Assembly: GCA_026388155.1 (NCBI GenBank)
Contig: JAPLKI010000019.1
Location: 1 to 64,000, forward strand
Length of the DNA: 64,000 nucleotides
Source: Elusimicrobiota bacterium
GTDB taxonomy: Bacteria > Elusimicrobiota > Elusimicrobia > Elusimicrobiales > UBA9959
Direction of reading: 5' to 3'
The translations under genes and the position numbers were made by a program. The notes under the pieces were generated by a model, which ran no database searches, was not told where the DNA came from, and was given only the letters and a program-made list of their open reading frames with translations. Of this stretch, positions 1 through 64,000 are shown piece after piece (positions within the stretch are counted from its first letter, which is position 1; each line of letters opens with the position of its first letter).

Positions 1-1683
1 GTGACCAGCGTCGCTTTCTCTCCGGACGGCCAATACGCGCTGTCGGGAAGTTATGACAAGACCCTCAAGCTCTGGGACATAGCCACGGGCCAACTTGTGC
101 GCACTTTCGAGGGGCATGGGAACAGTGTGACCAGCGTCGCTTTCTCTCCTGACGGCAAATACACGCTGTCGGGAAGCTATGAAAACACTCTAAAGCTCTG
201 GTACGCCGCTCCAAACTACGCTTACGCGGTTGCAAGTGAACTGCGGGCAGACTATCCTGTCCCCGCCCTGCCCGGCAAAATGGAACAAGGCAGGTATGAA
301 AGGAAGAGCTCTTTTGACGCCCGCGTGGAAAAAACGAAGGCTGATTATGAACGCGCCGTTAAGGCTTACAATGCCCGCCTACCGGCAGGCCCGTCAGCCG
401 GCGAATTTGGCCGCGCCTTCGCCGCTTTCTACGGCAAGCCCCGGATAGCCTCAACAAGCTATGCCGCTGATACCGGCATATTTACCTTCAAGGTTTCAGC
501 CAGCGGGGCGCAGGACAAGCGTGAATACGTTTTTGAACTCAAGCAGCCCGTGCCCAACGCCGAAGCCGAGAATTTTGAGCCCGCGCTCAAGTCCGCAAGG
601 CCGGTTGTCTATTTCAGGCTGGCAAACGGGGCCATCTCGCCTTCTGGCGCGAAGGTGGAAGTGAACGGAAAAAAATACGACGCTATGCCCGCCGCCGAAA
701 CCGTGCAAGCCGCTCCCGAAGTGGCGGATTTGAGCGGACTTATAGGCACAACCATCAGGCCGGGACAGATTGAAATTTCCGCCATCGCCACCAATACGGA
801 CAATCCCAAACTTGCGGCAAAGGCGGCGGAGTTGGCAAAGCTCCGGAAGGAAAATGCGGACAAGGCTACAATAGCCGAGATGGAAGCAGAGATTTCCAAA
901 CTAAAAGACGAGGGAGTGCCCACTTATACTTCCGACGTGGACGCGGCCAATTTCAAAAACGCCGAGCGCGGGGAGGATTTTGCGCTGATCGTGGGAGTGG
1001 AGTCCTACGAGCAAAAGGATTTGCCAAAGGCCGATTATGCCGAGCGCGACGCCGAGGCTGTGAAGCAATACCTGCTTGCGTTGGGTCTGCCGGAGCGCAA
1101 CATAAAGCTGCTCAAGGGCTCCGGGGCAACCTATGCCAAGCTAAGGAGCTATCTGGAATCATGGCTGCCTAAAAACGTGAAGGAAGACTCGCGCGTGTTC
1201 TTCTATTTTTCCGGCCACGGCGCGCCCGATGCCAAAACAGGCAGCGCGTACCTGTTGCCGTGGGACGGCAATCCCGAATTTCTGGAGACCAGCGCTTATC
1301 CGCTGAAGGAAGCTTATGAAAACCTCGGCAAGCTGAAAGCGCGCCAGGTGGTGGTGGCCTTGGACTCTTGTTTTTCAGGCGCAGGCGGGCGCTCAGTAAT
1401 ACAAAAAGGCGCGCGTCCGCTTGTTGTGGTGCGGAATATTAATGCTTTACCACAGAGCCTTACGCTACTTGCCGCCGCCAGCGGCGACGAGATAACCGGC
1501 GGACTGGAGGAGCAGGGGCACGGAATATTCACTTATCATCTGTTGAAAGGGATTTATTCCGGTATCGCTGATTCCAGCAAGCTGTGTAAATACTTTAAAC
1601 CCAAAGTGCAGGACGCCGCCGCCCGCCAAAACCGCACGCAGACGCCTATATGCAAAGGCGCGGATGTGGATTTTCTGCGTTAA
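1..1683 (+). CDS. WD40-repeat / caspase-like (peptidase C14) protein, 5'-truncated
   Basis: The gene runs in from before the window: the first codon (GTG) sits inside a WD40 blade, so the true start lies upstream. Two WD repeats are visible (SFSPDG-type strands, KLWD ends), followed by a coiled, Lys/Glu-rich linker around residues 270-300 and a C-terminal caspase-fold domain (about 325-560). The His/Cys dyad is intact: FSGHG with H406 and ALDSCFSG with C457, numbered from the first base. Family knowledge: bacterial caspase homologues (metacaspase/orthocaspase type) joined to WD40 propellers are linked to signalling or regulated cell death. The two WD repeats are nearly identical DNA with a 126-bp period, so repeat number can change by recombination. 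Substrate and trigger are unknown. The domain call is firm; a defence role is inferred from the neighbouring nuclease genes. Confidence 0.9.
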   Translation: MTSVAFSPDGQYALSGSYDKTLKLWDIATGQLVRTFEGHGNSVTSVAFSPDGKYTLSGSYENTLKLWYAAPNYAYAVASELRADYPVPALPGKMEQGRYERKSSFDARVEKTKADYERAVKAYNARLPAGPSAGEFGRAFAAFYGKPRIASTSYAADTGIFTFKVSASGAQDKREYVFELKQPVPNAEAENFEPALKSARPVVYFRLANGAISPSGAKVEVNGKKYDAMPAAETVQAAPEVADLSGLIGTTIRPGQIEISAIATNTDNPKLAAKAAELAKLRKENADKATIAEMEAEISKLKDEGVPTYTSDVDAANFKNAERGEDFALIVGVESYEQKDLPKADYAERDAEAVKQYLLALGLPERNIKLLKGSGATYAKLRSYLESWLPKNVKEDSRVFFYFSGHGAPDAKTGSAYLLPWDGNPEFLETSAYPLKEAYENLGKLKARQVVVALDSCFSGAGGRSVIQKGARPLVVVRNINALPQSLTLLAAASGDEITGGLEEQGHGIFTYHLLKGIYSGIADSSKLCKYFKPKVQDAAARQNRTQTPICKGADVDFLR

Positions 1684-1689
1684 CGGCTT

Positions 1690-1712
1690 ATAGAACCCGC
1701 CCGGCTGGACGA
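1690..1712 (+). repeat. Imperfect 23-bp direct repeat, left copy
   Basis: ATAGAACCCGCC-CGGCTGGACGA here matches 3673-3695 except for one inserted and one deleted base. The pair brackets about 2 kb containing the nuclease gene, the NERD remnant, the small basic ORF and a terminator. It could mark the ends of an inserted segment, but no integrase or transposase is present. Confidence 0.5.
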
Positions 1713-1874
1713 AGACTTCAACCCGGCCAAGGGCCTTCTGAAAGCCAAATGGCGCTGAGCACTGGAGCGGTAGGGACTCATCATCTTCAAACCTTTTCGG
1801 TGTTTCCATCGTCTCATTTTGGTTGTTTTGTGTCCGATGAATGATTTGTCTTCAACCATGAAAGGTGAACTGAC

Positions 1875-2912
1875 ATGAACTACTGGCAGGTTTCTGCGGG
1901 GTCGTATCAACGGGACTACACAGCCGACTTCCTAAAGTACGGCATGGCTTTCGTGGGCGGGACGAAGCAGATCGACACCATGCCGCAGGTGAATCTTGGA
2001 GACCGGATGATTCTGAAACGAGGGAAGACCAATATTGTCGCAGCGGGCACGGTCGTGGAACGGAAAGGCAGGGTCAGGGGAAATGCGGAGATATCTGGTG
2101 AAGAAGATAAGCGATGGCTGCTGGACTATGATGGTTGGTACCTGCCTGCCTATTGCTATGTGGAATGGCATGTCCCACCGCAGCCGTTGGCAGTAAAGAG
2201 GCTGACTCGGTCGACTATCCAGCGCTGCAAGATACTTGGACTCAGACAAGAGGCAGACCAGATCATCGCGACATGGCCAGTCCGATCCCTTGCACCGGAA
2301 CCAACCAGTGTTGCCGATCTAAGCGACGACGCGATATTGGAATTTCTCGTCAGTAAAGGGCGGTGCCCGTCAACCGTCGAATTGACGGAATCTCTGAAAC
2401 GGATTCGACTTCTTGCCAAGCACTACTATCATGAACAGGGGTTCAGATGGAACGACGTTAGGGAGCACGAGACCCGTACGTTCCTCATCATTCCGTTCCT
2501 CCTCGCTCTCGGGTGGTCTGAAAAGCAGATTAAGATTGAGTTGCCAGTGACGGGCGGGAGGGTGGATATTGCCTGTTTCTCCCGTGTTTATCATCGCTGC
2601 AACGATGAGTGCGTCCTAGTCCTGGAAAGCAAAGGCTTCAGCCAAGGATTGGACTATGCTCACGGACAGGGCAAGCACTACGCCACCAAGTTTCCCAAGT
2701 GTCAGGTGGTCATCGCGTCCAACGGGTACTGCTACAAGGCGTACTGCCGTAAGCCCGATGGGACGGGTTTTGAGGAGTCGCCGTCGGCCTACCTAAATCT
2801 CATCCACCCTACGAAAATGTATCCGTTGGATCCCTCGATCGGTGGCGGGACTCACCTGCTCTCGTATCTTCTCCCCCCGGCTGTAAAGTTGCAGGCAATT
2901 TGGCAGATGTAA
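1875..2912 (+). CDS. EVE/PUA-like domain fused to PD-(D/E)XK nuclease (HsdR-N-like)
   Basis: 345 aa. The start is supported by AAAGGTGA eleven bases upstream. The N-terminal ~100 residues (MNYWQVSAG..., GMAFVGG, NLGDRMIL, IVAAGTVVERKG) have the layout of an EVE/PUA-like fold, a family that in other proteins reads modified bases. The C-terminal part has a PD-(D/E)XK core like the type I restriction HsdR N-terminal domain: GGRVDIA with D231, then VLVLESKGF with E251 and K253, and a later VVIASNG strand. A reader domain joined to a nuclease suggests modification-dependent DNA cleavage, but no methylase or ATPase partner lies beside it. Codon use looks less GC-rich than the genes from 5.3 kb onward, which fits acquisition. 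The nuclease call is moderately firm; the EVE assignment is by pattern. Confidence 0.65.
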   Translation: MNYWQVSAGSYQRDYTADFLKYGMAFVGGTKQIDTMPQVNLGDRMILKRGKTNIVAAGTVVERKGRVRGNAEISGEEDKRWLLDYDGWYLPAYCYVEWHVPPQPLAVKRLTRSTIQRCKILGLRQEADQIIATWPVRSLAPEPTSVADLSDDAILEFLVSKGRCPSTVELTESLKRIRLLAKHYYHEQGFRWNDVREHETRTFLIIPFLLALGWSEKQIKIELPVTGGRVDIACFSRVYHRCNDECVLVLESKGFSQGLDYAHGQGKHYATKFPKCQVVIASNGYCYKAYCRKPDGTGFEESPSAYLNLIHPTKMYPLDPSIGGGTHLLSYLLPPAVKLQAIWQM

Positions 2913-3129
2913 AGGGATTTGTTATTCAGCAGCGGTCTTACGGCATTAATGCCGGGGAGAAGTATCTCCTGAACAAGCTTAAGACCGCGCTGCCGGACGA
3001 CAGCCTTATCTGGCACAACATAGACCTGCTGAATCATTATCGGCCGACATAGTGGCGTGCCTGCTGCGTTTTGGCGTTATTATCTTCGAGGTTAAGGGCT
3101 GGGAGAAAGGCACACTGGCCCGCATGTGA
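2912..3129 (+). pseudogene. NERD-domain nuclease remnant, frameshifted and truncated
   Basis: Starting at the stop of the preceding gene, one frame reads GINAGEKYLLNKLKTALPDD and then WHNIDLL up to a TAG at 3050. The following frame continues the same domain from 3043 with ADIVACLLRFGVIIFEVKGW and stops at 3127. Joined by a one-frame shift, these make the first half of a nuclease-related domain (GE...LL..L in the first helix, then D...FEVKGW with the catalytic Asp and Glu-x-Lys). There is no start codon and the C-terminal half is missing. It is most simply a decayed second nuclease gene in the same island. Confidence 0.7.
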
Positions 3130-3259
3130 AGTGGAGTGTTGTTGTGTAGCCTATGGCGCAAAGCCATTTCGTCTGCTAGACTATACCTGTCGTTTGTTGC
3201 AAATGTTCTTTGACATTCTAATTCCTTAGTGATTCGGAGGAATCAATAAGGAAGATGAG

Positions 3260-3282
3260 TTTTGCGGCAATGAGCCGCAAAA
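3260..3282 (+). other. Perfect 9-bp inverted repeat abutting a ribosome-binding site
   Basis: TTTTGCGGC-AATGA-GCCGCAAAA lies directly before AGGAGGG and the ATG at 3295. In RNA it would place a hairpin against the Shine-Dalgarno sequence of the small ORF. This could be translational control or the trace of a terminator. Confidence 0.6.
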
Positions 3283-3294
3283 AAGGAGGGTGCT

Positions 3295-3564
3295 ATGTAT
3301 AATAAAGCAGTTCGGGCCATGGCACACTCTAGGAAAGGCGTCGTGCGTAATAAAAATGATGCCCATGGCCCACCAAAGAAGCAAAGAGAGTTAAAGGTTC
3401 GTAACCAGAAAAATCGGAAAAAGGCTGCCAATAATACCTACATAAAAAAGCTCATAAAAAAACTTACAAATAAACTTATAAATACACTTGTAAACAAACT
3501 AACTAAAACTCTAATTATAAAAATATACTCAATCTTAATCTCATACTTAAACTTAAAGCCATAA
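3295..3564 (+). CDS. Small, very basic ORF with cationic amphipathic C-terminal helix (uncertain)
   Basis: 89 aa, not recognised. AGGAGGG stands at ideal distance from ATG. The N-terminal half is Lys/Arg/Asn-rich; the second half is an alternating Lys/Leu/Ile/Asn stretch (KKLIKKLTNKLINTL..., then hydrophobic IYSILISYL). The coding DNA turns sharply AT-rich with a rough 12-bp rhythm (AAACTTATAAAT-like), so it could be low-complexity DNA rather than a selected gene. A strong terminator follows at 3631, and a hairpin precedes the ribosome site, which favours a real transcript. A membrane-active or nucleic-acid-binding peptide is conceivable; no function is claimed. Confidence 0.4.
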   Translation: MYNKAVRAMAHSRKGVVRNKNDAHGPPKKQRELKVRNQKNRKKAANNTYIKKLIKKLTNKLINTLVNKLTKTLIIKIYSILISYLNLKP

Positions 3565-3630
3565 AACCTCCACAAATAAAAAACATAAACCTTAAACTCT
3601 CGTGTTAAAGTGAAAGAAGTGTAGTTATAG

Positions 3631-3660
3631 CAGCCCCCGCAAAAAGCGGGGGCTGTTTTT
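3631..3660 (+). terminator. Rho-independent terminator
   Basis: CAGCCCCCGC-AAAAA-GCGGGGGCTG followed by five T: a perfect 10-bp stem, 67 bp after the small basic ORF. Confidence 0.9.
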
Positions 3661-3952
3661 ATGAATGAGTAAATAGAACCCGCCCCGGCTGACGATTAAA
3701 CCAACCATCCCGCCACTCTTAACTAGCCCGGACACCCGCCGGGTATGTTGGGACTTTTCAAAATTTCAGAAAAACACCCCTCTTTTTGGCCGTCTGCGGC
3801 ACACCGTGCTTGTTACGGCACCTACGCAAGTATTGTATTATAGCGAGAGGGGAATATTTTTGCAAATTTTTTTAGGCGGCCAGAAGCTTTAGGTGTGAGG
3901 GGAACTAGCGATAAGTGCTCTTATATTTCCTACAGTCTAAAGGAGAAAATAT
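3661..3952. other. Intergenic stretch
   Basis: Apart from the direct-repeat copy at 3673-3695, this stretch shows no gene. It becomes AT-rich toward 3840-3952, leading into the lipoprotein gene. No clear promoter was identified. Confidence 0.5.
3673..3695 (+). repeat. Imperfect 23-bp direct repeat, right copy
   Basis: Partner of 1690-1712. It lies just after the terminator at 3631-3660. Confidence 0.5.
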
Positions 3953-4330
3953 ATGATAAGTTATCAAAAATTAGTATGTGTTACTGCATTAGTAATATTA
4001 ACTAGTTGCTCTAAATCTTATATAGGAAGGACTTATGTAAGTCAGACTTCACCTGAATATATTAGGTTTATTACTAAAGATACGATTGACTGGAATCATA
4101 AGGATGAAAAGTTATATTCATTTAGTGATGATTCATTCTCTATAATAGAATTAAAATATAGTATTGGAAAAATAGAAGGTAATATTAAAGTAAAAAATAT
4201 AAATAAAACTGAAAAGTTTAGAGAAATTAGAGTTGTTTATACATCTTTAGTGGAGAAGACGATAGGATATATGTATATAAATGATGATAAATTAGTAAGA
4301 GATGATGAAATTTATTTATTACAAAAATAA
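3953..4330 (+). CDS. Small predicted lipoprotein, AT-rich gene
   Basis: 125 aa, not recognised. It has a short signal peptide ending in a lipobox (ILTSC, Cys at residue 19), so lipid attachment to a membrane is expected. The rest is polar and beta-rich (Lys, Ile, Tyr, Asp). AAAGGAG precedes the ATG at good spacing. Codons are strongly A/T-ending (TTA, ATA, AAA, GAT), unlike almost every other gene in the window, which suggests recent transfer. It stands alone between a terminator and the first structured repeat. Confidence 0.75.
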   Translation: MISYQKLVCVTALVILTSCSKSYIGRTYVSQTSPEYIRFITKDTIDWNHKDEKLYSFSDDSFSIIELKYSIGKIEGNIKVKNINKTEKFREIRVVYTSLVEKTIGYMYINDDKLVRDDEIYLLQK

Positions 4331-4394
4331 GGAAAAGGTAGCGTCTACTTTTTTGCAACCCGCCGTTTGAATTCAACATATATTAAGAATGTTC

Positions 4395-4725
4395 GTTTAC
4401 CACTGGGCGGGCCCCGCACTTTTTCCGAAGAGGGCCAAAGTGCGAGGCGGGTAAATATGGATGTGCCGATATTAAGGGTGGGGGAAATACACCTATTAAA
4501 GAAACGCCGGGGAATACGCCAGAGAAACGTAAGACGCGTTGGATTAATGGAGGGGAGGCGGCAGGTTTGTCTGAGGGGGTTTTCCGGAGGCCGACTTGGG
4601 GTTGCAGTCAAGGGAGGCCGAGGATAAGGGCCGACGCGCTGGAGAACCCGACCCCCTCAGACAAATCCGCCGATAGGACCCCGACTATGCTAACCTGCGG
4701 CGTGTTAACCAAAGCTATAGCCCGG
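4395..4725 (+). repeat. Structured intergenic repeat, copy A
   Basis: Shares long blocks with 4885-5222 and 12192-12495: a CCACTGGGCGGG head, a CTATTAAAGAAACGCCGGGG block, the hairpin core, and a tail with CTGCGG and CCAAAGCTATA. Core helix arms are 4564-4580 and 4651-4666 with a 70-nt loop (4581-4650). Its head is interrupted by the hairpin module at 4412-4451. Open frames across it are not conserved between copies. Probably a structured RNA or a non-autonomous element; transcription is unproven. Confidence 0.75.
4412..4451 (+). repeat. Hairpin module inserted in repeat copy A
   Basis: CGCACTTT...AAAGTGCG hairpin (about 34 bp) flanked on both sides by GGCGGG, which looks like a 6-bp target duplication. 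The same hairpin sits at a different place in copy B (5142-5175) and is absent from copy C. Confidence 0.65.
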
Positions 4726-4884
4726 CGTTACCTCGGCAGAGGGGACGTTGCGTCTTTTAGCAACTTATTATTTTTGGCTCGTTTTTAATAACTTCCCCTC
4801 TCCGATATAATTTACCTCCCCAGGAGAATTCAAACCGTTCCCCCGCCGTTACTTTAAAGAAATGGGGTCAGCCACCATTTAATA
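4726..4884. other. Spacer between repeat copies A and B
   Basis: No gene seen. A GATATAAT hexamer region near 4803-4810 could be a -10 box reading toward copy B, but no matching -35 was found. Confidence 0.4.
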
Positions 4885-5222
4885 TTGGCATAAGACTGGC
4901 TGCAACCACTGGGCGGGTGATTGAGATGTATCGTGACAAGGGCGGGGGAAATATACCTATTAAAGAAACGCCGGGGAATACGCCAGAGAAACGTAAGACG
5001 CGTTGGATTAATGGAGGGGAGGCGGCGGGTTTGTTTGAGGGGGTTTTCCGGAAGGCGACTTGGTCTTGCAGTCAGGGGAGCCTGAGGATAAGGGCGGCCG
5101 CGCTGGCCGACCCGACCCCCTCAGACAAACCCGCCGACAGGCCCCCGCACTTTTTCCAAGAGGCCAAAGTGCGGGACAAGCCCCGACTAGGCTATCCTGC
5201 GGTTCTAAACCCAAAGCTATAA
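4885..5222 (+). repeat. Structured intergenic repeat, copy B
   Basis: Closest to copy C in its head (CTGGCTGCAACCACTGGGCG, then GATGTATCGTGA) and to copy A in the middle. Core helix arms are 5024-5044 and 5115-5135: 21 base pairs with one G-U, enclosing a 70-nt loop (5045-5114). Inside the loop GGCC-GCGCT-GGCC can form a second hairpin. A hairpin module sits in its tail at 5142-5175. Confidence 0.8.
5142..5175 (+). repeat. Hairpin module inserted in repeat copy B
   Basis: CCCGCACTTT...AAAGTGCGGG, a perfect 10-bp stem, lies between blocks that are adjacent in copy A (GATAGG and CCCCGACTA). This is the same module as 4412-4451 but at another position of the host repeat. Confidence 0.65.
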
Positions 5223-5297
5223 GCATAAAACGAAAGCGCGGCGGCGGCGCAGCATTTGCGCTGCGGCGCGGTAATTTCTAGAATAGTTCTTAATACA

Positions 5298-6368
5298 ATG
5301 GACAAACTTGACGACCTGCAAGTGGGCGACTGGGTGCGCTGGGGAGGATCCGACTGGGAAGTGACGGACAGGAATGTCTACACTAAATCCAGCGCCTACG
5401 ATGAAGTGCACTGGAAGCTGGAACCGGACATGGGCCAGGAGCGGTACCTTGTCATGTCCAAAGAGGACAAAGGCTCCTCAGTGGAAGAGATATGTGTTTG
5501 CACCAGGGCAACGGGCATAGGCGGAGTGGAATACAGGACGCAGTCCGGCCAGTGGCAGGCCTTCAGGGAAACAGACTCGCTGAAAGAAGCCCCCGCGACG
5601 ATCCGGTTTAAAAACCTGGAATTCGCCCTGGAGGGAGAAACAAGCGGGGAGGATGAAGACGACGACGGCAACACAGTAGTTACCCTGACCTGGGATTACT
5701 ACGACACGCCGCGCTCCATCAACTTTGCCATAGAAATATGGAAAGAGGAGGACGCGGATTATTTTGACGCTTACTACGGGAATGTGACCAAACCGTCGGA
5801 TTTTGAGCTGCTCCCGCACCGGGCTCCGTCGCTGGCTAAAAAAATAAAGGAGGGCGGTCAGGTCATCATCCTCTTCCTTTTTTCCTGCGTTTTTTTTCTG
5901 CCGCTGCTGGCGGGTATTCTGACCGCTTTTGACATAGGCGGCGAGTATGTTTTCGTGAGCGCCATACCCGTTTTGTTGATCCTTATAGCCGGGACTCTCA
6001 CCGTTTCGATCGAACTGCTTGGCGCAGCGCTTATATCCGCCGTTATCGCGGCGGCGCTGCTGATAAAGTTCAGGGGGCTCGGCGCTTCCTACTGGGAATA
6101 TTCCCTTTACGGCGCCATCGCGGGGCCGGCGCTGGTTTCGCTGCTGGGCAAACTGTTCCCCGGCGCCGGGCGCTGGGACAAGCCCCTGGCCGCGGCTAAT
6201 GCCACAATGCTTAGCCTGTGGATAATCAGTTTTGCGCACTACATAACATCCGCCCCCCGGCCCCACGATCCGGGGGAACTGATCGTGGCCTGCGCGCTTC
6301 CTCTTGCGCCGGCCGCGCTGGTACTGGTACTTTATAGGATCAAAGAGACCGTAAATGGAAGATCATAG
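5298..6368 (+). CDS. DUF4178-type membrane protein
   Basis: 356 aa from the ATG at 5298; the longer frame from 5256 adds 14 residues that look non-coding. The N-terminal ~170 residues are soluble (LQVGDWVRWGGSDWEVTDRN, later WKLEPD and a WDYYDTPRSI strand), the layout of DUF4178 domains. From about residue 188 there are five to six membrane segments. It is the first gene of an operon: the next gene overlaps it by 14 bp. Family knowledge: DUF4178, DUF350 and spermidine-synthase-like genes recur together in bacteria, in contexts that include PspA-type envelope stress genes; the biochemical role is not established. Confidence 0.75.
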   Translation: MDKLDDLQVGDWVRWGGSDWEVTDRNVYTKSSAYDEVHWKLEPDMGQERYLVMSKEDKGSSVEEICVCTRATGIGGVEYRTQSGQWQAFRETDSLKEAPATIRFKNLEFALEGETSGEDEDDDGNTVVTLTWDYYDTPRSINFAIEIWKEEDADYFDAYYGNVTKPSDFELLPHRAPSLAKKIKEGGQVIILFLFSCVFFLPLLAGILTAFDIGGEYVFVSAIPVLLILIAGTLTVSIELLGAALISAVIAAALLIKFRGLGASYWEYSLYGAIAGPALVSLLGKLFPGAGRWDKPLAAANATMLSLWIISFAHYITSAPRPHDPGELIVACALPLAPAALVLVLYRIKETVNGRS

Positions 6369-8391
6369 GCTTACTACGAGGGCAGTTCCGGGCGGGCTCG
6401 CCTTCTATATAGACGAGAACCTGCAATTTGACAGCCGCGACGAGGCCGTCTACCACGAGGCCCTGGCGCTGCCGCCTTTGCTTCTGGCGCGCCGGCGGCT
6501 GAAGCGTCCCCTGGACGCGCTAATACTCGGCGGAGGCGACGGCCTGGCGCTCAAGCGCCTGCTTGGAAGCCTCTGCCTGCGCTCCGCCGAACTTGTGGAC
6601 TACGACAACAGCGTGCTGGCGCTCGCGCGCAAAGAGTTCCGGGAATTGAACGGAAACGCGCTTTACGACCCCAGGGCGCGCGTATACGCGCGGGACGCGC
6701 GGGAGCACCTGAAATCTTCACGCGGAATTTTCGACATTGTTTTAGCCGATTTCACTTTCCCCGAAGACCTGGCCGGAGGCTCGCTTTTCACCCGCTCCTT
6801 CTTCGCGGATGCGCGCGCAAGGCTGTCGCCAAAAGGCCTGTTCGCCATGAACGCGGTTTCTCCTGAGCGGTTCCCGGCCGCTTTCTGGTCCATATACAAA
6901 ACCCTTATTGCCGCCAGGCTCTATCCAAGGCCGCTGCGCGTTCCCGTTCCCTCCTTCCGCTCCCATGGCTACGGGGACTGGGGAATGTTCCTGGCGTCCC
7001 CGCTCCCGCTCAAGGACGAAGAATTAAAATCACTGCGTTTTGCGCGCAGCAATTCCTGGCTTACCGGGGAAACTTTCCGGACGGCGCTGCGCCTGCGCGC
7101 GGCCGGTATTGAGCGCGGCCTGCCGCTGAGCAGAGTAATAAGGAAGCCCGGCGACATGCTGGCCCTGATAACCCTGCAGGAGCCCGACCCGGCCGGGGGA
7201 CCCGCGCTGGCCGACTTTTCCGACTCCGCGGCCGTAAAAGAACTGCTCCGGGGCCTGCCGGGCGCTGAAAAGCTCTGGTGGCCGCAGCTCGCGGGCGAGT
7301 GGGAATGGCGCCTTAAGGAAACATTGAAGCGGCTTGACTGGGAGCTTTTCCTTGAGGAACTGGAGAAAAATGCCGGTTCTCTCTCGGATAAAGCGCTTGC
7401 GGAAATACGCGCCCTGCGCGAAAACCTGCCCGATTTTCTTGAAGGCGCCCTGCCGAGCACCGACCGCGCCTGGCAGGTATTCGCCCTGCTGATGACGCTG
7501 CTGGTTTTAGTTAATGTGGCCTATCCCGACAACGCCTACGCAAAAGGCTCGTATTACAGCGGCGGGTCCGGCGGCGGCGGCGACCTTGAGATAACTTTTT
7601 TTATGCAGCAAACCCGTTCACCGCTGCACAATCCCGTATTCCAGGGGGACGATGTCCTGTATACGCTCACCTCCGCCGGTAAGCTCCGCTCGGTGTCTTT
7701 CGTAAAGTACAGGGCCCCCGGGTCGGCCTACGCGATAGGCCGGCTGGTGGAGGACCGCCTGTTCTTCGCTCTCTCGGACGAGTCTTTTGTTTCAAAGAAC
7801 GGCGACCTTTTTATAGCGCCGGGCCCGCAGAACTTCCTTATGAAAGCGCAGCCCGGCGGCTTCCTGTTGCTGGATAAAACCCAGCCCGAGCCTGTGTTCG
7901 AGTTTTACCCCGAGGATAACTCCCTGCAAAACGCGCGCGCAGCGATAGACTTGAACAGTAAGGCGGCGGATAAGGCGCTGGCCGACTATTCCAAATGGCT
8001 CGCCTGGGCCTCCCCCGCGGCCGCTGTTTCCAAAGAAATACGCGCGGAGGAGAATGAAACCCGGAATATTTCCGACATACGGGAAGCCCTTGAAAAAGCG
8101 CGCGCAAACCTGCAGACGGGCGCGCCGGGCCCCCGGCCGGAAATACCTCCGGACTGGTTCCGCCTTGCGCCCGGGCTTTACCTCGCGGGAAACGGAGCTA
8201 TAACGCTTCTGCACAGTAACGGGGGAATATATTCATACCCTTTCAAGGACGTTTCTTCTTCCGCGTACACAGCGCTCCCCGAAAACGAATCCCTGGAAGT
8301 ATTCATTGACGAAATGCTCAAGCTCCGGTGCGCGCAGACCGCGCCCAACGACCCGCGCAAGGCCGTGTTTGAAAAACTTATAAACAGATGA
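6355..8391 (+). CDS. Spermidine-synthase-like methyltransferase-fold protein with membrane-anchored C-terminal domain
   Basis: 678 aa, more than twice a normal spermidine synthase. Residues ~1-230 form the synthase-like Rossmann domain: GGGDG at 59-63, VDYDN acidic loop, YARDAREHL, and VLADFTFPE in place of the usual D(L/S)xDP catalytic loop, so the ordinary aminopropyl transfer is uncertain. A linker leads to a single membrane helix at about 375-393, a Gly/Ser-rich spacer (GGSGGGGD), and ~270 residues of unrecognised domain. The gene overlaps its upstream and downstream neighbours and sits with DUF4178, FemAB and DUF350 genes. The domain calls are sound; the substrate is unknown. Confidence 0.75.
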   Translation: MEDHRLTTRAVPGGLAFYIDENLQFDSRDEAVYHEALALPPLLLARRRLKRPLDALILGGGDGLALKRLLGSLCLRSAELVDYDNSVLALARKEFRELNGNALYDPRARVYARDAREHLKSSRGIFDIVLADFTFPEDLAGGSLFTRSFFADARARLSPKGLFAMNAVSPERFPAAFWSIYKTLIAARLYPRPLRVPVPSFRSHGYGDWGMFLASPLPLKDEELKSLRFARSNSWLTGETFRTALRLRAAGIERGLPLSRVIRKPGDMLALITLQEPDPAGGPALADFSDSAAVKELLRGLPGAEKLWWPQLAGEWEWRLKETLKRLDWELFLEELEKNAGSLSDKALAEIRALRENLPDFLEGALPSTDRAWQVFALLMTLLVLVNVAYPDNAYAKGSYYSGGSGGGGDLEITFFMQQTRSPLHNPVFQGDDVLYTLTSAGKLRSVSFVKYRAPGSAYAIGRLVEDRLFFALSDESFVSKNGDLFIAPGPQNFLMKAQPGGFLLLDKTQPEPVFEFYPEDNSLQNARAAIDLNSKAADKALADYSKWLAWASPAAAVSKEIRAEENETRNISDIREALEKARANLQTGAPGPRPEIPPDWFRLAPGLYLAGNGAITLLHSNGGIYSYPFKDVSSSAYTALPENESLEVFIDEMLKLRCAQTAPNDPRKAVFEKLINR

Positions 8392-9410
8392 GAATAAAAC
8401 CGCTTAAAAAAGAGCATTCATCCGCCTGGAACGGGCTCGTGCGCTCTTCGGAGTGTGCCGGTTTCATGCAGAGCTGGGAATGGAGCGAATTTAAAGAAGC
8501 GGAAGGGGCGCGGGTAGAACGGCTGGGTATTTTTGACGGCCCCTCGCTCACCGCGGGCGCCATAGTCTACAGGGTTGAAACCTCGCTCGGCGTATCCCCG
8601 CTTACAATTCCGCACGGCCCGGTGCTGCCATGGGGCGACAAAACAAAGGCCGCGGCCTGCTTCGCCCTGTTGAAAGAGCGCCTGAGCGCCTTGTCCGAAA
8701 GAACCGGCTCTCCCGTAGCCCGGATCGAGCCGTTCATCTGCTCGCAACCGGATTTCCTTCAGGGCCTTGTGCGCGCCCCGCTTGACCTGGTGCCCACGCC
8801 GACGCTTATGCTTGAGCTGGGGAAAGGCGACGCTGAACTGCTCGGGGCGATGACACAGAAGGGACGGTACAATGTCCGGCTGGCCCTGCGCAAAGGCGTG
8901 GAGGTAATATCCTCCGGCGTGAACGACCTCACCGGCGAATTCCACGAATTATTCGAGCTGACCTGCCACCGGCACGGCTTCGCGGGTGAGCCTGTCGGGT
9001 TTTTCAGGCGTCTCATTGACGCGCTGGGACCCGCCGGCATGGCGCGCGTTTACCTGGCCTCCCATATGGGTATAAAGACGGCGGCCGCGGTGGCGGTATT
9101 CTTCGGCAACAGGGCGACATATTTGTACGGCGGCACCTCCCCGTTCCTGCGTTCCAGCATGGCAAGCTACGCTATGCACTGGCGCATTATACGCGACGCC
9201 CGGGACATGGGCTTTAAGTTCTACGACCTATACGGCATAGCCCCTGGGGACAAGCCGTTCCACCCCTACGCCAGGTTTTCTTCTTTCAAGGCGCGTTTCG
9301 GCGGCGCGCAGGTGCGCACTATAGGCGCGCATGACCTTTATTTTTACCCGCAATTGGCCAAAACGCTGGTTTCCCGGATAGGGCTCGCGGTAAAAGGATC
9401 CACCATATGA
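8388..9410 (+). CDS. FemAB-family (GNAT-fold) aminoacyltransferase-like protein
   Basis: 340 aa. It has the two-GNAT layout of the FemAB/FemX family: an N-terminal FMQSWEWSEFKE segment, a central QKGRYNVRLALRKGVEV segment, and the C-terminal YLYGGTSPFLRSSMASYAMH and FYDLYGIAPGD blocks. Members transfer amino acids to peptidoglycan precursors or modify other surface polymers; some act in exopolysaccharide loci. Start overlaps the previous stop by 4 bp (ATGA) and the next gene starts 4 bp before its end, so translation is coupled. It may ligate an amino acid or polyamine to an envelope component, given the spermidine-synthase-like neighbour (inference). Confidence 0.8.
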   Translation: MRIKPLKKEHSSAWNGLVRSSECAGFMQSWEWSEFKEAEGARVERLGIFDGPSLTAGAIVYRVETSLGVSPLTIPHGPVLPWGDKTKAAACFALLKERLSALSERTGSPVARIEPFICSQPDFLQGLVRAPLDLVPTPTLMLELGKGDAELLGAMTQKGRYNVRLALRKGVEVISSGVNDLTGEFHELFELTCHRHGFAGEPVGFFRRLIDALGPAGMARVYLASHMGIKTAAAVAVFFGNRATYLYGGTSPFLRSSMASYAMHWRIIRDARDMGFKFYDLYGIAPGDKPFHPYARFSSFKARFGGAQVRTIGAHDLYFYPQLAKTLVSRIGLAVKGSTI

Positions 9411-10255
9411 CAGAAATGCTGAACCATATTTTAAAATCCCTGGGCTACGGCCTGATGGCCATAGCCTTATGCTACCTGGCAAGACTTATATACAGGCTGA
9501 ACCCCGCGCGGGGAAAACTGGACTGGCAGCTGCTGTCCTCTAAAAACCCGGCCGCGGCGATAGGCGCCGGCGGTTATTTCCTCGCCGTGATCATCTCGCT
9601 GGGCGGCCCCATTTCCTGGGTTTCAGAATCTTTCAGGCAGGGAGCGCTGGAGGTTATAGGTTTCGGGGCGCTGGCACTGGCGCTGCTGAACGCTTCAATG
9701 TGGATGGCGGACAGGACTTATCTTAAAAGCCTCCGCCTGGACGCAAGGATCAACAAAGGCTCCACGGGCGCCGGTCTGCTTAGGGCGGCCCATGAGATAG
9801 CGCTGGGTTTGGTGATACTCGGCGCGTCGTGGGGCGACGCGGGCGGCATATGGGTGATGGTTTCCTTCTGGGGGCTGGGACAACTGCTGCTTGCCGCCGC
9901 CATAAAGCTATATTTCACGCTGGCAAAACTGGATTTGGCGGCCCAGCTTGATAAAAACAATACGGCGGCGGCAATAAGCGCCGCCGGCATCATGATCGGC
10001 TTCGGTTTTATCGCCTGGGCGGCGCTCTCGGGCCCGTTCCTGGGCTGGATCCGCAGCACGGCGGAAACCGCCGCTTATTATGCGGCGGGAACGCTTGGAT
10101 TGCTTATTTTCCGGGCCGCGGCGGACCTTGCCCTGCTCCCGGGCGCAACCTTCAGAGCGGAAGTTATGAAAGAGCCGGGCAACAGAGCGGTGGGCGTAAT
10201 GGATGCCTCGCTGACCATAGGCATAGCCATACTGATGACTTGGTGCCTTATATAG
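9407..10255 (+). CDS. DUF350-family membrane protein, duplicated
   Basis: 282 aa with about eight hydrophobic segments arranged as two similar halves. Each half carries the DUF350 signature, an Asn-x-Ala-Ala-x-Ile-x-Ala-Gly helix start: KNPAAAIGAGGYFLAV in the first half and NNTAAAISAAGIMIGFGF in the second, with NRAVGVMDASLTIGIAIL at the end. DUF350 proteins (for example E. coli YjfL) are integral membrane proteins of unclear function. The gene lies in the coupled operon with DUF4178 and the spermidine-synthase fusion. Confidence 0.8.
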   Translation: MTEMLNHILKSLGYGLMAIALCYLARLIYRLNPARGKLDWQLLSSKNPAAAIGAGGYFLAVIISLGGPISWVSESFRQGALEVIGFGALALALLNASMWMADRTYLKSLRLDARINKGSTGAGLLRAAHEIALGLVILGASWGDAGGIWVMVSFWGLGQLLLAAAIKLYFTLAKLDLAAQLDKNNTAAAISAAGIMIGFGFIAWAALSGPFLGWIRSTAETAAYYAAGTLGLLIFRAAADLALLPGATFRAEVMKEPGNRAVGVMDASLTIGIAILMTWCLI

Positions 10256-10267
10256 TGAGAACAGCTT

Positions 10268-12139
10268 GTGAACTTTACTAAAAATATTTCCAGCGACGGA
10301 CAGGGACCTGCCGCAGCCCCGGACGCGGCCGTTGACAAGAATCCTGCCGGGGAAAACTTTCCCTGGCGCACCGCGCTGCGTTCCATATTGCTGTTCCTCG
10401 CGGCAGTGCTGCCTGTGGCATTCTATCTGAGGACCTACGATTCCGTAACTGTTAAGACAACTATAATGCAGCTTGGGGTACTAGCCGCGGCAGCGGTATG
10501 GCTTATCGGAAGCCTGAACGACGGACGCATTGAAATATCTTCTAAAACCGCGCCGCTTATCCTGCCGGCGGCGCTTCTGCTTATATGGAACGGGCTTTCT
10601 TTTTTACATTCTCCTTACCGCCTTGCCTCGACGGACGGATTCATCAAGCAGGAGGCGTTCCTGCTTTCCTTCATCCTCACGCTGATCAGTTTCCCGCGGC
10701 GGGACGTCCGAAAGGCGGTACTGGTGATGCTGGCGGCCTGGGCGGCCATAGTTGTATACGGGTTCCTGCAATCCACAGGGGTGGACCCTTTCGTCTGGAA
10801 AGGCGCGTTCGGCGACCGGCTGTTCGCCACCCTGGCCAATCCCAACCTGTTCTCGGCATACCTGCTGCTCCTGTTCCCGCTGGGCCTGGCGCTGATGTGC
10901 GACGGCGGGGTGCCGGCCGGGCTTCGCTCCGCGGCGGGAGCGTTCTCACTGATCGGGGTATTTCTGGCAATAAAAACGGGCTCCTCTTCGGGGAAGACCG
11001 CCTCCATCATCGCAGCCGTCATCTTCATTATATCGGCCTGGAGGTCCATAAAAGAAGGACAGCGGGGCCGGACGCTGGTATTCGCCGGAATGTGCGCGAT
11101 AATATTCCTTATCTCCTTTCCCTTCATGGCGCAGCAGAGCCGGCCTGACCGCGACCACGACTTCCGGCTGCAAACGCGGGAGGGCGCGGTTTCGCTGATA
11201 AAGAACCAGCCCTGGATGGGCTCCGGCCCCGGTTCGTTCTGGGTCAGATACCCGGCTTTCCGAAAACAACAGATCTTCTTCATCGAACAGAAACACAACA
11301 ACGAAACGGACCACCCCGAAAACGAACTGCTGGAGCAGTGCGCGGACACCGGCCTGGTGGGGGCGTTCCTGTGGCTGTGGCTGTTCTGCATTGTGATATT
11401 CAGGGGCGGCAGCGCCCTGCTGAATGGCGACCGGGAGGATGACTCCATATACACCGCCGGACTTTTGGCCGCCACGCTCGCAAGCGTGCTGCTGGCGTTA
11501 AACGGCATCTCGACGCGTTTTGTAGCGCCGGGCTGGCTGATATACTTCAGCGCGGGACTTCTGGGAGCGGCCTCCTCCGGGAAACAGGGAGAGCCGGATT
11601 CCGTCCTGACATTTCCGCTGTCTTTCGGGGGAGTGGAACGAATACTTTTCATCCCGATACTGGCCGGGGCCGTTTACCTGGGCTATGGTTCGATAAAAAT
11701 ATTCCGATCTGACCTCTGCCACAACATCGGCATATTCTACGCGAAAGCGGGCAATTGGGATGAGGCCGCCAAAAATTTCGGGCAGGAATCCCAGGCGGCG
11801 CCCACTTATATAATGAGCCGATACTTCCTTGGCAACGCTTTCCAGGACCGTGGCGGCCCCGGGGACTATGAGCGCGCGCTGAAGGAATACCGTAATGTAC
11901 GGAGCATGGCCCCGGACTATGTACAGGTGCATTTTCAGGAAGCGCGGGCACTGGAGAAATTAAACCGCATCCCCGAAGCGATAGAGCGCATGGAAAGGCA
12001 GGTCCGGCTGGACCCGGTCTGGGATACGGCTTGGCTTGAACTGGCCGGGCTTTACGGAAAAGCCGGCAATATAGAAAAAGCGCAGCAGGCCGCTAAACAG
12101 GCCGAAGCTGTAAAAGCCATGTGGACAGTCCGACATTAA
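10268..12139 (+). CDS. O-antigen ligase/polymerase-like membrane protein with C-terminal TPRs
   Basis: 623 aa, GTG start 12 bp after the previous gene. About ten to twelve membrane segments form a Wzy/WaaL-type domain; the large periplasmic loop contains GSGPGSFWVRYPAFR and the His-containing HNNETDHPENELLEQCADTG, matching the family's conserved loop before the last helices. From about residue 480 there are TPR-like repeats (AGNWDEAAKNF, YERALKEYRNV, IPEAIERMERQ, AGNIEKAQQAA). Such Wzy-TPR proteins ligate or polymerise surface glycans, or glycosylate pilins. It is the last gene of the envelope operon. Confidence 0.8.
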   Translation: MNFTKNISSDGQGPAAAPDAAVDKNPAGENFPWRTALRSILLFLAAVLPVAFYLRTYDSVTVKTTIMQLGVLAAAAVWLIGSLNDGRIEISSKTAPLILPAALLLIWNGLSFLHSPYRLASTDGFIKQEAFLLSFILTLISFPRRDVRKAVLVMLAAWAAIVVYGFLQSTGVDPFVWKGAFGDRLFATLANPNLFSAYLLLLFPLGLALMCDGGVPAGLRSAAGAFSLIGVFLAIKTGSSSGKTASIIAAVIFIISAWRSIKEGQRGRTLVFAGMCAIIFLISFPFMAQQSRPDRDHDFRLQTREGAVSLIKNQPWMGSGPGSFWVRYPAFRKQQIFFIEQKHNNETDHPENELLEQCADTGLVGAFLWLWLFCIVIFRGGSALLNGDREDDSIYTAGLLAATLASVLLALNGISTRFVAPGWLIYFSAGLLGAASSGKQGEPDSVLTFPLSFGGVERILFIPILAGAVYLGYGSIKIFRSDLCHNIGIFYAKAGNWDEAAKNFGQESQAAPTYIMSRYFLGNAFQDRGGPGDYERALKEYRNVRSMAPDYVQVHFQEARALEKLNRIPEAIERMERQVRLDPVWDTAWLELAGLYGKAGNIEKAQQAAKQAEAVKAMWTVRH

Positions 12140-12191
12140 GTCTCACGCAAAAACTCCGGTTTTTTAAAGAAAATTCCCCCGCGTATGTGGA

Positions 12192-12495
12192 CGTTAGATA
12201 TTTGCATAAGTCTGGCTGCGACCACTGGGCGGGTGATTAGGATGTATCGTGAAAAGGGTGGGGGGATATCACCTAATAATTTAAGAAGCGCCGGGTTAAG
12301 AGCTGGAGGAACGTAACCTAGTGAAGGGGTGGCACCGGGGTTTGTTCGCGGGGGTTTTCCGGAAGGCGACTTGGGCGTGCAGTCAATGGAGCCTGAGGAT
12401 AAGGGCGGCCGCGCTGGCCGACCCGACCCCCGCGGACAAATTCCGGTGACAGGCCCCCGTGTGCAACTATACAACCCACCCGCCAAAGCCATAAA
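12192..12495 (+). repeat. Structured intergenic repeat, copy C
   Basis: The most diverged copy; it lacks the hairpin module. Core helix arms are 12333-12355 and 12426-12448: 23 pairs counting G-U, enclosing a loop of exactly 70 nt (12356-12425), the same length as in A and B. Relative to A/B the helix changes GAGG/CCTC to GCGG/CCGC and T-A to C-G, compensatory substitutions. The conserved loop starts TTTCCGGAAGGCGACTTGG. It fills most of the gap 12140-12541; nothing else was seen there. Confidence 0.8.
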
Positions 12496-12541
12496 CACGG
12501 CGTTACTGTATTGATCGGAGTTGTACGGAACTTGGAAAAGT

Positions 12542-13765
12542 TTACAGCCAGCGGTCGGGGGGGTAATAGCCGGAGAACTGCCGGCGGACAGCCTGCCAGA
12601 AGATCTGCCGCCCCCACTTCAGCGGAGCGTACAAGCGCATAAACGACAAAATATCGCGGATTATGGCGAGCCGGTCCGCGGGTTTGTGCTTTTTCAGCGC
12701 CCCGCGGAAATCGGCCTCGTGCGGACGGCCGAAAATTATCTTCAGCGGATTCCACTGGTCCGAACACCGCCTTACCTCCGAAGAAACCATTGACCTGTAA
12801 ATTTTCTGTATATCCCCGTTGTACCTGAAAGCCTCGACCGCCGCTTCCCCGGCGATAGCGCCCGAATGCAGAGCCACGCTCATACCCTCGGCTATCATAT
12901 TGAAAAAACCCGCCGCCTGCCCCGTTATTATCACCGAACCCCTGCCGAAAACATAGCGGTTTATAAGCGAAGGCCCGAAATTAGCAGTAACTATCTCGGG
13001 ATCCTCGCCCGGCCCCAACTTCACATTATGTTTCTTCTCCAGATAATCCAGAACGCGCCGGTGCCGGGAGTCAAAATTATCGCCGCACAAAAAGCCCACT
13101 CCCACTATCTGCCTGCCGTCCCGCGCGTGGCTCCAGGTATAATGGCCGAGCTCCGGATGGAACCAGAAATGAAAATAGTCGTCGTCCAGCGGACAGTCAA
13201 TGACCGCGTGAAATTTCTGCCCGACAATAAACCAGGGTATCTGTTTCGGATAATCCGGATATACGGCTTTTAAGACCGCAAGTCTCGGGCCGTCCGCGCC
13301 TATTACATAGCGCGCCTGATAACGCAGGACCTGCGAGTCTTTTTCGGCGGTCACTTCCACCCGCCCGCCTTTATCTTCAAGCCCGGTGAACTCCGTTCCG
13401 TCGTGCACTTCAGCTTTGCTTTGCTTTATAGCCCAGGCATCCGCCAGTTTCCTGTGGAGGTGCGGGGTAGGTCCCCCGTCAAAATCCATCACCACGGATT
13501 TCAGACATGGAAAATGAAAAGTAACACCCCGGCAGTAAGCGGGCTCGTGCAGTATTTCCTTCGGGAGGGGGCCGAAATTCTCGATCAGGAACCTGTGGCC
13601 ACGCGGCGACAGAATGCCGCTGCACGCTTTATGGCGGGGAAGTTTTTTGCGCTCAAGGATAATTGTCTCGTAGCCTGAGTCTGTCAGGCGCTTTGCACAC
13701 GCGGCCGCGGCCGGCCCGGAGCCGACTATTATCGCGTCCGTTCTTATGGTTTCAAGTTCCGTCAC
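12542..13765 (-). CDS. Geranylgeranyl-reductase-family FAD flavoprotein
   Basis: 407 aa. FAD-binding Rossmann motif GSGPAAAACAKRL near residue 16, RHKACSGILS (the family's Cys-containing GG-reductase motif), VIGADGPRLAV, and the second FAD motif ITGQAAGFFNMIAEGMSVAL with the following SG. These are the marks of the family that saturates isoprenoid chains or other polyprenyl and lipid double bonds. It overlaps the 4Fe-4S protein gene by 4 bp, and a GlcD-like flavoprotein lies further upstream, so electrons may pass from that pair to this reductase (inference). Its substrate may be a quinone or a membrane lipid tail. Confidence 0.8.
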   Translation of the reverse strand: MTELETIRTDAIIVGSGPAAAACAKRLTDSGYETIILERKKLPRHKACSGILSPRGHRFLIENFGPLPKEILHEPAYCRGVTFHFPCLKSVVMDFDGGPTPHLHRKLADAWAIKQSKAEVHDGTEFTGLEDKGGRVEVTAEKDSQVLRYQARYVIGADGPRLAVLKAVYPDYPKQIPWFIVGQKFHAVIDCPLDDDYFHFWFHPELGHYTWSHARDGRQIVGVGFLCGDNFDSRHRRVLDYLEKKHNVKLGPGEDPEIVTANFGPSLINRYVFGRGSVIITGQAAGFFNMIAEGMSVALHSGAIAGEAAVEAFRYNGDIQKIYRSMVSSEVRRCSDQWNPLKIIFGRPHEADFRGALKKHKPADRLAIIRDILSFMRLYAPLKWGRQIFWQAVRRQFSGYYPPDRWL

Positions 13766-14742
13766 TGCAGTTCCGAGACATGAAGAACATTAACACTTGA
13801 GAGCTTTTTAAAAATCTCCATATCTTCAATAGATTCAAGCACGACCCGGCCAGCCTTGCGCCTGTCAAGTATCCAGCGGACCTGTTCGGCGCTGTCAATG
13901 CGGCTGGAGCCGCGGCGTTTTTGCGGCTCCGTGGCGCCCACTGGTATTGCCGCCCGCTGAAGGCTTGTGCTCATTGTGCAGCCGGTCTGAAGGCGCACGC
14001 GGTCGTAAAATTTAACCAGGCGTTTATGATCGGCGTGATAACCGCGGGGTTCTATCACATAAAGATCGTCCGGCGTCAAAGCCTTTAATATTTCAGGCCG
14101 GCGCAGCAGCGCTTCGCCAAGTCCGGCAACGGGTATTTTCGGGAACCAAGCCTTGAGATACCTGTGCAAAAAACCTTCGGCGGTTATAAATTCCGCCACG
14201 CCCGACATAGAGCTTATAAGGTTTTCAAGCCGTTCCGGCGGCGGCCCGCTCCCCGCGTCCATATCAGCGGCGATATCGGAAATATCATCGTCCTCGGACG
14301 GAAAGATATTATCGCGTTCAAGCAGCCGCGTCACGCGCTGGAAAATTTGCCCGTCTTTGCGCGCGGCCATGCCGGGAAAGAATATTTTTTTACCGGCAAA
14401 TGTTTCCCGCGAAGCTTTATCGGACGCGGCGCGCTCCGGCCGGGGGGAACCGGTTTTTACAGCCAATTGCGCGCGGAGTTCCGTCGTAAGGCCCACTGTA
14501 TCGAGCCCCGCCGGGCAGACCGTACCGCAGGCCCCGCACAACACGCACGCGTTAAGGGAATCGCGCATATCCTCAAGGGAGCCTCCCGTCTGAAGAGAGC
14601 GCATGCGCCCGCAGACCGTAAGCATTACGTCGCGGGTCTGACGCCAGACCGGGCAGGAAAGCAGGCAAACCCCGCAGCCGATGCAGGTGTCATATCGGGA
14701 CTTAATATCAGAATTAACCGGGGTCATTTCGATCTTATTCAT
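13762..14742 (-). CDS. 4Fe-4S ferredoxin-type protein, GlcF/HdrC-like N-terminus
   Basis: 326 aa. Two cluster motifs are near the N-terminus: CIGCGVCLLSCP and CVLCGACGTVCP. The C-terminal part carries CTM and YVIEPRGYHADHKRLVKFYD but not the complete two-CCG-domain set of GlcF or HdrB, so this is a shortened or diverged relative. It probably shuttles electrons between the flavoprotein encoded upstream (14858-16507) and the geranylgeranyl-reductase-like enzyme whose gene overlaps its stop. Cytoplasmic; no signal or membrane segment. Confidence 0.75.
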   Translation of the reverse strand: MNKIEMTPVNSDIKSRYDTCIGCGVCLLSCPVWRQTRDVMLTVCGRMRSLQTGGSLEDMRDSLNACVLCGACGTVCPAGLDTVGLTTELRAQLAVKTGSPRPERAASDKASRETFAGKKIFFPGMAARKDGQIFQRVTRLLERDNIFPSEDDDISDIAADMDAGSGPPPERLENLISSMSGVAEFITAEGFLHRYLKAWFPKIPVAGLGEALLRRPEILKALTPDDLYVIEPRGYHADHKRLVKFYDRVRLQTGCTMSTSLQRAAIPVGATEPQKRRGSSRIDSAEQVRWILDRRKAGRVVLESIEDMEIFKKLSSVNVLHVSELQ

Positions 14743-14799
14743 GTTTGTTAATATTCAGGCAGACAGAATTAAGAATCAGGTAATCTTTCTTGTCACTAC

Positions 14800-14850
14800 T
14801 GTCCTCATTCTGACTCCTGACTTCTGACTACTGGCTACCTAAGTAGTTAC
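14800..14850. repeat. Heptanucleotide repeat tract, TTCTGAC family
   Basis: ATTCTGA, CTCCTGA, CTTCTGA, CTACTGG, CTACC run in register with a 7-nt period between two genes of the redox cassette. Confidence 0.7.
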
Positions 14851-14857
14851 CATCGCT

Positions 14858-16507
14858 TTAGAAAAGCACATCCGGGTTCAGTATCATGGCCGGATCGGCC
14901 GCGCGTTTCAGGGCCAGGTGCTTATCGACCACTTCGTCGCCGAACGCCCGCCGCACATAGCCCTTCATCATGCCGCCGAAACGGTAATAGCTGGTTTTCA
15001 TATCCACGCCTATGTCGTATATTTCGTTCTTGAAGGACTGAAGATAATCCCGGCTGTACTCTGTGTCGCCAAGTATGGGCTCGAACTCGCACCCGTAGGC
15101 GAAGTCAACCGCGTCGGGTGGAACGCAGGAAAGCTCATAGCGCTCCCGCTTGCCGGAAAGTTTTATGCCGACGCAATACAGCGTGTAGTGCGGAAAATAT
15201 TTTTTACACACCGCGTTCCCTCGCTCAATGGCCTCAACGTATTTTCCCGCGCTGACGGCAAGGTCCGGAATGACCATCTTCCGCCCGCCCCAGAACTTCC
15301 ATACCGAGTTGCTGAAAACCACCGCCCTGTCCACTATCTTTCCTTTCTCCATGTGATGGCTCGGTTTAAACGCGGGTTCAAGCGCGACTTTGCGGCGCAG
15401 AAGGTAAAACGCCTCGCCGAGACGCCAGGGCCGCAGCGCGTAATACCAAGACATGCGCAGCGCAAAACCGAATTCCCCGTGCCCGCGGATGCGGTCCCTC
15501 CAGTCTTCAAAAAAGGCGCGCTCGCGTTCGTCGGAGTCAAAAGCCACCAGCAGGTTCACGGCTTTGTCGAGCACCGTAAGTATGCCGCAATAATCGGCCG
15601 CGTCGCCGCGCACAAGCATCTGCAGGTCTTCCATGGCCAGCCGCAGCGAACCATAATAAAAATAATGCATTGTTATAGGCGTAAATTTGCGTATGCGGAG
15701 CACAGCTTCCGTGATAATACCGAACTGCCCGTAACCAAGAAGTACCCGTTCAAAAAGCTCCTGATTAACGGCTTCGGAACATTCTTTTATTTCGCCGGTG
15801 GGCGTAACCACCTGCAGCCAGAGCGCCTGGTCGGCGCTGCAGCCAAGCCGGGGGGAGTTGATGTCTATCCCGCCCACGGAAAGCGTGCCGCCGACCGAAG
15901 CCGTCATGTTGAGCGGAGCGGATAAATAATCAAGCCCGTCCCTGCGCAGCGTTTCGGCCAGAGTATGCCAGTAAATTCCGGCCTGGGTCCGTACTGTCAG
16001 GTTTGCGGCGTCGATTAAAATAACGCGGTTCATGCCGCGCATGTCCAGCAGGAGGCCTCCGAAAGCCACGGATTCGCCTTCCGTGGTAAGCCCGCCGCCT
16101 TTAACCGTAACCGGCACCCGGTGCATCTGCGCCGCTTTAAGTATTTCCGATATCTGCTGCGCGGACTCGGCTATTGCCACACCGTGAGGCATGCCGCAGG
16201 CCAAGCCGCCGCTGTCCGTGGCATAGACAAGGCAGGTCGGGCGTTTTTCGCAAATTTCGATATTTTGGGAGCGCAACGAAGCGACAAAAGCGTTCCAGCC
16301 CTTGCCGTTCCATCTGGCCGGGTTGGTTTGTGCGCGCGGAATTCCTTTAAGCGAATCCTGCGCCATTGCATCGGGAGAAACATTTTTCAGAACCACGGCG
16401 GTGGTATTCAAGAAAACTCCTTTATCCGCTTTCGTAAAGTCTTCCGCAGTTGTTCCCGCGGCTTTTCGCGCGGCAGCTAAAATACTATACCCGAACCCGA
16501 TTAGCAT
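14858..16507 (-). CDS. FAD-linked oxidoreductase (PCMH-type, GlcD/cytokinin-dehydrogenase-like)
   Basis: 549 aa from the ATG at 16507. The longer frame to 16549 runs into the terminator of the upstream gene and is unlikely to be translated; no good ribosome site is seen, so the start is uncertain. The FAD-binding PCMH domain shows VPVTVKGGGLTTEGES, an FGGLLLDMRGMNRV segment and SAPLNMTASVGGTLSVGG. The C-terminal half resembles FAD-linked oxidase caps (YGQFGIITEAVLRI, VDFAYGCEFEP). The family oxidises hydroxy-acids, sugars or amines. With the Fe-S gene downstream it resembles a GlcD-GlcF pair. Confidence 0.75.
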   Translation of the reverse strand: MLIGFGYSILAAARKAAGTTAEDFTKADKGVFLNTTAVVLKNVSPDAMAQDSLKGIPRAQTNPARWNGKGWNAFVASLRSQNIEICEKRPTCLVYATDSGGLACGMPHGVAIAESAQQISEILKAAQMHRVPVTVKGGGLTTEGESVAFGGLLLDMRGMNRVILIDAANLTVRTQAGIYWHTLAETLRRDGLDYLSAPLNMTASVGGTLSVGGIDINSPRLGCSADQALWLQVVTPTGEIKECSEAVNQELFERVLLGYGQFGIITEAVLRIRKFTPITMHYFYYGSLRLAMEDLQMLVRGDAADYCGILTVLDKAVNLLVAFDSDERERAFFEDWRDRIRGHGEFGFALRMSWYYALRPWRLGEAFYLLRRKVALEPAFKPSHHMEKGKIVDRAVVFSNSVWKFWGGRKMVIPDLAVSAGKYVEAIERGNAVCKKYFPHYTLYCVGIKLSGKRERYELSCVPPDAVDFAYGCEFEPILGDTEYSRDYLQSFKNEIYDIGVDMKTSYYRFGGMMKGYVRRAFGDEVVDKHLALKRAADPAMILNPDVLF

Positions 16508-16529
16508 GTCAATAAAAAAATAAAAATAC

Positions 16530-16561
16530 CAAAAAACAACGCGACACACCGTTGTCGCGTT
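16530..16561 (-). terminator. Rho-independent terminator after the MBL-fold gene
   Basis: On the minus strand AACGCGACA-ACGGTG-TGTCGCGTT is followed by GTTTTTTGG. Perfect 9-bp stem, 70 bp past the stop of the upstream gene. Confidence 0.8.
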
Positions 16562-16629
16562 GGTCTGCTATACTATTTTAAAGAAATCAGCGCCGGAGAC
16601 GGAAATATAAGGAAAAGCTTATGCGCGAA

Positions 16630-17691
16630 TTAATACTGGCTCCAGGAATAAGCGGCGGCTGCGGGCTGCGCGCTCAGCGGGCCTGTATAGGAGGCATTGC
16701 CGCCTATGGTGTATTCCTGCGTGCCGCCCTGGTCGGTGCGGTATATGGCGGCTCCCGCGGCCTGCAGGCGGGACAACGCCGCCTGTGTGGGGTGGCCGTA
16801 TGAATTGTTCGCGCCCACTTCAATATACGCCGCTTTCGGCTGCACCTTGTTTAAGAAAGCCGCGCTGGATGCTCCCGCGCTGCCGTGGTGCCCCACCTTA
16901 ATGACATCGGACTGGAGCTGGGCGCCGTATTTTTGCACCAGCTGCGCTTCCACATCGGACTGCATATCGCCGGTGTATAGAAGGGAGGTGTTCTGGTAGG
17001 TGACGCGGAGCACAATAGAGCAGTTGTTAAGCACGGTGCCGTTGCTGCTGGACCCGGGTGTGGAGCAGCTGTGCAGCACTTTCACCTGAACTTCGCCGGG
17101 GTCCCAGTTGAGGGTATCGCCCTCCGCGGGATAGGAAACGTTCACTCCCATGCTGCTGATTTTGGCGCGCAAAGTTTTTATGGTGGAGGAGCCGGTATTT
17201 TCCTCCTGGGTATCGTAAAAATTGCTTACCTGCAAATGGCTGAAAACATAATCAAGCCCGGTATAATGGTCGGAGTGCGGATGGGTCAACAGAACATAAT
17301 CTATCTTTGTCACATTGTGCTGGCTGAGGAACTGCGCCACAAGCGGGTCGCCGGAGCCCGCGGGATTTGCGGGGCCGCCGTCTATAAGCACGTTCTTGCC
17401 GTTGGGCAGCTCTATATATTCTGAATCGCCCTGGCCCACATTGATAAAGTAGGCGTGTAAGGCGCCGGCGGAGGATAGAACAGCCGTCGGGGCCGGCACG
17501 GCCGGCATATCGCCCGTGTTTGCAACGGCGGTTTTAAGAGGGATATTACTCAGGCCGGCAAAAGGCTCCCGGCTTTTGAGGGTTTCAATGCTGTCCGCCG
17601 CGCAAAGGCGCGCCGTATTCAGGAGGAGAAGCGATGAGAGGATTGTAGCAGTGAGGAAGAACCTGTTGTTGCGTTCAATGTTGCTGACCAT
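16630..17691 (-). CDS. Exported ComEC-type metallo-beta-lactamase-fold hydrolase
   Basis: 353 aa. Start at 17691 chosen because AGAGGTGG precedes it; the frame from 17730 has no ribosome site. Signal peptide (FFLTATILSSLLLLN...LCAA) and then a ComEC/Rec2-like MBL domain: FINVGQGDSEYIELPNG, VLIDGGP, LLTHPHSDHYTG (metal ligands), LLYTGDMQSD, VIKVGHHGS and a late EVGANNSYGHPT. In ComEC this domain is a nuclease beside a channel; here there is no channel, so it is a free exported hydrolase, perhaps a phosphodiesterase or nuclease. A 24-bp operator array lies upstream (17804-17871) and a terminator follows. Confidence 0.8.
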   Translation of the reverse strand: MVSNIERNNRFFLTATILSSLLLLNTARLCAADSIETLKSREPFAGLSNIPLKTAVANTGDMPAVPAPTAVLSSAGALHAYFINVGQGDSEYIELPNGKNVLIDGGPANPAGSGDPLVAQFLSQHNVTKIDYVLLTHPHSDHYTGLDYVFSHLQVSNFYDTQEENTGSSTIKTLRAKISSMGVNVSYPAEGDTLNWDPGEVQVKVLHSCSTPGSSSNGTVLNNCSIVLRVTYQNTSLLYTGDMQSDVEAQLVQKYGAQLQSDVIKVGHHGSAGASSAAFLNKVQPKAAYIEVGANNSYGHPTQAALSRLQAAGAAIYRTDQGGTQEYTIGGNASYTGPLSAQPAAAAYSWSQY

Positions 17692-17800
17692 GGTAATCCA
17701 CCTCTTATTCCGTGCCGGAATCTGCGCCATGGTGACTTCCGATTGGGGTCAGAAGGTGGATGCTCCCCGGCCAATTCCGAGGATTACATGTTGCAATGAG

Positions 17801-17806
17801 AGTATA
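17801..17806 (-). promoter_or_regulatory. Possible -10 box for the MBL-fold gene
   Basis: TATACT on the minus strand in the context CCTATACTCTC. The same octamer context occurs at 29378 in array 3 at the same 24-nt distance from a GGCC. There is no good -35, so the promoter may depend on an activator. Confidence 0.5.
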
Positions 17807-17871
17807 GGTACAAGGGCTTATACGCGCATGGGCCTAAAGACCTATAGGTCAATAGGCCCAAAGACCTATAA
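17804..17871 (-). promoter_or_regulatory. 24-bp operator array 1 (upstream of MBL-fold gene)
   Basis: Three units start at 17804, 17828 and 17852 on the plus strand, exactly 24 bp apart, each a version of ATAGGYC-N4-GRCCTAT. The adjoining half-sites also make the perfect palindrome GACCTATAGGTC. The array lies upstream of the candidate -10 box, so it is more likely a DNA operator than part of the mRNA. Confidence 0.75.
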
Positions 17872-17917
17872 CAAAAAAGGCGCGGAAGGGGGCGGAACCG
17901 CCAGAACGACAGGTTAT

Positions 17918-19042
17918 TTATTTAGCCGGGTGCAGGATAAATAAAGGAAGCTCTGAAGAAGTGAACAGCCGCAGCGGCGGGCCCCAGGTTCCGGCCCCTG
18001 AAGTCACATATATGGTGAAATCTCCCAGCCTGTAGAGGCCGTAAAAATATTTAAAGAGCGGCCTCTCCAACAGCCCGAACTGGAATAGCTGCCCCGCGTG
18101 AGTGTGTCCGCTGAGTATCAGGCCGGAGCCGGCTTTCATAACGGGGTCAAATCCCTCCGGCCGGTGCGAAAGAAAAACAACCGGTTTGGCAGTATCCAGC
18201 TCTGCGACAAGGGCGGCCAAGGGGCGCGCCGGCAAAGCGCCCCTGCGCGGATAATCCGTCCCCGCCACCTGCAGGCCGGCGGCAGGCTCATATTTTTCAG
18301 AGCGCAAAAGCTTCACCCCGCAGCCGGGATAGAAAGTATCGGCGGTTTCAGTGCCGGAAAAAAAATCGTGGTTGCCAAGCACGGCGGCCATTCCATATTT
18401 AGAGTGTATGGACCGGATAATGGAACTGACGGCCAGGCTGTCAGCGTTGCCCCGCTCGGTAAGGTCACCGGTGAAAACAACCAGGTCCGGTTCCAGCGCA
18501 TTTATCCTTGCGGCTATTTTGCGAAAGCGCTCCGTGGTGATAATGCGCCCCAGATGCAGGTCGGATATCTGCACCACCTTAAAACCGTCAAGCCCCGGGG
18601 GGAGGTTCCTGAGCGTTATATCCAGCGTGACAACCTTAGGGATCGCGGCCCCCTGCCACAGCGCAAGCAGGATAAGCCCCGCAGCAAGCGTTAGCGAAAC
18701 AATACCCAGCGTACGCTTGTGCGGCCGCGCGGCCCGGACGATACGCAGGAGCAAATAAAACAGATCGCAGAAAACGAGAACCGTAACCAGTATGGTCATC
18801 GCGCCGAGCCAGAAGAAACCGGCCCATATCACCGCGTCGGACAGACTTCCCCTTCCAAGTTTTTCACAATACTCGGCGGCGGGCAGGGCGAGCGCCAGCA
18901 GACATAGCCCCGGCTTAAAGACCCGTGACTGTTTAGGGGTAAGGATGAAATAGCGGCCCAGCCATAGGGCAAAATAGAAATGGAACGCCAGGTAGATAGA
19001 AATAAGGACAGGACCGAAAAAATGGAAATTGTAGGGTTTCAT
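17918..19042 (-). CDS. Membrane-bound metallophosphoesterase (YkuE/YaeI-like)
   Basis: 374 aa. Four N-terminal hydrophobic segments (residues ~1-145) then a calcineurin-type phosphoesterase: VVQISDLHLG, VVFTGDLTERG, AAVLGNHDFFSG, FLSHRPEGFD and LILSGHTHAGQ, all metal-ligand motifs intact. Related proteins (YkuE, YaeI) are membrane-attached; YaeI acts on UDP-diacylglucosamine, so a lipid-precursor substrate is possible but unproven. The next gene downstream on this strand is the exported MBL protein, 226 bp away with its own promoter array. Confidence 0.85.
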   Translation of the reverse strand: MKPYNFHFFGPVLISIYLAFHFYFALWLGRYFILTPKQSRVFKPGLCLLALALPAAEYCEKLGRGSLSDAVIWAGFFWLGAMTILVTVLVFCDLFYLLLRIVRAARPHKRTLGIVSLTLAAGLILLALWQGAAIPKVVTLDITLRNLPPGLDGFKVVQISDLHLGRIITTERFRKIAARINALEPDLVVFTGDLTERGNADSLAVSSIIRSIHSKYGMAAVLGNHDFFSGTETADTFYPGCGVKLLRSEKYEPAAGLQVAGTDYPRRGALPARPLAALVAELDTAKPVVFLSHRPEGFDPVMKAGSGLILSGHTHAGQLFQFGLLERPLFKYFYGLYRLGDFTIYVTSGAGTWGPPLRLFTSSELPLFILHPAK

Positions 19043-19055
19043 TGGCTGGAAGGAT

Positions 19056-19100
19056 ACAGCTTATAGCTTATGGCTTATGGCTTATGGCTTATGGCGCTTT
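19056..19100. repeat. Heptanucleotide repeat tract, GCTTATG family
   Basis: GCTTATA followed by four in-register GCTTATG units, between the metallophosphoesterase and flavodoxin-like genes. Confidence 0.85.
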
Positions 19101-19115
19101 GGGTTACGGCTTATG

Positions 19116-19772
19116 TTACAGCCAGCCTTTTTTCCGCCAGTACTGATACTCGCCCGCCCAGTCTTTTTTTCTGGCCTTGATTATCGCGCCGAAATATTTT
19201 TTGGCATTCTCAATGGCCTTCTTCTGGCCGGGATAGGCCTTTTTTTTGCGGATGTCCGAGGCCAGGGTTTTGCCCAGCTCAAAAGCTTCTTTCATTTTCT
19301 CATTGACCGTCATAGCGCGGGAGGATACTCCTCCGCAATATTGCGCGCCGCAGACATTGGCGTAATGCCCGACATAGTCCACAACCTCCGTGTCCCGGCC
19401 GCTGCCCGAAGAAACGGCGCCGGCTATATATTTATCCAGAAGACGCTTGCAGTGGATGAAATGGGAGGAACGGTCAAAAAGGGCTTTCATTGAGGCCGTG
19501 ACCTGATTTATATAGTTGGGGGAAGCTATAATTATGCCGTCGGCCTTCAGCATTTTTTCCAGAATATTATTCGCGTCGTCCTTTATGGGGCAGCCCATTA
19601 TCTTTTTATGGCATTTCCCGCATTCCGCGCAAAACTTTATTTTGAGGCCGGACAAATGGATAATTTCGGAAGTCACGTCCGGTCCGGCAGCGCCTTTCAG
19701 CACCTCTTTGGCCAGAAGAAAGGTATTGCTGTGTGCCATCCGGGGACTTGAAGAAATTAAAAGCAGTTTCAT
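19116..19772 (-). CDS. Flavodoxin-fold NAD(P)H reductase / iron-sulfur flavoprotein
   Basis: 218 aa. Start at 19772 (ACGGAGG eight bases before ATG) preferred over 19790. FMN phosphate loop SSSPRMAHSNTF near the N-terminus; cluster-type Cys set CAECGKCHKKIMGCPIKDD; IIASPNYINQVTASMKALFDR, typical of the NADPH-dependent FMN reductase / iron-sulfur flavoprotein family. Residues 135-160 contain two further Cys (NVCGAQYCGG). The basic C-terminal tail (KKDWAGEYQYWRKKGWL) is common in this subfamily. Cytosolic electron carrier; partner unknown. Confidence 0.8.
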   Translation of the reverse strand: MKLLLISSSPRMAHSNTFLLAKEVLKGAAGPDVTSEIIHLSGLKIKFCAECGKCHKKIMGCPIKDDANNILEKMLKADGIIIASPNYINQVTASMKALFDRSSHFIHCKRLLDKYIAGAVSSGSGRDTEVVDYVGHYANVCGAQYCGGVSSRAMTVNEKMKEAFELGKTLASDIRKKKAYPGQKKAIENAKKYFGAIIKARKKDWAGEYQYWRKKGWL

Positions 19773-19857
19773 ATTCAGCGCCTCCGTCATTTTGCGGTCC
19801 GATCAAACTATTTTCCGCCTTTGAACTTATTCCAATTATAATAAATTGCGCGGCCTC

Positions 19858-19888
19858 CGGACCGGTAAACGCCAATAGTACCGGTCCG
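19858..19888 (-). terminator. Hairpin after kdpE, possible terminator
   Basis: CGGACCGGTA and TACCGGTCCG form a perfect 10-bp stem with an 11-nt loop, 18 bp past the kdpE stop. The T-rich stretch begins only about 10 nt later (ATTTATTAT), so termination is plausible but not textbook. Confidence 0.5.
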
Positions 19889-19905
19889 CGGAAATTCACC
19901 GCAGT

Positions 19906-20592
19906 TCAGACCTGGATCCTATAGCCTACGCCGGGATCGGTGATTATAAAGCCGCGGAGTTCCGGACTTTTGTCTTCCAGTTTGCGGCGAAGTTGGCTTA
20001 TATATATCCGCAGATAATGGGACTGCTCAACGGCGTGCGGGCCCCATATTTCGGACAACAGATGGGATTGCGTTACTATCTTTCCGGCATGGCTGACCAG
20101 AGCCTTAAGCAGGTTGAATTCAGTGGCTGTCAGATGGGCTTCTTCTCCGGAGATGAAAACTTTCCGTTTGCCAAAATCAATTTCCAGCGGGCCGTGCCTG
20201 AATGTCGTATCTTCCTGCAGGTTGATAGAGTGACGCAGCGCCACGCGTATTCTTGCCAGAAGTTCCGTCAGGCTGAAAGGCTTGAGCAAATAATCATCAG
20301 CGCCGGAATCCAGTAAAAGTTCCTTGTCCGAGTCGGCGCTTTTCACTGTCAGTATTATTACCGGCACCCTTGAAAATCCGCGTATTTCCTTCAGCACTGC
20401 AAGCCCGTCTTTATCCGGCAGGTTAAGGTCCAAGATCACCACATCCGGGTGATTTTCAGCCGCCGTTTTCACGCCTTCCTGGCCGGTTTTGGCGAGCATT
20501 ACCTCATAGCCTTTAGCGGTAAGACTGGCGTCCATGAAACGCCGTATTGATTTTTCGTCGTCGACAACAAGAATTTTCGCGCCTGCTTTCAT
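19906..20592 (-). CDS. kdpE: KdpE response regulator
   Basis: 228 aa, OmpR/PhoB family. Receiver domain with VVDDEKSIRR and the phospho-acceptor in VVILDLNLPDKDG, then LTVKSAD and the Lys of LLKPFSLTEL; C-terminal winged helix (LTATEFNLLKALVSHAGKIV). Activated by KdpD, it switches on kdpFABC at low external potassium or high osmolarity. It overlaps kdpD by 4 bp and ends the operon. Its probable operator is at 28018-28042, upstream of kdpF. Confidence 0.95.
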   Translation of the reverse strand: MKAGAKILVVDDEKSIRRFMDASLTAKGYEVMLAKTGQEGVKTAAENHPDVVILDLNLPDKDGLAVLKEIRGFSRVPVIILTVKSADSDKELLLDSGADDYLLKPFSLTELLARIRVALRHSINLQEDTTFRHGPLEIDFGKRKVFISGEEAHLTATEFNLLKALVSHAGKIVTQSHLLSEIWGPHAVEQSHYLRIYISQLRRKLEDKSPELRGFIITDPGVGYRIQV

Positions 20593-23264
20593 TTGGTTTC
20601 CAAATTCGGCTGCGGTTCCACCGGCAATGTTATTGTAAACTCCGCGCCGCCGTCAGGCCGGTTTGACGCGGCTATAGCGCCGTTATGCAGTTCAACGACA
20701 GTTTTCGCGATCGCAAGGCCGAGCCCCGTGCCGCCGGCCGGCGTACCCGGCACCCGGAAAAAGCGGTCAAACACCTTTCCCAGATATTCCTGCGGTATGC
20801 CCTGTCCGCTGTCCGTCACCCGTATCACTATCGTTTCGCCTTTTTGCAGCGCGCTCAATTCTATGCGGCTTCCGGGCCGGGTATAATTAAGGGCGTTGGA
20901 CAAAATATTCACTAAAACCTGTTCCATAAGCGCATAATCCGCGTATAAAAAAGGCAGTTTATCTGGGACATGCAGCTCCAGCTTATGCGCGTCCAGCCTT
21001 TGGTGAAGTTTGGCGGCGCAGGACTCCGCCAAATCGCGCACATCGAACCATTCTTTTTTAAGGCTGAGCAGCCCCGATGAGAGACGGGACATGTCCAGAA
21101 TATTAGTTACTTCCCTGTTGAGGCGCTCCGCCGCTTCTGAAAGCTCGCCTAATATCGGTTTCCGCGCCTGCGGGTCGGCCGCTATCTTTTCGTCTTCCAA
21201 CGCGGAGACAAGCCCTATTATGGCCGTGATCGGTGTTTTTATTTCATGCGATACGCTGTTGAGTATGGTCTGATAAAGTTTTTCAGAGCGTTTCAGCTCT
21301 TCAGCGGATTGCGCCTCTTCCCGGTAAACTTCCTGCTCAAAATAGAACGCGATTTGTCCGCACAGGGCCAGCAGCAGGCTTCTGGCTTCTTCAGCAAGCG
21401 CTGTATCAGGTTTATTGGGCATGTAAGCCAATACTCCCGTAACTTTGCCGTGCGCTATAAGCGGTATGTATAATGCCTGGGACGAGCTTAAAGTGTCCGT
21501 GCTCCAACCCGCTTCTTTGCCGTTGTCCAATACCCACTTCGCTATAGCCCATTCCCGCGCATCCGAAAGCCAGCGCACCGGGGCGGCGGTCGTTATATCA
21601 TAATCATGTCCGCCTTTTACGAATACCACTTCAAATGAAGCGTCGAAGAAACCGCGCATTTTGTTCATTACGGTCTGCAGGCATTCTTTGCGGTTGGATT
21701 GAAAAGCGAATTGCGCCATAATATCCAGCATAGCATCGCTTGATTTTTCCTTCGTCCGCAAAAGCTGCTGGTTGCGCATTATGCGGTGGCTTAGCAAACC
21801 TGTTATGGCGGCGACCAACAGGTATGTCAGGCACATCAGCGCGTCTTCCGTCCGCGTAATACCCAAGGTGTATTTTGGCGGGATGAAAAAGAAATTCCAG
21901 ACCATGGCGCTTAACACGGAAGAGAACAATATCGGGCCGACGGTAAGAAAAGCTCCCGCCGCAAGCACCGCAAGCAGATATAAAAATCCGATCGACTGAT
22001 AGCTTACGGCCGGAGCGAGCAACGCTCCTATAACGGTTATCGCTCCGATCAGAACAAGCGCGGACTGGTAAGGCCGTTTGCCGGCCACATGCGAAAACGG
22101 CAGATAAAATATTCTTTTTGAGCCGGCAGGCAACTGCTCGTCGTGCAGGACATGAATGTCAATATCCGTTTCCGTCAGCAGCCGGCCCAGCAATGAAGGG
22201 CTCAGCTTCGAAAAAAGAGTCCGGCGCGGCCTGCCTATAAGTATTTTAGTCACGCCATGCTGCTTACCGACTCTTGCGATGGCGGAAACCAGATCCGCGT
22301 CCGTGGTGGTGATAATTGCCGCGCCAAGACCGCGCGCAAATTCTATATTTTCGGAAAGCCTGTTTTTATCCTCCTGCACTAAAGCAACGCCGGTATCCAC
22401 ATGCAGCGCTATCCAGTCCGCCTCCGCCGAGAAAGCCATTTTTCTGGCCGCGCGTATAAGCCTGCGGGAATGCGGGCTGTGGCTGACAGCGACCAGCAGT
22501 TTCTCACGCGAGTATTTGGAAGACTGCCCCGCGGCGGATAGTTCCCGCAAATCGTTGCCCACCACATCACCCACGAACCTCAGCGCGATTTCGCGCAGGG
22601 CGGTAAGCTTGTCCTGCCGGAAAAAATTGTCAGCGGCCTGCGCCGCTTTTTCGCCCAGATATACTTTGCCCTCGGCAAGCCTTTCCAGCAGCGTTTCGGG
22701 GGGGATATCCACCAGCTCTATCTGTTCCGAGCGTTCTATAACGGAATCCGGCACGGTTTCCTGTATCGCAATGCCTGTAGCCAGTTCCACATCATCTTTG
22801 CGGCTTTCCACGTGCTGGATATTGAGCGTGGTGTAAACGTTGATGCCGTGGTCCAGAAGCTCGACAATATCCTGCCAGCGTTTTTCATGCCGCGAACCGG
22901 GGATATTGGTGTGCGCCAATTCGTCCACCAGGGCGAATTCAGGCTTGCGTTTAAGCAGAGCGTCTATATCCAGCTCGGCGAACTCTTTATCTCTGTAAGA
23001 GATCGGTTTTCTTGGAATTACCGGTATGTTTTCCAGCAGTTTTTGCGTTTCCGTCCGCCCGTGGGTCTCTATTATGCCGGCGATCACGTCGGAGCCGTCT
23101 TTTATCAGGGCATGCGCGGCTTCCAGCATGGCATAGGTCTTGCCCACGCCGGCCGACATGCCCAGAAATATTTTCAGTTTGCCGCCTTTCTCCCGCTCCT
23201 GAACTTTTTTAAGCGACTTCAAAAGTTCATCGGGGTCCGGTCGGATCGCGTCATTGTCTGTCAT
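20589..23264 (-). CDS. kdpD: KdpD sensor histidine kinase
   Basis: 891 aa, full length. N-terminal KdpD domain with Walker-type FLGMSAGVGKTYAML and DELAHTNIPGSRHEKRWQD, a universal-stress-protein-like domain with GRPRRTLFSKL, four membrane segments around 390-480, a GAF-like region, and HisKA/HATPase (SVSHEIKTPITAIIG with the phospho-His, then LVNILSNALNYTRPG and GTGLGLAIAKT). Senses potassium status and phosphorylates KdpE. It overlaps kdpC by 4 bp and kdpE by 4 bp. Confidence 0.95.
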   Translation of the reverse strand: MTDNDAIRPDPDELLKSLKKVQEREKGGKLKIFLGMSAGVGKTYAMLEAAHALIKDGSDVIAGIIETHGRTETQKLLENIPVIPRKPISYRDKEFAELDIDALLKRKPEFALVDELAHTNIPGSRHEKRWQDIVELLDHGINVYTTLNIQHVESRKDDVELATGIAIQETVPDSVIERSEQIELVDIPPETLLERLAEGKVYLGEKAAQAADNFFRQDKLTALREIALRFVGDVVGNDLRELSAAGQSSKYSREKLLVAVSHSPHSRRLIRAARKMAFSAEADWIALHVDTGVALVQEDKNRLSENIEFARGLGAAIITTTDADLVSAIARVGKQHGVTKILIGRPRRTLFSKLSPSLLGRLLTETDIDIHVLHDEQLPAGSKRIFYLPFSHVAGKRPYQSALVLIGAITVIGALLAPAVSYQSIGFLYLLAVLAAGAFLTVGPILFSSVLSAMVWNFFFIPPKYTLGITRTEDALMCLTYLLVAAITGLLSHRIMRNQQLLRTKEKSSDAMLDIMAQFAFQSNRKECLQTVMNKMRGFFDASFEVVFVKGGHDYDITTAAPVRWLSDAREWAIAKWVLDNGKEAGWSTDTLSSSQALYIPLIAHGKVTGVLAYMPNKPDTALAEEARSLLLALCGQIAFYFEQEVYREEAQSAEELKRSEKLYQTILNSVSHEIKTPITAIIGLVSALEDEKIAADPQARKPILGELSEAAERLNREVTNILDMSRLSSGLLSLKKEWFDVRDLAESCAAKLHQRLDAHKLELHVPDKLPFLYADYALMEQVLVNILSNALNYTRPGSRIELSALQKGETIVIRVTDSGQGIPQEYLGKVFDRFFRVPGTPAGGTGLGLAIAKTVVELHNGAIAASNRPDGGAEFTITLPVEPQPNLETK

Positions 23265-23830
23265 TTTAAATATTTCTCATCCAGTTCAAGATTGAGCCGC
23301 AAAACATTGACTCTCAACTCGCCTAAAAAGCCAACTTGCCTTTGTTCTGTTAGAGCGTCAACCAAGGATATAATATCAATTTCCGGCACGCCGCGTGCTT
23401 TCGCCACTCTTGCACACTGTATACGCGCCGCTTCCGAACTTATATGCGGGTCCACCCCGCTGCCTGATGCGAATACCATCTCGGGCGGGACCGGTTTGCC
23501 CGCGGCTTCGGGATTGGCTGCCAGGAAGGCTAGGGTATTGTCAGCGGCCTGTTTTTGGAGCGCCAGCGAAACAGGCGAGAGATTGCCGCCGCCGGACGGG
23601 AGAGGGTTGTAGCCGATGGCCGAAGGCCGCCCCCAAAAATAGCGGGGAGCCTTAAATTCCTGGCCTATAAGCTCCGAACCGGCGGTTTTACCGCCGCCGC
23701 CCACAAAACTGCCGCCGGCTTTTCCGGAGAAGAAAACCCGCGCGAAGCCGGTGACGACAAGGGGATAAGCCAGGCCGGTGATAAAAGTCAGGACCAGAAA
23801 AATTTTTACTGCGGGCCAGAATGTTTTCAT
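23261..23830 (-). CDS. kdpC: KdpC potassium-transporting ATPase subunit
   Basis: 189 aa. One N-terminal membrane helix (VKIFLVLTFITGLAYPLVVTG), then the conserved GSELIGQEFKAPRYFWGRPSA and FASGSGVDPHISSEAARIQ, the KdpC signatures. It assists ATP binding by KdpB in the KdpFABC complex. The gap to kdpB (129 bp) holds heptanucleotide repeats, whereas kdpC, D and E overlap each other. Confidence 0.95.
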   Translation of the reverse strand: MKTFWPAVKIFLVLTFITGLAYPLVVTGFARVFFSGKAGGSFVGGGGKTAGSELIGQEFKAPRYFWGRPSAIGYNPLPSGGGNLSPVSLALQKQAADNTLAFLAANPEAAGKPVPPEMVFASGSGVDPHISSEAARIQCARVAKARGVPEIDIISLVDALTEQRQVGFLGELRVNVLRLNLELDEKYLK

Positions 23831-23859
23831 AAATAGCTCCTGTTGGTACTGCTTAAAGA

Positions 23860-23955
23860 AGACAGAAGTCAGTAGTCAGAATCCAGAATATGGAAACCCT
23901 TTCTCTTTGCCGATGTCTGCATTCTGGCTACTTAATTCTGACTTCTGGCTACTCC
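23860..23955. repeat. Heptanucleotide repeat tract inside the kdp operon
   Basis: Two blocks with a 7-nt period (AGAAGTC, AGTAGTC, AGAATCC and ATTCTGG, CTACTTA, ATTCTGA, CTTCTGG, CTACTCC) fill the kdpB-kdpC gap. The two blocks are roughly inverted relative to each other, so the mRNA could fold here. Confidence 0.75.
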
Positions 23956-23959
23956 TCAA

Positions 23960-26050
23960 TCACACCAACCTTACCGCAGTTATCAGCATGTCTATCAGCT
24001 TTATGCCGATGAACGGCGCGACTATGCCTCCCGCGCCGTAAATGAGAATGTTGCGCCGCAGCACCGCGCCCGCGCTTTCCGGGCGGTAAGCCACACCCCT
24101 GAGCGCAAGCGGTATCAGCAGCACTATGATGATAGCGTTGAAGATAACAGCGCTCAAGATAGCGCTCTGGGGCGAATGCAGCCCCATTATATTCAGCGCT
24201 GAAAGCGCCCCGCCGTGCTTTGCGGTCATATAAAGCGTGGCGAACAATGCCGGGATGATGGCGAAGTACTTGGCCACGTCGTTGGCGATGCTGAAGGTGG
24301 TCCGGGCTCCCCGGGTCATCAGCAGCTGCTTGCCTATTTCCACTATTTCTATGAGTTTGGTGGGATTACTCTCCAAATCAACCATGTTGCCGGCTTCACG
24401 CGCTGCCTGCGTGCCGGTGTTCATGGTCACTCCCACGTCAGCCTGGGCGAGCGCAGGCGCGTCATTCGTGCCGTCGCCGGTCATGGCCACAAGATGGCCC
24501 ATCTCCTGCTCCCGCCGTATCCTTGCCAGCTTGGATTCAGGCGTGGCCTGTGAGATAAAATCGTCCACCCCGGCCTCAGCGGCTATGGCGGCGGCGGTGA
24601 GCGGATTGTCGCCGGTTATCATCACCGTCCGTATGCCCATTTTGCGCAGTTCCGCGAAGCGCTCTTTTATGCCGCCTTTGACCATGTCTTTGAGATGTAT
24701 AAGGCCGATAATTTTGCCGTTCTCGGCCACGCCCAGCGGAGTGCCGCCGCTTCTGGATATCTCTTTATGGGCGGCTTCCAGTCCCGCCGGAAATTCCAAT
24801 CCCGCCTCGTCCGCCTGTTCTCTGATGGCGTCCACGGCGCCTTTTCTTATGGAGCGGACCACTTTTCCGTCGGGGCCTTTCATGTCTATGCCGCTCATCT
24901 GGGTGGCCGCCGAAAAAGGCACGAACGACGCTTCCGCCGGATGCAGCTCGCGGGCGCGCAGTTCAAAGCGTTTCTTGGCCAGCACAACTATGGACCTGCC
25001 CTCAGGAGTTTCGTCGGACAGCGAGGCCAGTTGGGAGGCCTCGGCCAGAATTTCTTCGGATATCCCCGGCGCCGGAATAAAAGCCGTGGCCATACGGTTG
25101 CCCAAAGTGATAGTGCCGGTCTTGTCCAAAAGCAGCACGCCTATGTCTCCCGCGGCTTCCACCGCGCGGCCGCTTTTGGCTATAACGTTGCGCCTTATAA
25201 GGCGGTCCATGCCCGCTATACCTATGGCGCTCAGAAGCCCGCCTATCGTGGTGGGTATCAGGCAGACCAGAAGCGACACAAGCACGGGGACCGTTATCAG
25301 TTTTCCAAGGTCCTGCCCCGCGGAAACGGCGGTGTAATCCGAGAAGAGCTTCAGCGTTGAGACGGCGAGCAGGAATATCAGCGTAAGTCCCGCAAGGACC
25401 ATGACCAAAGCGATCTCGTTAGGCGTTTTCTGGCGTTTGGCTCCTTCTATCAGGGCTATCATGCGGTCTATGAAACTTTTGCCCGGTTCCGCGGTAACGC
25501 GTATCACCAGCTTGTCGCTGATAACCCGGGTGCCGCCCGTCACCGCGCTCCTGTCACCCCCGCTTTCCCTTATCACCGGCGCCGACTCCCCGGTTATGGC
25601 CGATTCGTCCACGCTGGCTATTCCTTTCACCACTTCTCCGTCCGCCGGTATTATGTCCCCGGCCTCGCAGACCACCATGTCGCCTTTAGTCACCTCTGAG
25701 GACGGCACTTTTCTTTCTTTGCCGTTCTCAAGCAGCCGCGCCATTACCTCTACCCGCGATTTTCTAAGGCTTTCAGCCTGGGCCTTACCTCGGCTTTCAG
25801 CCAGCGCTTCCGCGAAATTGGCGAAAAGCACAGTGAACCAGAGCCAGAGGCTTATCTGGAATTCAAAAAGCGGGAAGGGGCCGGAAGAGAGCGACTGGGC
25901 CATGGCCGCCGTGGTAAGAACCGCTCCGGTGAGCGTGACGAACATCACGGGGTTGCGCGCCTGAATGCGGGGGTCCAGTTTTTTAAAAGCTGCCACTGCG
26001 CTCTCCAGTATCAGTTTTTTGTCAAATGCGGGTTTTTTATCTGCGGCCAT
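23960..26050 (-). CDS. kdpB: KdpB P-type ATPase catalytic subunit
   Basis: 696 aa, full length. Phosphorylation motif [14 protein letters not shown], actuator-domain [33 protein letters not shown] and [20 protein letters not shown]. It hydrolyses ATP to drive potassium through KdpA. It lies between kdpA (10 bp upstream) and kdpC. Confidence 0.96.
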
Positions 26051-26060
26051 ATAACGTCTC

Positions 26061-27758
26061 CTAGAAATTAAAGATGCCGTTTACCATCAGCATATGTTCA
26101 AGAACCGGCCCCAGCACCAGCGCCGGGACGAAAGTGAGCACGCCAACTATTATTATCACGCCGGTCAGCAGAAGCGCGAACAGGAAGCCGCCAGTGGAAA
26201 AAGTGCCGGCCGAGGGCGGGGCGGACTTCTTGCCCGCCAGAGAGCCCGCTATGGCAAGCGCCGGAAGCAGGCAGATAAAGCGCCCGGCAAGCATATTGAA
26301 GGCGAGAGTCAGATTATAAAAGTGCGTGTTGGCGTTCAAGCCCGCGAAAGCGCTGCCGTTATTGGCGGCCGCGGAGGTGTAGGCGTAAAGCATTTCGCTG
26401 AAGCCGTGCGGGCCTTTAGCCGAAAGGGAGGCGAGCCCGGCCGGAAGGACGCAGGCCGCCGCCGTACCTATAAGCATCAGCGCGCCGGGCCCGAGCATCC
26501 CTATCATGGCCATCTGCACCTCGCGCTTTTCTATCTTTTTCCCCAGGTATTCGGGCGTTCTGCCCACCATAAGCCCGGCCAGGAAAACCGTCATAAGCAC
26601 AAAGAAAAGCATGCCGTACATCCCGGAGCCGACCCCGCCGAAAATTATCTCGCCCAGATGCATATTGAACATCGCCATTCCGCCGGCAAGCGGCGAGAGG
26701 CTTGAGTGCATGGCGTTGACGGAGCCGTTGGAAGCGACCGTGGTGGCCGTGGCCCAGAGCAAACTGTTAGTCACTCCGAAGCGCGTCTCTTTTCCTTCCA
26801 TTAGCGGCCTGCCGTTAAACAGACGCACGGACGCATCATGCTCTGAATAGAGCGAAACACCGAGACCGCCTGCCCATATGGCTAACATTACGGCATACAG
26901 TACCCAGGCGTGCTTTTTGTCCTTTATCATGATCCCGTAAGTGTAGACCAGCGCGGCCGGGATCAGAAGTATGGCGAATGCCTCCAGAAAGTTGGAAAGG
27001 GGTGTGGGATTTTCAAAAGGGTGTGCGCTGTTGGCGTTGAAAAATCCGCCGCCGTTGGTTCCTAGTTGTTTTATGGCTATCTGCGAAGCCGCCGGTCCCA
27101 TCGGTATCCCCTGTTTCGCACCTTCGAGCGTGGTTACCGTGCGGGTGGCCGAGAAATTCTGGACTACTCCCTGGCTGACAAGGACAAAAGCCAGAACCAG
27201 CGAGAGCGGCAAAAGCACATAAATAATGCAGCGGACCAGGTCGGCCCAGAAGTTGCCTATCAAGTCGGTGGTCTTTCTGGAGATCCCGCGCGCGAGAGCG
27301 AGGAAGACCCCTATGCCCGCGGCCGCGCTCAAAAAATTCTGGACGGCCAGGCCCAGCATCTGGGTGAAAAAGCTCATAGTCGTTTCGCCGGCGTACCCCT
27401 GCCAGTTGGTGTTGGTCATAAAACTGACAGCGGTATTCAGGGCGCTAGTCCATTCCACACTGCCTAAATGGTCGGGATTGAGCGGCAGGTAAGCCTGTAA
27501 GACCTGCATGAGGAATACTGCGGCAAGGCTGAGAGCGCTGAAAATGATTACCGCCTTGGAGTATTCCAGCCAGTTCATTTCTTTGGCAGGATCAACGCCG
27601 CCCAGCTTACAGATCAGCTTTTCCAGCGGGGACAGGATAGGCGAAAGTATGGTTCTTTCCCCCGCGAATACCCGGGCCATGTAAACCCCGAGCGGCGGAG
27701 TAAGTAGTATCAAAAGACCGGTATATACCGCTATCTGTATAATGTCAAACATGTTCAT
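26061..27758 (-). CDS. kdpA: KdpA potassium-binding channel subunit
   Basis: 565 aa with ten to twelve membrane segments. Selectivity-filter-like loops are visible: [46 protein letters not shown] and [12 protein letters not shown]. Binds and admits potassium in the KdpFABC pump. AGAGG precedes its ATG; the tiny kdpF and a second small peptide gene lie just upstream. Confidence 0.96.
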
Positions 27759-27774
27759 AAAATACCTCTGTCAT

Positions 27775-27837
27775 TTACGTTTCCCTAATTAGTAAAAACA
27801 CTATGACAAGCACTATTAATGTCCCAATAGATTCCAT
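27775..27837 (-). CDS. 20-residue single-helix membrane peptide between kdpF and kdpA
   Basis: MESIGTLIVLVIVFLLIRET, one hydrophobic helix. AAGGA lies eight bases before the ATG, and the stop is 16 bp before kdpA. The spacing and ribosome site match those of a translated gene. It could be a second KdpF-like stabilising peptide or an unrelated micropeptide of the pump. Too short for family assignment. Confidence 0.6.
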   Translation of the reverse strand: MESIGTLIVLVIVFLLIRET

Positions 27838-27850
27838 GATTTTTTCCTTT

Positions 27851-27934
27851 TTAGAATTTATCGGGATGGAGTATCGCGTAAACAAGATAGACCATCAATA
27901 AAAAAGAAACTGTTCCGGCAATAGTAAAATTCAT
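27851..27934 (-). CDS. kdpF: KdpF small membrane subunit
   Basis: 27 aa: one hydrophobic helix followed by VYAILHPDKF, matching the KdpF pattern (YLVYALxxPExF). It stabilises the KdpFABC complex by binding beside KdpA and KdpB. The ribosome site GCGAGG is eight bases upstream. It is the first gene of the operon. Confidence 0.85.
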   Translation of the reverse strand: MNFTIAGTVSFLLMVYLVYAILHPDKF

Positions 27935-27974
27935 AATTTCAAACCTCGCTATAAAACTTAATTCCTCTACTTAT

Positions 27975-28002
27975 AGTCTACACCGCCTTCGGATTATTTC
28001 AA
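27975..28002 (-). promoter_or_regulatory. Predicted kdp promoter
   Basis: On the minus strand TTGAAA (-35, 27997-28002) and TAGACT (-10, 27975-27980) are separated by 16 bp, 41 bp before kdpF. Confidence 0.6.
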
Positions 28003-28017
28003 GTAAATAGATACGCC

Positions 28018-28042
28018 AAATGCGTAAAAAAAGCGTAAATTT
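28018..28042 (-). promoter_or_regulatory. KdpE-like operator
   Basis: On the minus strand TTTACGC-TTTT-TTTACGC is a direct repeat flanked by AAA and ATTT. This resembles the E. coli KdpE site (TTTATAC-TTTT-TTTACA as I recall it). It lies directly upstream of the predicted kdp -35 box, the expected place for an activator. Confidence 0.7.
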
Positions 28043-28142
28043 CCGCGCATTTATCATTATTAGTCTGCGGAATGCAACCCGTTAGACCGCTAGCGTCCAG
28101 ATTACATCCTGGATTCAAAGCAGCCCACTCCCCCCTGAGAGT

Positions 28143-28190
28143 ATAGGACTTGAGGCCTATTGTCATATAGGTCTTATGCCCTTTGATAAA
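28143..28190 (+). promoter_or_regulatory. 24-bp operator array 2 (upstream of papain-like gene 1)
   Basis: Two units begin at 28143 and 28167, exactly 24 bp apart (ATAGGAC...AGGCCTAT, then ATAGGTC...TGCCC). TATACTCTC sits on the opposite strand at the outer edge, as in array 1, so a divergent promoter toward kdp is also possible. Confidence 0.7.
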
Positions 28191-28196
28191 TATCAA
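28183..28196 (+). promoter_or_regulatory. FNR/Crp-type box
   Basis: TTGATAAATATCAA, an exact match to the FNR consensus TTGAT-N4-ATCAA, 34 bp before the ATG at 28231. A Crp/Fnr-family regulator is encoded at 40896, though other family members could bind. Confidence 0.6.
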
Positions 28197-28230
28197 GTTA
28201 TGCATAAAAATATCTAAATGCGGTTTATAT

Positions 28231-29271
28231 ATGAAAATAAATTTTCTTTTAACGGCACTGGCTGTAGTGGCTTTCGGCTCCGGCGCGGGAGCGCAGGATG
28301 TTTCTTTTGACTCGCTCTATAATGGCATGGCCATTAAAGCCGCCCCGGTGACCGAACCTGCGGCAGCTCCCGCGGCGACACTTAAGACTTCAACTGCCGT
28401 TCCGGTCAAACCCGAAAAGGCAAATCCGGAATTCTCTTATGAAAAGCTTATAACCGCCCCGGTGTGGAAATTTACCCGCCCCGACCCCGCCAGTGTGGAT
28501 TTAAGAGACGGATTTTCCGCCGCCAAACATCAGGGCAGCCGTAATGTGTGCAATGTGTTCGCGGCGCTCGGCCTCGCTGAATACCTTGTGTGGAAAAACG
28601 AAGGCGCTAAGCCGGATTTTTCCGAAGAATTCCTTTATTACAACGCAAAGCTGAATTTTACCGGCAAACCGGAATTGGAGGCTTACAAAAAAGAACCGGG
28701 GCTTGCGGGTTATGTGGCGGTTGACGCTTTACGCGGCGGGGTGGTGGCGGAAAACGAATGGCCTTTCAAAGCTTCGCTGCCAGCGCACGATCCTGTCCCG
28801 CCCCTGACGGATCCCGACGTCGGCACGCCTCCCAGGGGAATTGAAGGAAAAATACTGGACTACCGGTTTTCGCCGCTGGCCGTGCGCCGAACGGAAATAA
28901 AGGAGTTTATAATTAAGGAACAACGGCCGGTGGTAATGAATCTGATGATTTATATGGAAAACATAGATAATGCTTCCGGCCGCATAAGCGACCCTTCCGG
29001 CGACCAGCGCGCGAAGTGTTTTGCTTCCGGCGATAATTGCGGCGGACACGTGGTGCTTTTAACCGGTTACGACCAGGACGCAAAAGAATTTATTTTCCGC
29101 AATTCGTGGGGCGCTAAATGGGGCGAGGGGGGGTTCGGCAGAATTTCAGAAAAATACCTGATGGAAAACTGCGAGGGCTGCCATTATCTGGATAAACTTG
29201 ACTCTATGAGCGCCGCCTCGCGTTCCATGGAAGTGAACAGCGCCTACGGCTGGTCGGCGTCGCTGAAATAA
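28231..29271 (+). CDS. Exported papain-like (C1A) cysteine peptidase 1
   Basis: 346 aa. Start at the second ATG (28231), which begins a clean signal peptide (MKINFLLTALAVVAFGSGAGA); the frame from 28183 adds an unlikely leader. After an Ala/Pro-rich pro-region the C1A domain begins at VDLRDGFSAAKHQGSRNVCN. The triad is present as C107, H273 (GGHVVLLTGYD) and N291 (FRNSWGAKWGEGGF). The Cys block reads QGSRNVCNVFA instead of the usual QGxCGSCWAF, lacking the disulfide Cys and the Trp, as in some bacterial C1 subfamilies. Secreted or periplasmic protein degradation is likely. Preceded by array 2 and an FNR-type box. Confidence 0.9.
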   Translation: MKINFLLTALAVVAFGSGAGAQDVSFDSLYNGMAIKAAPVTEPAAAPAATLKTSTAVPVKPEKANPEFSYEKLITAPVWKFTRPDPASVDLRDGFSAAKHQGSRNVCNVFAALGLAEYLVWKNEGAKPDFSEEFLYYNAKLNFTGKPELEAYKKEPGLAGYVAVDALRGGVVAENEWPFKASLPAHDPVPPLTDPDVGTPPRGIEGKILDYRFSPLAVRRTEIKEFIIKEQRPVVMNLMIYMENIDNASGRISDPSGDQRAKCFASGDNCGGHVVLLTGYDQDAKEFIFRNSWGAKWGEGGFGRISEKYLMENCEGCHYLDKLDSMSAASRSMEVNSAYGWSASLK

Positions 29272-29314
29272 TTAAGCGGTTATCAGCCCCCCAAATCACG
29301 ACTTGACATTTATC

Positions 29315-29386
29315 ATGGGCCCTTGGGCCTATATTGGCATGGGCCCTTTGGCCTTGCGTATGATAGGTCTTTGGTCTTATACTCTG
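29315..29386 (+). promoter_or_regulatory. 24-bp operator array 3 (upstream of papain-like gene 2)
   Basis: Three units at 29315, 29339 and 29363, exactly 24 bp apart (ATGGGCC, ATGGGCC, ATAGGTC). The third unit merges into a TATACT -10 box at 29378-29383; the best -35 is TTGCGT with an 18-bp spacer. This is the clearest array: perfect spacing over three units. Confidence 0.8.
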
Positions 29387-29393
29387 TGGGTAG

Positions 29394-29407
29394 TTGATTT
29401 ACATCAA
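29394..29407 (+). promoter_or_regulatory. FNR/Crp-type box
   Basis: TTGATTTACATCAA, an exact TTGAT-N4-ATCAA match between array 3 and the ribosome site of the next gene. It would lie downstream of the predicted start of transcription, a repressing position if that promoter is right. Confidence 0.6.
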
Positions 29408-29421
29408 TACGGAGGATATGA

Positions 29422-30435
29422 ATGAAAAACAACAGGAAAAGTTTCGTTTCCGGGTTCGCGGCCTTTCTGTTGCTGCTGGCCGGCACCGCGCCGTCCTTCA
29501 GCCAGGAGAAGCTTTCCGGGAATCTGAAAGAGCAGCTAAACACTATCCAGACTCTCATCGACCAAAAAGGCGGTAAATGGGTAGCCGGGGAAACCTCCCT
29601 TTCCAATCTGTCAATGGATGAATGGATGATGCGCGTCGGTCTGAATTTCAAATCGCTCAACGCCCCGCCTCTCCCCGCTTTAGACGAGTCAAAGGTTCCC
29701 GCGAGCCTGGATTGGCGGGACAACAACGGCAATTATGTGACCCCTATCCGAAACCAGAAGAAATGCGGTTCTTGCTGGGCGTTCTCTCTTACGGGGGGAC
29801 TGGAATCCTACGTGCTGGTGACCCAGAATCAACCCGGCAAGAATTTGGACCTTTCCGAACAGATAATGGTCTCCTGCAGCGGCGTGGGGTCATGCAACGG
29901 CGGCACTCTGGATGCCGATTATCTGCAAAGCACCGGCCTGCCTCTTGAAACCGTCTATCCCTATACCGCCACCGACGGAACCTGCTCCTCCGCCGCGCCC
30001 GGCTGGGAGAGCGCGACCTACAAGATCGGGGCCTGGGGTTCCGTCGCCAAGAAACTCGCCACCGTTAAGGCGGCCCTGGTTAAATACGGGCCTTTGCCTA
30101 CCGCCTTTATGGTATACGAGGACTTTATGCATTATAAGTCGGGGATATACTCTTATACAACCGGCAAAAAATTAGGCGGGCATGCCGTCCTGCTGGTGGG
30201 GTATAACGACGCCGAGCAGTATTTCATCGTGAAAAACAGCTGGGATACCGGCTGGGGGGAAAACGGCTTCTTTAAGATCGCCTATTCCGAGATGAATACT
30301 GTCGTTAACTTCGGTTTGAGCACCATCGCCTATCAAACCAAGAGCGCGAAAGACCCCGCCGCCAGCTTCAGCGAAGACACGGCCTGGAAGCGGGCTGCTC
30401 CCCTGTTTGCGCCCCTGCTTCAGTGGCAGCAATAA
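29422..30435 (+). CDS. Exported papain-like (C1A) cysteine peptidase 2
   Basis: 337 aa. CGGAGG before the ATG; signal peptide ending near PSFS-QE; pro-region of ~70 residues; mature C1A domain from VPASLDWRDNNGNYVTPI. Canonical active site: NQKKCGSCWAFS with C118, H254 in GGHAVLLVGYN and N272 in VKNSWDTGWGENGFFKI. CSGVGSCNGGTLDADYL matches the family's GCxGG block. The closest classical papain in the window; it acts outside the cytoplasm. Own promoter array upstream and a strong terminator downstream, so it is transcribed alone. Confidence 0.95.
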   Translation: MKNNRKSFVSGFAAFLLLLAGTAPSFSQEKLSGNLKEQLNTIQTLIDQKGGKWVAGETSLSNLSMDEWMMRVGLNFKSLNAPPLPALDESKVPASLDWRDNNGNYVTPIRNQKKCGSCWAFSLTGGLESYVLVTQNQPGKNLDLSEQIMVSCSGVGSCNGGTLDADYLQSTGLPLETVYPYTATDGTCSSAAPGWESATYKIGAWGSVAKKLATVKAALVKYGPLPTAFMVYEDFMHYKSGIYSYTTGKKLGGHAVLLVGYNDAEQYFIVKNSWDTGWGENGFFKIAYSEMNTVVNFGLSTIAYQTKSAKDPAASFSEDTAWKRAAPLFAPLLQWQQ

Positions 30436-30454
30436 GATAGTCCCGCACCACCTT

Positions 30455-30488
30455 AAAACGGCGTCCGCCTGCGGCGGACGCCGTTTTT
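30455..30488 (+). terminator. Rho-independent terminator
   Basis: AACGGCGTCCGCC-TGC-GGCGGACGCCGTT flanked by AA and TTTT, a very stable stem 20 bp after papain-like gene 2. Confidence 0.95.
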
Positions 30489-30651
30489 GTTTCAGTTCAA
30501 GCAGAGCAAGCTCTGTCACTTAACCCGATGAGGAAAAAACCATATCAAGCGTAAAAATTATTTTTTATTCTCAGTCTCCATCCCTGCCCAAAAATTCAAC
30601 TTAATTCCAGTTAATGTCAAGTCCACGCTTGCCCGAAAGGCCTATTCCGGC
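30489..30651. other. Intergenic stretch before array 4
   Basis: No gene seen. The sequence 30628-30651 (ends AGGCCTATTCCGGC) is a half-conserved extra unit one 24-bp step before array 4. Confidence 0.5.
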
Positions 30652-30699
30652 ATAGGTCCTTTGACCCAAGTCCATATAGGTCTACTGGCTATTGACTAT
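30652..30699 (+). promoter_or_regulatory. 24-bp operator array 4 (upstream of trypsin-like gene)
   Basis: Units at 30652 and 30676, exactly 24 bp apart (ATAGGTCC...GACCC, ATAGGTC...TGGCTAT), with a half-conserved unit at 30628. The second unit runs into the -35 box. Confidence 0.75.
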
Positions 30700-30720
30700 A
30701 ATCAAGTTGTACTGTATAAC
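30692..30720 (+). promoter_or_regulatory. Sigma-70-type promoter and overlapping FNR/Crp-type box
   Basis: TTGACT (30692-30697), 17-bp spacer, TATAAC (30715-30720): a near-consensus promoter. TTGACTATAATCAA (30692-30705) also matches TTGAT-N4-ATCAA with one mismatch and covers the -35, so a bound Crp/Fnr protein would probably repress. Confidence 0.75.
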
Positions 30721-30774
30721 ATTATGGAAGTTGGCCGCTTTAAGATCAACGATTGAACACCGGACGGAGGAGTT

Positions 30775-31812
30775 ATGAAAGGCGCGCTGAAAGCAATTTT
30801 GGGCTTAACGATTTTAACCTCGGCATTACCGCTTATGTCGTTTGCGGAAGACGGCAGCAGCAAGAGCATTTACGGAGAAGACAACAGGGTCGATTTTTTC
30901 TCCGCCTCAGCCGATATGCAGAAACTCTCCGATTCCGTGGTCTCTTTCTGGGACGCGAAAAAAGCGGTACTTGACGCAGCCTCAAAAACTTACACGCTTA
31001 CAACCGAAAATTACGGCGACAAACTCAACCTCTGTCCCGAAGAAAAATTCCGCGACCAGACCATAGGCGCTTTCTGCTCCGGCTCGCTTGTGGGCGCGGA
31101 CCTGGTAATTACCGCCGGGCACTGCATAACCGATCAGACCAAATGCAACAACACCAAACTGGTTTTCGGCTATGCCGTTAAAGAGGAGGGCGGACAGGCT
31201 CCCGCCAAAATAGCGGAAGGGGAAGTTTACAGTTGCAAGAAAATAGTGAAAAGATTCCAAGGTGCTGAACCCGCGGCCGGTTCCTCCGCCTCCGCCGGCG
31301 GACTCGGCCCCGACTACGCTCTTATCCAGCTTGACCGCAAGGTAAAAGGCCACACGCCGCTGACCGTCAACCGCAAACAAAACCTTAAAAAAGGGGACGG
31401 CATTTTTGTAATAGGCCACCCGGTAGGCCTGCCGCTCAAGATCAGCGACGGCGCGACTGTGCGCGACGCGGCGCCGGCCGGATATTTCGTAACCGACCTT
31501 GACACTTTCGGGGGTAATTCCGGCTCGCCGGTTTTTAACGCTAAGACCAAAGCGGTAGAGGGAATACTGGTGCGGGGGGACGAAGATTTCGTGCAGAGCC
31601 CGGCTGGCTGCACCACCATGGCGAAATACGACCAGAACGGCGGACGCGGCGAGGATGTTACTAAGATCTCGGAACTTCAGGCCTCCATTCCCAAACTTGC
31701 GTCTGAGAAAAAAGCCGCTGCCGTGGTGCAAGCCAACACCATTAAGGCCGTGGAAATAGGAGATATAGGAGCCCTGCGGGGCCTTGACGCCGAAGACATA
31801 AGCTTTAAGTAA
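30775..31812 (+). CDS. Exported trypsin-like (S1-fold) serine peptidase
   Basis: 345 aa. GGAGG before the ATG; signal peptide ending at SFA-ED. Chymotrypsin-fold triad: H116 in VITAGHC, D180 in GPDYALIQL, S249 in FGGNSGSPVFN. The domain layout (short C-terminal barrel, no PDZ, EGILVRGDEDF) is closer to V8/glutamyl-endopeptidase-like S1B enzymes than to DegP. Extra Cys residues (GAFCSGSL, TKCNNTK, YSCKK) could form disulfides, consistent with export. Single gene with its own promoter and terminator; third exported peptidase in a row. Confidence 0.92.
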   Translation: MKGALKAILGLTILTSALPLMSFAEDGSSKSIYGEDNRVDFFSASADMQKLSDSVVSFWDAKKAVLDAASKTYTLTTENYGDKLNLCPEEKFRDQTIGAFCSGSLVGADLVITAGHCITDQTKCNNTKLVFGYAVKEEGGQAPAKIAEGEVYSCKKIVKRFQGAEPAAGSSASAGGLGPDYALIQLDRKVKGHTPLTVNRKQNLKKGDGIFVIGHPVGLPLKISDGATVRDAAPAGYFVTDLDTFGGNSGSPVFNAKTKAVEGILVRGDEDFVQSPAGCTTMAKYDQNGGRGEDVTKISELQASIPKLASEKKAAAVVQANTIKAVEIGDIGALRGLDAEDISFK

Positions 31813-31836
31813 AAAAACAGATCGGGCTAAGAGACA

Positions 31837-31875
31837 GCCCCGCCCCTCTTGAAACCGGGGGCGGGGCGCTTTTTT
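31837..31875 (+). terminator. Rho-independent terminator
   Basis: GCCCCGCCCC and GGGGCGGGGC stem with an 11-nt loop, then GCTTTTTT, 25 bp after the trypsin-like gene. Confidence 0.9.
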
Positions 31876-31889
31876 AGCCGCTTTTTTTC

Positions 31890-32510
31890 TCAGACAAATT
31901 GCACGAAGTCGTCAAGCCTGCGCCTGAACGCCCTGGGCAGAAGTTTCGTCCCGGGCTTCAGGTAGCCCACGCCGATAAGCAACGGCACTATCTTGTCCTC
32001 GCCTATGGAGAACGCCTTTTTCACGCCGGCCTCATCAAAGCCGTCCATAGGGTGGGTTTCAAGCCCAAGGCCGCGCGCGGCAAGCATAACGCTCATGGCG
32101 AAAAACGCCGTATTCTTCACCGCGAACAGCTTGCGTTTAAGACTTTCCGGCGTTCCATATGCGCCCGTTACCTTTTTATAACCTTCCGCCATCTCAGGCT
32201 TTAAATAACCCAGCTCCACAAAACTTTTAATGACCATTTCCTGGTTTCCCTCAACTGCCATGGGGTCGGCTATCACTATAAGCACGGCGGAGGCTTCCTC
32301 AACTTTGGGCTGGTTGAAGGCAAGGCCCCTCAGCATTTTTTTCTTTTCGGGGGACCGTACCGCGATAACCCTCCAGGGCTGAAGGTTTACCGAGGACGGC
32401 GACAGGTTCGCGAGCTCAAGCAATTCCCTGAGCTTGGCGTCGTCAAGGCCGCGCGCGGGGTCAAAAAAATTTATTGAACGCCTTCCTTTTACCGCTTCTA
32501 AAATCTCCAT
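31890..32510 (-). CDS. Nitroreductase-family flavoprotein
   Basis: 206 aa from the ATG at 32510, which has GGGAGG at good spacing; the longer frame to 32591 is not supported. FMN-binding pattern: VKGRRSINFFDP at the N-terminus, LSPSSVNLQPWRVIAV, FAVKNTAFFAMSVMLAARGLGLETHPM and VPLLIGVGYLKPG. NAD(P)H-dependent reduction of nitro, quinone or similar compounds is expected; the true substrate is unknown. It converges on the trypsin-like gene. Confidence 0.85.
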   Translation of the reverse strand: MEILEAVKGRRSINFFDPARGLDDAKLRELLELANLSPSSVNLQPWRVIAVRSPEKKKMLRGLAFNQPKVEEASAVLIVIADPMAVEGNQEMVIKSFVELGYLKPEMAEGYKKVTGAYGTPESLKRKLFAVKNTAFFAMSVMLAARGLGLETHPMDGFDEAGVKKAFSIGEDKIVPLLIGVGYLKPGTKLLPRAFRRRLDDFVQFV

Positions 32511-32705
32511 AATATACCTCCCTTTCGCTGGTCTGAAAATTTTAGCATAAAACATAAACTCCGCTTGCTCATCTGCGCCGTATTGACGCAAAACCGGGAA
32601 AGATGCCGCGATGCCGAATTATTACAACCAATAACCTCGTCCGGGGCCAACTCCGCCCGCGCAACAAAACCGCCCGACATTTTTTCTTCCGCTGTGTTCA
32701 ACTTG

Positions 32706-32753
32706 GGCAAGTCCAAAAGCGGCCTGTGAGTAGGTCCAAAGGCCTTTGAATAA
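32706..32753 (+). promoter_or_regulatory. 24-bp operator array 5, degenerate (upstream of ParBc_2-like gene)
   Basis: Two units at 32706 and 32730 (CAAGTCCAAAAGCGGCC and TAGGTCCAAAGGCC), 24 bp apart and weaker than arrays 1-4. They lie about 90 bp before the start at 32843. The rest of 32592-32842 shows no gene. Confidence 0.5.
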
Positions 32754-32842
32754 TTCCGGGGAAGAACATACAATATCGTATGGGCGGCCATACTTGGCGG
32801 CCGCCGTTTGTAAGTATCACAGGACACCGCAACGGATACACC

Positions 32843-33523
32843 ATGAAAAAAACAATTCAGACGTGGCTTGTAAGTTTTTTAATTCTGCTCGTCCCAGCGC
32901 TCGCTCCGGCCAAAGACAGCGGCCAAAATACAATCTTTAAATGCAAAATTTCCGAACTTCACCCGACACAGCTCGCCGTCGGCCTGCTGGAGGTAAAAGA
33001 CAAAAAACACGACCTTAACAAGCTGAGCGGGCATGATCTGAAAAAATTTGAGGAAGAAAACCCCGAACCGACGGTGAAAGGTCCGAACGGCAGGCTTTAT
33101 ATTATCGATCATCACCACCTGGCCCTTGCGCTTTATGACATAGGGGAGAATAACACCTACTGCTCGCTTGAGGCCGACTACTCCAAATTGACCGTGAATG
33201 AATTTTGGGCCAGAATGAACCGGCAAAAATGGGTTTACCCTTATGATGAGAACGGCAGCGGGCCCCTTCCGTACTCCGCCCTGCCCTCAACGGTGGCCGC
33301 GTTAAAAGACGACCCGTACAGAAGCCTCGCAAGCGCGGTGCGGCACGCGGGCGGCTACAATAAAACCCCGGAACCGTTCGCGGAATTCCGGTGGGCTGAT
33401 TTTTTCCGCCGCCGGATCGCTAAACATGACTTATCGGATAATTTTGACGATTCCGTAAAGAAAGGCGTTCATCTGGCGCATTCCGAAGAAGCCGTCGGCC
33501 TCCCCGGATATCAAAAACAATAA
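32843..33523 (+). CDS. Exported ParBc_2-type (ParB-like nuclease fold) protein
   Basis: 226 aa from the ATG at 32843, which starts a signal peptide (TWLVSFLILLVPALAPA); the frame from 32780 is a poor leader. The body carries the ParBc_2 pattern: LHPTQLAVGLLEVKDKK, HDLKKFEEENPEPTVKGP, then GRLYIIDHHHLALALYDIG with the HHH motif. This family resembles the ParB/Srx fold but is not a chromosome-partition protein; activity is not established. Its export argues for an extracytoplasmic role. A DUF2007 gene follows after 12 bp. Confidence 0.75.
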   Translation: MKKTIQTWLVSFLILLVPALAPAKDSGQNTIFKCKISELHPTQLAVGLLEVKDKKHDLNKLSGHDLKKFEEENPEPTVKGPNGRLYIIDHHHLALALYDIGENNTYCSLEADYSKLTVNEFWARMNRQKWVYPYDENGSGPLPYSALPSTVAALKDDPYRSLASAVRHAGGYNKTPEPFAEFRWADFFRRRIAKHDLSDNFDDSVKKGVHLAHSEEAVGLPGYQKQ

Positions 33524-33535
33524 AGGGAAATACCT

Positions 33536-33757
33536 ATGCCGGAAAAAGAATTTGCGGAAGTTTTTGTATCGCAGGATGGCGGAGAAGCGCGCCTGGTGCT
33601 TGAGATACTTAAATCCAGCGGACTTGACGCCGTGATGTTCGACTATTATGCAAGCGGCTCAGTGGGGGGGTTCGGACCGGCCATCCCGGCCAGGGTAGTA
33701 GTGCCCGCCGACCAGGAAAAAACCGCTCTTGAAGTAATAGCCGCCATGCAGAAATAA
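33536..33757 (+). CDS. DUF2007-family small protein
   Basis: 73 aa. AEVFVSQDGGEARLVLEILKSS, GLDAVMFDY and PARVVVPADQEKTALEVI give the ACT-like fold of DUF2007 (putative signal-transducing protein). AAAGGGAA precedes the ATG. Probably cotranscribed with the ParBc_2-like gene. Function unknown. Confidence 0.75.
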   Translation: MPEKEFAEVFVSQDGGEARLVLEILKSSGLDAVMFDYYASGSVGGFGPAIPARVVVPADQEKTALEVIAAMQK

Positions 33758-33844
33758 CCTGCTGCCCTGGAACCGTTTCCCTGAAAATAATAAGCGTCGG
33801 CAGGCATTGTCGCACTATCCGTGGAAAAGCTATATAATATGCAC

Positions 33845-34654
33845 ATGAAGGTAAAATATGCGGTTTTTACGGCGCTGTTGTGCTGCCTGGCGGCGGGCAC
33901 GCAAGTAGCCGCCGAACAGCCAACCACCGACGCTGTGGCCGTTTCCACGCAGCCGGCTGTGGAATCCGCCGGCACGGACCGGGACCCGCCCCTGATGGAA
34001 AAAGTGCGCGCCCTTAAGGAGCAAATGCGCAAGGAGTTCCGCAAAAAACGCGTTTCCACTCCCGAAGAAGCGCGTCTGTTCAGGACAAAAGCCGTAACCC
34101 TCTCCATAGAATACCACAACATGCTGCACAGGAAGTCTAAAATCCCGCTCATCGGCGCCCAGGACTTTGAAATTCACGAGCTCATTTACGCACATCCACG
34201 GATCGCCGCCCACATTTTTGCCTGCGAACTGGAAATATATAAGTCCACCGACGCATACGACCACAAGGCACAGGCCGAATCCATCTACGGCGACAGAGTT
34301 AAGGCCGAGGCCGACTGGACAGCCGCTATAGAGATGGCCCCGGAAACCGAACTGTTGCGCCATCGGGGATATCTGTATTTCACCCAGTACAAATATGACC
34401 AGGCCATAGCGGATTTTACCCGCGCGATAAAAGCCGGGGGAGTCGCTCCCCTCTACCATTCGCGGGCCATGGCTTATTACCGCAAGGACGACTATTCCGG
34501 CGCGGCCGACGACCTGGAACAATTTTTTAAGCTGAATACCGACAACGAGTATTCCAAATCCGTGTCCGGCTCCCGCATCTGCTCCGGCCTGCGCAAGCAC
34601 GGCTTCGCCGTTGAAGGCTGCGCCGCGCCGGAAAACGGGGGGAAAAAGAAATGA
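33845..34654 (+). CDS. Exported TPR-repeat protein
   Basis: 269 aa from the third possible start (ATG at 33845), which begins the signal peptide MKVKYAVFTALLCCLAAG. Predicted periplasmic; the body has a Lys/Arg-rich helix and then TPR motifs (KAEADWTAAIEMAPE, YKYDQAIADFTRAIKAG, DYSGAADDLEQFFKLN). No ribosome site precedes any candidate start, and TATAAT at 33833-33838 would place transcription start at or near the ATG, so the mRNA may be leaderless. Its stop overlaps the next gene by 4 bp, implying a joint function with the Cys-rich protein. Confidence 0.75.
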   Translation: MKVKYAVFTALLCCLAAGTQVAAEQPTTDAVAVSTQPAVESAGTDRDPPLMEKVRALKEQMRKEFRKKRVSTPEEARLFRTKAVTLSIEYHNMLHRKSKIPLIGAQDFEIHELIYAHPRIAAHIFACELEIYKSTDAYDHKAQAESIYGDRVKAEADWTAAIEMAPETELLRHRGYLYFTQYKYDQAIADFTRAIKAGGVAPLYHSRAMAYYRKDDYSGAADDLEQFFKLNTDNEYSKSVSGSRICSGLRKHGFAVEGCAAPENGGKKK

Positions 34655-35187
34655 GAAAGCTTTTTTTCGCCTGTTCGCTTGCGGTTTCGGCGGCCGCGCC
34701 GGCATTAGCCGACCAGGGGTGTATCGAGGTATCAACTACGACAGTGACTACTACGGTCTGCACCCAGTTCGATTGCATACAGCAGATGAACGGATCCTGT
34801 ATGATGTGGTCCTGCAACAAAACGCAGACCAGCCGATATCTGGACACTAATTCCAGCGGTTGTTCCAGAATAGCCAACTGCGGCAGAAAAGCGGTCTTTA
34901 CAGCGGGCGTGCCGGCCGAACCCGACACCGATTCCACCGAAGTTTGCGACTGGTATCCCTGCGTACAGGCCGACCCAGTTACCCAGGCCTGCCTGAGCTA
35001 TATGTGCGTTTCAAAACGTATTTTTGAGACCGTCCACACCACCTATCCCGACGCGCGCTGCATTCCCGTCTCCGTGCGCGGGCTTCTGCCTCCCTCCTCA
35101 GAGAAAAAGCCGGATCCGTGGCGGCAGACAAAGATACAGCCTGTGCCGGTAATTGACGAGAATAACGCCTCGCCGCACCTTCGATAG
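34651..35187 (+). CDS. Exported Cys-rich protein with internal duplication
   Basis: 178 aa, not recognised. Signal peptide to ALA-DQ, then two copies of a Cys block: CTQFDC-x8-C-x4-C and CDWYPC-x9-C-x4-C, each preceded by a Thr/Val-rich strand and followed by another Cys. At least ten Cys in the mature part suggest disulfide-bonded repeats, so it probably folds outside the cytoplasm. Translationally coupled to the TPR gene. It could be a surface binding domain or an inhibitor, but no function is claimed. Confidence 0.7.
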   Translation: MRKLFFACSLAVSAAAPALADQGCIEVSTTTVTTTVCTQFDCIQQMNGSCMMWSCNKTQTSRYLDTNSSGCSRIANCGRKAVFTAGVPAEPDTDSTEVCDWYPCVQADPVTQACLSYMCVSKRIFETVHTTYPDARCIPVSVRGLLPPSSEKKPDPWRQTKIQPVPVIDENNASPHLR

Positions 35188-35302
35188 TCAAGGAAACCCT
35201 AACACTATTTTTTCAATTAAAGAAACTGTATTTTTATTCAAAAACACGTTGGAAATGCGGAGCGGCGCTAACCGCAGGATTCTGCTTATGGAGGCCGAAA
35301 CA

Positions 35303-35836
35303 ATGAAAAGATCATTCCCGTTATCCAAAGTTTACAGCCTGTTGGAATCAGGGCCTGTTGTTATGGTCACTACCGCGGCCAAAGGGCGCAATAATATAAT
35401 GACCATGTCCTGGCATACCATGATAGATTTTAATCCGCCGCTGGTGGGCTGTATAATAAGCGATAGGAACTATACTTTTAATATCCTGAAGAAGACCGGG
35501 GAATGCGTGATAAGCATCCCGACGCTGGAAATAGCGAAGAAGGCTGTGGCTTGCGGAAATGTTTCCGGCAAAACGATAGATAAATTTAAGGCTTTCGGCC
35601 TGACGCCGCGCTCCGCTTCATGCGTAAAAGCTCCGCTTATAGACGAATGCTACGCCAACCTTGAATGCAAAGTGGTGGATGGACGGATGGCCGGTAAATA
35701 CAACCTTTTTATTCTGGAAGTGCTCAAAGCCTGGATAGATCCTTCACAGAAAAACCCGCGCACTATCCATCACCGTGGCAAGGGATCCTTCATTGTCGCC
35801 GGCAAACCGATAAAGATCGCGTCAAAAATGGCGTAA
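35303..35836 (+). CDS. Flavin reductase-like (DIM6/NTAB family) protein
   Basis: 177 aa from the ATG at 35303 with GGAGG upstream; the longer frame from 35153 overlaps the preceding gene's end and is rejected. Split-barrel FMN-binding signatures: GPVVMVTTAAKGRNNIMTMS, FNPPLVGCIISDRNYTFNIL and ECVISIPTLEIAKKAVACG. Members bind FMN and reduce flavin or act in redox repair. It stands alone between the Cys-rich gene and the convergent ABC operon. Confidence 0.85.
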   Translation: MKRSFPLSKVYSLLESGPVVMVTTAAKGRNNIMTMSWHTMIDFNPPLVGCIISDRNYTFNILKKTGECVISIPTLEIAKKAVACGNVSGKTIDKFKAFGLTPRSASCVKAPLIDECYANLECKVVDGRMAGKYNLFILEVLKAWIDPSQKNPRTIHHRGKGSFIVAGKPIKIASKMA

Positions 35837-35841
35837 GCCCG

Positions 35842-36516
35842 TTAAAACACTTTGCCGTCGCGGAGCTCTATCACCCGGTCGGCCGCCTTGGCCAGTTCCA
35901 GGTTGTGCGTAACCATCACCACCGTCATCCCCTGCGCGGCAAGTTCCCGCAGAATTTCCTTGATCTCTCCGGTCCGTTTGCTGTCCAGGCTCCCGGTTGG
36001 CTCGTCCGCTAAAATCACTTTCGGGGAATTAATAAGCGCCCGCGCAATAGCCACCCGCTGCATCTCGCCGCCCGACAGCTCTCCCGGCAAATGTCCCGTC
36101 CTCTTATCAATGCCAAGCAGCTTCATCACATCTTCAGGGGATCTGCCCGCGGCGGAATTATTGTAAAAAGCCGACGGCAGCATAATATTCTCCCGCACCG
36201 TAAGCGTCGGAATAAGGTAGAACTTCTGAAAGATATAGCCGAATATTCTGCGCCTTATAAGCGTAAGTTCTTTCTCCGACAATTCTTTCCTGCCCCCAAA
36301 AATCTCTTCGCCCCCGACATGCAGAGAACCCGCGGTGGGGTTGTCCAGACAACCCATAATATTAAGCAGCGTGGTCTTGCCGGAGCCGGACGGCCCGATG
36401 ACAGCCGCCATCTCGCCGGAGCGGGCCTCAAAGCTGACCCCGTCCAAAGCCCGCACTTCCTCGGAACCGCGGCGGTAGATCTTGGTCAGATCTTTCGCCG
36501 ACATTACAATGCTCAT
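35842..36516 (-). CDS. ABC transporter ATPase (LolD/MacB type)
   Basis: 224 aa. Walker A GPSGSGKTTLLN, Q-loop YIFQKFYLIP, signature LSGGEMQRVAIARAL, Walker B VILADEPTGSLD, H-loop VMVTHN. These are all intact for a MacB/LolD-type exporter or mechanotransmission ATPase. It overlaps the permease gene by 4 bp; last gene of a five-gene minus-strand operon with an FMN-binding-like protein and an outer-membrane protein. Confidence 0.9.
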   Translation of the reverse strand: MSIVMSAKDLTKIYRRGSEEVRALDGVSFEARSGEMAAVIGPSGSGKTTLLNIMGCLDNPTAGSLHVGGEEIFGGRKELSEKELTLIRRRIFGYIFQKFYLIPTLTVRENIMLPSAFYNNSAAGRSPEDVMKLLGIDKRTGHLPGELSGGEMQRVAIARALINSPKVILADEPTGSLDSKRTGEIKEILRELAAQGMTVVMVTHNLELAKAADRVIELRDGKVF

Positions 36517-37703
36517 TGCTCCCCCTCTATGCGTATAGCCTCAAGCGGCCGCACCCGCGCCGCCCGCCAGGCGGGATATATCCCGCTTAAAAGCCCGCCT
36601 ATCACTATAAGCAGAAACGCGAACAGGCAGATGCGCCAGTCAAGCGCTATCAAACTGCCGTTGGGCGCGTAAGGCAGGAAATACCTGACCGCCGATTCGG
36701 AGGCGCGCGCCGTCAGGAAAGAAAGCAAAATACCGCCGGCTCCGCCCAACGAACACAACATGGCCGTTTCCGTCCATATCATTTTAAAAATGTCCAGCGG
36801 CATGGCTCCCATGCTTTTAATAATGCCTATTTCGGCGTAGCGCTCCATTACGGACATCAGAATTGTATTTATAACTCCGGCCATGGCAATTATGACCGCT
36901 ATAATGGCTATGCCCATCACTATAACGCGGGCGCTGTTTACAAGGCTCATTATGGTAGTCTTAACCTGCGCCATAGACACCACCTGCACATCCGGCAGGT
37001 CATAAAGCTTGTTCTCAAAAGCCGCCATATCCGCGTCCTTTTTTACCTTAATGCCAAGCCCCGTAAGTTTGCCCTGCTTGCCGAAGATCTTCCGCACCGC
37101 GTCTATGGGCAGGAAAATGGTGCCGTCGTCCTGGGTGCCTGAACGCTTGAGTATGCCTTTTACTATAAGTTCCTTGTCCACTCCGGGAATAAGCAGTTTG
37201 TCGCCCACTTCGCGCTGTTCAAGTTCGGCCGCTTCAAAACCCATAACGGCCTCATAAGCGCTGTTGTCCGTGAACCAGCCGCCCTGCTTAAACTCCAGAT
37301 AGCCCTTCATGGAAGGAAAAGTGGCCGCGTCCACCCCAAGATACGCCGCTATGGCGCCGTTCTCACCCTTGTTCGGGTCAAAGACGCCCTGCATCAGCAT
37401 TGGCGTGACTTTCTCCACCTCGGGATTTAAGTAAACGGTTTTCACCACGCTCTCCGGCATATAGCGCAGCCCCGTGCCGCCCTTCAGCATCAGCGTGGCG
37501 GCTTCGTAGGGACAGCCCTTGGCCGTCAGCAGCACCTGAAAACCCATGTTGTCTATGTCGCGGTTGAGGCCGTTCTCATAACCGCGGTTGAAACCGAGCA
37601 GCGTGGCCAGTACCCAGGCTGATAAAGCTATGCCCCCGGCCGTAAGCGCGGCTCGCGTTTTTTTTCTAAGCAGATTCTTATATGCTACGGAATATATGTT
37701 CAT
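36513..37703 (-). CDS. MacB/FtsX-type ABC transporter permease
   Basis: 396 aa. One N-terminal membrane helix (YKNLLRKKTRAALTAGGIAL), a ~230-residue periplasmic domain, and three C-terminal helices with the FtsX-fold loops (SVMERYAEIGIIKSMGAMPLDI and GIYPAWRAARVRPLEAIR). Such permeases work with a LolD-type ATPase in lipoprotein release, peptide export or cell-wall control. Overlaps both neighbours, so transport is tied to the FMN-binding-like protein. Confidence 0.88.
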   Translation of the reverse strand: MNIYSVAYKNLLRKKTRAALTAGGIALSAWVLATLLGFNRGYENGLNRDIDNMGFQVLLTAKGCPYEAATLMLKGGTGLRYMPESVVKTVYLNPEVEKVTPMLMQGVFDPNKGENGAIAAYLGVDAATFPSMKGYLEFKQGGWFTDNSAYEAVMGFEAAELEQREVGDKLLIPGVDKELIVKGILKRSGTQDDGTIFLPIDAVRKIFGKQGKLTGLGIKVKKDADMAAFENKLYDLPDVQVVSMAQVKTTIMSLVNSARVIVMGIAIIAVIIAMAGVINTILMSVMERYAEIGIIKSMGAMPLDIFKMIWTETAMLCSLGGAGGILLSFLTARASESAVRYFLPYAPNGSLIALDWRICLFAFLLIVIGGLLSGIYPAWRAARVRPLEAIRIEGEQ

Positions 37704-38332
37704 TTTTCCCTTTTTGCGAAGACGAACTCGTCCATAAGAATAAGGTTTTTCTTTACCGCCCGCATAACGCTCAAAAAATCTTTCCCGGCTTTGGAGGAAA
37801 CTTTTATTTTGGATACCGCCGAACTTTCGGAACTTTTGCCGGAAAGGGGGGCGTAATGTTCAAAGTCCTTCAGCGCCAACCCTTCGAACTGCGCTCCAAA
37901 TTCCTTTGAACGCAGTTCTTTAGCCGCGCGGGAGGTTAACTTTTGTATGTAAAACGCCTTTATCACTCCCCGCGCGTCCAGCGCCAGAAAAACCTGTATG
38001 CCGCCGTATTCGCCCTTCTGGTTCACGCCATGTATATAGCCAAGCGTTTCAGTGCCCCTGAAGATATCATAGAGGGTATAGGGCACCTCGATATTTTCAT
38101 AAAGTCCCCTGAATTTGTCTCCCAGGCGCTCCTCAACGCGGGCAAGCAGTTTGTCGCCGCCGGAAGTCTTCACGGAAAGATAGCGCGTTTTATAGCCGGT
38201 GGAAGAAGGAAAAAGGCGTGCCACATCGCGGTCCGGGTCGTTCAGGTCGCACCCCACGGCGGCAAAAGCGCGGGGGGAAAAGAGAAAGAGAAGGGGGAAA
38301 AAGAGTATTAAAGTAAAAGTATATTTTTTCAT
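37700..38332 (-). CDS. Exported FMN-binding-domain-like protein
   Basis: 210 aa. Signal peptide to AFA-AV, then ARLFPSSTGYKTR, LGYIHGVNQKGEYGGIQVFLALDARGVIKAFYIQ and GAQFEGLALKDF, the layout of the FMN_bind domain (as in NosR, RnfG). The covalent-flavin motif (S/T-G-A-T) is not present in usual form; SSESSAVSKIKVSS takes its place, so flavin attachment is doubtful. Predicted periplasmic partner of the ABC permease. Confidence 0.6.
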   Translation of the reverse strand: MKKYTFTLILFFPLLFLFSPRAFAAVGCDLNDPDRDVARLFPSSTGYKTRYLSVKTSGGDKLLARVEERLGDKFRGLYENIEVPYTLYDIFRGTETLGYIHGVNQKGEYGGIQVFLALDARGVIKAFYIQKLTSRAAKELRSKEFGAQFEGLALKDFEHYAPLSGKSSESSAVSKIKVSSKAGKDFLSVMRAVKKNLILMDEFVFAKREK

Positions 38333-38352
38333 GCTTTTCTCACGACCTTTTT

Positions 38353-39324
38353 CTATAGGGGCAGATAATAGTAAAGCTGGGTGATTACGCGCTTGTCGCT
38401 TATCGCGTCTTCGTATTCAAACATGGCTCTCCAGGTCAGGTCAGGCGTCAGCGCGTAAGAGAAGCCCGAGGCCAGCGTCCAGGACTCCATGTCTTTCATG
38501 CCCGAATAAACGCCCTGCGCCTCAAGCCTAAGGCGGTTCTCCTCAAGCAGGTTAAGACCAAGGCGTCCGAGCCCGGCCAGATAAGTCATGCCGCGCTGCC
38601 TGCCGCCGCGCAGATCGGCCCGAAGTTCCCAGCGGTCCCAAAACAGTGAAAAATCAGTCCCGACCGCGCTGTAAGTTTTTTCTTCTCCGTCAATCAGGCG
38701 GTAACCTATTGTTTCGGGCACACGCCCGATAGATACATATAATCCGCTGGTATAGTTGTCCCGGCTGAGCGCGCCTTTTGCAACCCGTCCTGAAAGCAGA
38801 TAATTGCCGGTCGTTCTTAAACGCATGCCGCTGCCGGAGGTCATAGAAATTGCCGCGTCACCCCAGTTAAAATCGCGCGAAGCTCCCAAGCCCCAATCCC
38901 GGTCAAAACCATAGCCGTACATCGGCAGAGCCTGTAAAAGCGCGGCATGAGTGTCAAAGTAGGATTCAAGCCCGGCCGCCGTCCTGTTATGGCCAACCCA
39001 GACATAAGCGCAGGGTGTTTTAAAGCGATAGTAGGCGTTATAAACCTGCGGCGCAAGGCGGTTATGCGCGTCGGGGTCCCAGGCCAGGCGCCCCTGCAGG
39101 GCCAGCGTACCGGTGTCGCCTGAGCCGGAAGAAAATTTTCGTATAAGGTCAAAACCCGCCGAAGAGCGCTGCATGGCCTCGTCCGCCGACATGGAATGAT
39201 AAACGAGGCTTTTTGCCAGTGAGGAATAGCCGCCCACAGCCTGCGCTTCCAGATAAAACAATCCTTCCCCCGCTGCGACAGGAACTGCAAAGGCTAATAT
39301 AGTTAATAAAAGGCCTTTAAACAT
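38353..39324 (-). CDS. Probable outer-membrane beta-barrel protein
   Basis: 323 aa, not assigned to a named family. Signal peptide to VAA-GE; the rest alternates polar and aromatic residues in many short strands (YVWVGHNRTAAGLESYF, LYVSIGRVPETIGYRL, WELRADLRGGRQ, WTLASGFSYAL), ending LTWRAMFEYED...YYYLPL with a C-terminal aromatic strand, typical of barrels. Placed between an exported Ig-like protein gene and the FMN-binding-like gene, it may be the outer-membrane part of the same system. Confidence 0.65.
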   Translation of the reverse strand: MFKGLLLTILAFAVPVAAGEGLFYLEAQAVGGYSSLAKSLVYHSMSADEAMQRSSAGFDLIRKFSSGSGDTGTLALQGRLAWDPDAHNRLAPQVYNAYYRFKTPCAYVWVGHNRTAAGLESYFDTHAALLQALPMYGYGFDRDWGLGASRDFNWGDAAISMTSGSGMRLRTTGNYLLSGRVAKGALSRDNYTSGLYVSIGRVPETIGYRLIDGEEKTYSAVGTDFSLFWDRWELRADLRGGRQRGMTYLAGLGRLGLNLLEENRLRLEAQGVYSGMKDMESWTLASGFSYALTPDLTWRAMFEYEDAISDKRVITQLYYYLPL

Positions 39325-39763
39325 TAAACCTGACCTTGCCGGCGTATATTTCCTTGCCGGCCTTTTTTACGCGTATAACCACTTCCCATTCTCCGGGCAT
39401 TACAACATCCACCGGCAGAAGGTAGTCGCCCTTTTTGCTCAGCAGGAACTTTTTTACCCCTGAGTCGTGGTCCCGCATTGCGGGCATGCCGCACTCGCCG
39501 ATTATCACATAAGATTTTTCCTGCTTTCCCTCTTTTGAAAAAACCTGCACTTTTATTATGAGCGTACCCAGTACGGGTTTTTTGTCAAATTTCCATGTGA
39601 ACCAGCCGCCGCCGGGCAAAAGGTTCTTCTTTCCTTGCGGGGCAAGGTCCAGGGGAGCTGCCGGAACAGATTTTTTAGACTGGGAGGCGCGGCCTGAGGC
39701 CGCCGGCGTGGGTGAAGGAACGATAAGGATTAAAAATAACGGAACAGTCATCAAAACTTTCAT
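39317..39763 (-). CDS. Exported YtkA/FixH-like beta-sandwich protein
   Basis: 148 aa from the ATG at 39763, which has AGGAGG upstream; the frame to 39802 is rejected. Signal peptide (LMTVPLFLILIVPSPTPAA), then a sandwich-like domain: PGGGWFTWKFDKKPVLGTLIIKV, MPAMRDHDSGVKKF and MPGEWEVVIRVKKAGKEIYAGKV, close to the YtkA-like pattern (GxPxMxxH...GxW). YtkA-type domains often bind copper through Met/His: here MPAMRDHD. First gene of the ABC/FMN-binding-like operon; its frame overlaps the barrel gene start. Confidence 0.65.
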   Translation of the reverse strand: MKVLMTVPLFLILIVPSPTPAASGRASQSKKSVPAAPLDLAPQGKKNLLPGGGWFTWKFDKKPVLGTLIIKVQVFSKEGKQEKSYVIIGECGMPAMRDHDSGVKKFLLSKKGDYLLPVDVVMPGEWEVVIRVKKAGKEIYAGKVRFNV

Positions 39764-39906
39764 ACAGCCTCCTGTCGCGGGTTCCACAGCGGGCGCGAAC
39801 ATATTTTACCGCCGGTTTACAATTATATAATTAATTTTCCAGTCTTCGTACAAAACATAAAGCGCACCGAAAAGCCAGGATATCCGGCAGTTCAGGTGAC
39901 TATTTT

Positions 39907-39956
39907 TTATTTGTATAATTTATATATATAGCCGGCTTTTTAAAAAAAGAAGGAAT
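39907..39956 (+). promoter_or_regulatory. Duplicated promoter-like segment, copy 1 (before PilZ gene)
   Basis: TTATTTGTATAATTTATATA followed by ATAGCCGGCTTTTT is almost identical to 40728-40775 before the Crp/Fnr gene. TATAAT-like hexamers in an AT-rich tract suggest a promoter; the shared block implies common control of the two regulators. Confidence 0.6.
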
Positions 39957-40026
39957 ATAAACAAACCGCTATGAAGCCGGCTGGCGGGCAAACCGCCCCT
40001 AACGCGACGAGTGAACGGAGATTTCC

Positions 40027-40353
40027 ATGAACGGGAAGGAAAAGCGGCGCGCGGCGCGCATAAAGCATAATACGGTGATCGATATTCTCGACATGGAGGG
40101 GGAGGTCGCCGTTTCCAGCCGCCTTATCGATGTTTCCGCTACAGGGGCTTCGTTCTCGATGGGAGACCCTCTTCCGATAGCGGGTAGGTTCGGCGCGCGG
40201 CTGAGGTTTATGGACAAGAGCGTGATAGAGGTTAAGGCACATGTGGTGTGGACCAGGAAAGAGAAGAATCTTTTGCGCTACGGCATAAAGTTCGACTCCC
40301 TGAGGCAGTTGCGCCCCCCGGAGAACCAGACGGCTTCGGTAATAAAATGGTAA
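40027..40353 (+). CDS. PilZ-domain protein
   Basis: 108 aa, a stand-alone PilZ domain. RRAARIKHNTVIDI carries the RxxxR-type arginines and LIDVSATGASFS the DxSxxG motif that together bind c-di-GMP; EVKAHVVWTRKEKNLLRYGIKF forms the last strands. It probably relays c-di-GMP level to motility, secretion or surface processes. A 19-codon upstream ORF (39971-40030) ends by overlapping its ATG, which may couple translation. Confidence 0.85.
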   Translation: MNGKEKRRAARIKHNTVIDILDMEGEVAVSSRLIDVSATGASFSMGDPLPIAGRFGARLRFMDKSVIEVKAHVVWTRKEKNLLRYGIKFDSLRQLRPPENQTASVIKW

Positions 40354-40727
40354 TCGCTTTGGGGTTAGGGCCGCAAGACAACAAAGTCACGGACACTTCC
40401 GCTGTATTCCTCCCCAAGCCCATCGAGAACGCTTACTTTCAGCGAATTTGAGGGCGTCCAGAGCTTAAAATGCGGGCGACCGGCTCACGATAAAGGTCTC
40501 ATGTTTCCTACAGATTTAACATCTGCCATTCACGCAATCCCTTAGCGGGGATCCAATAACTTCTTATTTCCCAATGGATGCCCGTCTGCAGATTGCGGGG
40601 ATGAAAGCAATTATGCCCCGCCGGTTTACCGCTGTTTGTTTGGAAAACAGTGCCGGTAATTCCCTTATATTTCCTGCAGATTTGCTTACTTAGAACACGG
40701 GAATCTGACGGTTTAGAGGCCGCTTTA
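40354..40727. other. Intergenic stretch with REP-like palindromes
   Basis: No gene. 40350-40380 weakly resembles, inverted, the tail of the structured repeat (CTTTGGGGTTAGGGCCGCA). 40530-40620 holds inverted GC blocks (TAGCGGGGATCC, GCAGATTGCGGGGATG) whose minus-strand translation contains SYWIPAKGLREWQ, reminiscent of extragenic palindromic repeats that often translate as WIPAFAGMT. Confidence 0.45.
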
Positions 40728-40775
40728 TTATTTGTATAATTTATATACATAGCGGCTTTTCAGAAAAATCAGGAA
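40728..40775 (+). promoter_or_regulatory. Duplicated promoter-like segment, copy 2 (before Crp/Fnr gene)
   Basis: Matches 39907-39956 over about 48 bp (TTATTTGTATAATTTATATA, then CATAGCGGCTTTT). Lies 120 bp before the Crp/Fnr start; a 32-codon ORF (40794-40892) in between ends 3 bp before that start. Confidence 0.6.
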
Positions 40776-40895
40776 GCGAAAAAGACGCAAACGATGTCTG
40801 CCCCGCGGGCTGCCCAAGAGGGGAAAGCGATAAACCGGGGAAATGCTCCGAATGCGGGTATGGAACTGAAGCTTGTTAAAGAGAGAAAATAAACC

Positions 40896-41567
40896 ATGCT
40901 TACAAAAATACTGACACAAGTGCCTTTTTTAAAGGGATTACACAAAAAAGAAATAAACCATATCCTTTCTATAGCCCGCGAACGCAAATGCAAAAGCGGG
41001 GAGATAATATTTTTAAAACAGGATATCGGCAATAACTTTTTTATAGTCAAGTCGGGCAGGGTAAAAATTTTCACCTCGATCGGGACTGAAAAGAAAAAGA
41101 CTTTCGCCTTTCTCAAAAAAGGGGATTTTTTCGGCGAAATGTCCCTTTTGGGCGGCAAGATCCGTTCCGCCTCGGCCCAGGCGGTGGAACCCACCGAACT
41201 GCTGGTCATTTCAAGGCGCAATTTCCAAGATCTCATCCTTAAGAACGCCGACTTCACGCTGAAACTGCTGCATACACTGACGATCCGCCTGCACCGCGCG
41301 AATCAGGACGTGGAGTCGATGCTTTTCCATAATATCCTGGGGCGTCTTGCCGAGGCGGTGCTGGAACTTTCCAAAGACAAACACACAAACCCCGTGAAAA
41401 TAACCATTGACCAGAATGAGCTGGCCCAGTATATGGGTACCACCCGTGTGCCGGTCTGCCGCGCCATAAGCACTCTCAAGCGCGGCAAGGTAATAGATTA
41501 TAAACGCGGCCAGTTGATAGTACTTAACCCCGCGCGTCTGAAATCCATAGCCGGCAAAAGCATATGA
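40896..41567 (+). CDS. Crp/Fnr-family transcriptional regulator
   Basis: 223 aa. Cyclic-nucleotide-binding fold (FFIVKSGRVKIF, FLKKGDFFGEMSLLGG) and a C-terminal helix-turn-helix (IDQNELAQYMGTTRVPVCRAISTLKRGKVIDYKRGQL). It lacks the N-terminal Cys cluster of true FNR, so it is unlikely to sense oxygen by an Fe-S centre. The recognition helix (TTRVPVCRAIS) differs from FNR's TVSR-type, so binding to TTGAT-N4-ATCAA boxes is only a possibility. It overlaps hisS by 4 bp; an operon with tRNA synthetase genes is unusual. Confidence 0.85.
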   Translation: MLTKILTQVPFLKGLHKKEINHILSIARERKCKSGEIIFLKQDIGNNFFIVKSGRVKIFTSIGTEKKKTFAFLKKGDFFGEMSLLGGKIRSASAQAVEPTELLVISRRNFQDLILKNADFTLKLLHTLTIRLHRANQDVESMLFHNILGRLAEAVLELSKDKHTNPVKITIDQNELAQYMGTTRVPVCRAISTLKRGKVIDYKRGQLIVLNPARLKSIAGKSI

Positions 41568-42826
41568 TCCGTTCTCTTCGGGGTTTTCGCGACATTCTGC
41601 CGCCCGACTCTGACCGGTTCACGGCCATAGAAGCGGCCGCGCGCGAAGTTTTCCATCTTTACGGCTACCGCGAGATACGCGTTCCAACGCTTGAGGCGCG
41701 CGAGCTTTTTGTTAAATCCACCGGCGACACCACCGATATAGTGCAGAAAGAAATGTACGCTTTTACCGATCAGGGCGGCCGGGAGATAGCGGCGCGCCCC
41801 GAAGGCACACCCGGAGTTGTGCGGGCCTACATTGAAAATAACCTGGCGCAAAGCGGCGGGAACGGTAAATTTTTTTACATCGGCAGCATGTTCCGCGCCG
41901 AAAGGCCTCAGGCCGGCCGCTACCGCGAATTTGAACAGATAGGCGCCGAGTGCATAGGCGCCCACAGCGCTTTTGCCGACGCGGAATCCATTTCCCTGCT
42001 CACGAAAATACTCATAAAAACCGGAGTATCCGGCTGCCTGGCTGAGCTGAATTCGCTTGGCTGCGCGGGGTGCAGGGCCGCTTACAGGGCCGAACTTTTG
42101 GCTTATCTTAGGGCAAATTCAGCCGCCCTCTGCGAGGCCTGTCAGGCCCGCCTTGAAAAGAACCCGTTGAGAGCGCTTGACTGCAAACTTGACGGCCCGC
42201 GGCTCGCCATTGAGGCTCCCGTCGTAAAACTCTGCCCCGCCTGTCAGGGGCATTTTTCGCAGGTGCAGGAATTGCTCTCCGCTTCGGACGTGCCTTTCAA
42301 AGTAAACAAAAGCCTGGTGCGCGGACTTGACTACTATACCCGGACTGTTTTTGAAGTAAAAGCCGGCGCTTTAGGCAGCCAGGACGCCGTGGCGGGCGGC
42401 GGCCGTTACGACGAGCTGGTAAAATCCATGGGCGGCCCGGATGCGCCCGCCGTGGGCTGGGCTTTTGGCGTTGACAGAGTGGCGCTGCTGCTTAAGGATT
42501 CAGTCCCCGCGCAGAAAACCGCAAATGTTTTTGTCGTCTGCGCCTGCCCGGAAGCCGCCGCCAAATCATTCTCTTTGCTGGGTCAACTGCGCTCAGCCGA
42601 TATCAGCGCCGATTTTTCCGATTTCACCCTTAGCATTAAATCGCAGCTGCGCTCAGCCGACAAATCGGGAGCTTCTCTGGCTCTCATCCTGGGAGAAGAA
42701 GAAGTTAAAAATTCGGTTTACGCGCTTAAATTTCTGAAAGACAAAAAAGACCAGCAGACCGTGCCCGCCGCGGAAATAGTGCCGGTAATCAGAGCGGCGC
42801 TATCAGCGGGACAGCTGGGCAGCTAG
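41564..42826 (+). CDS. hisS: Histidyl-tRNA synthetase
   Basis: 420 aa, class II. Motif 1-2 region MFRAERPQAGRYREFEQIGAE, histidine-specific RGLDYYTRTVFEV, motif 3 AVGWAFGVDRVALLL. The insertion domain carries Cys pairs (CAGC, CEAC, CPAC) that could bind zinc, as in several bacterial HisRS. The C-terminal anticodon domain contains a nearby direct repeat (QLRSADIS... and QLRSADKS) from a 14-bp DNA duplication. Charges tRNA-His. Followed by aspS, a common pairing. Confidence 0.95.
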   Translation: MIRSLRGFRDILPPDSDRFTAIEAAAREVFHLYGYREIRVPTLEARELFVKSTGDTTDIVQKEMYAFTDQGGREIAARPEGTPGVVRAYIENNLAQSGGNGKFFYIGSMFRAERPQAGRYREFEQIGAECIGAHSAFADAESISLLTKILIKTGVSGCLAELNSLGCAGCRAAYRAELLAYLRANSAALCEACQARLEKNPLRALDCKLDGPRLAIEAPVVKLCPACQGHFSQVQELLSASDVPFKVNKSLVRGLDYYTRTVFEVKAGALGSQDAVAGGGRYDELVKSMGGPDAPAVGWAFGVDRVALLLKDSVPAQKTANVFVVCACPEAAAKSFSLLGQLRSADISADFSDFTLSIKSQLRSADKSGASLALILGEEEVKNSVYALKFLKDKKDQQTVPAAEIVPVIRAALSAGQLGS

Positions 42827-42855
42827 CCATTGAGTTTCCAACAGGAAGCATTTAT

Positions 42856-44625
42856 ATGACGCCCACAAAAACATCCATGCGTACCCACACCTGCGGAAGC
42901 CTTACCGCCAAAGATATAGGCCAGACAGTCACTCTTTGCGGCTGGATGGATGTGAAACGCAATCATGGCGGGGTTATTTTTATCAATCTGCGCGACCTTT
43001 ACGGCGTAACCCAGATAGTGGCCCGCCCGGAAAGTCCGGTTTTTAAACCGGCGGAAGAGCTTAAAAGCGAATACGTGCTGCAAATAACCGGCAAGGTTGT
43101 CCCAAGGCCCCCTGAAAGTCTGAACACAAAAATGGCCACCGGAGAAATTGAAGTGGAGGCCTCAAACCTGGAGATTTTAAACATCTCCCAGCCGCTCCCT
43201 TTTGACCTTGGCGAACACGCCGGAGTGCTTGAGGAAACACGCCTGAAATACCGTTACCTTGACCTCCGGCGCCAGAAGATGGCGCGCAACCTGGTGATCC
43301 GCAGCCGCGTGGCCAATGTGGCGCGCGCCTACCTGAGTTCGCTTGACTTCAACGAAATTGAAACGCCGCTGCTTACCCGTTCCACACCAGAGGGCGCCCG
43401 AGATTTTGTGGTCCCGTCGCGCACAAATCCCGGCAAATTCTACGCCCTGCCGCAGTCGCCGCAGGTTTTTAAACAGGTCCTGATGGCCTCGGGCCTTGAC
43501 CGCTATTTCCAGCTGGCCCGCAATTTCCGCGACGAGGAACTGCGTTCCGACCGCCAGCCCGAACATACCCAGATAGACCTTGAAATGTCCTTTGTCACCG
43601 AAGCCGACATCGCGGTTGTGGTGGAGGGCATGATGAGCCGTATTTTCTCCTCAATAGGCGACATCATAGAAGCCCCTTTTCCGGAGATCGAATATTCCGA
43701 CGCCATGGCGCGCTACGGCTCGGATAAACCGGACCTGCGCTACGGCCTTGAGATACGGGACTGCTCGCATATTTTCAAGGCTTGCGGATTCAAGGTGATA
43801 AAAGGCGCGCTTGAGTCCGGCGGAGCCGTGCGCGCAATAAAGGGCCCCGGCGGAGCCGGATTTTATTCCAGGGGGGAAATAGACAAACTTACCGAACTGG
43901 CAAAGAAGTCCGGCGCGAAAGGCTTGCTCTGGTTTAAATTCAAGGACGGCAAACTGGAATCGCCCGTACTGAAGTTTTTAAGCGCGGCGGAAACCGCGGC
44001 TGTAGCCGGGTTTTTCGCGCTCAGCGAGGGGGACATTTTATTCGCGGCGGCGGACACGCCCGCGGCCCTCGCCCCGCAGCTTGGCCTTGTGCGCAATGAG
44101 CTGATCGCTAAGTTAAAGCCTGAACCCCTGAAAAAATGGGCCTTTCTCTGGGTCAGGCACTTCCCGCTTCTGGAAAAAGATCCGCAAACCGGACGCTGGA
44201 CTTTTACGCACAATCCTTTCACCGCCCCGCTTCCGGAAGAGACGGCTAAACTTGATACCGACCCCGGCAACGTACGCTCCTGTCAGTACGACCTGGTTTT
44301 GAACGGCGTGGAACTGGGCTCGGGCTCGGCCAGAAACCATACCCGCGCCATACAGGAAAAGATTTTCGGCCTGATGGGCTACTCGACGGCGGAAATTGCC
44401 GAAAAATTCGGCATGCTGGTAAATGCGCTTGACTTCGGCGCTCCTCCTCACGCGGGCATCGGCATAGGTTTTGACCGGCTGACGGGAATAATCTGCGGCA
44501 CGGATTCCATACGCGATGTAATAGCTTTTCCAAAAACCACCAGCGGCGCATGCCCGCTCTCCGAGTCGCCTTCGCCGCTTGACGAAGCGCAGCTCAAGGA
44601 ATTACATTTAAAAATAACGGAATAA
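42856..44625 (+). CDS. aspS: Aspartyl-tRNA synthetase
   Basis: 589 aa, the long bacterial type with GAD insertion. Anticodon OB-fold (VTLCGWMDVKRNHGGVIFINLRD), motif 2 FRDEELRSDRQPEHTQID, motif 3 GIGIGFDRLTGIICG, end FPKTTSGACPLSESP. Whether it is discriminating or also charges tRNA-Asn cannot be read from the sequence alone; a separate asnS is present at 49491, so direct asparaginylation exists. Confidence 0.96.
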   Translation: MTPTKTSMRTHTCGSLTAKDIGQTVTLCGWMDVKRNHGGVIFINLRDLYGVTQIVARPESPVFKPAEELKSEYVLQITGKVVPRPPESLNTKMATGEIEVEASNLEILNISQPLPFDLGEHAGVLEETRLKYRYLDLRRQKMARNLVIRSRVANVARAYLSSLDFNEIETPLLTRSTPEGARDFVVPSRTNPGKFYALPQSPQVFKQVLMASGLDRYFQLARNFRDEELRSDRQPEHTQIDLEMSFVTEADIAVVVEGMMSRIFSSIGDIIEAPFPEIEYSDAMARYGSDKPDLRYGLEIRDCSHIFKACGFKVIKGALESGGAVRAIKGPGGAGFYSRGEIDKLTELAKKSGAKGLLWFKFKDGKLESPVLKFLSAAETAAVAGFFALSEGDILFAAADTPAALAPQLGLVRNELIAKLKPEPLKKWAFLWVRHFPLLEKDPQTGRWTFTHNPFTAPLPEETAKLDTDPGNVRSCQYDLVLNGVELGSGSARNHTRAIQEKIFGLMGYSTAEIAEKFGMLVNALDFGAPPHAGIGIGFDRLTGIICGTDSIRDVIAFPKTTSGACPLSESPSPLDEAQLKELHLKITE

Positions 44626-44633
44626 GCGTTACC

Positions 44634-44722
44634 GTGTTGTTGGTTGCCGGTAGCTAGTTGTCAGCAGCAAAAGAGACTTCTTTTGTTGTCTCCAACCCGC
44701 TACGGACAACCGGCAGCCAGCA
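44634..44722. repeat. Heptanucleotide-type repeat tract before lipA
   Basis: TTGTTGG, TTGCCGG, TAGCTAG, TTGTCAG run with a 7-nt period, with an inverted version at 44696-44720. Confidence 0.6.
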
Positions 44723-44727
44723 ATTTT

Positions 44728-45603
44728 ATGTTATATCCCGACTGGATCATCACCGAGGTAAAAAAGAATAAAAGCGGCCTGCGCGGCGGCGCGTCATTAA
44801 AAACGGCCGTGGAACTGGCCGAATATCGCCTGCATACAGTCTGCGATTCCGCCCTGTGCCCGAATAAAGGCAAATGTTTTTCCGAAGGCGAGGCTACTTT
44901 TCTTATTTTGGGCGATAGCTGCACCCGCGCCTGCTCTTTTTGCGCGGTCACAAAAAACACTCCGGCGCCGCCGGACCCCGGCGAGCCGCTGCGCGCGGCG
45001 GAGCTGTCAAAAAAATGGGCGCTGAAATATGCGGTTTTCACCTCGCCCACCCGCGATGATCTGCCGGACGGCGGGGCCGCTCATTTCGCCAAAACGGTCA
45101 CAGAACTTAAACGGCTTAACCCCGGTCTGAAAACCGAACCGCTTATTCCGGATTTTAACGGTATTCTCTCATCGCTTGAAACCGTGCTTTGCGCCGGGCC
45201 CTCGGTGCTTGGCCACAACATTGAAACCGCCGCCGGTTTATACGCTAAAGTGCGCTCCGGGGCGGATTATGGGCGCTCCCTGAACCTTCTGGCTCATTCA
45301 AAAAAATTCCGCCCGGATATCCTCACAAAGTCCGGCATAATGCTGGGCCTTGGGGAAACTGACGCGCAAATAGAAACAACGCTTGAGGATCTGCTGGTCC
45401 ATAGCTGCGACCTGCTGACCATCGGCCAGTACCTGGCTCCTTCGAGAAATCATTTTCCCGTAAAAAAATACTACACCCCGGAAGATTTTTCCCGCTGGGG
45501 CGAAAAAGCCCTGAAAATGGGTTTCAAGGCGGTCCTTTCAGGCCCGCTGGTCAGAAGCTCATACCGGGCAGCCCGGCTTTACCGCAAGGCAGGAGGGAAA
45601 TGA
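44728..45603 (+). CDS. lipA: Lipoyl synthase
   Basis: 291 aa from the ATG at 44728, giving the normal family length; the frame from 44644 runs through repeat DNA. Auxiliary-cluster motif CDSALCPNKGKC, radical SAM motif CTRACSFC, and the C-terminal RSSYRA whose Ser ligates the auxiliary cluster. Inserts two sulfurs into protein-bound octanoate. The usual HNIET and GLGE blocks are present. Neighbours do not include lipB. Confidence 0.93.
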   Translation: MLYPDWIITEVKKNKSGLRGGASLKTAVELAEYRLHTVCDSALCPNKGKCFSEGEATFLILGDSCTRACSFCAVTKNTPAPPDPGEPLRAAELSKKWALKYAVFTSPTRDDLPDGGAAHFAKTVTELKRLNPGLKTEPLIPDFNGILSSLETVLCAGPSVLGHNIETAAGLYAKVRSGADYGRSLNLLAHSKKFRPDILTKSGIMLGLGETDAQIETTLEDLLVHSCDLLTIGQYLAPSRNHFPVKKYYTPEDFSRWGEKALKMGFKAVLSGPLVRSSYRAARLYRKAGGK

Positions 45604-45722
45604 GAAGGTTGTTTAGACTATAGGCAGTTAGGCTGTAGGTAAGAAGCAGAGACACAACAGCCTTCAGTCTTCAGCCTTCAGTCTTCAGTCTTCAGTCTTC
45701 AGCCTTCAGTCTTCAGCCTAGA
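45604..45722. repeat. Heptanucleotide repeat tract, TTCAGTC family
   Basis: Several tandem CTTCAGT/CTTCAGC units (45660-45720) preceded by a looser TATAGGC-type tract. Strict 7-nt period. Confidence 0.9.
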
Positions 45723-45729
45723 CACCAAA

Positions 45730-46437
45730 ATGCCTCAATCCAAAACTGACTCAAGCCTTGCCTGGCTGCAAAGCGGCTGGGACGCGTATATGGATATGCT
45801 CCCGCCCCTGTTGCCTTTTTTGCTGGCGCTGGAAGCGTGCAAACTTCCCAGCCTCTGGCTGATACACCGCTTTCACACCTATATCTGGATGGTGCTTTAT
45901 TCCCTGTTAATACTCACGCCGGTCAGCCTGGGGTTAACTCTGATTTACATAAAATTACACAGGCGTCAAAAAGCCGGGCCAAGAGATTTTCTGCGCGGCT
46001 TTTTTGTTTATCCCAGAGCACTTGCCGTTTCTCTCGCACTGGGCCTGCTTACCCTGGGGGGACTCCTCGCCTTTATCATCCCGGGGGTGATACTCTACCT
46101 CACTTATTGTTTCAGCGAATACGCCCTGGCCGATAAAAACACCGGGATCAAGGAGTCGTTCGCCTTAAGCGCCGCTTTGACCGTAAAAAGCCGCCGCGAG
46201 CTTGCGCCCATAATACTGCTTACTGTTTTAATAGAAATACTGACCCCTGAAATAGCGGGCATCTCCGGAGGCTTTAAAAGCCCCGCCCTCGCGTTTGACT
46301 TCAAGCCCTGGACGATTATCGGCCACGCGCTGAAGATTTTCGTATTTCTGCCGTGGCTCAGCATGTCTATGGCCGCCGCTTACAACGGTCTGCTGCGCGC
46401 CGCGTCCAGGCTGCAAGATGAAAAAGCTAAAGTCTGA
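45730..46437 (+). CDS. Six-helix integral membrane protein (DUF975/YesL-like)
   Basis: 235 aa. Five to six membrane segments; the central GGLLAFIIPGVILYLTY then SEYALADKNTGIKESFALS is the pattern of DUF975-like or GDPD-membrane-domain-like proteins. Function unknown. Overlaps the next gene by 20 bp, so the radical SAM enzyme is translated from within its end. Confidence 0.65.
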   Translation: MPQSKTDSSLAWLQSGWDAYMDMLPPLLPFLLALEACKLPSLWLIHRFHTYIWMVLYSLLILTPVSLGLTLIYIKLHRRQKAGPRDFLRGFFVYPRALAVSLALGLLTLGGLLAFIIPGVILYLTYCFSEYALADKNTGIKESFALSAALTVKSRRELAPIILLTVLIEILTPEIAGISGGFKSPALAFDFKPWTIIGHALKIFVFLPWLSMSMAAAYNGLLRAASRLQDEKAKV

Positions 46438-47641
46438 AGCCCGCGGCATTGACCTTGTTTTTTACTGCCCTAAAGAAAACCATTACAGTTTCAACGCGCT
46501 TGCGGGCGCGCTTGAGAAGAACCCCGCCGGGGCCCCGCGCCTGCTATTTGCCGAAAATAAAGCCGAATTTTTAAAGACGGCGGGCGCTCTGCCCCGAAAA
46601 GGAAGGGCTGCGGTTCTGGCCTTCTCATTTTTTACCTCGCAAAAAAACGATATTCGCGTTCTGCTTGAAAAACTCCCTTCCCCAAAAAGCCGGAATTTTA
46701 CGCTTATCGCGGGCGGAGCCCACCCGAGCGGGGCGCCCGGGGAAACGCTTGCGATGGGGTTTGATTATGTTTTCCAGGGCGAGGGGGAAATTTCCCTGCC
46801 GGAATTTCTGAAGTCTCTCTCCGAGGGAACGCCGCCAAAAGAAAAAATCATAAAAGGAAAGCCGCTTTCATGCCTTGATACGTACCCGCCTGTCTCGCTT
46901 AAATGGGGGAGATTCGGACCTCTTGAAATAACCAGGGGCTGTCCGTTTGCCTGCGCTTATTGCCAGACCTCTTTTTTATTCGGCGTCAAACCCCGCCACC
47001 GCGGCCTTGAGAACACGCTTCATTACGTGCGCCTGATGAACGGGAGGGGATTAAGATATGTCAGGTTTATAACCCCCGACGCTTTCGCCTACGGCTCTGC
47101 GGATGGCCGGAAAATAAATCTTGAGGCCGTAAAAGGCCTGCTTGAAGGGACGAGGGCTATAATAAAAGACAGGGGCGCCCTGTTTTTCGGCTCTTTCCCT
47201 TCCGAGGTGCGGCCCGAACACGTCACAAAAGAAACCCTTGCGCTGACCCGACGCTTTGCCGACAATAAACGCCTGGTAATAGGCGCGCAAAGCGCGAGTC
47301 CCCGCGTGCTTAAAGCCATACATCGCGGCCACAGCGCGGACGATATTTACAATGCCGTTGAGCTTTGCGCTAAATATGGTTTCGGGGCTGATGTGGACTT
47401 TATATTCGGCCTGCCGGGTGAAACAGAAAAGGACATTGAAGAAACCTTTTCTTTTATTTTACAAATACTTCCCTCAGGCGCGCGCATTCACGCGCATACT
47501 TTCATGCCGCTTCCCGGCACCCCCTTTGAGAATAAAAAACCCGCGCCCTTAACAAAAAAAACCGAAAAGTTTATAAGGGACCTCTCCGCCAGAGGACAAG
47601 CCTTCGGCCAATGGGAGAAGCAGCGTGCGGTGAACACGTAA
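46418..47641 (+). CDS. B12-binding-type radical SAM protein (MJ_1487-like family)
   Basis: 407 aa. N-terminal Rossmann region (RAAVLAFSFFTSQ, FTLIAGGAHPSGAPGETLAMGFDYVFQGEGE) resembling a cobalamin-binding domain but without a clear DxHxxG motif; radical SAM domain with CPFACAYCQ at the cluster, then VIGAQSASPRVLKAIHRGH and VDFIFGLPGETEKDIEETF. This layout matches the MJ_1487-type family of unknown reaction. Cobalamin use is uncertain. Confidence 0.8.
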   Translation: MKKLKSEARGIDLVFYCPKENHYSFNALAGALEKNPAGAPRLLFAENKAEFLKTAGALPRKGRAAVLAFSFFTSQKNDIRVLLEKLPSPKSRNFTLIAGGAHPSGAPGETLAMGFDYVFQGEGEISLPEFLKSLSEGTPPKEKIIKGKPLSCLDTYPPVSLKWGRFGPLEITRGCPFACAYCQTSFLFGVKPRHRGLENTLHYVRLMNGRGLRYVRFITPDAFAYGSADGRKINLEAVKGLLEGTRAIIKDRGALFFGSFPSEVRPEHVTKETLALTRRFADNKRLVIGAQSASPRVLKAIHRGHSADDIYNAVELCAKYGFGADVDFIFGLPGETEKDIEETFSFILQILPSGARIHAHTFMPLPGTPFENKKPAPLTKKTEKFIRDLSARGQAFGQWEKQRAVNT

Positions 47642-47646
47642 TCCTT

Positions 47647-47690
47647 ATGGGCCTTTGTACCTACAGGCGCAGTAGGTCCTTTTGCCCTTA
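47647..47690 (+). promoter_or_regulatory. 24/25-bp operator array 6 (upstream of exported 287-aa protein)
   Basis: Units at 47647 (ATGGGCC-TTTGTACCTA) and 47672 (GTAGGTCC-TTTTGCCC), 25 bp apart. Lies 56 bp before the downstream start. Confidence 0.6.
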
Positions 47691-47749
47691 CTTTTCAATG
47701 AAGAAATCAGGTAAAATATAAGTGGATTTAAAATCGCAGGAGGATATTA

Positions 47750-48613
47750 ATGAAAAAAATAGCGCTGCTGTCAGCTGTAATGTTTTGTGTTTCCGCGGCA
47801 AAAGCGTCCGAACTACGGGACCTTTCCGTAAACGAGATAAAAACCTCAAAAATAGAACTTCCGCAGCCAAGCGCGGCGAAAAACGACGCCGTTAAATGCG
47901 GCTTTGTCACAGGCGAGCTGACCAAGCTTAATTTACTCGCCCAGACCTCAAAGAGCCTGCTTTTCACCTACGCCGATACAGAGGCGCTTTTTAAAGAATT
48001 CACCGACATGTGGAAACCCATACTTGAAAAATTCGGCCTCAAGCCTACGACCGCCGAATATAAGGATCAGTTCGGCGTGCTGAATTATGGATCCTCCGAA
48101 GGCCTGGTAGTGCGCGATTTCATGGCGGAGAAGCTGCACTATGACGCCCTGGACCCCGTCGCTATGAAAAAGCTCCAGCACGAGCTGATCGAGCCGCTTG
48201 AACGCGCCGGCATGACGCCTATAGCCTCCTTCAACATAAAGAACGAAATTTTCAGGCCGACCTTCAATATCTATTACCTGACTAAACCTGAAGAGAACAT
48301 GGACCACGAAGTGCAGCTCCGCCAGCTGATGAACGGAGACGATATAGACTTTGACGTACTTCAGAACGCCGGCGTTAACATTGTCAAGAAGGACGCCTCC
48401 TTCTCGCTGGTCTATATCGGGAAACTTATCGGCTTCAAATCCAAGCTTGCCGTAAACGAGGCCGCAGCCGCCGCTAAGGTTGAGGACTACAAAAAGTTCC
48501 TGACCGAGAATAAAAAGGAATTCATAGGTTCGAAGATCGTTAAACTTGACGAACCTTTCGTTGTTGACACTACCACGTTCACATGCGCGGCCAACATGTA
48601 TTTTTACCAGTAG
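47750..48613 (+). CDS. Exported protein of unknown function
   Basis: 287 aa, not recognised. AGGAGG before ATG; signal peptide MKKIALLSAVMFCVSAAKA. Mature part is alpha/beta with a short pro-like segment, then KSLLFTYADTEALFKEFTDMW, VVRDFMAEKLHYD, RPTFNIYYLT and FVVDTTTFTCAANMYFYQ. Two Cys (CGFVTGE and TFTCAAN) could pair. It carries the same operator-type array as the exported peptidases, so it may serve the same programme. Terminator follows. Confidence 0.75.
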   Translation: MKKIALLSAVMFCVSAAKASELRDLSVNEIKTSKIELPQPSAAKNDAVKCGFVTGELTKLNLLAQTSKSLLFTYADTEALFKEFTDMWKPILEKFGLKPTTAEYKDQFGVLNYGSSEGLVVRDFMAEKLHYDALDPVAMKKLQHELIEPLERAGMTPIASFNIKNEIFRPTFNIYYLTKPEENMDHEVQLRQLMNGDDIDFDVLQNAGVNIVKKDASFSLVYIGKLIGFKSKLAVNEAAAAAKVEDYKKFLTENKKEFIGSKIVKLDEPFVVDTTTFTCAANMYFYQ

Positions 48614-48668
48614 GAAAATAGCGGATAGCCTATAGGGGATAGCGAATAGGGCAGGAATTTCCTTATAG
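48614..48668. repeat. Heptanucleotide repeat tract, TAGCGGA family
   Basis: GGATAGC, CTATAGG, GGATAGC, GAATAGG in 7-nt register before the terminator. Confidence 0.7.
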
Positions 48669-48675
48669 GCAAATA

Positions 48676-48713
48676 AAAACCCCGTCCGGATTACGCGGAC
48701 GGGGTTTTTATTT
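48676..48713 (+). terminator. Rho-independent terminator
   Basis: AAAAACCCCGTCCG-GATTACG-CGGACGGGGTTTTT, perfect stem, read in the plus direction after the 287-aa protein. A-run and T-run make it usable both ways. Confidence 0.92.
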
Positions 48714-48734
48714 AATGGAAATACAAGAAAATCC

Positions 48735-48840
48735 CTTCTCTAATCCCTAGTCTCTATTCTTTATTCTACGCCATACATAAGGGACTCCTTCCCTATTCGC
48801 TATTTGCTATTCTCTATTCGCTGCTGTATGGCTGCTCGCT
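48735..48840. repeat. Heptanucleotide repeat tract, CTATTCG family
   Basis: CTAATCC, CTAGTCT, CTATTCT, TTATTCT and later CTATTCG, CTATTTG, CTATTCT, CTATTCG, the inverse-complement family of the TAGCGAA tracts elsewhere. Confidence 0.85.
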
Positions 48841-48844
48841 GCCG

Positions 48845-49399
48845 TTACAACCCCAATTCCGTCGCCACGCCGCGCATGGCCTCAACCGAGAGAGCGGCAA
48901 ATTCCTCCAGCGGTATACCTATCTGCTCGCATTCCATAATGACGCTTCTGTCAATGGAAGCGGCAAAACGCTTATCTTTCATTCTTTTCACAACCGAAGA
49001 GGTCTTAACGCTTGAAAGTTTTTTATCGGGGTAAACCAGCGCGGTGGCGGTAACAAGGCCGGTAATTGTTTCACCGGCAGCCAAAGCTTTATGGAAAATT
49101 TCAGCCCTGGATTTACCGTGAGCGGTCTCATTATGCATTTTAACGGCTTCAATGATCTCCGGAGCGAGTCCGTTTTCTGTTAATATTTTTTCAGCTTCCA
49201 GCGTATGCCGTTTCAAATCGCCTCCGGTAAGTTCCACGTCTATGTCGTGCAGAAGGCCCGCCATAGCCCATATTTCCGCGTCCGCGCCAAGTCTCAGGGC
49301 CAGCGCCCGCATTACGGCCTCCGACGCAAGGCAGTGTTTCACCAGGTTTTCATTCTTAACATGCTTCTTAAGCAGTTCCAAAGCTTTTTCTCTTTCCAT
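48845..49399 (-). CDS. HD-domain (HDIG-type) phosphohydrolase
   Basis: 184 aa from the ATG at 49399, which has GGAG six bases before; ATG 49411 is the alternative. HD signatures: KHCLASEAVMRALA, LLHDIDVE, HTLEAEKILTENG and a late HNETAHG. The family covers nucleotide and cyclic-nucleotide phosphohydrolases; substrate unknown. Flanked on both sides by heptanucleotide tracts. Confidence 0.85.
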   Translation of the reverse strand: MEREKALELLKKHVKNENLVKHCLASEAVMRALALRLGADAEIWAMAGLLHDIDVELTGGDLKRHTLEAEKILTENGLAPEIIEAVKMHNETAHGKSRAEIFHKALAAGETITGLVTATALVYPDKKLSSVKTSSVVKRMKDKRFAASIDRSVIMECEQIGIPLEEFAALSVEAMRGVATELGL

Positions 49400-49439
49400 A
49401 GTATTCTCCATGCCGCTGAACGGCTTAGCAGCTTTTGGC

Positions 49440-49492
49440 GGAGTTCATTTTTCTTCCCTATTCGCTTTTCGCTAATCCCTATTCGCTGCCTT
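49440..49492. repeat. Heptanucleotide repeat tract, CTATTCG family
   Basis: CTATTCG, CTTTTCG, CTAATCC, CTATTCG, CTGCC, ending at the asnS stop. Confidence 0.8.
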
Positions 49493-50894
49493 AGAACTCT
49501 GCCCAGCCGGGGACGCGGGGGTAGGCGGTAACATCCCTGATATTGGAAATCCCGGTAACAAGCATCATCATTCGTTCAAACCCGAGGCCAAAGCCTGAAT
49601 GGGGCACCGAACCGAAGCGCCTCAGGTCAAGATACCACTGGTAGCTTTCGGTATCTATCTTAAAATCGGCCATTTTTTTCTCAAGCACATCCAGTCGGTT
49701 TTCGCGCTCGCTGCCGCCTATAAGTTCGCCTATGCGCGGCACCAGTAAGTCCATGCCACGCACCGTGCGCCCGTCGTCATTCAGCTTCATGTAAAAGGCT
49801 GCCGCGTCCTTTGGTTTGTTGTATAGAATTACCGGCTTCTTGAAATACTTTTCCGTCAAAAATCTTTCATGTTCCGAGGCCAGGTCGACGCCCCATGACA
49901 CCTTGGTTTCAAATTTTGAATTATTCGGCTCCAGTATTTTCACCGCGTCGCTGTATGTCAGGCGCTCATAAGCGTTATCTGAGACATTTTTAAGCGTTTC
50001 CATAAGTGCCGGATCGACGAATTTAGCAAAAAGCTCAATGTCTTCGGCGCAATGCTCCAGTGTATGGCGGGTAATGCTTTTCACGAAATCTTCGGCCAGC
50101 GACATATCGTCTTCAAGCTCGTAGAACGCCATCTCCGGCTCTATCATCCAGAACTCGGCACAGTGGCGGTAAGTGTTTGAGTTCTCGGCTCTGAAAGTGG
50201 GGCCAAAAGTGTAAATTTTACCGAGGGCGAGGGCTAATGTTTCTCCCTCAAGCTGTCCTGAAACGGTGAGATAAGTTTTTTTTCCAAAAAAGTCCTTTGA
50301 AAAATCCAGCCCGCCTTTCTCGGTTTTAGGCAGGGCCGCAACATTTGAAAGGTCAAGGCTTGAAACCGAGAACATCTGGCCCGCGCCTTCGCAGTCGGAA
50401 CCTGTGATAATGGGAGTATGAACGTAAAAAAAACCGTTATTCCTGAAATAATTGTGGATGGCAAAGGAGAGTTCCGCGCGCACGCGCAGCATGGAAGCGT
50501 ACTTGTTGGTGCGGGGGCGCAGGTGGGCCACGGTGCGCATAAATTCGTCGGAGGTTTTTTTCTTCTGTATCGGGTATTTTTCGGGATCGCATTCGCCGTA
50601 TAGCTCGACTTTTTTTACGCGCAGTTCCCACTTTTGCCTGGCGCCTTCAGGCGCGGCCACCAGGTCGCCCGTAACCGCGACGGCAGCGCCCGTAAGCAGG
50701 CGCGGCAGCACCAAAGAGAAGTCGCCGTTTTCAGCCGAAAAGATAAGTTGTAGATTTTCCCTGGCGGAACCGTCGTTTAATTCAGCGAAAGAGCAGGATT
50801 TGGAATCGCGCCTGGTCCGTATCCAGCCTTTAACCGTGATATCTTTAAGTTCCGAACCGCCGGCGAGGAGGGTTTTTACCGTGGGGGATGGCAT
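49491..50894 (-). CDS. asnS: Asparaginyl-tRNA synthetase
   Basis: 467 aa, class IIb. OB-fold start VKGWIRTRRDSKSCSFAELNDGS, HLRPRTNKYASMLRVRAEL, motif 2 FRAENSNTYRHCAEFWMIEPE, motif 3 GFGLGFERMMMLVTG and the closing YPRVPGWAEF. The HxAEFWMxExE block separates AsnRS from AspRS. Charges tRNA-Asn directly. Confidence 0.96.
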   Translation of the reverse strand: MPSPTVKTLLAGGSELKDITVKGWIRTRRDSKSCSFAELNDGSARENLQLIFSAENGDFSLVLPRLLTGAAVAVTGDLVAAPEGARQKWELRVKKVELYGECDPEKYPIQKKKTSDEFMRTVAHLRPRTNKYASMLRVRAELSFAIHNYFRNNGFFYVHTPIITGSDCEGAGQMFSVSSLDLSNVAALPKTEKGGLDFSKDFFGKKTYLTVSGQLEGETLALALGKIYTFGPTFRAENSNTYRHCAEFWMIEPEMAFYELEDDMSLAEDFVKSITRHTLEHCAEDIELFAKFVDPALMETLKNVSDNAYERLTYSDAVKILEPNNSKFETKVSWGVDLASEHERFLTEKYFKKPVILYNKPKDAAAFYMKLNDDGRTVRGMDLLVPRIGELIGGSERENRLDVLEKKMADFKIDTESYQWYLDLRRFGSVPHSGFGLGFERMMMLVTGISNIRDVTAYPRVPGWAEF

Positions 50895-50936
50895 GCTGGA
50901 ATTCCTTCATTGCTAATTCGCGTTATTCGCGGGCCG

Positions 50937-51473
50937 CTATCTGGTCCTGGAGATTTTCTTTTTTTCTCCCGGAACTTTGGTTATCTCCGTCAGTTCCACT
51001 TCGCAGGTTTTATCCTCGCCCGTGTACTCTTCCAGAATGTAGCCAACGCCGGGGGCGTAATAGCGCACTGACTTGCCCGCATCTCCGCCGGCAAGCATGT
51101 TGACAATTTTCATGCATTTTTGGAATTTACCGGCTTTGATGGAAACTTTGTCGGAAAGGGAAACTATCTCATTTGAGTCCGGATTCTCATCCCATCTAAA
51201 TCCCTCTTTTGGAGGCAGGGGGAATTCCCTTCTGCCGCCTACGATTACGCCGTCCGCCGTTGTAAGCCACTTGGCGTCCTTGGTTATGGTGTATTCGGTG
51301 GTATGAGAATCCCTCAGCTCAAAGATCATCCGGGCCTGGGCCACGGTTTTACCCGGCTTTTTGGCGACTTTAAGTATGTCAATGAAGATCTTAGCCACAC
51401 CCTCAAACTCCGTGCTCTTGAATTTGTATTCGTAGCGGGTATTTTCTTTAAGCGGGAAATAATCTGCGGACAT
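50937..51473 (-). CDS. Conserved-looking protein of unknown function (DUF3108-like pattern)
   Basis: 178 aa, no signal peptide. Starts YFPLKENTRYEYKFKSTEFEG; later SIKAGKFQKCMKIVNML and YYAPGVGYILEEYTGE. This beta-rich pattern (Y-P-L-x-x-x-x-x-Y-x-Y ... A-G-x-F-x-x-C ... Y-A-P-G-V-G) resembles DUF3108-like domains, usually exported; here no leader is visible, so the start may be wrong or the protein cytoplasmic. Confidence 0.6.
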   Translation of the reverse strand: MSADYFPLKENTRYEYKFKSTEFEGVAKIFIDILKVAKKPGKTVAQARMIFELRDSHTTEYTITKDAKWLTTADGVIVGGRREFPLPPKEGFRWDENPDSNEIVSLSDKVSIKAGKFQKCMKIVNMLAGGDAGKSVRYYAPGVGYILEEYTGEDKTCEVELTEITKVPGEKKKISRTR

Positions 51474-51474
51474 T

Positions 51475-51605
51475 TAACCTCCGGAAAGTAAGCTCAGGCA
51501 TTAGCGAGTTCTGGAGTTATAGAGCTAAGAAGCTCAGAACTCGGCGACTTATCAAGCCTTACCAATCCTAAACTTCCAACTCTTAACTCTCAACTATTGA
51601 CGTAT
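51475..51605. repeat. Loose repeat tract between the 178-aa gene and tRNA-Ala
   Basis: AGTTCTGGAGTTATAGAGCT and inverted AGCTCAGAACT-type words with partial 7-nt rhythm; no gene. Confidence 0.4.
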
Positions 51606-51614
51606 CTTAAAATC

Positions 51615-51690
51615 TGGTGGACGTGACAGGGATCGAACCTGCGACCTCCTCGTTGCGAACGAGGCGCTCTCCCAACTGAGCTACACGCCC
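51615..51690 (-). tRNA. tRNA-Ala (anticodon CGC), CCA encoded
   Basis: 76 nt on the minus strand. Acceptor GGGCGTG/CACGTCC with the alanine identity pair G3-U70, D arm GCTC...GAGC, anticodon stem CCTCG/CGAGG with loop TTCGCAA (anticodon CGC), T arm with TTCGATC, discriminator A and encoded CCA. Reads GCG codons. Confidence 0.95.
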
Positions 51691-51699
51691 AAAACTGCA

Positions 51700-51785
51700 G
51701 CGAACAGTGCATAGCAAATAGCGAATAGTGGCATAAAAGATTTAGGTAACTCCTTCCCTATTCGCTACTCGCTATTTCCTATCTG
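51700..51785. repeat. Heptanucleotide repeat tract, TAGCGAA family
   Basis: ATAGCAA, ATAGCGA, ATAGTGG and inverse CTATTCG, CTACTCG, CTATTTC. The mltG stop codon lies inside this tract. Confidence 0.85.
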
Positions 51786-52726
51786 CTGTTCCTTGCTTCA
51801 TGTTCCACGCGCCGTTTGGCCTTCTTATGCTCCTCGAAATTGGCGTTAAAAATATGTTTCCCTCTTCGATCGGCCACAAAATAAAGGGCGTCGATCTCCG
51901 CCGGAGCGATAACCGCGGCCACGGATTCATAGCCCGGGTTGCATATCGGCCCCGGAGGCAACCCGCCCACAGCATAGGTATTGTACGGCGACTTAACACG
52001 CAAATCCGTGAGCGTAATGCCTTTTTTCCAATATCCTAAAGCGTATTGTACGGTAGGGTCGGCTTCAAGCGCCATTTTTTTGCGATAGCGGTTTAAATAA
52101 ACCGCCGCGATCAACGGACGCTCCGCCGCGTCTACCGCTTCCCGCTCCACTATAGAAGCGATAACAAGGACCTTCTTTTCATCCAGCCCCTGCGGGAACC
52201 CTTTAGAGAACAAAGGCGCTATCTGTCTGTCAAATTCAGATTTTAGCAAATTAATCACTTCCCGCGCGGGCGTATTTTTTTTGAGGTAATAAGTTGAAGG
52301 GAAAAGCATTCCCTCAAGTTTTTCTTTTCTGACCAGCGCCAGGAACGGCTCCACCCTTGTAACGCCGTTCGCCTCAAGGCGCTCGGCTATCTGCTCGGCG
52401 CGCCAGCCCTCCGGGATGTTTACCTTGATTTGGCTGACATAGTTGTTATGAATAAGACGCCACAAGGCCTCTTCCGCGGACATTCCGCGCCTGAGGGAAT
52501 AGTCGCCCGGCATTATTTTTTTCCCGGTGCCGGTTAACTTTACAAGCGCCCTGAACCAGGTGGCGCTTATTATAACGCCTTCGCGTTTCAGGATCTGGGC
52601 CGCCTGGGCCGCGCCGGCTCCCTCATTAATGGTAACTTTCAGCTCCTGGCCGGGCCAAAATAAATAAAGAGAAAGCGCTATTATTGCCGCAGCAAGAACT
52701 AACGCGATTGATTTAAGTTTTTTCAT
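51779..52726 (-). CDS. mltG: Endolytic murein transglycosylase MltG (YceG-like)
   Basis: 315 aa. One N-terminal membrane helix, a LysM-like segment (VNIPEGWRAEQIAERLEANG), and the catalytic block VLVIASIVEREAVDAAERPLIAAVYLNR with the Glu of IVERE; later LEADPTVQYALG, SPYNTY and GLPPGPICNPG. Cleaves nascent glycan strands to set their length. The last residues (RNSR) and stop are made of heptanucleotide-repeat DNA. Overlaps thpR by 14 bp. Confidence 0.93.
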   Translation of the reverse strand: MKKLKSIALVLAAAIIALSLYLFWPGQELKVTINEGAGAAQAAQILKREGVIISATWFRALVKLTGTGKKIMPGDYSLRRGMSAEEALWRLIHNNYVSQIKVNIPEGWRAEQIAERLEANGVTRVEPFLALVRKEKLEGMLFPSTYYLKKNTPAREVINLLKSEFDRQIAPLFSKGFPQGLDEKKVLVIASIVEREAVDAAERPLIAAVYLNRYRKKMALEADPTVQYALGYWKKGITLTDLRVKSPYNTYAVGGLPPGPICNPGYESVAAVIAPAEIDALYFVADRRGKHIFNANFEEHKKAKRRVEHEARNSR

Positions 52727-53285
52727 AAGCCCTAAGTTGCCTGCTGTACACCCGCCTGTATAACGGACCGTCCGGGGTGAGTACGCTTTCCATCACTTCC
52801 ATCGAAGCCAGAGCCGATACCGCTTTTTTTGTTACGGCGTAGTCCGCCGCGCGCCTGAAAAAATTTCCAGGCAGAGTCTTCTTAACCCGGCCAAGGGTGA
52901 TATGCGGCTCAAAACGGTTTTCAAACGCCAAACCGCGCCCGGAAAGCGCCTGCGACAGTTTTTCAGCTATTTCACGCAAAGCCGGGGCACCCTCATTAAA
53001 TCCGAGCCACAGCACACGCGGATTACGCGGCGAGGGGAAAGCTCCGAGAGCGCCTGAGACCAGTGCAAAAGACTTGCGGCCTTCAATGGCGGCGTCCACA
53101 CTTTTTATCGCCGCTGCGGCGCCGCTATCGGACACTTCCCCCAGAAAGGCATAGGTCAGGTGAAAATTAGCGCGTTCCACCCATTTTACAGTGTCACCGC
53201 CCGCATTCGCGCGCGCATAGGCCGTAATCTCCTCCAGGGTTTCAATAAACTGCGGCTCAAAGGAGGAGGCGATAAAAAGCCGCAT
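52713..53285 (-). CDS. thpR: RNA 2',3'-cyclic phosphodiesterase ThpR
   Basis: 190 aa, 2H phosphoesterase fold. Two HxT motifs: FHLTYAFLGE and FEPHITLGRVKKT. The family hydrolyses 2',3'-cyclic RNA ends (2'-5' RNA ligase activity in vitro). Lies between the FecR-like gene (5 bp upstream) and mltG (overlap), a compact operon. Confidence 0.9.
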   Translation of the reverse strand: MRLFIASSFEPQFIETLEEITAYARANAGGDTVKWVERANFHLTYAFLGEVSDSGAAAAIKSVDAAIEGRKSFALVSGALGAFPSPRNPRVLWLGFNEGAPALREIAEKLSQALSGRGLAFENRFEPHITLGRVKKTLPGNFFRRAADYAVTKKAVSALASMEVMESVLTPDGPLYRRVYSRQLRAYEKT

Positions 53286-53290
53286 CCGGG

Positions 53291-54193
53291 CTACTCCGGT
53301 TCCGTTTTCGGGCCCGGACGCTTGGCCTTGGTCTTGGCCTTGCGGCTGGCGCCTGCTTTCACGGCGTGTTTTTTAGCGCCGTTTTTAACCTTTATCTGTC
53401 GGCGTATGATATGGCGTTTCAGCGCCTGGTCGCGCAGAGCCGAGCGGTTAGCCTGCGAAGCGGGCAGCCAGGTTTTTTTAAGCGTTTTCATGCGCTGACG
53501 CATAAGGATCACACCGGCGCGGTAGCGGGTCATTTTTGCAAGCGGCATGGGCCTGAAATGTTTCTGCGAGGCTTTAAAAGTAAGTTCCGTATTTTTTTCC
53601 AGCAGATATTCCTGCCCCGGCTCTTCCTTTTCGTCAAGGGCGTTTACGGCTACTTTTCCCTCGTCATAAACCGCCACGCTGGTTTCCTTGCCAAGCTGAG
53701 AATATTCCACGGCAAATTCCGTGCCCCGCACGGAGCAGACGGCGGATGGCGTTTTCACCTGCATTTTAAATTTCTCGTTCAGAAAATGCTGTATTTTTGC
53801 CGCTATCGAGCCTGCTTTAAGCGTAAAGCTGGATTCCGTCTTTTCAACAGAGACAAACTCCAGTTCGGTGTTTCTACCCAGCGTCATGGAGCCCTTGTCA
53901 TCAAGATAAATTTCAGCGGTGCCGTCGGAGCTGGTTTTCACCGAGTCTCCCTTTTCAAGGGGCATGGCTCCCTCTATTTTTGACCACTCATCTGCGCCTT
54001 CGGGCTTTACAGAAACTTCGCCGGAAACGCGTTTCAGGCGCGCGTCCCAGCTTTCCGAATTTCCCTGGCCGTACTTGCCGGACTTCATAGCGTCTTCCAT
54101 AATCTGTTTGTAGTCCGGAGAGTCAGAGCCCGGCTGCTGCGCCCGGGCCGCCGTCCAACACGCCAGAATCGCCAGAACTAATATTTTTTTCAT
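53291..54193 (-). CDS. Exported FecR-domain protein with basic tail
   Basis: 300 aa. Signal peptide to ARA-QQ. FecR domain around residues 50-190 (VSGEVSVKPEGADEW, GDSVKTSSDGTAEIYLDDKGSMTLG, FTLKAGSIAAKIQ, VKTPSAVCSVRGTEFAV), usually a periplasmic sandwich. The last ~90 residues are Arg/Lys-rich (RHIIRRQIKVKNGAKKHAV...), an uncommon tail that could bind nucleic acid or acidic polymers. No sigma factor or TonB receptor nearby, so not a classic Fec system. Confidence 0.75.
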   Translation of the reverse strand: MKKILVLAILACWTAARAQQPGSDSPDYKQIMEDAMKSGKYGQGNSESWDARLKRVSGEVSVKPEGADEWSKIEGAMPLEKGDSVKTSSDGTAEIYLDDKGSMTLGRNTELEFVSVEKTESSFTLKAGSIAAKIQHFLNEKFKMQVKTPSAVCSVRGTEFAVEYSQLGKETSVAVYDEGKVAVNALDEKEEPGQEYLLEKNTELTFKASQKHFRPMPLAKMTRYRAGVILMRQRMKTLKKTWLPASQANRSALRDQALKRHIIRRQIKVKNGAKKHAVKAGASRKAKTKAKRPGPKTEPE

Positions 54194-54274
54194 AAATCCC
54201 TTATGAGCCGCGCACTCAGTGGGCCGCTGGCTTAACCGTTCAATGAATTGTGAGCTTCGCTCACCCGGCAGCCC

Positions 54275-55447
54275 CTATTTCACCAATTTTCTGAACTGTC
54301 GCTTCCCTACCTGAAGCACGCAATCTTTCGGCTCAAAAATCATGTCTTCCGACACTTTTCCGCCGTCAAGGCGCACAGCCCCCTGCGCTATAAGGCGCCG
54401 GGCCTCGTTGGTCCCGCCGCACACGCCGCAGGCCGCCATAAGCTGCGAAAGTTTACCCGGCTTTTCAACCTTAAAGATCTCCATTTCCGCCGGTAATTCA
54501 TTTTTTGAAAAAACTTTCTCAAACTGCTCCCTGGCTAGCGCGGCCTCTTCGCGGCCGTGATACTTTTCAATTAAAAACCCCGCCAGGCGTTTTTTTGCCT
54601 CCATGGGATGAAGCTTTTTTATTTCCGCCGGGTCCAAGCCGGTAAGCAGACCGTAATAGTCAAACATCAGACCGTCCGAGACCGACATAAGTTTACCGAA
54701 CATTTCACCGGGAGGATCGTTCAAGGCCACATAGTTACCGTACGATTTTGACATTTTTTTAACGCCGTCCGTGCCTAAAAGAAGCGGCATCGTCATTACA
54801 ACCTGCGGTTCCTGGGAGTAAAGCTTTTGCAGATCGCGGCCTACCAGCAGATTGAATATCTGGTCCTGCCCGCCAAGTTCTATGTCGGCTTTCACGGCCA
54901 CGGAGTCGTATCCCTGGAACACCGGATAAAGTATTTCAAGCAGGCTTACGGGGCTTCCGGCTTTCATGCGGGTTTTAAAATCATCCCGCTCAAGCAGGCG
55001 GGAAACGGTTATGTTCTTCGCCACCCCTATCAGGCCGGATACACCCGCCGAGGCGTCGGCTACAAAGGGCTTAAGCCATTCGCCGTTAAAGCTTATCTCG
55101 GTTTTAGCTTTATCAAGCACCTTGAAAGCCTGCTGTGTGTAAGTTTCCGCGTTTTGTTGCACCGTTTTCTGGTCTATTACCGGGCGGGTGGAATCGCGGC
55201 CGGAAGGATCGCCGACCTGGGCGGTAAAATCGCCTATAATGAGCACGGCGGTGTGGCCGAGATCCTGAAATTGCCGCAGCTTGCCAAGAACAACGCTGTG
55301 GCCAAGGTGCAAATCGCGGCTGGTGGGGTCGACTCCGAGTTTGATCCTGAGTTTTTTGCCGGAGGAAAGTTTTTTGGCAAGTTCCTCCCGGCTTACTATA
55401 TCGCTGCACCCCCGCGTTATTTCCTTTAAAATTTCTTCGTTGGTCAT
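54275..55447 (-). CDS. tyrS: Tyrosyl-tRNA synthetase
   Basis: 390 aa, class I. HIGH-type motif LHLGHSVVLGKL, KMSKS as KKMSKSYGN, tyrosine-pocket VKADIELGGQDQIFNLL, C-terminal S4 domain (RLIAQGAVRLDGGKVSED). Charges tRNA-Tyr. Confidence 0.95.
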   Translation of the reverse strand: MTNEEILKEITRGCSDIVSREELAKKLSSGKKLRIKLGVDPTSRDLHLGHSVVLGKLRQFQDLGHTAVLIIGDFTAQVGDPSGRDSTRPVIDQKTVQQNAETYTQQAFKVLDKAKTEISFNGEWLKPFVADASAGVSGLIGVAKNITVSRLLERDDFKTRMKAGSPVSLLEILYPVFQGYDSVAVKADIELGGQDQIFNLLVGRDLQKLYSQEPQVVMTMPLLLGTDGVKKMSKSYGNYVALNDPPGEMFGKLMSVSDGLMFDYYGLLTGLDPAEIKKLHPMEAKKRLAGFLIEKYHGREEAALAREQFEKVFSKNELPAEMEIFKVEKPGKLSQLMAACGVCGGTNEARRLIAQGAVRLDGGKVSEDMIFEPKDCVLQVGKRQFRKLVK

Positions 55448-55517
55448 ACTATCAACTATTTTATTATTTTTTTACGGCCTGTTCCCACTTATTTACATCC
55501 GGTTACAGGCTTTCGGC

Positions 55518-57596
55518 TTATCTGAGCCCGTAAGGATCCGCGATCACCGTCATTTTCACTTTTTTAGGGGGTGCAAGCGAGCGCAGCTTTTCAAGACAGA
55601 GGGCCGAGATCTTTTCATCCGCGGCCTTTACCAGGTAGTACTGGGAGAAGAATTTACGTTTTTTGGGATCTGCGGCTCCCACAGGGCCGAGAATTTCACT
55701 GCCCGACTCTTCGCGGCCCGCTTCGCCCAAAAAGTCGAGCGCTTTCAAAAAAACCGCGGCGAAATCCTCCAGGGCTTTCAAATCAAAAGAAGCGAAAGTT
55801 ACTTTTACCAGAAAAGAAAAAGGCGGGTAATAAAAGTCTTTTCTGATCGCAAGCTCGCTGTTTAAAAATTTCTTATAGTCCATCTCCTTCAAAAGCGAAA
55901 GCACGTAATGCCCCGGCTCTCTCGTCTGAATCGCCAGTTCCGCTCCCGGCGCCTTGAGAGAGTGATACGCCTCGTAAAAAAGCTGGAAGGCTTTTTCCGA
56001 GGCCCGGAAGTCGGTGCTTGAAATTTCAGTGTCGGCGTCAAGCATAGCCACGAGTCCCAGGGTTTCAAGCCCGCGGTCCCGGGCCGCTATGCGGGTGCCG
56101 ACCAAAATTTCCGTGCCGCCTTTAAGAAAGCCCTCAAGCGTTTCCCTGGCATTCTTGATCGATTTGCGCACCACATCCCCGTCAAACCGGGCCGTGCGCG
56201 CGAACGGAAAAAGCTTTTTAACAGCTTCCTCGGCTTTTTGCGTGCCAAGGCCCGAGCGCCGGAACAGTGTTCCGGCGCACCTTGGGCAGACTTCGCTGTA
56301 AGGATCCTTTCTGCCGCAGCGCCGGCAAAGGAACTCTTCCACGCCCGCAGTCTCCTCTTTCACTACGCTCATGGGCACGCGGCAGCGCGCGCAGCGCCTG
56401 GTCCAGCCGCATTTAACGCAGAATATAAACCCTGTATAGCCTTTGCGGCCGGTAAGCAGCAATACTTTCCGGCCGCGCTCAAGAGTGAGTTTTATTTTAT
56501 CCGCCAGCGGTTCGGCTATAAGGCCGGCGTAATTGTTCATATCAAGCACTGTGACACTGGCCTGTTCCGCCTTAGGCGGACTGTCCGCGACTGTGACGCC
56601 GGGCGCTTCCGCTTGAAACGGACTGCTCATAACCCCTGCCGCCTGCGCAATAAGCTCAAACTCGCCCGAAACCGCGCGGCCGTATGTTTCCAGCGATGGG
56701 CACGGGCTTGCGAGTACCACGCAGGTTCCGTGAAAGCGGGCCCGCCTAAGCAGGAGTTCCCTCGCGTGGAAATGAAGCTTCGCTTTTTCTTCTTCCTGCT
56801 TGTAAATATTCTCCTGCTCCGAATCCACGATGGCAAGCGCCAGTTTCTGAAATGGCAGAAAAGCCGCTGAACGCGTGCCCGCTATTAAGCGCAGACGGCC
56901 GCTTAAAATTCCCGTCCAGGTATCTTTTCGCTGCTTGGGTGTCAGGCGGCTGTGCCAGAGCGCGAGGTTTTGCTCTCCGAAAATCTCAGAAAGGGTTTTG
57001 GCATAAGGCGCTATTGCGTTCAGGTCGGGCGCCATTAAAAGGGCCTGTCCGCCCGCGGCCATGGCCTTGGCGCACAAAGCTATAAATATTTCCTCCCGCA
57101 CGATTTCCGGGGGGGTTTCAAGTAAAAACACTTTCGGGAAAGGGGGGGGATCTCCGCCTATGGCATTACTGATACGCGTCACGGCCTCGGCGGCAAAACC
57201 CGACAGCGCAGGGATATTAACCGCGGCCTGTTTTTCCGCCGCACGGGAGGCGTCCTCAAAAGTATAAGGGTCCGCAAGCCGTCCGCCAAAAAAAGCCTCG
57301 AGGGAAAGCCCAACGGGAGAATTCCAGCGGTCGCGTATCCAGAACGCCAGTTCCACTATATCGTCTTTAAAAACCGGGCTCACATCCAGCAGTTTTATGA
57401 CGCTTTTAACTTCCTTAAAACCGGAAAGATCCGCCTCCGAATCTTTAAGCAGCTTTACTATAACTCCGGCGGCCTGCCTGAAGCCGAAAGGGACAAGCGC
57501 CCGGAGTCCCGGCGCGGCGGAGACTTCCAGCGCGGACGGCACGCGATAGTAAAAGGTGCGGTGGAGAGGTATAGGGAAAGCTATTTCGGCGATCAT
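55518..57596 (-). CDS. priA: Degenerate PriA primosomal protein lacking ATPase motifs
   Basis: 692 aa from the ATG at 57596; ATG 57626 lies in repeat DNA. Overall PriA layout is clear: N-terminal 3'-end-binding domain (MIAEIAFPIPLHRTFYYRVP), GTRSAAFLPF, YKQEEEKAKLHFHAREL, eight Cys of the zinc modules (CVKCGWTRRCARC, CRRCGRKDPYSEVCPRC), GTRIAARDRG and the terminal domain. But Walker A is gone: residues 157-166 read FLLETPPEIV where GxTGSGKTE is expected, and DEEH is DSEQ (258-261). It cannot be a normal helicase; it may still act as a scaffold for restart, as proposed for ATPase-dead PriA in some other phyla. Confidence 0.85.
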   Translation of the reverse strand: MIAEIAFPIPLHRTFYYRVPSALEVSAAPGLRALVPFGFRQAAGVIVKLLKDSEADLSGFKEVKSVIKLLDVSPVFKDDIVELAFWIRDRWNSPVGLSLEAFFGGRLADPYTFEDASRAAEKQAAVNIPALSGFAAEAVTRISNAIGGDPPPFPKVFLLETPPEIVREEIFIALCAKAMAAGGQALLMAPDLNAIAPYAKTLSEIFGEQNLALWHSRLTPKQRKDTWTGILSGRLRLIAGTRSAAFLPFQKLALAIVDSEQENIYKQEEEKAKLHFHARELLLRRARFHGTCVVLASPCPSLETYGRAVSGEFELIAQAAGVMSSPFQAEAPGVTVADSPPKAEQASVTVLDMNNYAGLIAEPLADKIKLTLERGRKVLLLTGRKGYTGFIFCVKCGWTRRCARCRVPMSVVKEETAGVEEFLCRRCGRKDPYSEVCPRCAGTLFRRSGLGTQKAEEAVKKLFPFARTARFDGDVVRKSIKNARETLEGFLKGGTEILVGTRIAARDRGLETLGLVAMLDADTEISSTDFRASEKAFQLFYEAYHSLKAPGAELAIQTREPGHYVLSLLKEMDYKKFLNSELAIRKDFYYPPFSFLVKVTFASFDLKALEDFAAVFLKALDFLGEAGREESGSEILGPVGAADPKKRKFFSQYYLVKAADEKISALCLEKLRSLAPPKKVKMTVIADPYGLR

Positions 57597-57715
57597 ATAA
57601 TAGGGACAGCGAATAGCAAATAGCAAGAAACAGCAGATGAAGACGGCAATATTAAGGAACTCCTTCCCTATTCGCTACTTCGCTATTCGCTATTTGCTAT
57701 CTTACTATTCGCTAA
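57597..57715. repeat. Heptanucleotide repeat tract, TAGCGAA family
   Basis: TAGCGAA, TAGCAAA, TAGCAAG then, after a gap, CTATTCG, CTACTTCG, CTATTCG, CTATTTG, CTATCTT, CTATTCG. The two halves are inverted relative to each other. The uracil-DNA-glycosylase stop codon lies within it. Confidence 0.9.
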
Positions 57716-58540
57716 AAATATTTTTAACATCTTCATGTCTTCCCAGGTGTCGCGCTTCAGGTTGGGGTTGCGAAGCAGCGCCGCGGGGTGATAGGTCGGC
57801 AGCACTTTAAGCGCCTGGGAGCCGAAAAGCCCGTTTGGATAATCATACCACTTGCCGCGCAATAGCGAGATGCCCCGGGTTTCACCCAGGATCAATTTCG
57901 CCGCCACTGAGCCAAGCGTCACAACGCACTTGGGCTTTATGAGCGCCAATTGTTTTTCAAGATAGGGACGACAGGCGGAAATTTCTTCCGGAGAGGGGGG
58001 GCGATCGTTTCCCATGGAGTCCGGATGCTCGGGATCCTTCATGGGATGGCATTTTACTATGTTCGCTATGTAAACCTGGCCACGCGACAGGCCAAGCACT
58101 GTTTCAAGTATTTTATCCAAAAGCTTCCCTGAGCGGCCCACAAAAGGCTCGCCGCGGTGATCTTCTTCGTAGCCCGGCCCCTCACCCACAAAAACCACTT
58201 CAGCCTCGAGCGAACCAACCCCGAAAACCGCATTAAGCCGTGCGTGCCCAAGAGGGCATTTGCGGCAGGCTTTCACTTCGGCCGAAAGCTCTTCCATTGC
58301 GGCTTTAGCCTGTTCCGTAACGGCAGGCAGAGACCGGAGGGCAGCAGGCGGAAGGATATCTGATTTCTGACTTCTGGCTTCTGACTTCTCGCTCAAGCCT
58401 CCATCCGCTGTTTTCCCGGCCTCGGCCTTCGGCACGAGCGCGCATTTTCCGGAAATATGCGGCGTCATGACCGTATCTTCATCCAAAGTTTTTAAATGTC
58501 CGGCCAGATCGGCCGCCAGCGCGCGCAGTTCTTTTTTCAT
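57683..58540 (-). CDS. Family 4-type uracil-DNA glycosylase
   Basis: 285 aa. 4Fe-4S ligands in CRKCPLG, NIVKCHP and ISACRPY; active-site GEGPGYEEDHRGEPFVGRSG; LPTYHPAALLRN. Removes uracil from DNA. The ~85-residue N-terminal extension is low complexity and contains EKSEARSQKSD, encoded by heptanucleotide repeats (58361-58390); the final LANSKIANSE and stop are also repeat-derived. So both ends of the protein have been shaped by repeat DNA while the core is intact. Confidence 0.9.
   Translation of the reverse strand: MKKELRALAADLAGHLKTLDEDTVMTPHISGKCALVPKAEAGKTADGGLSEKSEARSQKSDILPPAALRSLPAVTEQAKAAMEELSAEVKACRKCPLGHARLNAVFGVGSLEAEVVFVGEGPGYEEDHRGEPFVGRSGKLLDKILETVLGLSRGQVYIANIVKCHPMKDPEHPDSMGNDRPPSPEEISACRPYLEKQLALIKPKCVVTLGSVAAKLILGETRGISLLRGKWYDYPNGLFGSQALKVLPTYHPAALLRNPNLKRDTWEDMKMLKIFLANSKIANSE
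58361..58390. repeat. Heptanucleotide repeat inside the uracil-DNA glycosylase gene
   Basis: TTCTGAC, TTCTGGC, TTCTGAC, TTCTCGC on the plus strand, in the coding N-terminal linker. Confidence 0.8.
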
Positions 58541-58565
58541 AAGACGCTACCACTCAGCCAGATAG

Positions 58566-58606
58566 AATTCAGGAGTCGGAATTTAGAATATTCCGACTCC
58601 TGAATT
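58566..58606. terminator. 17-bp perfect inverted repeat, possible terminator
   Basis: Arms AATTCAGGAGTCGGAAT and ATTCCGACTCCTGAATT with a 7-nt loop, between the omega-like gene and the glycosylase gene. There is no T-run, so termination is uncertain; the arms are built of the same AGTC/GAAT words as the heptanucleotide tracts. Confidence 0.5.
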
Positions 58607-58673
58607 ATGACAATCCTCACTAGGTGCCGTACCAAGGCCTATGGCTATCAAACGGCCTCCCGGCTGCAGTTGC

Positions 58674-58991
58674 TTATTTTTTGCCTTTGGCGGTTTCTTT
58701 TTTGGGCTTTTGAGCCGGTTCCTCGCGTTTGACGGACAGGTTGTCATCGATCTCCTGGTCTTTGCGGCAAGCTTCTTCGATTTCCTCGCGGGGGACTTTT
58801 CCACTGATCGCGTCAAGCATCGCCTTTTCTATAAGCTCGGCCATGGGCACATGGCGGAATTCCTCCTGCCGGCGCAAATGGCCGGCCCACTGCATTGCCC
58901 ACACGATATCGGTGTACTTGGACGGACCGTAGTTACATATGAGTTTCTCAAGGATGTCAGCGTCGCTTTCAAGTTTAACCTGCGTCTTCAT
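58674..58991 (-). CDS. Small protein, probable RNA polymerase omega subunit (RpoZ-like)
   Basis: 105 aa. SKYTDIVWAMQWAGHLRR aligns by pattern with the omega helix (NRYxLVxxAAxRARxL), and MLDAISGKVPREEIEE with the AxxEIxxGKI block. The tail is Lys-rich. Order gmk - this gene - (uracil-DNA glycosylase) - priA matches the common bacterial gmk-rpoZ-coaBC-priA order with coaBC missing. AGGAGG-type ribosome site upstream (CCAGGAGGTTTC). Assignment rests on position and weak similarity. Confidence 0.55.
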   Translation of the reverse strand: MKTQVKLESDADILEKLICNYGPSKYTDIVWAMQWAGHLRRQEEFRHVPMAELIEKAMLDAISGKVPREEIEEACRKDQEIDDNLSVKREEPAQKPKKETAKGKK

Positions 58992-59064
58992 GAAACCTCC
59001 TGGGATAGGCTATTAAATACCAGAACGATCGAATTCTGAACAGACAAAGAGCGAACGGCTGCTC

Positions 59065-59745
59065 TTAAATCTTGAATTGCCTTGTGTTCCGTCCGTCACG
59101 GGCAGCCGAAGCCGAAAGTTGCCGGCCGAAAGCCGACACCTTTTCAAGATTGCGCCTGACCTTCAATATCTCAAGGCCGGCTATCGCCGCCACTTCTCTT
59201 ACCGCCTCGTTTAACTTGTCGTTTATTACCAGGTAATCGTAACAGGACGCCACTTTTATCTCTTTACGCGCGGTGGCCAGCCGAAGCGCGATATTTTCCG
59301 GAGCCTCGCCTCTTTTTTTCAGGCGCTGGACCAGGGTTTTAAGGTCCGGCGGCAAAAGAAATACGCTGACCGTTTCCGGAAATATCTTTTTAACCGACCG
59401 GGCCCCTTTGACATCAATGGTCATTACGGGAATCAGGCCTTTCGCAAGCAGGTCCCGCACGGACTTTACCGGCGTGCCATAAAGGTTGCCGTGAACGCTG
59501 GCCCACTCAAGGAGACGTCCGCTGATCCTTCGGCGCTCAAATTCGCGCGCGGAAACAAAGTAATAGTCGCGCCCTTCCTTCTCACCCGGGCGCTTTGGCC
59601 TGGTAGTACAGGTGACGCTAAAGGCAAAACGCTTGTCCAGTTTCAGCAGGCCGCTGCGCACGGCGGACTTCCCGCCCCCCGAGGGGGCGGAGATCACCAT
59701 AGGGAAATATCTGCTTTTCGTCTGCTTCACTATAATTGGCTGCAA
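59065..59745 (-). CDS. gmk: Guanylate kinase
   Basis: 226 aa. P-loop SAPSGGGKSAVRSGLL, GMP-binding TCTTRPKRPGEKEGRDYYFVS, EWASVHGNLYGTP, TIDVKGARSVKKIFPE. Converts GMP to GDP. Slightly longer than average because of a basic C-terminal extension (QLSASAARDGRNTRQFKI). Followed by the omega-like gene. Confidence 0.95.
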   Translation of the reverse strand: MQPIIVKQTKSRYFPMVISAPSGGGKSAVRSGLLKLDKRFAFSVTCTTRPKRPGEKEGRDYYFVSAREFERRRISGRLLEWASVHGNLYGTPVKSVRDLLAKGLIPVMTIDVKGARSVKKIFPETVSVFLLPPDLKTLVQRLKKRGEAPENIALRLATARKEIKVASCYDYLVINDKLNEAVREVAAIAGLEILKVRRNLEKVSAFGRQLSASAARDGRNTRQFKI

Positions 59746-59763
59746 GTGAGACTAAGCTGACTT

Positions 59764-59780
59764 GCGGCACGCTGTGCCGC
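59764..59780. other. Short palindrome between ppdK and gmk
   Basis: GCGGCAC-GCT-GTGCCGC, 7-bp stem just past the ppdK stop; no T-run. Weak terminator candidate. Confidence 0.35.
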
Positions 59781-59783
59781 CGC

Positions 59784-62567
59784 TTACTTGCTCTTTCTCG
59801 GCCTGCTTATCTGGGCCTGCGCCGCAGAGAGAATGGCTATTGGTACCCTGAAAGGGGAACAGGAAACATAGTTGAGGCCTGAGTTATGGCAGAAATCCAC
59901 GCTGGCCGGATCGCCGCCCTGCTCGCCGCAGATGCCTATTTTAAGTTCCTTGCGTGTTTTCCGGCCGCGCTCCACGGTCATTTTTATAAGCTCGCCGACC
60001 CCGGTCTGGTCTATGGTCTGGAACGGATCCACAGGAATAATTTTCTGATCCACATATTCCTTAAGGAAGTAGCCCGAGTCGTCGCGGGAATAGCCGAAGG
60101 TCATTTGGGTAAGATCGTTGGTGCCGAAAGAGAAGAACTGCATGGTCTCGGCCAATTTCCCGGCTATCAGGCAGGCGCGCGGTATTTCTATCATGGTGCC
60201 CACCATATAAACAAGCTTCACGCCTTTCTGCTTTGAAACTTCGGAGTAAACCCTGTGGATAATGGCGGCCTGGTGCGTCACCTCTTTTTCCAGCGATACC
60301 ACGGGTATCATTATGTCCGGGTAAACCTTCACCCCTTCCTTGTGCAGCTCAGCCGCGGCCTCAAAAATAGCACGGGCCTGCATTTCGGTTATCTCGGGAT
60401 AGGTTATACCCAGCCGCACGCCGCGATGGCCCATCATTGGATTTGATTCGCGCAAAGCTGTGGCGCGGGTTTCAAGTTCCTCGTAGGAGATCCCCAGCGA
60501 CTTGCCCAGTTGCTCCAGTTTTTCCTTCTGATGCGGCACGAACTCGTGCAGGGGGGGGTCCATCAGGCGGATGGTGACATGCAGCCCTTCCATCACTTTC
60601 AGGGTTTTCTTGATGTCGTTCTTCATGTGAGGAAAAAGATCGTTAAGAGCGAGCTTCCTTTCCTCAAGAGTTTTGGACATTATCATTTTGCGCAGATTGA
60701 AGAGCGCCTCGTCCGAACCCTTGCCGTAGAACATATGCTCTATACGGAACAAGCCTATGCCCTCGGCGCCGAACTTGCGGGCCGTGGCGGCATCATCCGG
60801 AGTGTCGGCATTGGTCCATACCTTAAGCGCGCGCACTGCGTTGCAAAGCTTAAGAAAGTCGCTAAGCATTTCATTGGACTCACTGGCATCCAGCATGTCC
60901 ATCTTCCCTTTATACACCAGGCCCTTTGAACCGTTAAGGGAAAGCCATTCGCCTTCCTTAAGCACTTCGCCGCCCAGATTGAGGGTTTTGGCCGAAAGAT
61001 CTATTTCCACGCCGGCGCAGCCTACCACGCAGCATTTGCCCCAGCCGCGGGCCACCAGGGCCGCGTGAGAGGTCATACCGCCGCGGGCGGTAAGAATGGC
61101 CTGCGCGGCGCGCATCCCCTCAACATCCTCGGGGTTGGTTTCTTCACGGACCAGAATTACATCTTTGCCTTCTTTGGCCCATTTTACCGCTTCAGCCGCG
61201 GTGAAAACTATCATGCCTCTGGCGCCGCCGGGGCCCGCAGGCAGGCCCTTGCCCAAAGGTTTGGTTTTTAATTCCGCTTTCGGGTCTATTATGGGGTGCA
61301 GGAGCTCGTCAAGCTGGGAAGGGGTAACGCGCATTACAACTTCTTCCCTTGTGGCGAGCTTTTCCTTGTTCATATCTATGGCCATGCGCACAGCCGCCGG
61401 ACCGTTGCGCTTTCCCACGCGGCATTGCAGCATGTAAAGGCGGTCTTTTTCAATGGTGAATTCGATGTCCAGCATGTCGCGGTAATGCTTTTCAAGCTTA
61501 CGGCGTATGGCGGCCAGTTCTTTGTAGGTTTCCGGCATCAGCTGCTCAAGGCTTTTCATGGTCCTGGACTGCTCGCTGCGGCTATCCTCGTTAATAGGGT
61601 TCGGGGTGCGGATGCCGGCCACTACATCTTCGCCCTGGGCGTTTACCAGGAACTCGCCGTAAAAGACATTTTCACCGGTGCCGGGATTGCGGGTAAAACC
61701 CACTCCGGTGGCGCAATCATCGCCCATGTTCCCGAAAACCATGGTCTGCACGGTTACGGCTGTGCCCCACTCTTCGGGTATGCCTTCAATGCGGCGGTAA
61801 GAAATGGCCCGCTTGCCCATCCACGAAGCGAACACCGCTCCGATGGAACCCCAAAGCTGTTCCATTGGTTCGTCGGGAAATTCTTTGCCCAGAACTTCTT
61901 TCACCCTTACCTTGAACTGAGCGGCAAGCGCCTTAAGGTCGTCGGCGGAAAGTTCGGTGTCCTGCTTGACGCCGCGCTTTTCCTTCATTTCTCCCATAAG
62001 GCGGTCAAGCTGTTTGCGTATGCCCATATCGTCGGAGGGCTCGATACCGGCGGCCTTCTCCATTACGACATCGGAATACATCATTATGAGACGGCGGTAG
62101 GCGTCGTAGACGAAACGCGGGTTATTGGTAAGTTTTATCAGGCCGGGAATAGTGGCCTCGGTAAGGCCCACGTTCAAAATGGTTTCCATCATGCCGGGCA
62201 TGGACTTACGCGCGCCTGAGCGCACGGACACCAGAAGGGGGTTTTCGTTGTCGCCGAATTTTTTTCCCATCAGTTCTTCAATACGGCGCAGATTTTTCTC
62301 CACATCCTGGGTGAGGCCTTTCGGGTAGGAGCGCTTGTTGCCCCAGTAATAGGTGCAAAGCTCCGTGGTAAGAGTGAAACCGGGGGGAACGGGCAGGCGC
62401 AGGTCGGGATGGCCGGCCATTTCGGCGAGGTTCGCGCCCTTGCCTCCCAGCAGGTTTTTCATTGATTCTTTGCCGTCGGCCTTGCCGCCGCCGAAGAAAT
62501 AAATAACTTTTTTGGAAATTTTAACGGTCTTTGAAGCCGCTTTGGATTTAACAGCCGTCTTGGGCAT
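59784..62567 (-). CDS. ppdK: Pyruvate, phosphate dikinase
   Basis: 927 aa. N-terminal ATP-grasp (YFFGGGKADG...LLGGKGANLAEMA), swivelling phospho-His domain (LTARGGMTSHAALVARGWGK with the catalytic His), C-terminal PEP/pyruvate barrel (GIGLFRIEHMFY, ending GICGEQGGDPASVDF with the catalytic Cys). Interconverts pyruvate and PEP with ATP/AMP and pyrophosphate. Often serves PPi-dependent glycolysis in anaerobes. Single gene with a basic N-terminal extension (PKTAVKSKAASKTVK). Confidence 0.97.
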   Translation of the reverse strand: MPKTAVKSKAASKTVKISKKVIYFFGGGKADGKESMKNLLGGKGANLAEMAGHPDLRLPVPPGFTLTTELCTYYWGNKRSYPKGLTQDVEKNLRRIEELMGKKFGDNENPLLVSVRSGARKSMPGMMETILNVGLTEATIPGLIKLTNNPRFVYDAYRRLIMMYSDVVMEKAAGIEPSDDMGIRKQLDRLMGEMKEKRGVKQDTELSADDLKALAAQFKVRVKEVLGKEFPDEPMEQLWGSIGAVFASWMGKRAISYRRIEGIPEEWGTAVTVQTMVFGNMGDDCATGVGFTRNPGTGENVFYGEFLVNAQGEDVVAGIRTPNPINEDSRSEQSRTMKSLEQLMPETYKELAAIRRKLEKHYRDMLDIEFTIEKDRLYMLQCRVGKRNGPAAVRMAIDMNKEKLATREEVVMRVTPSQLDELLHPIIDPKAELKTKPLGKGLPAGPGGARGMIVFTAAEAVKWAKEGKDVILVREETNPEDVEGMRAAQAILTARGGMTSHAALVARGWGKCCVVGCAGVEIDLSAKTLNLGGEVLKEGEWLSLNGSKGLVYKGKMDMLDASESNEMLSDFLKLCNAVRALKVWTNADTPDDAATARKFGAEGIGLFRIEHMFYGKGSDEALFNLRKMIMSKTLEERKLALNDLFPHMKNDIKKTLKVMEGLHVTIRLMDPPLHEFVPHQKEKLEQLGKSLGISYEELETRATALRESNPMMGHRGVRLGITYPEITEMQARAIFEAAAELHKEGVKVYPDIMIPVVSLEKEVTHQAAIIHRVYSEVSKQKGVKLVYMVGTMIEIPRACLIAGKLAETMQFFSFGTNDLTQMTFGYSRDDSGYFLKEYVDQKIIPVDPFQTIDQTGVGELIKMTVERGRKTRKELKIGICGEQGGDPASVDFCHNSGLNYVSCSPFRVPIAILSAAQAQISRPRKSK

Positions 62568-62676
62568 AATACAGAGTCCTCCTGATGGATGTGGCCTGGC
62601 AATCCGGGGAAAGGCTTGGACGCCTGTCTATCATGATACTAAATACCTGCGAGTGGTGACAATAAAAAAGAAGTTG

Positions 62677-64000
62677 CTATTCCTTTATTCCTTCCAGATC
62701 CAGGAAGAAAGCGTATTCAAGCGCTGCAAGCCTGAGCGATTCAAAGCGGCCCGATTTGCCGCCGTGGCCCACATCCAGGTCGGTACGCAGCAGCACCAGG
62801 TTTTTATCCGTTTTCATTGCGCGCAGTTTGGCCGCCCACTTGGCCGGTTCCCAATACTGCACCTGTGAATCGTTAAGGCCCGTAGTTATCAGGATATTCG
62901 GATATGCTTTTGCCCCCACATTATCGTAGGGGGAGTAGGAAAGCATATAGTCGTAGAATTCTTTTTTGTTGGGGTTGCCCCATTCGTCATACTCGCCGGT
63001 GGTCAGCGGGATGTCCGGGTCAAGCATGGTTGTGACCACATCCACGAACGGCACCTCGGCAAGCACCCCTTTGTAAAGTTCCGGCGCCATATTTAAAACC
63101 GCGCCCATCAAAAGGCCGCCGGCGGAACCGCCTTCCGCGTAAACATGTCCGGCAGCCGCGTATTTTTGTTCTATAAGGTATTTAGTGGCGTCTATAAAAT
63201 CATAGAACGTGTTCTTCTTTTTCATCTGGCGCCCGTCCTCATACCAGCGCCGGCCCATCTCCGAGCCGCCGCGTATGTGCGGTATCGCGTAAACGAACCC
63301 CCGGTCCAAAAGGCTGAGCCGGACCGAGCTGAAATCCGGGTCGGTGTTGTAACCGTAGGAACCGTAAGAATAAATATAGGCGGGATGCGTGCCGTCGTTT
63401 TTAAAGCCTTTTTTATAGACAAGGGACATGGGCACTTTTTCACCGTCCCGCGCCGTAACCCAAACCCTTTCCGAAATATAATCCTCCGGTTTAAAACCGC
63501 CAAGCACAACCTGCCGCTTCATCAGTTTTCTTTCTTTGGAAGCCATGTGATAGTCATAAACGGATAAAGGCGTGGTAAGGGAATTATATGTAAAGCGCAG
63601 CCAATCGGCGTCATACTCGAAATTATCACCGAAATCCGTCACATAGGCGGGGTCGTCGAATTTTACCAGGTGGGCGTCAGAGGTGGCGCGGTTTATCACG
63701 CGCAGCCGGGGCAGGGCGTCTTCCCGCTCTTTTATCACCAGCCAGTTTCTAAAAACTTCCAGCGACTCGACCAGCACGGAATCACGGTGGGCCAGCAGGT
63801 CGCTCCAGTTCTCGCGGGAGGTTTTATCGTTGGGACAGACCGAAACCTTGAAATTTTTGGCGTCGCCGTTATTTAAAATATAAAAAATCCCGCCTCCGTC
63901 CTCCACATCGTACTCAAGCTTTTCCTGCCGGGGATAAAAAACCTTCAGCCCGTCCTCAGGCGCGTCCGCGCTGAGATAGCGGTATTCCGTGGACAGGGTG
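62677..64000 (-). CDS. ptrB: Oligopeptidase B (prolyl oligopeptidase family), 5'-truncated by the window
   Basis: The frame stays open to the window end; a GTG at 63906 is internal because family-typical sequence continues before it (LSTEYRYLSADAPEDGLKVF). Only the end of the propeller and the whole catalytic domain are visible. Active site: Ser in YAEGGSAGGLLMG, Asp in TGLNDSQVQYWEPAKWA, His in DVGHGGKSGRF. Also YSYGSYGYNTDPDFS and HIRGGSEMGRRWYEDG. Cleaves short peptides after basic residues. No signal can be judged because the N-terminus is missing. Confidence 0.93.
   Translation of the reverse strand, partial: TLSTEYRYLSADAPEDGLKVFYPRQEKLEYDVEDGGGIFYILNNGDAKNFKVSVCPNDKTSRENWSDLLAHRDSVLVESLEVFRNWLVIKEREDALPRLRVINRATSDAHLVKFDDPAYVTDFGDNFEYDADWLRFTYNSLTTPLSVYDYHMASKERKLMKRQVVLGGFKPEDYISERVWVTARDGEKVPMSLVYKKGFKNDGTHPAYIYSYGSYGYNTDPDFSSVRLSLLDRGFVYAIPHIRGGSEMGRRWYEDGRQMKKKNTFYDFIDATKYLIEQKYAAAGHVYAEGGSAGGLLMGAVLNMAPELYKGVLAEVPFVDVVTTMLDPDIPLTTGEYDEWGNPNKKEFYDYMLSYSPYDNVGAKAYPNILITTGLNDSQVQYWEPAKWAAKLRAMKTDKNLVLLRTDLDVGHGGKSGRFESLRLAALEYAFFLDLEGIKE

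Follow-up and report, generated by a model that had tools for sequence, protein, structure and literature searches.

The window, a 64,000-nt stretch of an Elusimicrobiota contig, contains three copies of a repeat, A, B and C, which we located at 4395-5200 and 12192-12495; the sequence at these positions agrees with its initial annotation. Each copy has a folded core on the + strand that was placed with A1, an alignment of 32 copies from three species of the window's genus, which align well. The core of copy A (4552-4682) comprises an outer GGGG/CCCC stem and four further helices, P1, P1b, P2 and P3. It is also delimited by the consensus fold and by a match to our R1 covariance model at 4546-4682, and has a folding z-score of -4.1. 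The core of copy B (5016-5145), placed in the same way, scores 158 bits with R1 and has a z-score of -6.1. In copy C (12326-12457), the consensus fold is also the minimum-energy fold of the single sequence, and this copy has an ortholog in a sister species (G001). Across the single-sequence RNA folds, z ranges from -4.1 to -6.6 relative to dinucleotide shuffles.

Several smaller features accompany the cores. Copies B and C have a 5' domain on the + strand (4911-4946 and 12227-12262, respectively) with two GGGYGGG motifs 29 nt apart, and a motif resembling this domain is present in genus g6. Inspected by eye as -35 and -10 boxes, the GGGYGGG repeats do not have convincing promoter spacing. In copy A, a longer form of the + strand element (4503-4729) could be closed by an outermost helix pairing AACGCCGGG (4503-4511) with CCCGGCGTT (4721-4729), which we regard as a candidate only because it is conserved yet hardly variable. 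A second, small palindrome that is unrelated to the main element lies within copy A (4412-4447, CCCCGCACTTT...AAAGTGCGAGG) and at the 3' edge of copy B (5144-5175), with no strand assigned. This palindrome (CCCCGCACTTTTTCC...AAAGTGCGGGG) is also present elsewhere in the genome (L026, L028, L018) and is found nested at the GGGG/CCCC edges of the main element.

The core is best described in copy C, where the long covarying helix P1 is formed by a 5' arm at 12333-12356 and a 3' arm at 12425-12448, all on the + strand. P1b (12358-12360/12397-12399, +) encloses hairpin P2 (12364-12367/12391-12394, +), which falls within the P1b span of 12358-12399, and hairpin P3 (12403-12424, +) is present in both the consensus and the single-sequence fold. 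The initial annotation had described a three-copy element with an invariant 70-nt loop. The interval closed by P1 is indeed exactly 70 nt in the three window copies (4581-4650, 5045-5114 and 12356-12425), but it is itself folded into P1b, P2 and P3, and its length varies in other copies, with 6-nt and 1-nt indels in A1 and an additional ~45 nt in some copies of a second sister species (G002). The supposed loop is thus the junction of the P1 stem with P1b and the P2 and P3 hairpins. Nor is the element limited to three copies, as collecting all genomic copies with a whole-genome search found ~24 places. In contrast, the reported differences between the helices are real, and a pair-by-pair comparison of the window copies bears out that pairing is kept: copies A and C differ by 7 doubly changed pairs, with 2 broken, and copies B and C by 4, with 0 broken.

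The consensus fold derived from A1 consists of the long stem P1, its inner continuation P1b enclosing hairpin P2, and then hairpin P3. Within the window's genus, 23 of the 37 pairs have changes on both sides and 97.0% of cells are paired, versus only 36-54% when the partners are slid, and none of 500 shuffles reaches any of the five measures. Because kinship survives shuffling, we sought independent repeats of the fold in other clades, using model-free alignments of mixed g4 and g9 genomes, family f15, genus g6 and the deep families f28/f29. The P1, P1b and P2 layout was recovered in all four, each with its own covariation; P3 was recovered in all but f15, with just three P3 pairs in the g4/g9 set. 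Five independently made alignments from separate clades therefore give essentially one fold. Among 69 distant matches, both-side changes affect 34 of the 37 pairs and 92.2% of cells are paired versus 36-50% for slid partners, an alignment that was fitted to the model and is hence biased towards it. Minimum-energy folds of copy C and of an insertion sequence copy from family f15 (G220) reproduce the consensus, including P3, and the GNA/GA internal loop of P1b/P2 is conserved across clades.

The earlier proposal of a selected RNA fold is strongly supported by this covariation in five clades, which in the window's genus exceeds both the shuffle and the slid-partner controls, as well as by the comparison of copy C with its ortholog (below). 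The element combines covariation beyond controls with conserved unpaired bases and strand-specific wobble. In particular, paired columns of A1 contain 46 GU versus 9 AC combinations, leaving out one constant U-G pair, and the corresponding GU/AC counts are 134/23, 62/4 and 55/6 in A2, A3 and A5. An A-C combination is what a G-U wobble of the opposite strand would look like, so the excess of GU identifies the + strand of the window as the folded strand. Single-stranded DNA tolerates G-T wobble too, and the counts therefore fix the strand more firmly than the molecule. We considered a protein-coding repeat and rejected it: the 1-nt and 6-nt indels between copies in A1 break any shared frame, in line with the initial view that no protein frame is conserved.

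How widely the element is found depends on the search. Besides the places in the window's own genome, DNA similarity gave 16 matches in one sister species, 12 in another and weak ones in a single further genus. A covariance model, as the initial annotation had suggested building, extended this range well beyond the genome of origin. R1 has matches in 37 of 341 related genomes, and R2, a broader model derived from the matches of R1 itself, in 67 of 341, covering 20 genera and including families outside the window's class. These sequences are metagenome assemblies, and copy numbers are lower bounds because ~10 candidates were scored per genome. A scan of a genome collection with a genus-type pattern gave matches in Elusimicrobia only. 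Plasmid and phage collections had no blastn match, 747 kb of pattern-matched viral contigs had 0 model matches, and degenerate patterns in viral contigs returned either sequences rejected by the model or nothing. The copies are numerous and mostly intergenic.

The suggested link to insertion sequences holds for family f15, where the partner is an IS1380-type DDE transposase and not IscB or TnpB. In G192, the fold (L173, 7796-7925) follows the transposase stop codon and precedes the right inverted repeat; the element ends in CCCCCCCAATCCTCGG inverted repeats, with no target duplication seen. G219 has the same gene order, and in the f15 carriers the fold is in sense orientation to the transposase, which matches DDE_Tnp_1_4 (PF13701) with E=3e-46 in G192, 4.8e-43 in G220 and 1.2e-42 in G219. 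The G220 element is complete: its 1640 bp contain transposase, fold and inverted repeats CCCAAATCCTCA, and a perfect 6-bp target duplication, CATATT, borders it on either side. The inverted repeats and the duplication place the fold inside a genuine insertion sequence. We found 37 copies of a terminal sequence in G212, mostly at contig ends, where recent repeats typically sit, with the insertion sequence bodies unassembled; the fold is present at some of these ends, and different hairpins at others.

Apparent IS1380 derivatives in G217 lack the transposase, yet have IS1380-like ends and keep the fold. Their left part contains a different large hairpin (L423 2980-3370 (-), L422 2590-2980), so both ends may be structured. 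Related hairpins are found at the left insertion sequence end in G019 and G212, in the opposite orientation, which fits poorly with a simple role in the transposase mRNA and makes a DNA-level function possible. Only f15 shows a clear link to IS1380. PF13701 has 0 matches in the three genomes of the window's genus (G000, G001 and G002), and neither inverted repeats nor a target duplication was established for any window copy. In another IS1380 lineage (L218, L219; G152, G138; ends TCCCAAAAGCTCACGTAA), the 3' region is long and noncoding and has apparent hairpins of its own, which do not match the model. In our literature search, we found no account of a conserved RNA fold located between an IS1380 transposase stop and the right end, and nothing on structured RNAs of IS1380 or Elusimicrobia.

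These findings point to an undescribed mobile RNA family. We favor a model, at a probability of roughly 0.6, in which the element is a selected RNA module of mobile elements, with a putative role, that has here been amplified as non-autonomous repeats. The three window copies would then be non-autonomous members of a repeat family with the selected fold encoded in a ~130-nt core. In f15, the element would be transcribed as the 3' portion of the transposase mRNA; in other clades, its own promoters or neighboring ones would drive transcription. The fold and its invariant junction bases could bind a protein or ligand and act, at the RNA level, on behalf of the mobile element, most likely by controlling the transposase mRNA or by holding the transposase near its own ends. 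Stand-alone copies would be non-autonomous derivatives that kept the RNA and lost the gene. A bolder version, which we consider a long shot, is that this phylum-wide mobile structured RNA has a working role in DDE transposition: at its 3' end, the IS1380 transposase transcript would fold into an RNA that binds the transposase or the ends of the element, and stand-alone copies would be RNA-bearing parasites or domesticated derivatives mobilized in trans.

Conserved RNA folds in mobile elements have repeatedly proved functional, as is known for the guide RNAs of IscB and TnpB. Here, compensatory change has preserved a fold across several classes of a phylum; one family has it inside a DDE-transposase element and others have amplified it by itself, which makes it a candidate functional mobile-element RNA. 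The covariance model and the 1640-bp G220 element make this idea directly testable, and a repeat that matches no Rfam family can now be identified in dozens of genomes.

The most serious competitor to a mobile RNA, although one to which we give only about a quarter of the weight, is a DNA-level palindromic repeat, MITE or REP-like, whose hairpin is recognized as DNA by a transposase or host protein. The extruded single strand would have to fold, and this need would maintain the pairing; selection on a DNA hairpin could also preserve pairing, and the tolerance of single-stranded DNA for G-T would accommodate wobble as well. The core ends, GGGG...CCCC, are sharp, and the units of genus g4 are ~290-bp head-to-head inverted pairs. 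Judged from simple ORF picks as gene calls, the gaps holding copies are more commonly convergent (18/47) or codirectional (23/47) than divergent (6/47), which also speaks for such a repeat. The genome also has four Y1_Tnp (RAYT-type) transposase genes, one ~1 kb from a copy. However, the RAYT gene at L057 is flanked by a different palindrome. The wobble asymmetry and the junction bases that stay unpaired and invariant across classes also argue against recognition as DNA. REP and REPIN sequences mobilized with RAYT are likewise palindromic and multi-copy, and the inverted pairs of g4 recall them, but our element is branched and larger than known REPs.

Two observations concern these palindromes and pairs. 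The L057 gene (G000:C21:73623), a RAYT-type Y1 transposase, has AAAAGGTAGCGTCTACCTTTTT-like palindromes on both sides, and a stretch similar to these lies at ~4335 in the window, just upstream of copy A. In g4 (L146, L148, L125), the pair partner has the same outer frame and a different apical structure, and is perhaps a second subtype.

Somewhat less probable still is that the element is a stand-alone, multi-copy family of host noncoding RNA genes, captured secondarily by the IS1380 elements of f15. In its favor, no attached insertion sequence was found in most clades read (f1, f12, f28, f29), and some copies are kept at orthologous places (window copy C and L037; L034, L042 and L045). A host gene family would nonetheless be unusual in its variable copy number, in having no fixed neighboring gene and in its presence and absence between sister species. 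Copies A and B are absent from the orthologous place in G001. In G002, copy C is missing next to the orthologous gene, and a plain terminator-like hairpin is found there. The copies of the window's genus stand alone and were gained or lost between sister species.

We also considered that the helices differ because various hairpins that already existed each received the conserved apical part in their loop, and not through stepwise compensation. The copy at L180 (G218) suggests such an event, as its apical part is nearly identical to that of the G219 insertion sequence copies while its outer stem is wholly different yet paired. Copy C and its G001 ortholog, which have orthologous flanks and share the loop motif CAGTCAATGGAG, tell otherwise: 27 pairs are the same, 9 are changed on both sides, 1 is changed on one side and 0 are broken. 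Gene conversion from other copies is a possible source of these pair changes. P2 and P3, within the apical part, covary as well, and we find apical insertion an improbable explanation.

HEARO/omega-RNA was one of two identities offered initially. That insertion sequences carry a structured RNA speaks for kinship with it or with some other nuclease guide RNA, but such kinship is very improbable, given the lack of an Rfam match at gathering score, the absence of TnpB from the genome, carriers that encode a DDE transposase, and a negative IscB search whose control was silent. The Rfam comparison at gathering thresholds covered the element in the window and six carrier loci from other clades, and no family, HEARO (RF02033) included, reached threshold; HEARO had no match to 4880-5300 up to E=5. 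Other known RNAs were rejected for this interval, since the eukaryotic microRNA, snRNA, snoRNA and IRES models that it matched fell far below gathering. The TnpB zinc ribbon (PF07282) has 0 matches in the window's own genome with a working control, and IscB (RRXRR, PF14239) has 0 in 12 genomes, a search in which the positive control was silent. The IscB gene carries HEARO RNA in its 5' UTR (PMC9755519), whereas the f15 RNA lies 3' of a DDE transposase gene. The other identity offered, an unrelated large noncoding RNA, fits better.

Among known systems, the f15 carriers resemble the IS1380 family in their transposase and terminal inverted repeats, with the 6-bp target duplication of G220, unlike the window copies, which have no transposase. 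Those copies are closer to the bacterial MITEs reviewed as Correia/NEMIS, RUP, RPE and ERIC, whose predicted transcripts form long stem-loops (PMC2229807). Like these small (~100-200 bp), multi-copy, mostly intergenic and non-autonomous repeats, the element is short, noncoding and non-autonomous, with its ~130-nt core present at ~24 places. It differs in being a multi-helix junction with invariant internal-loop bases and strong covariation across a phylum, and in lying inside an autonomous insertion sequence in f15. It behaves like a bacterial MITE, with a fold more elaborate and more constrained than the MITE stem-loops in that review.

Two further features of the window were recorded. Degenerate CTATTCGCTATTCGC-type repeats occur in several places at 48731-57713, and similar runs are found near elements at other loci. 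Rfam identifies a 2dG-II (2'-deoxyguanosine) riboswitch at 17724-17794 on the - strand with 73.7 bits, just upstream of a - strand ORF (16630-17730, 366 aa) whose translation reads as a putative secreted metallo-beta-lactamase/ComEC-type hydrolase.
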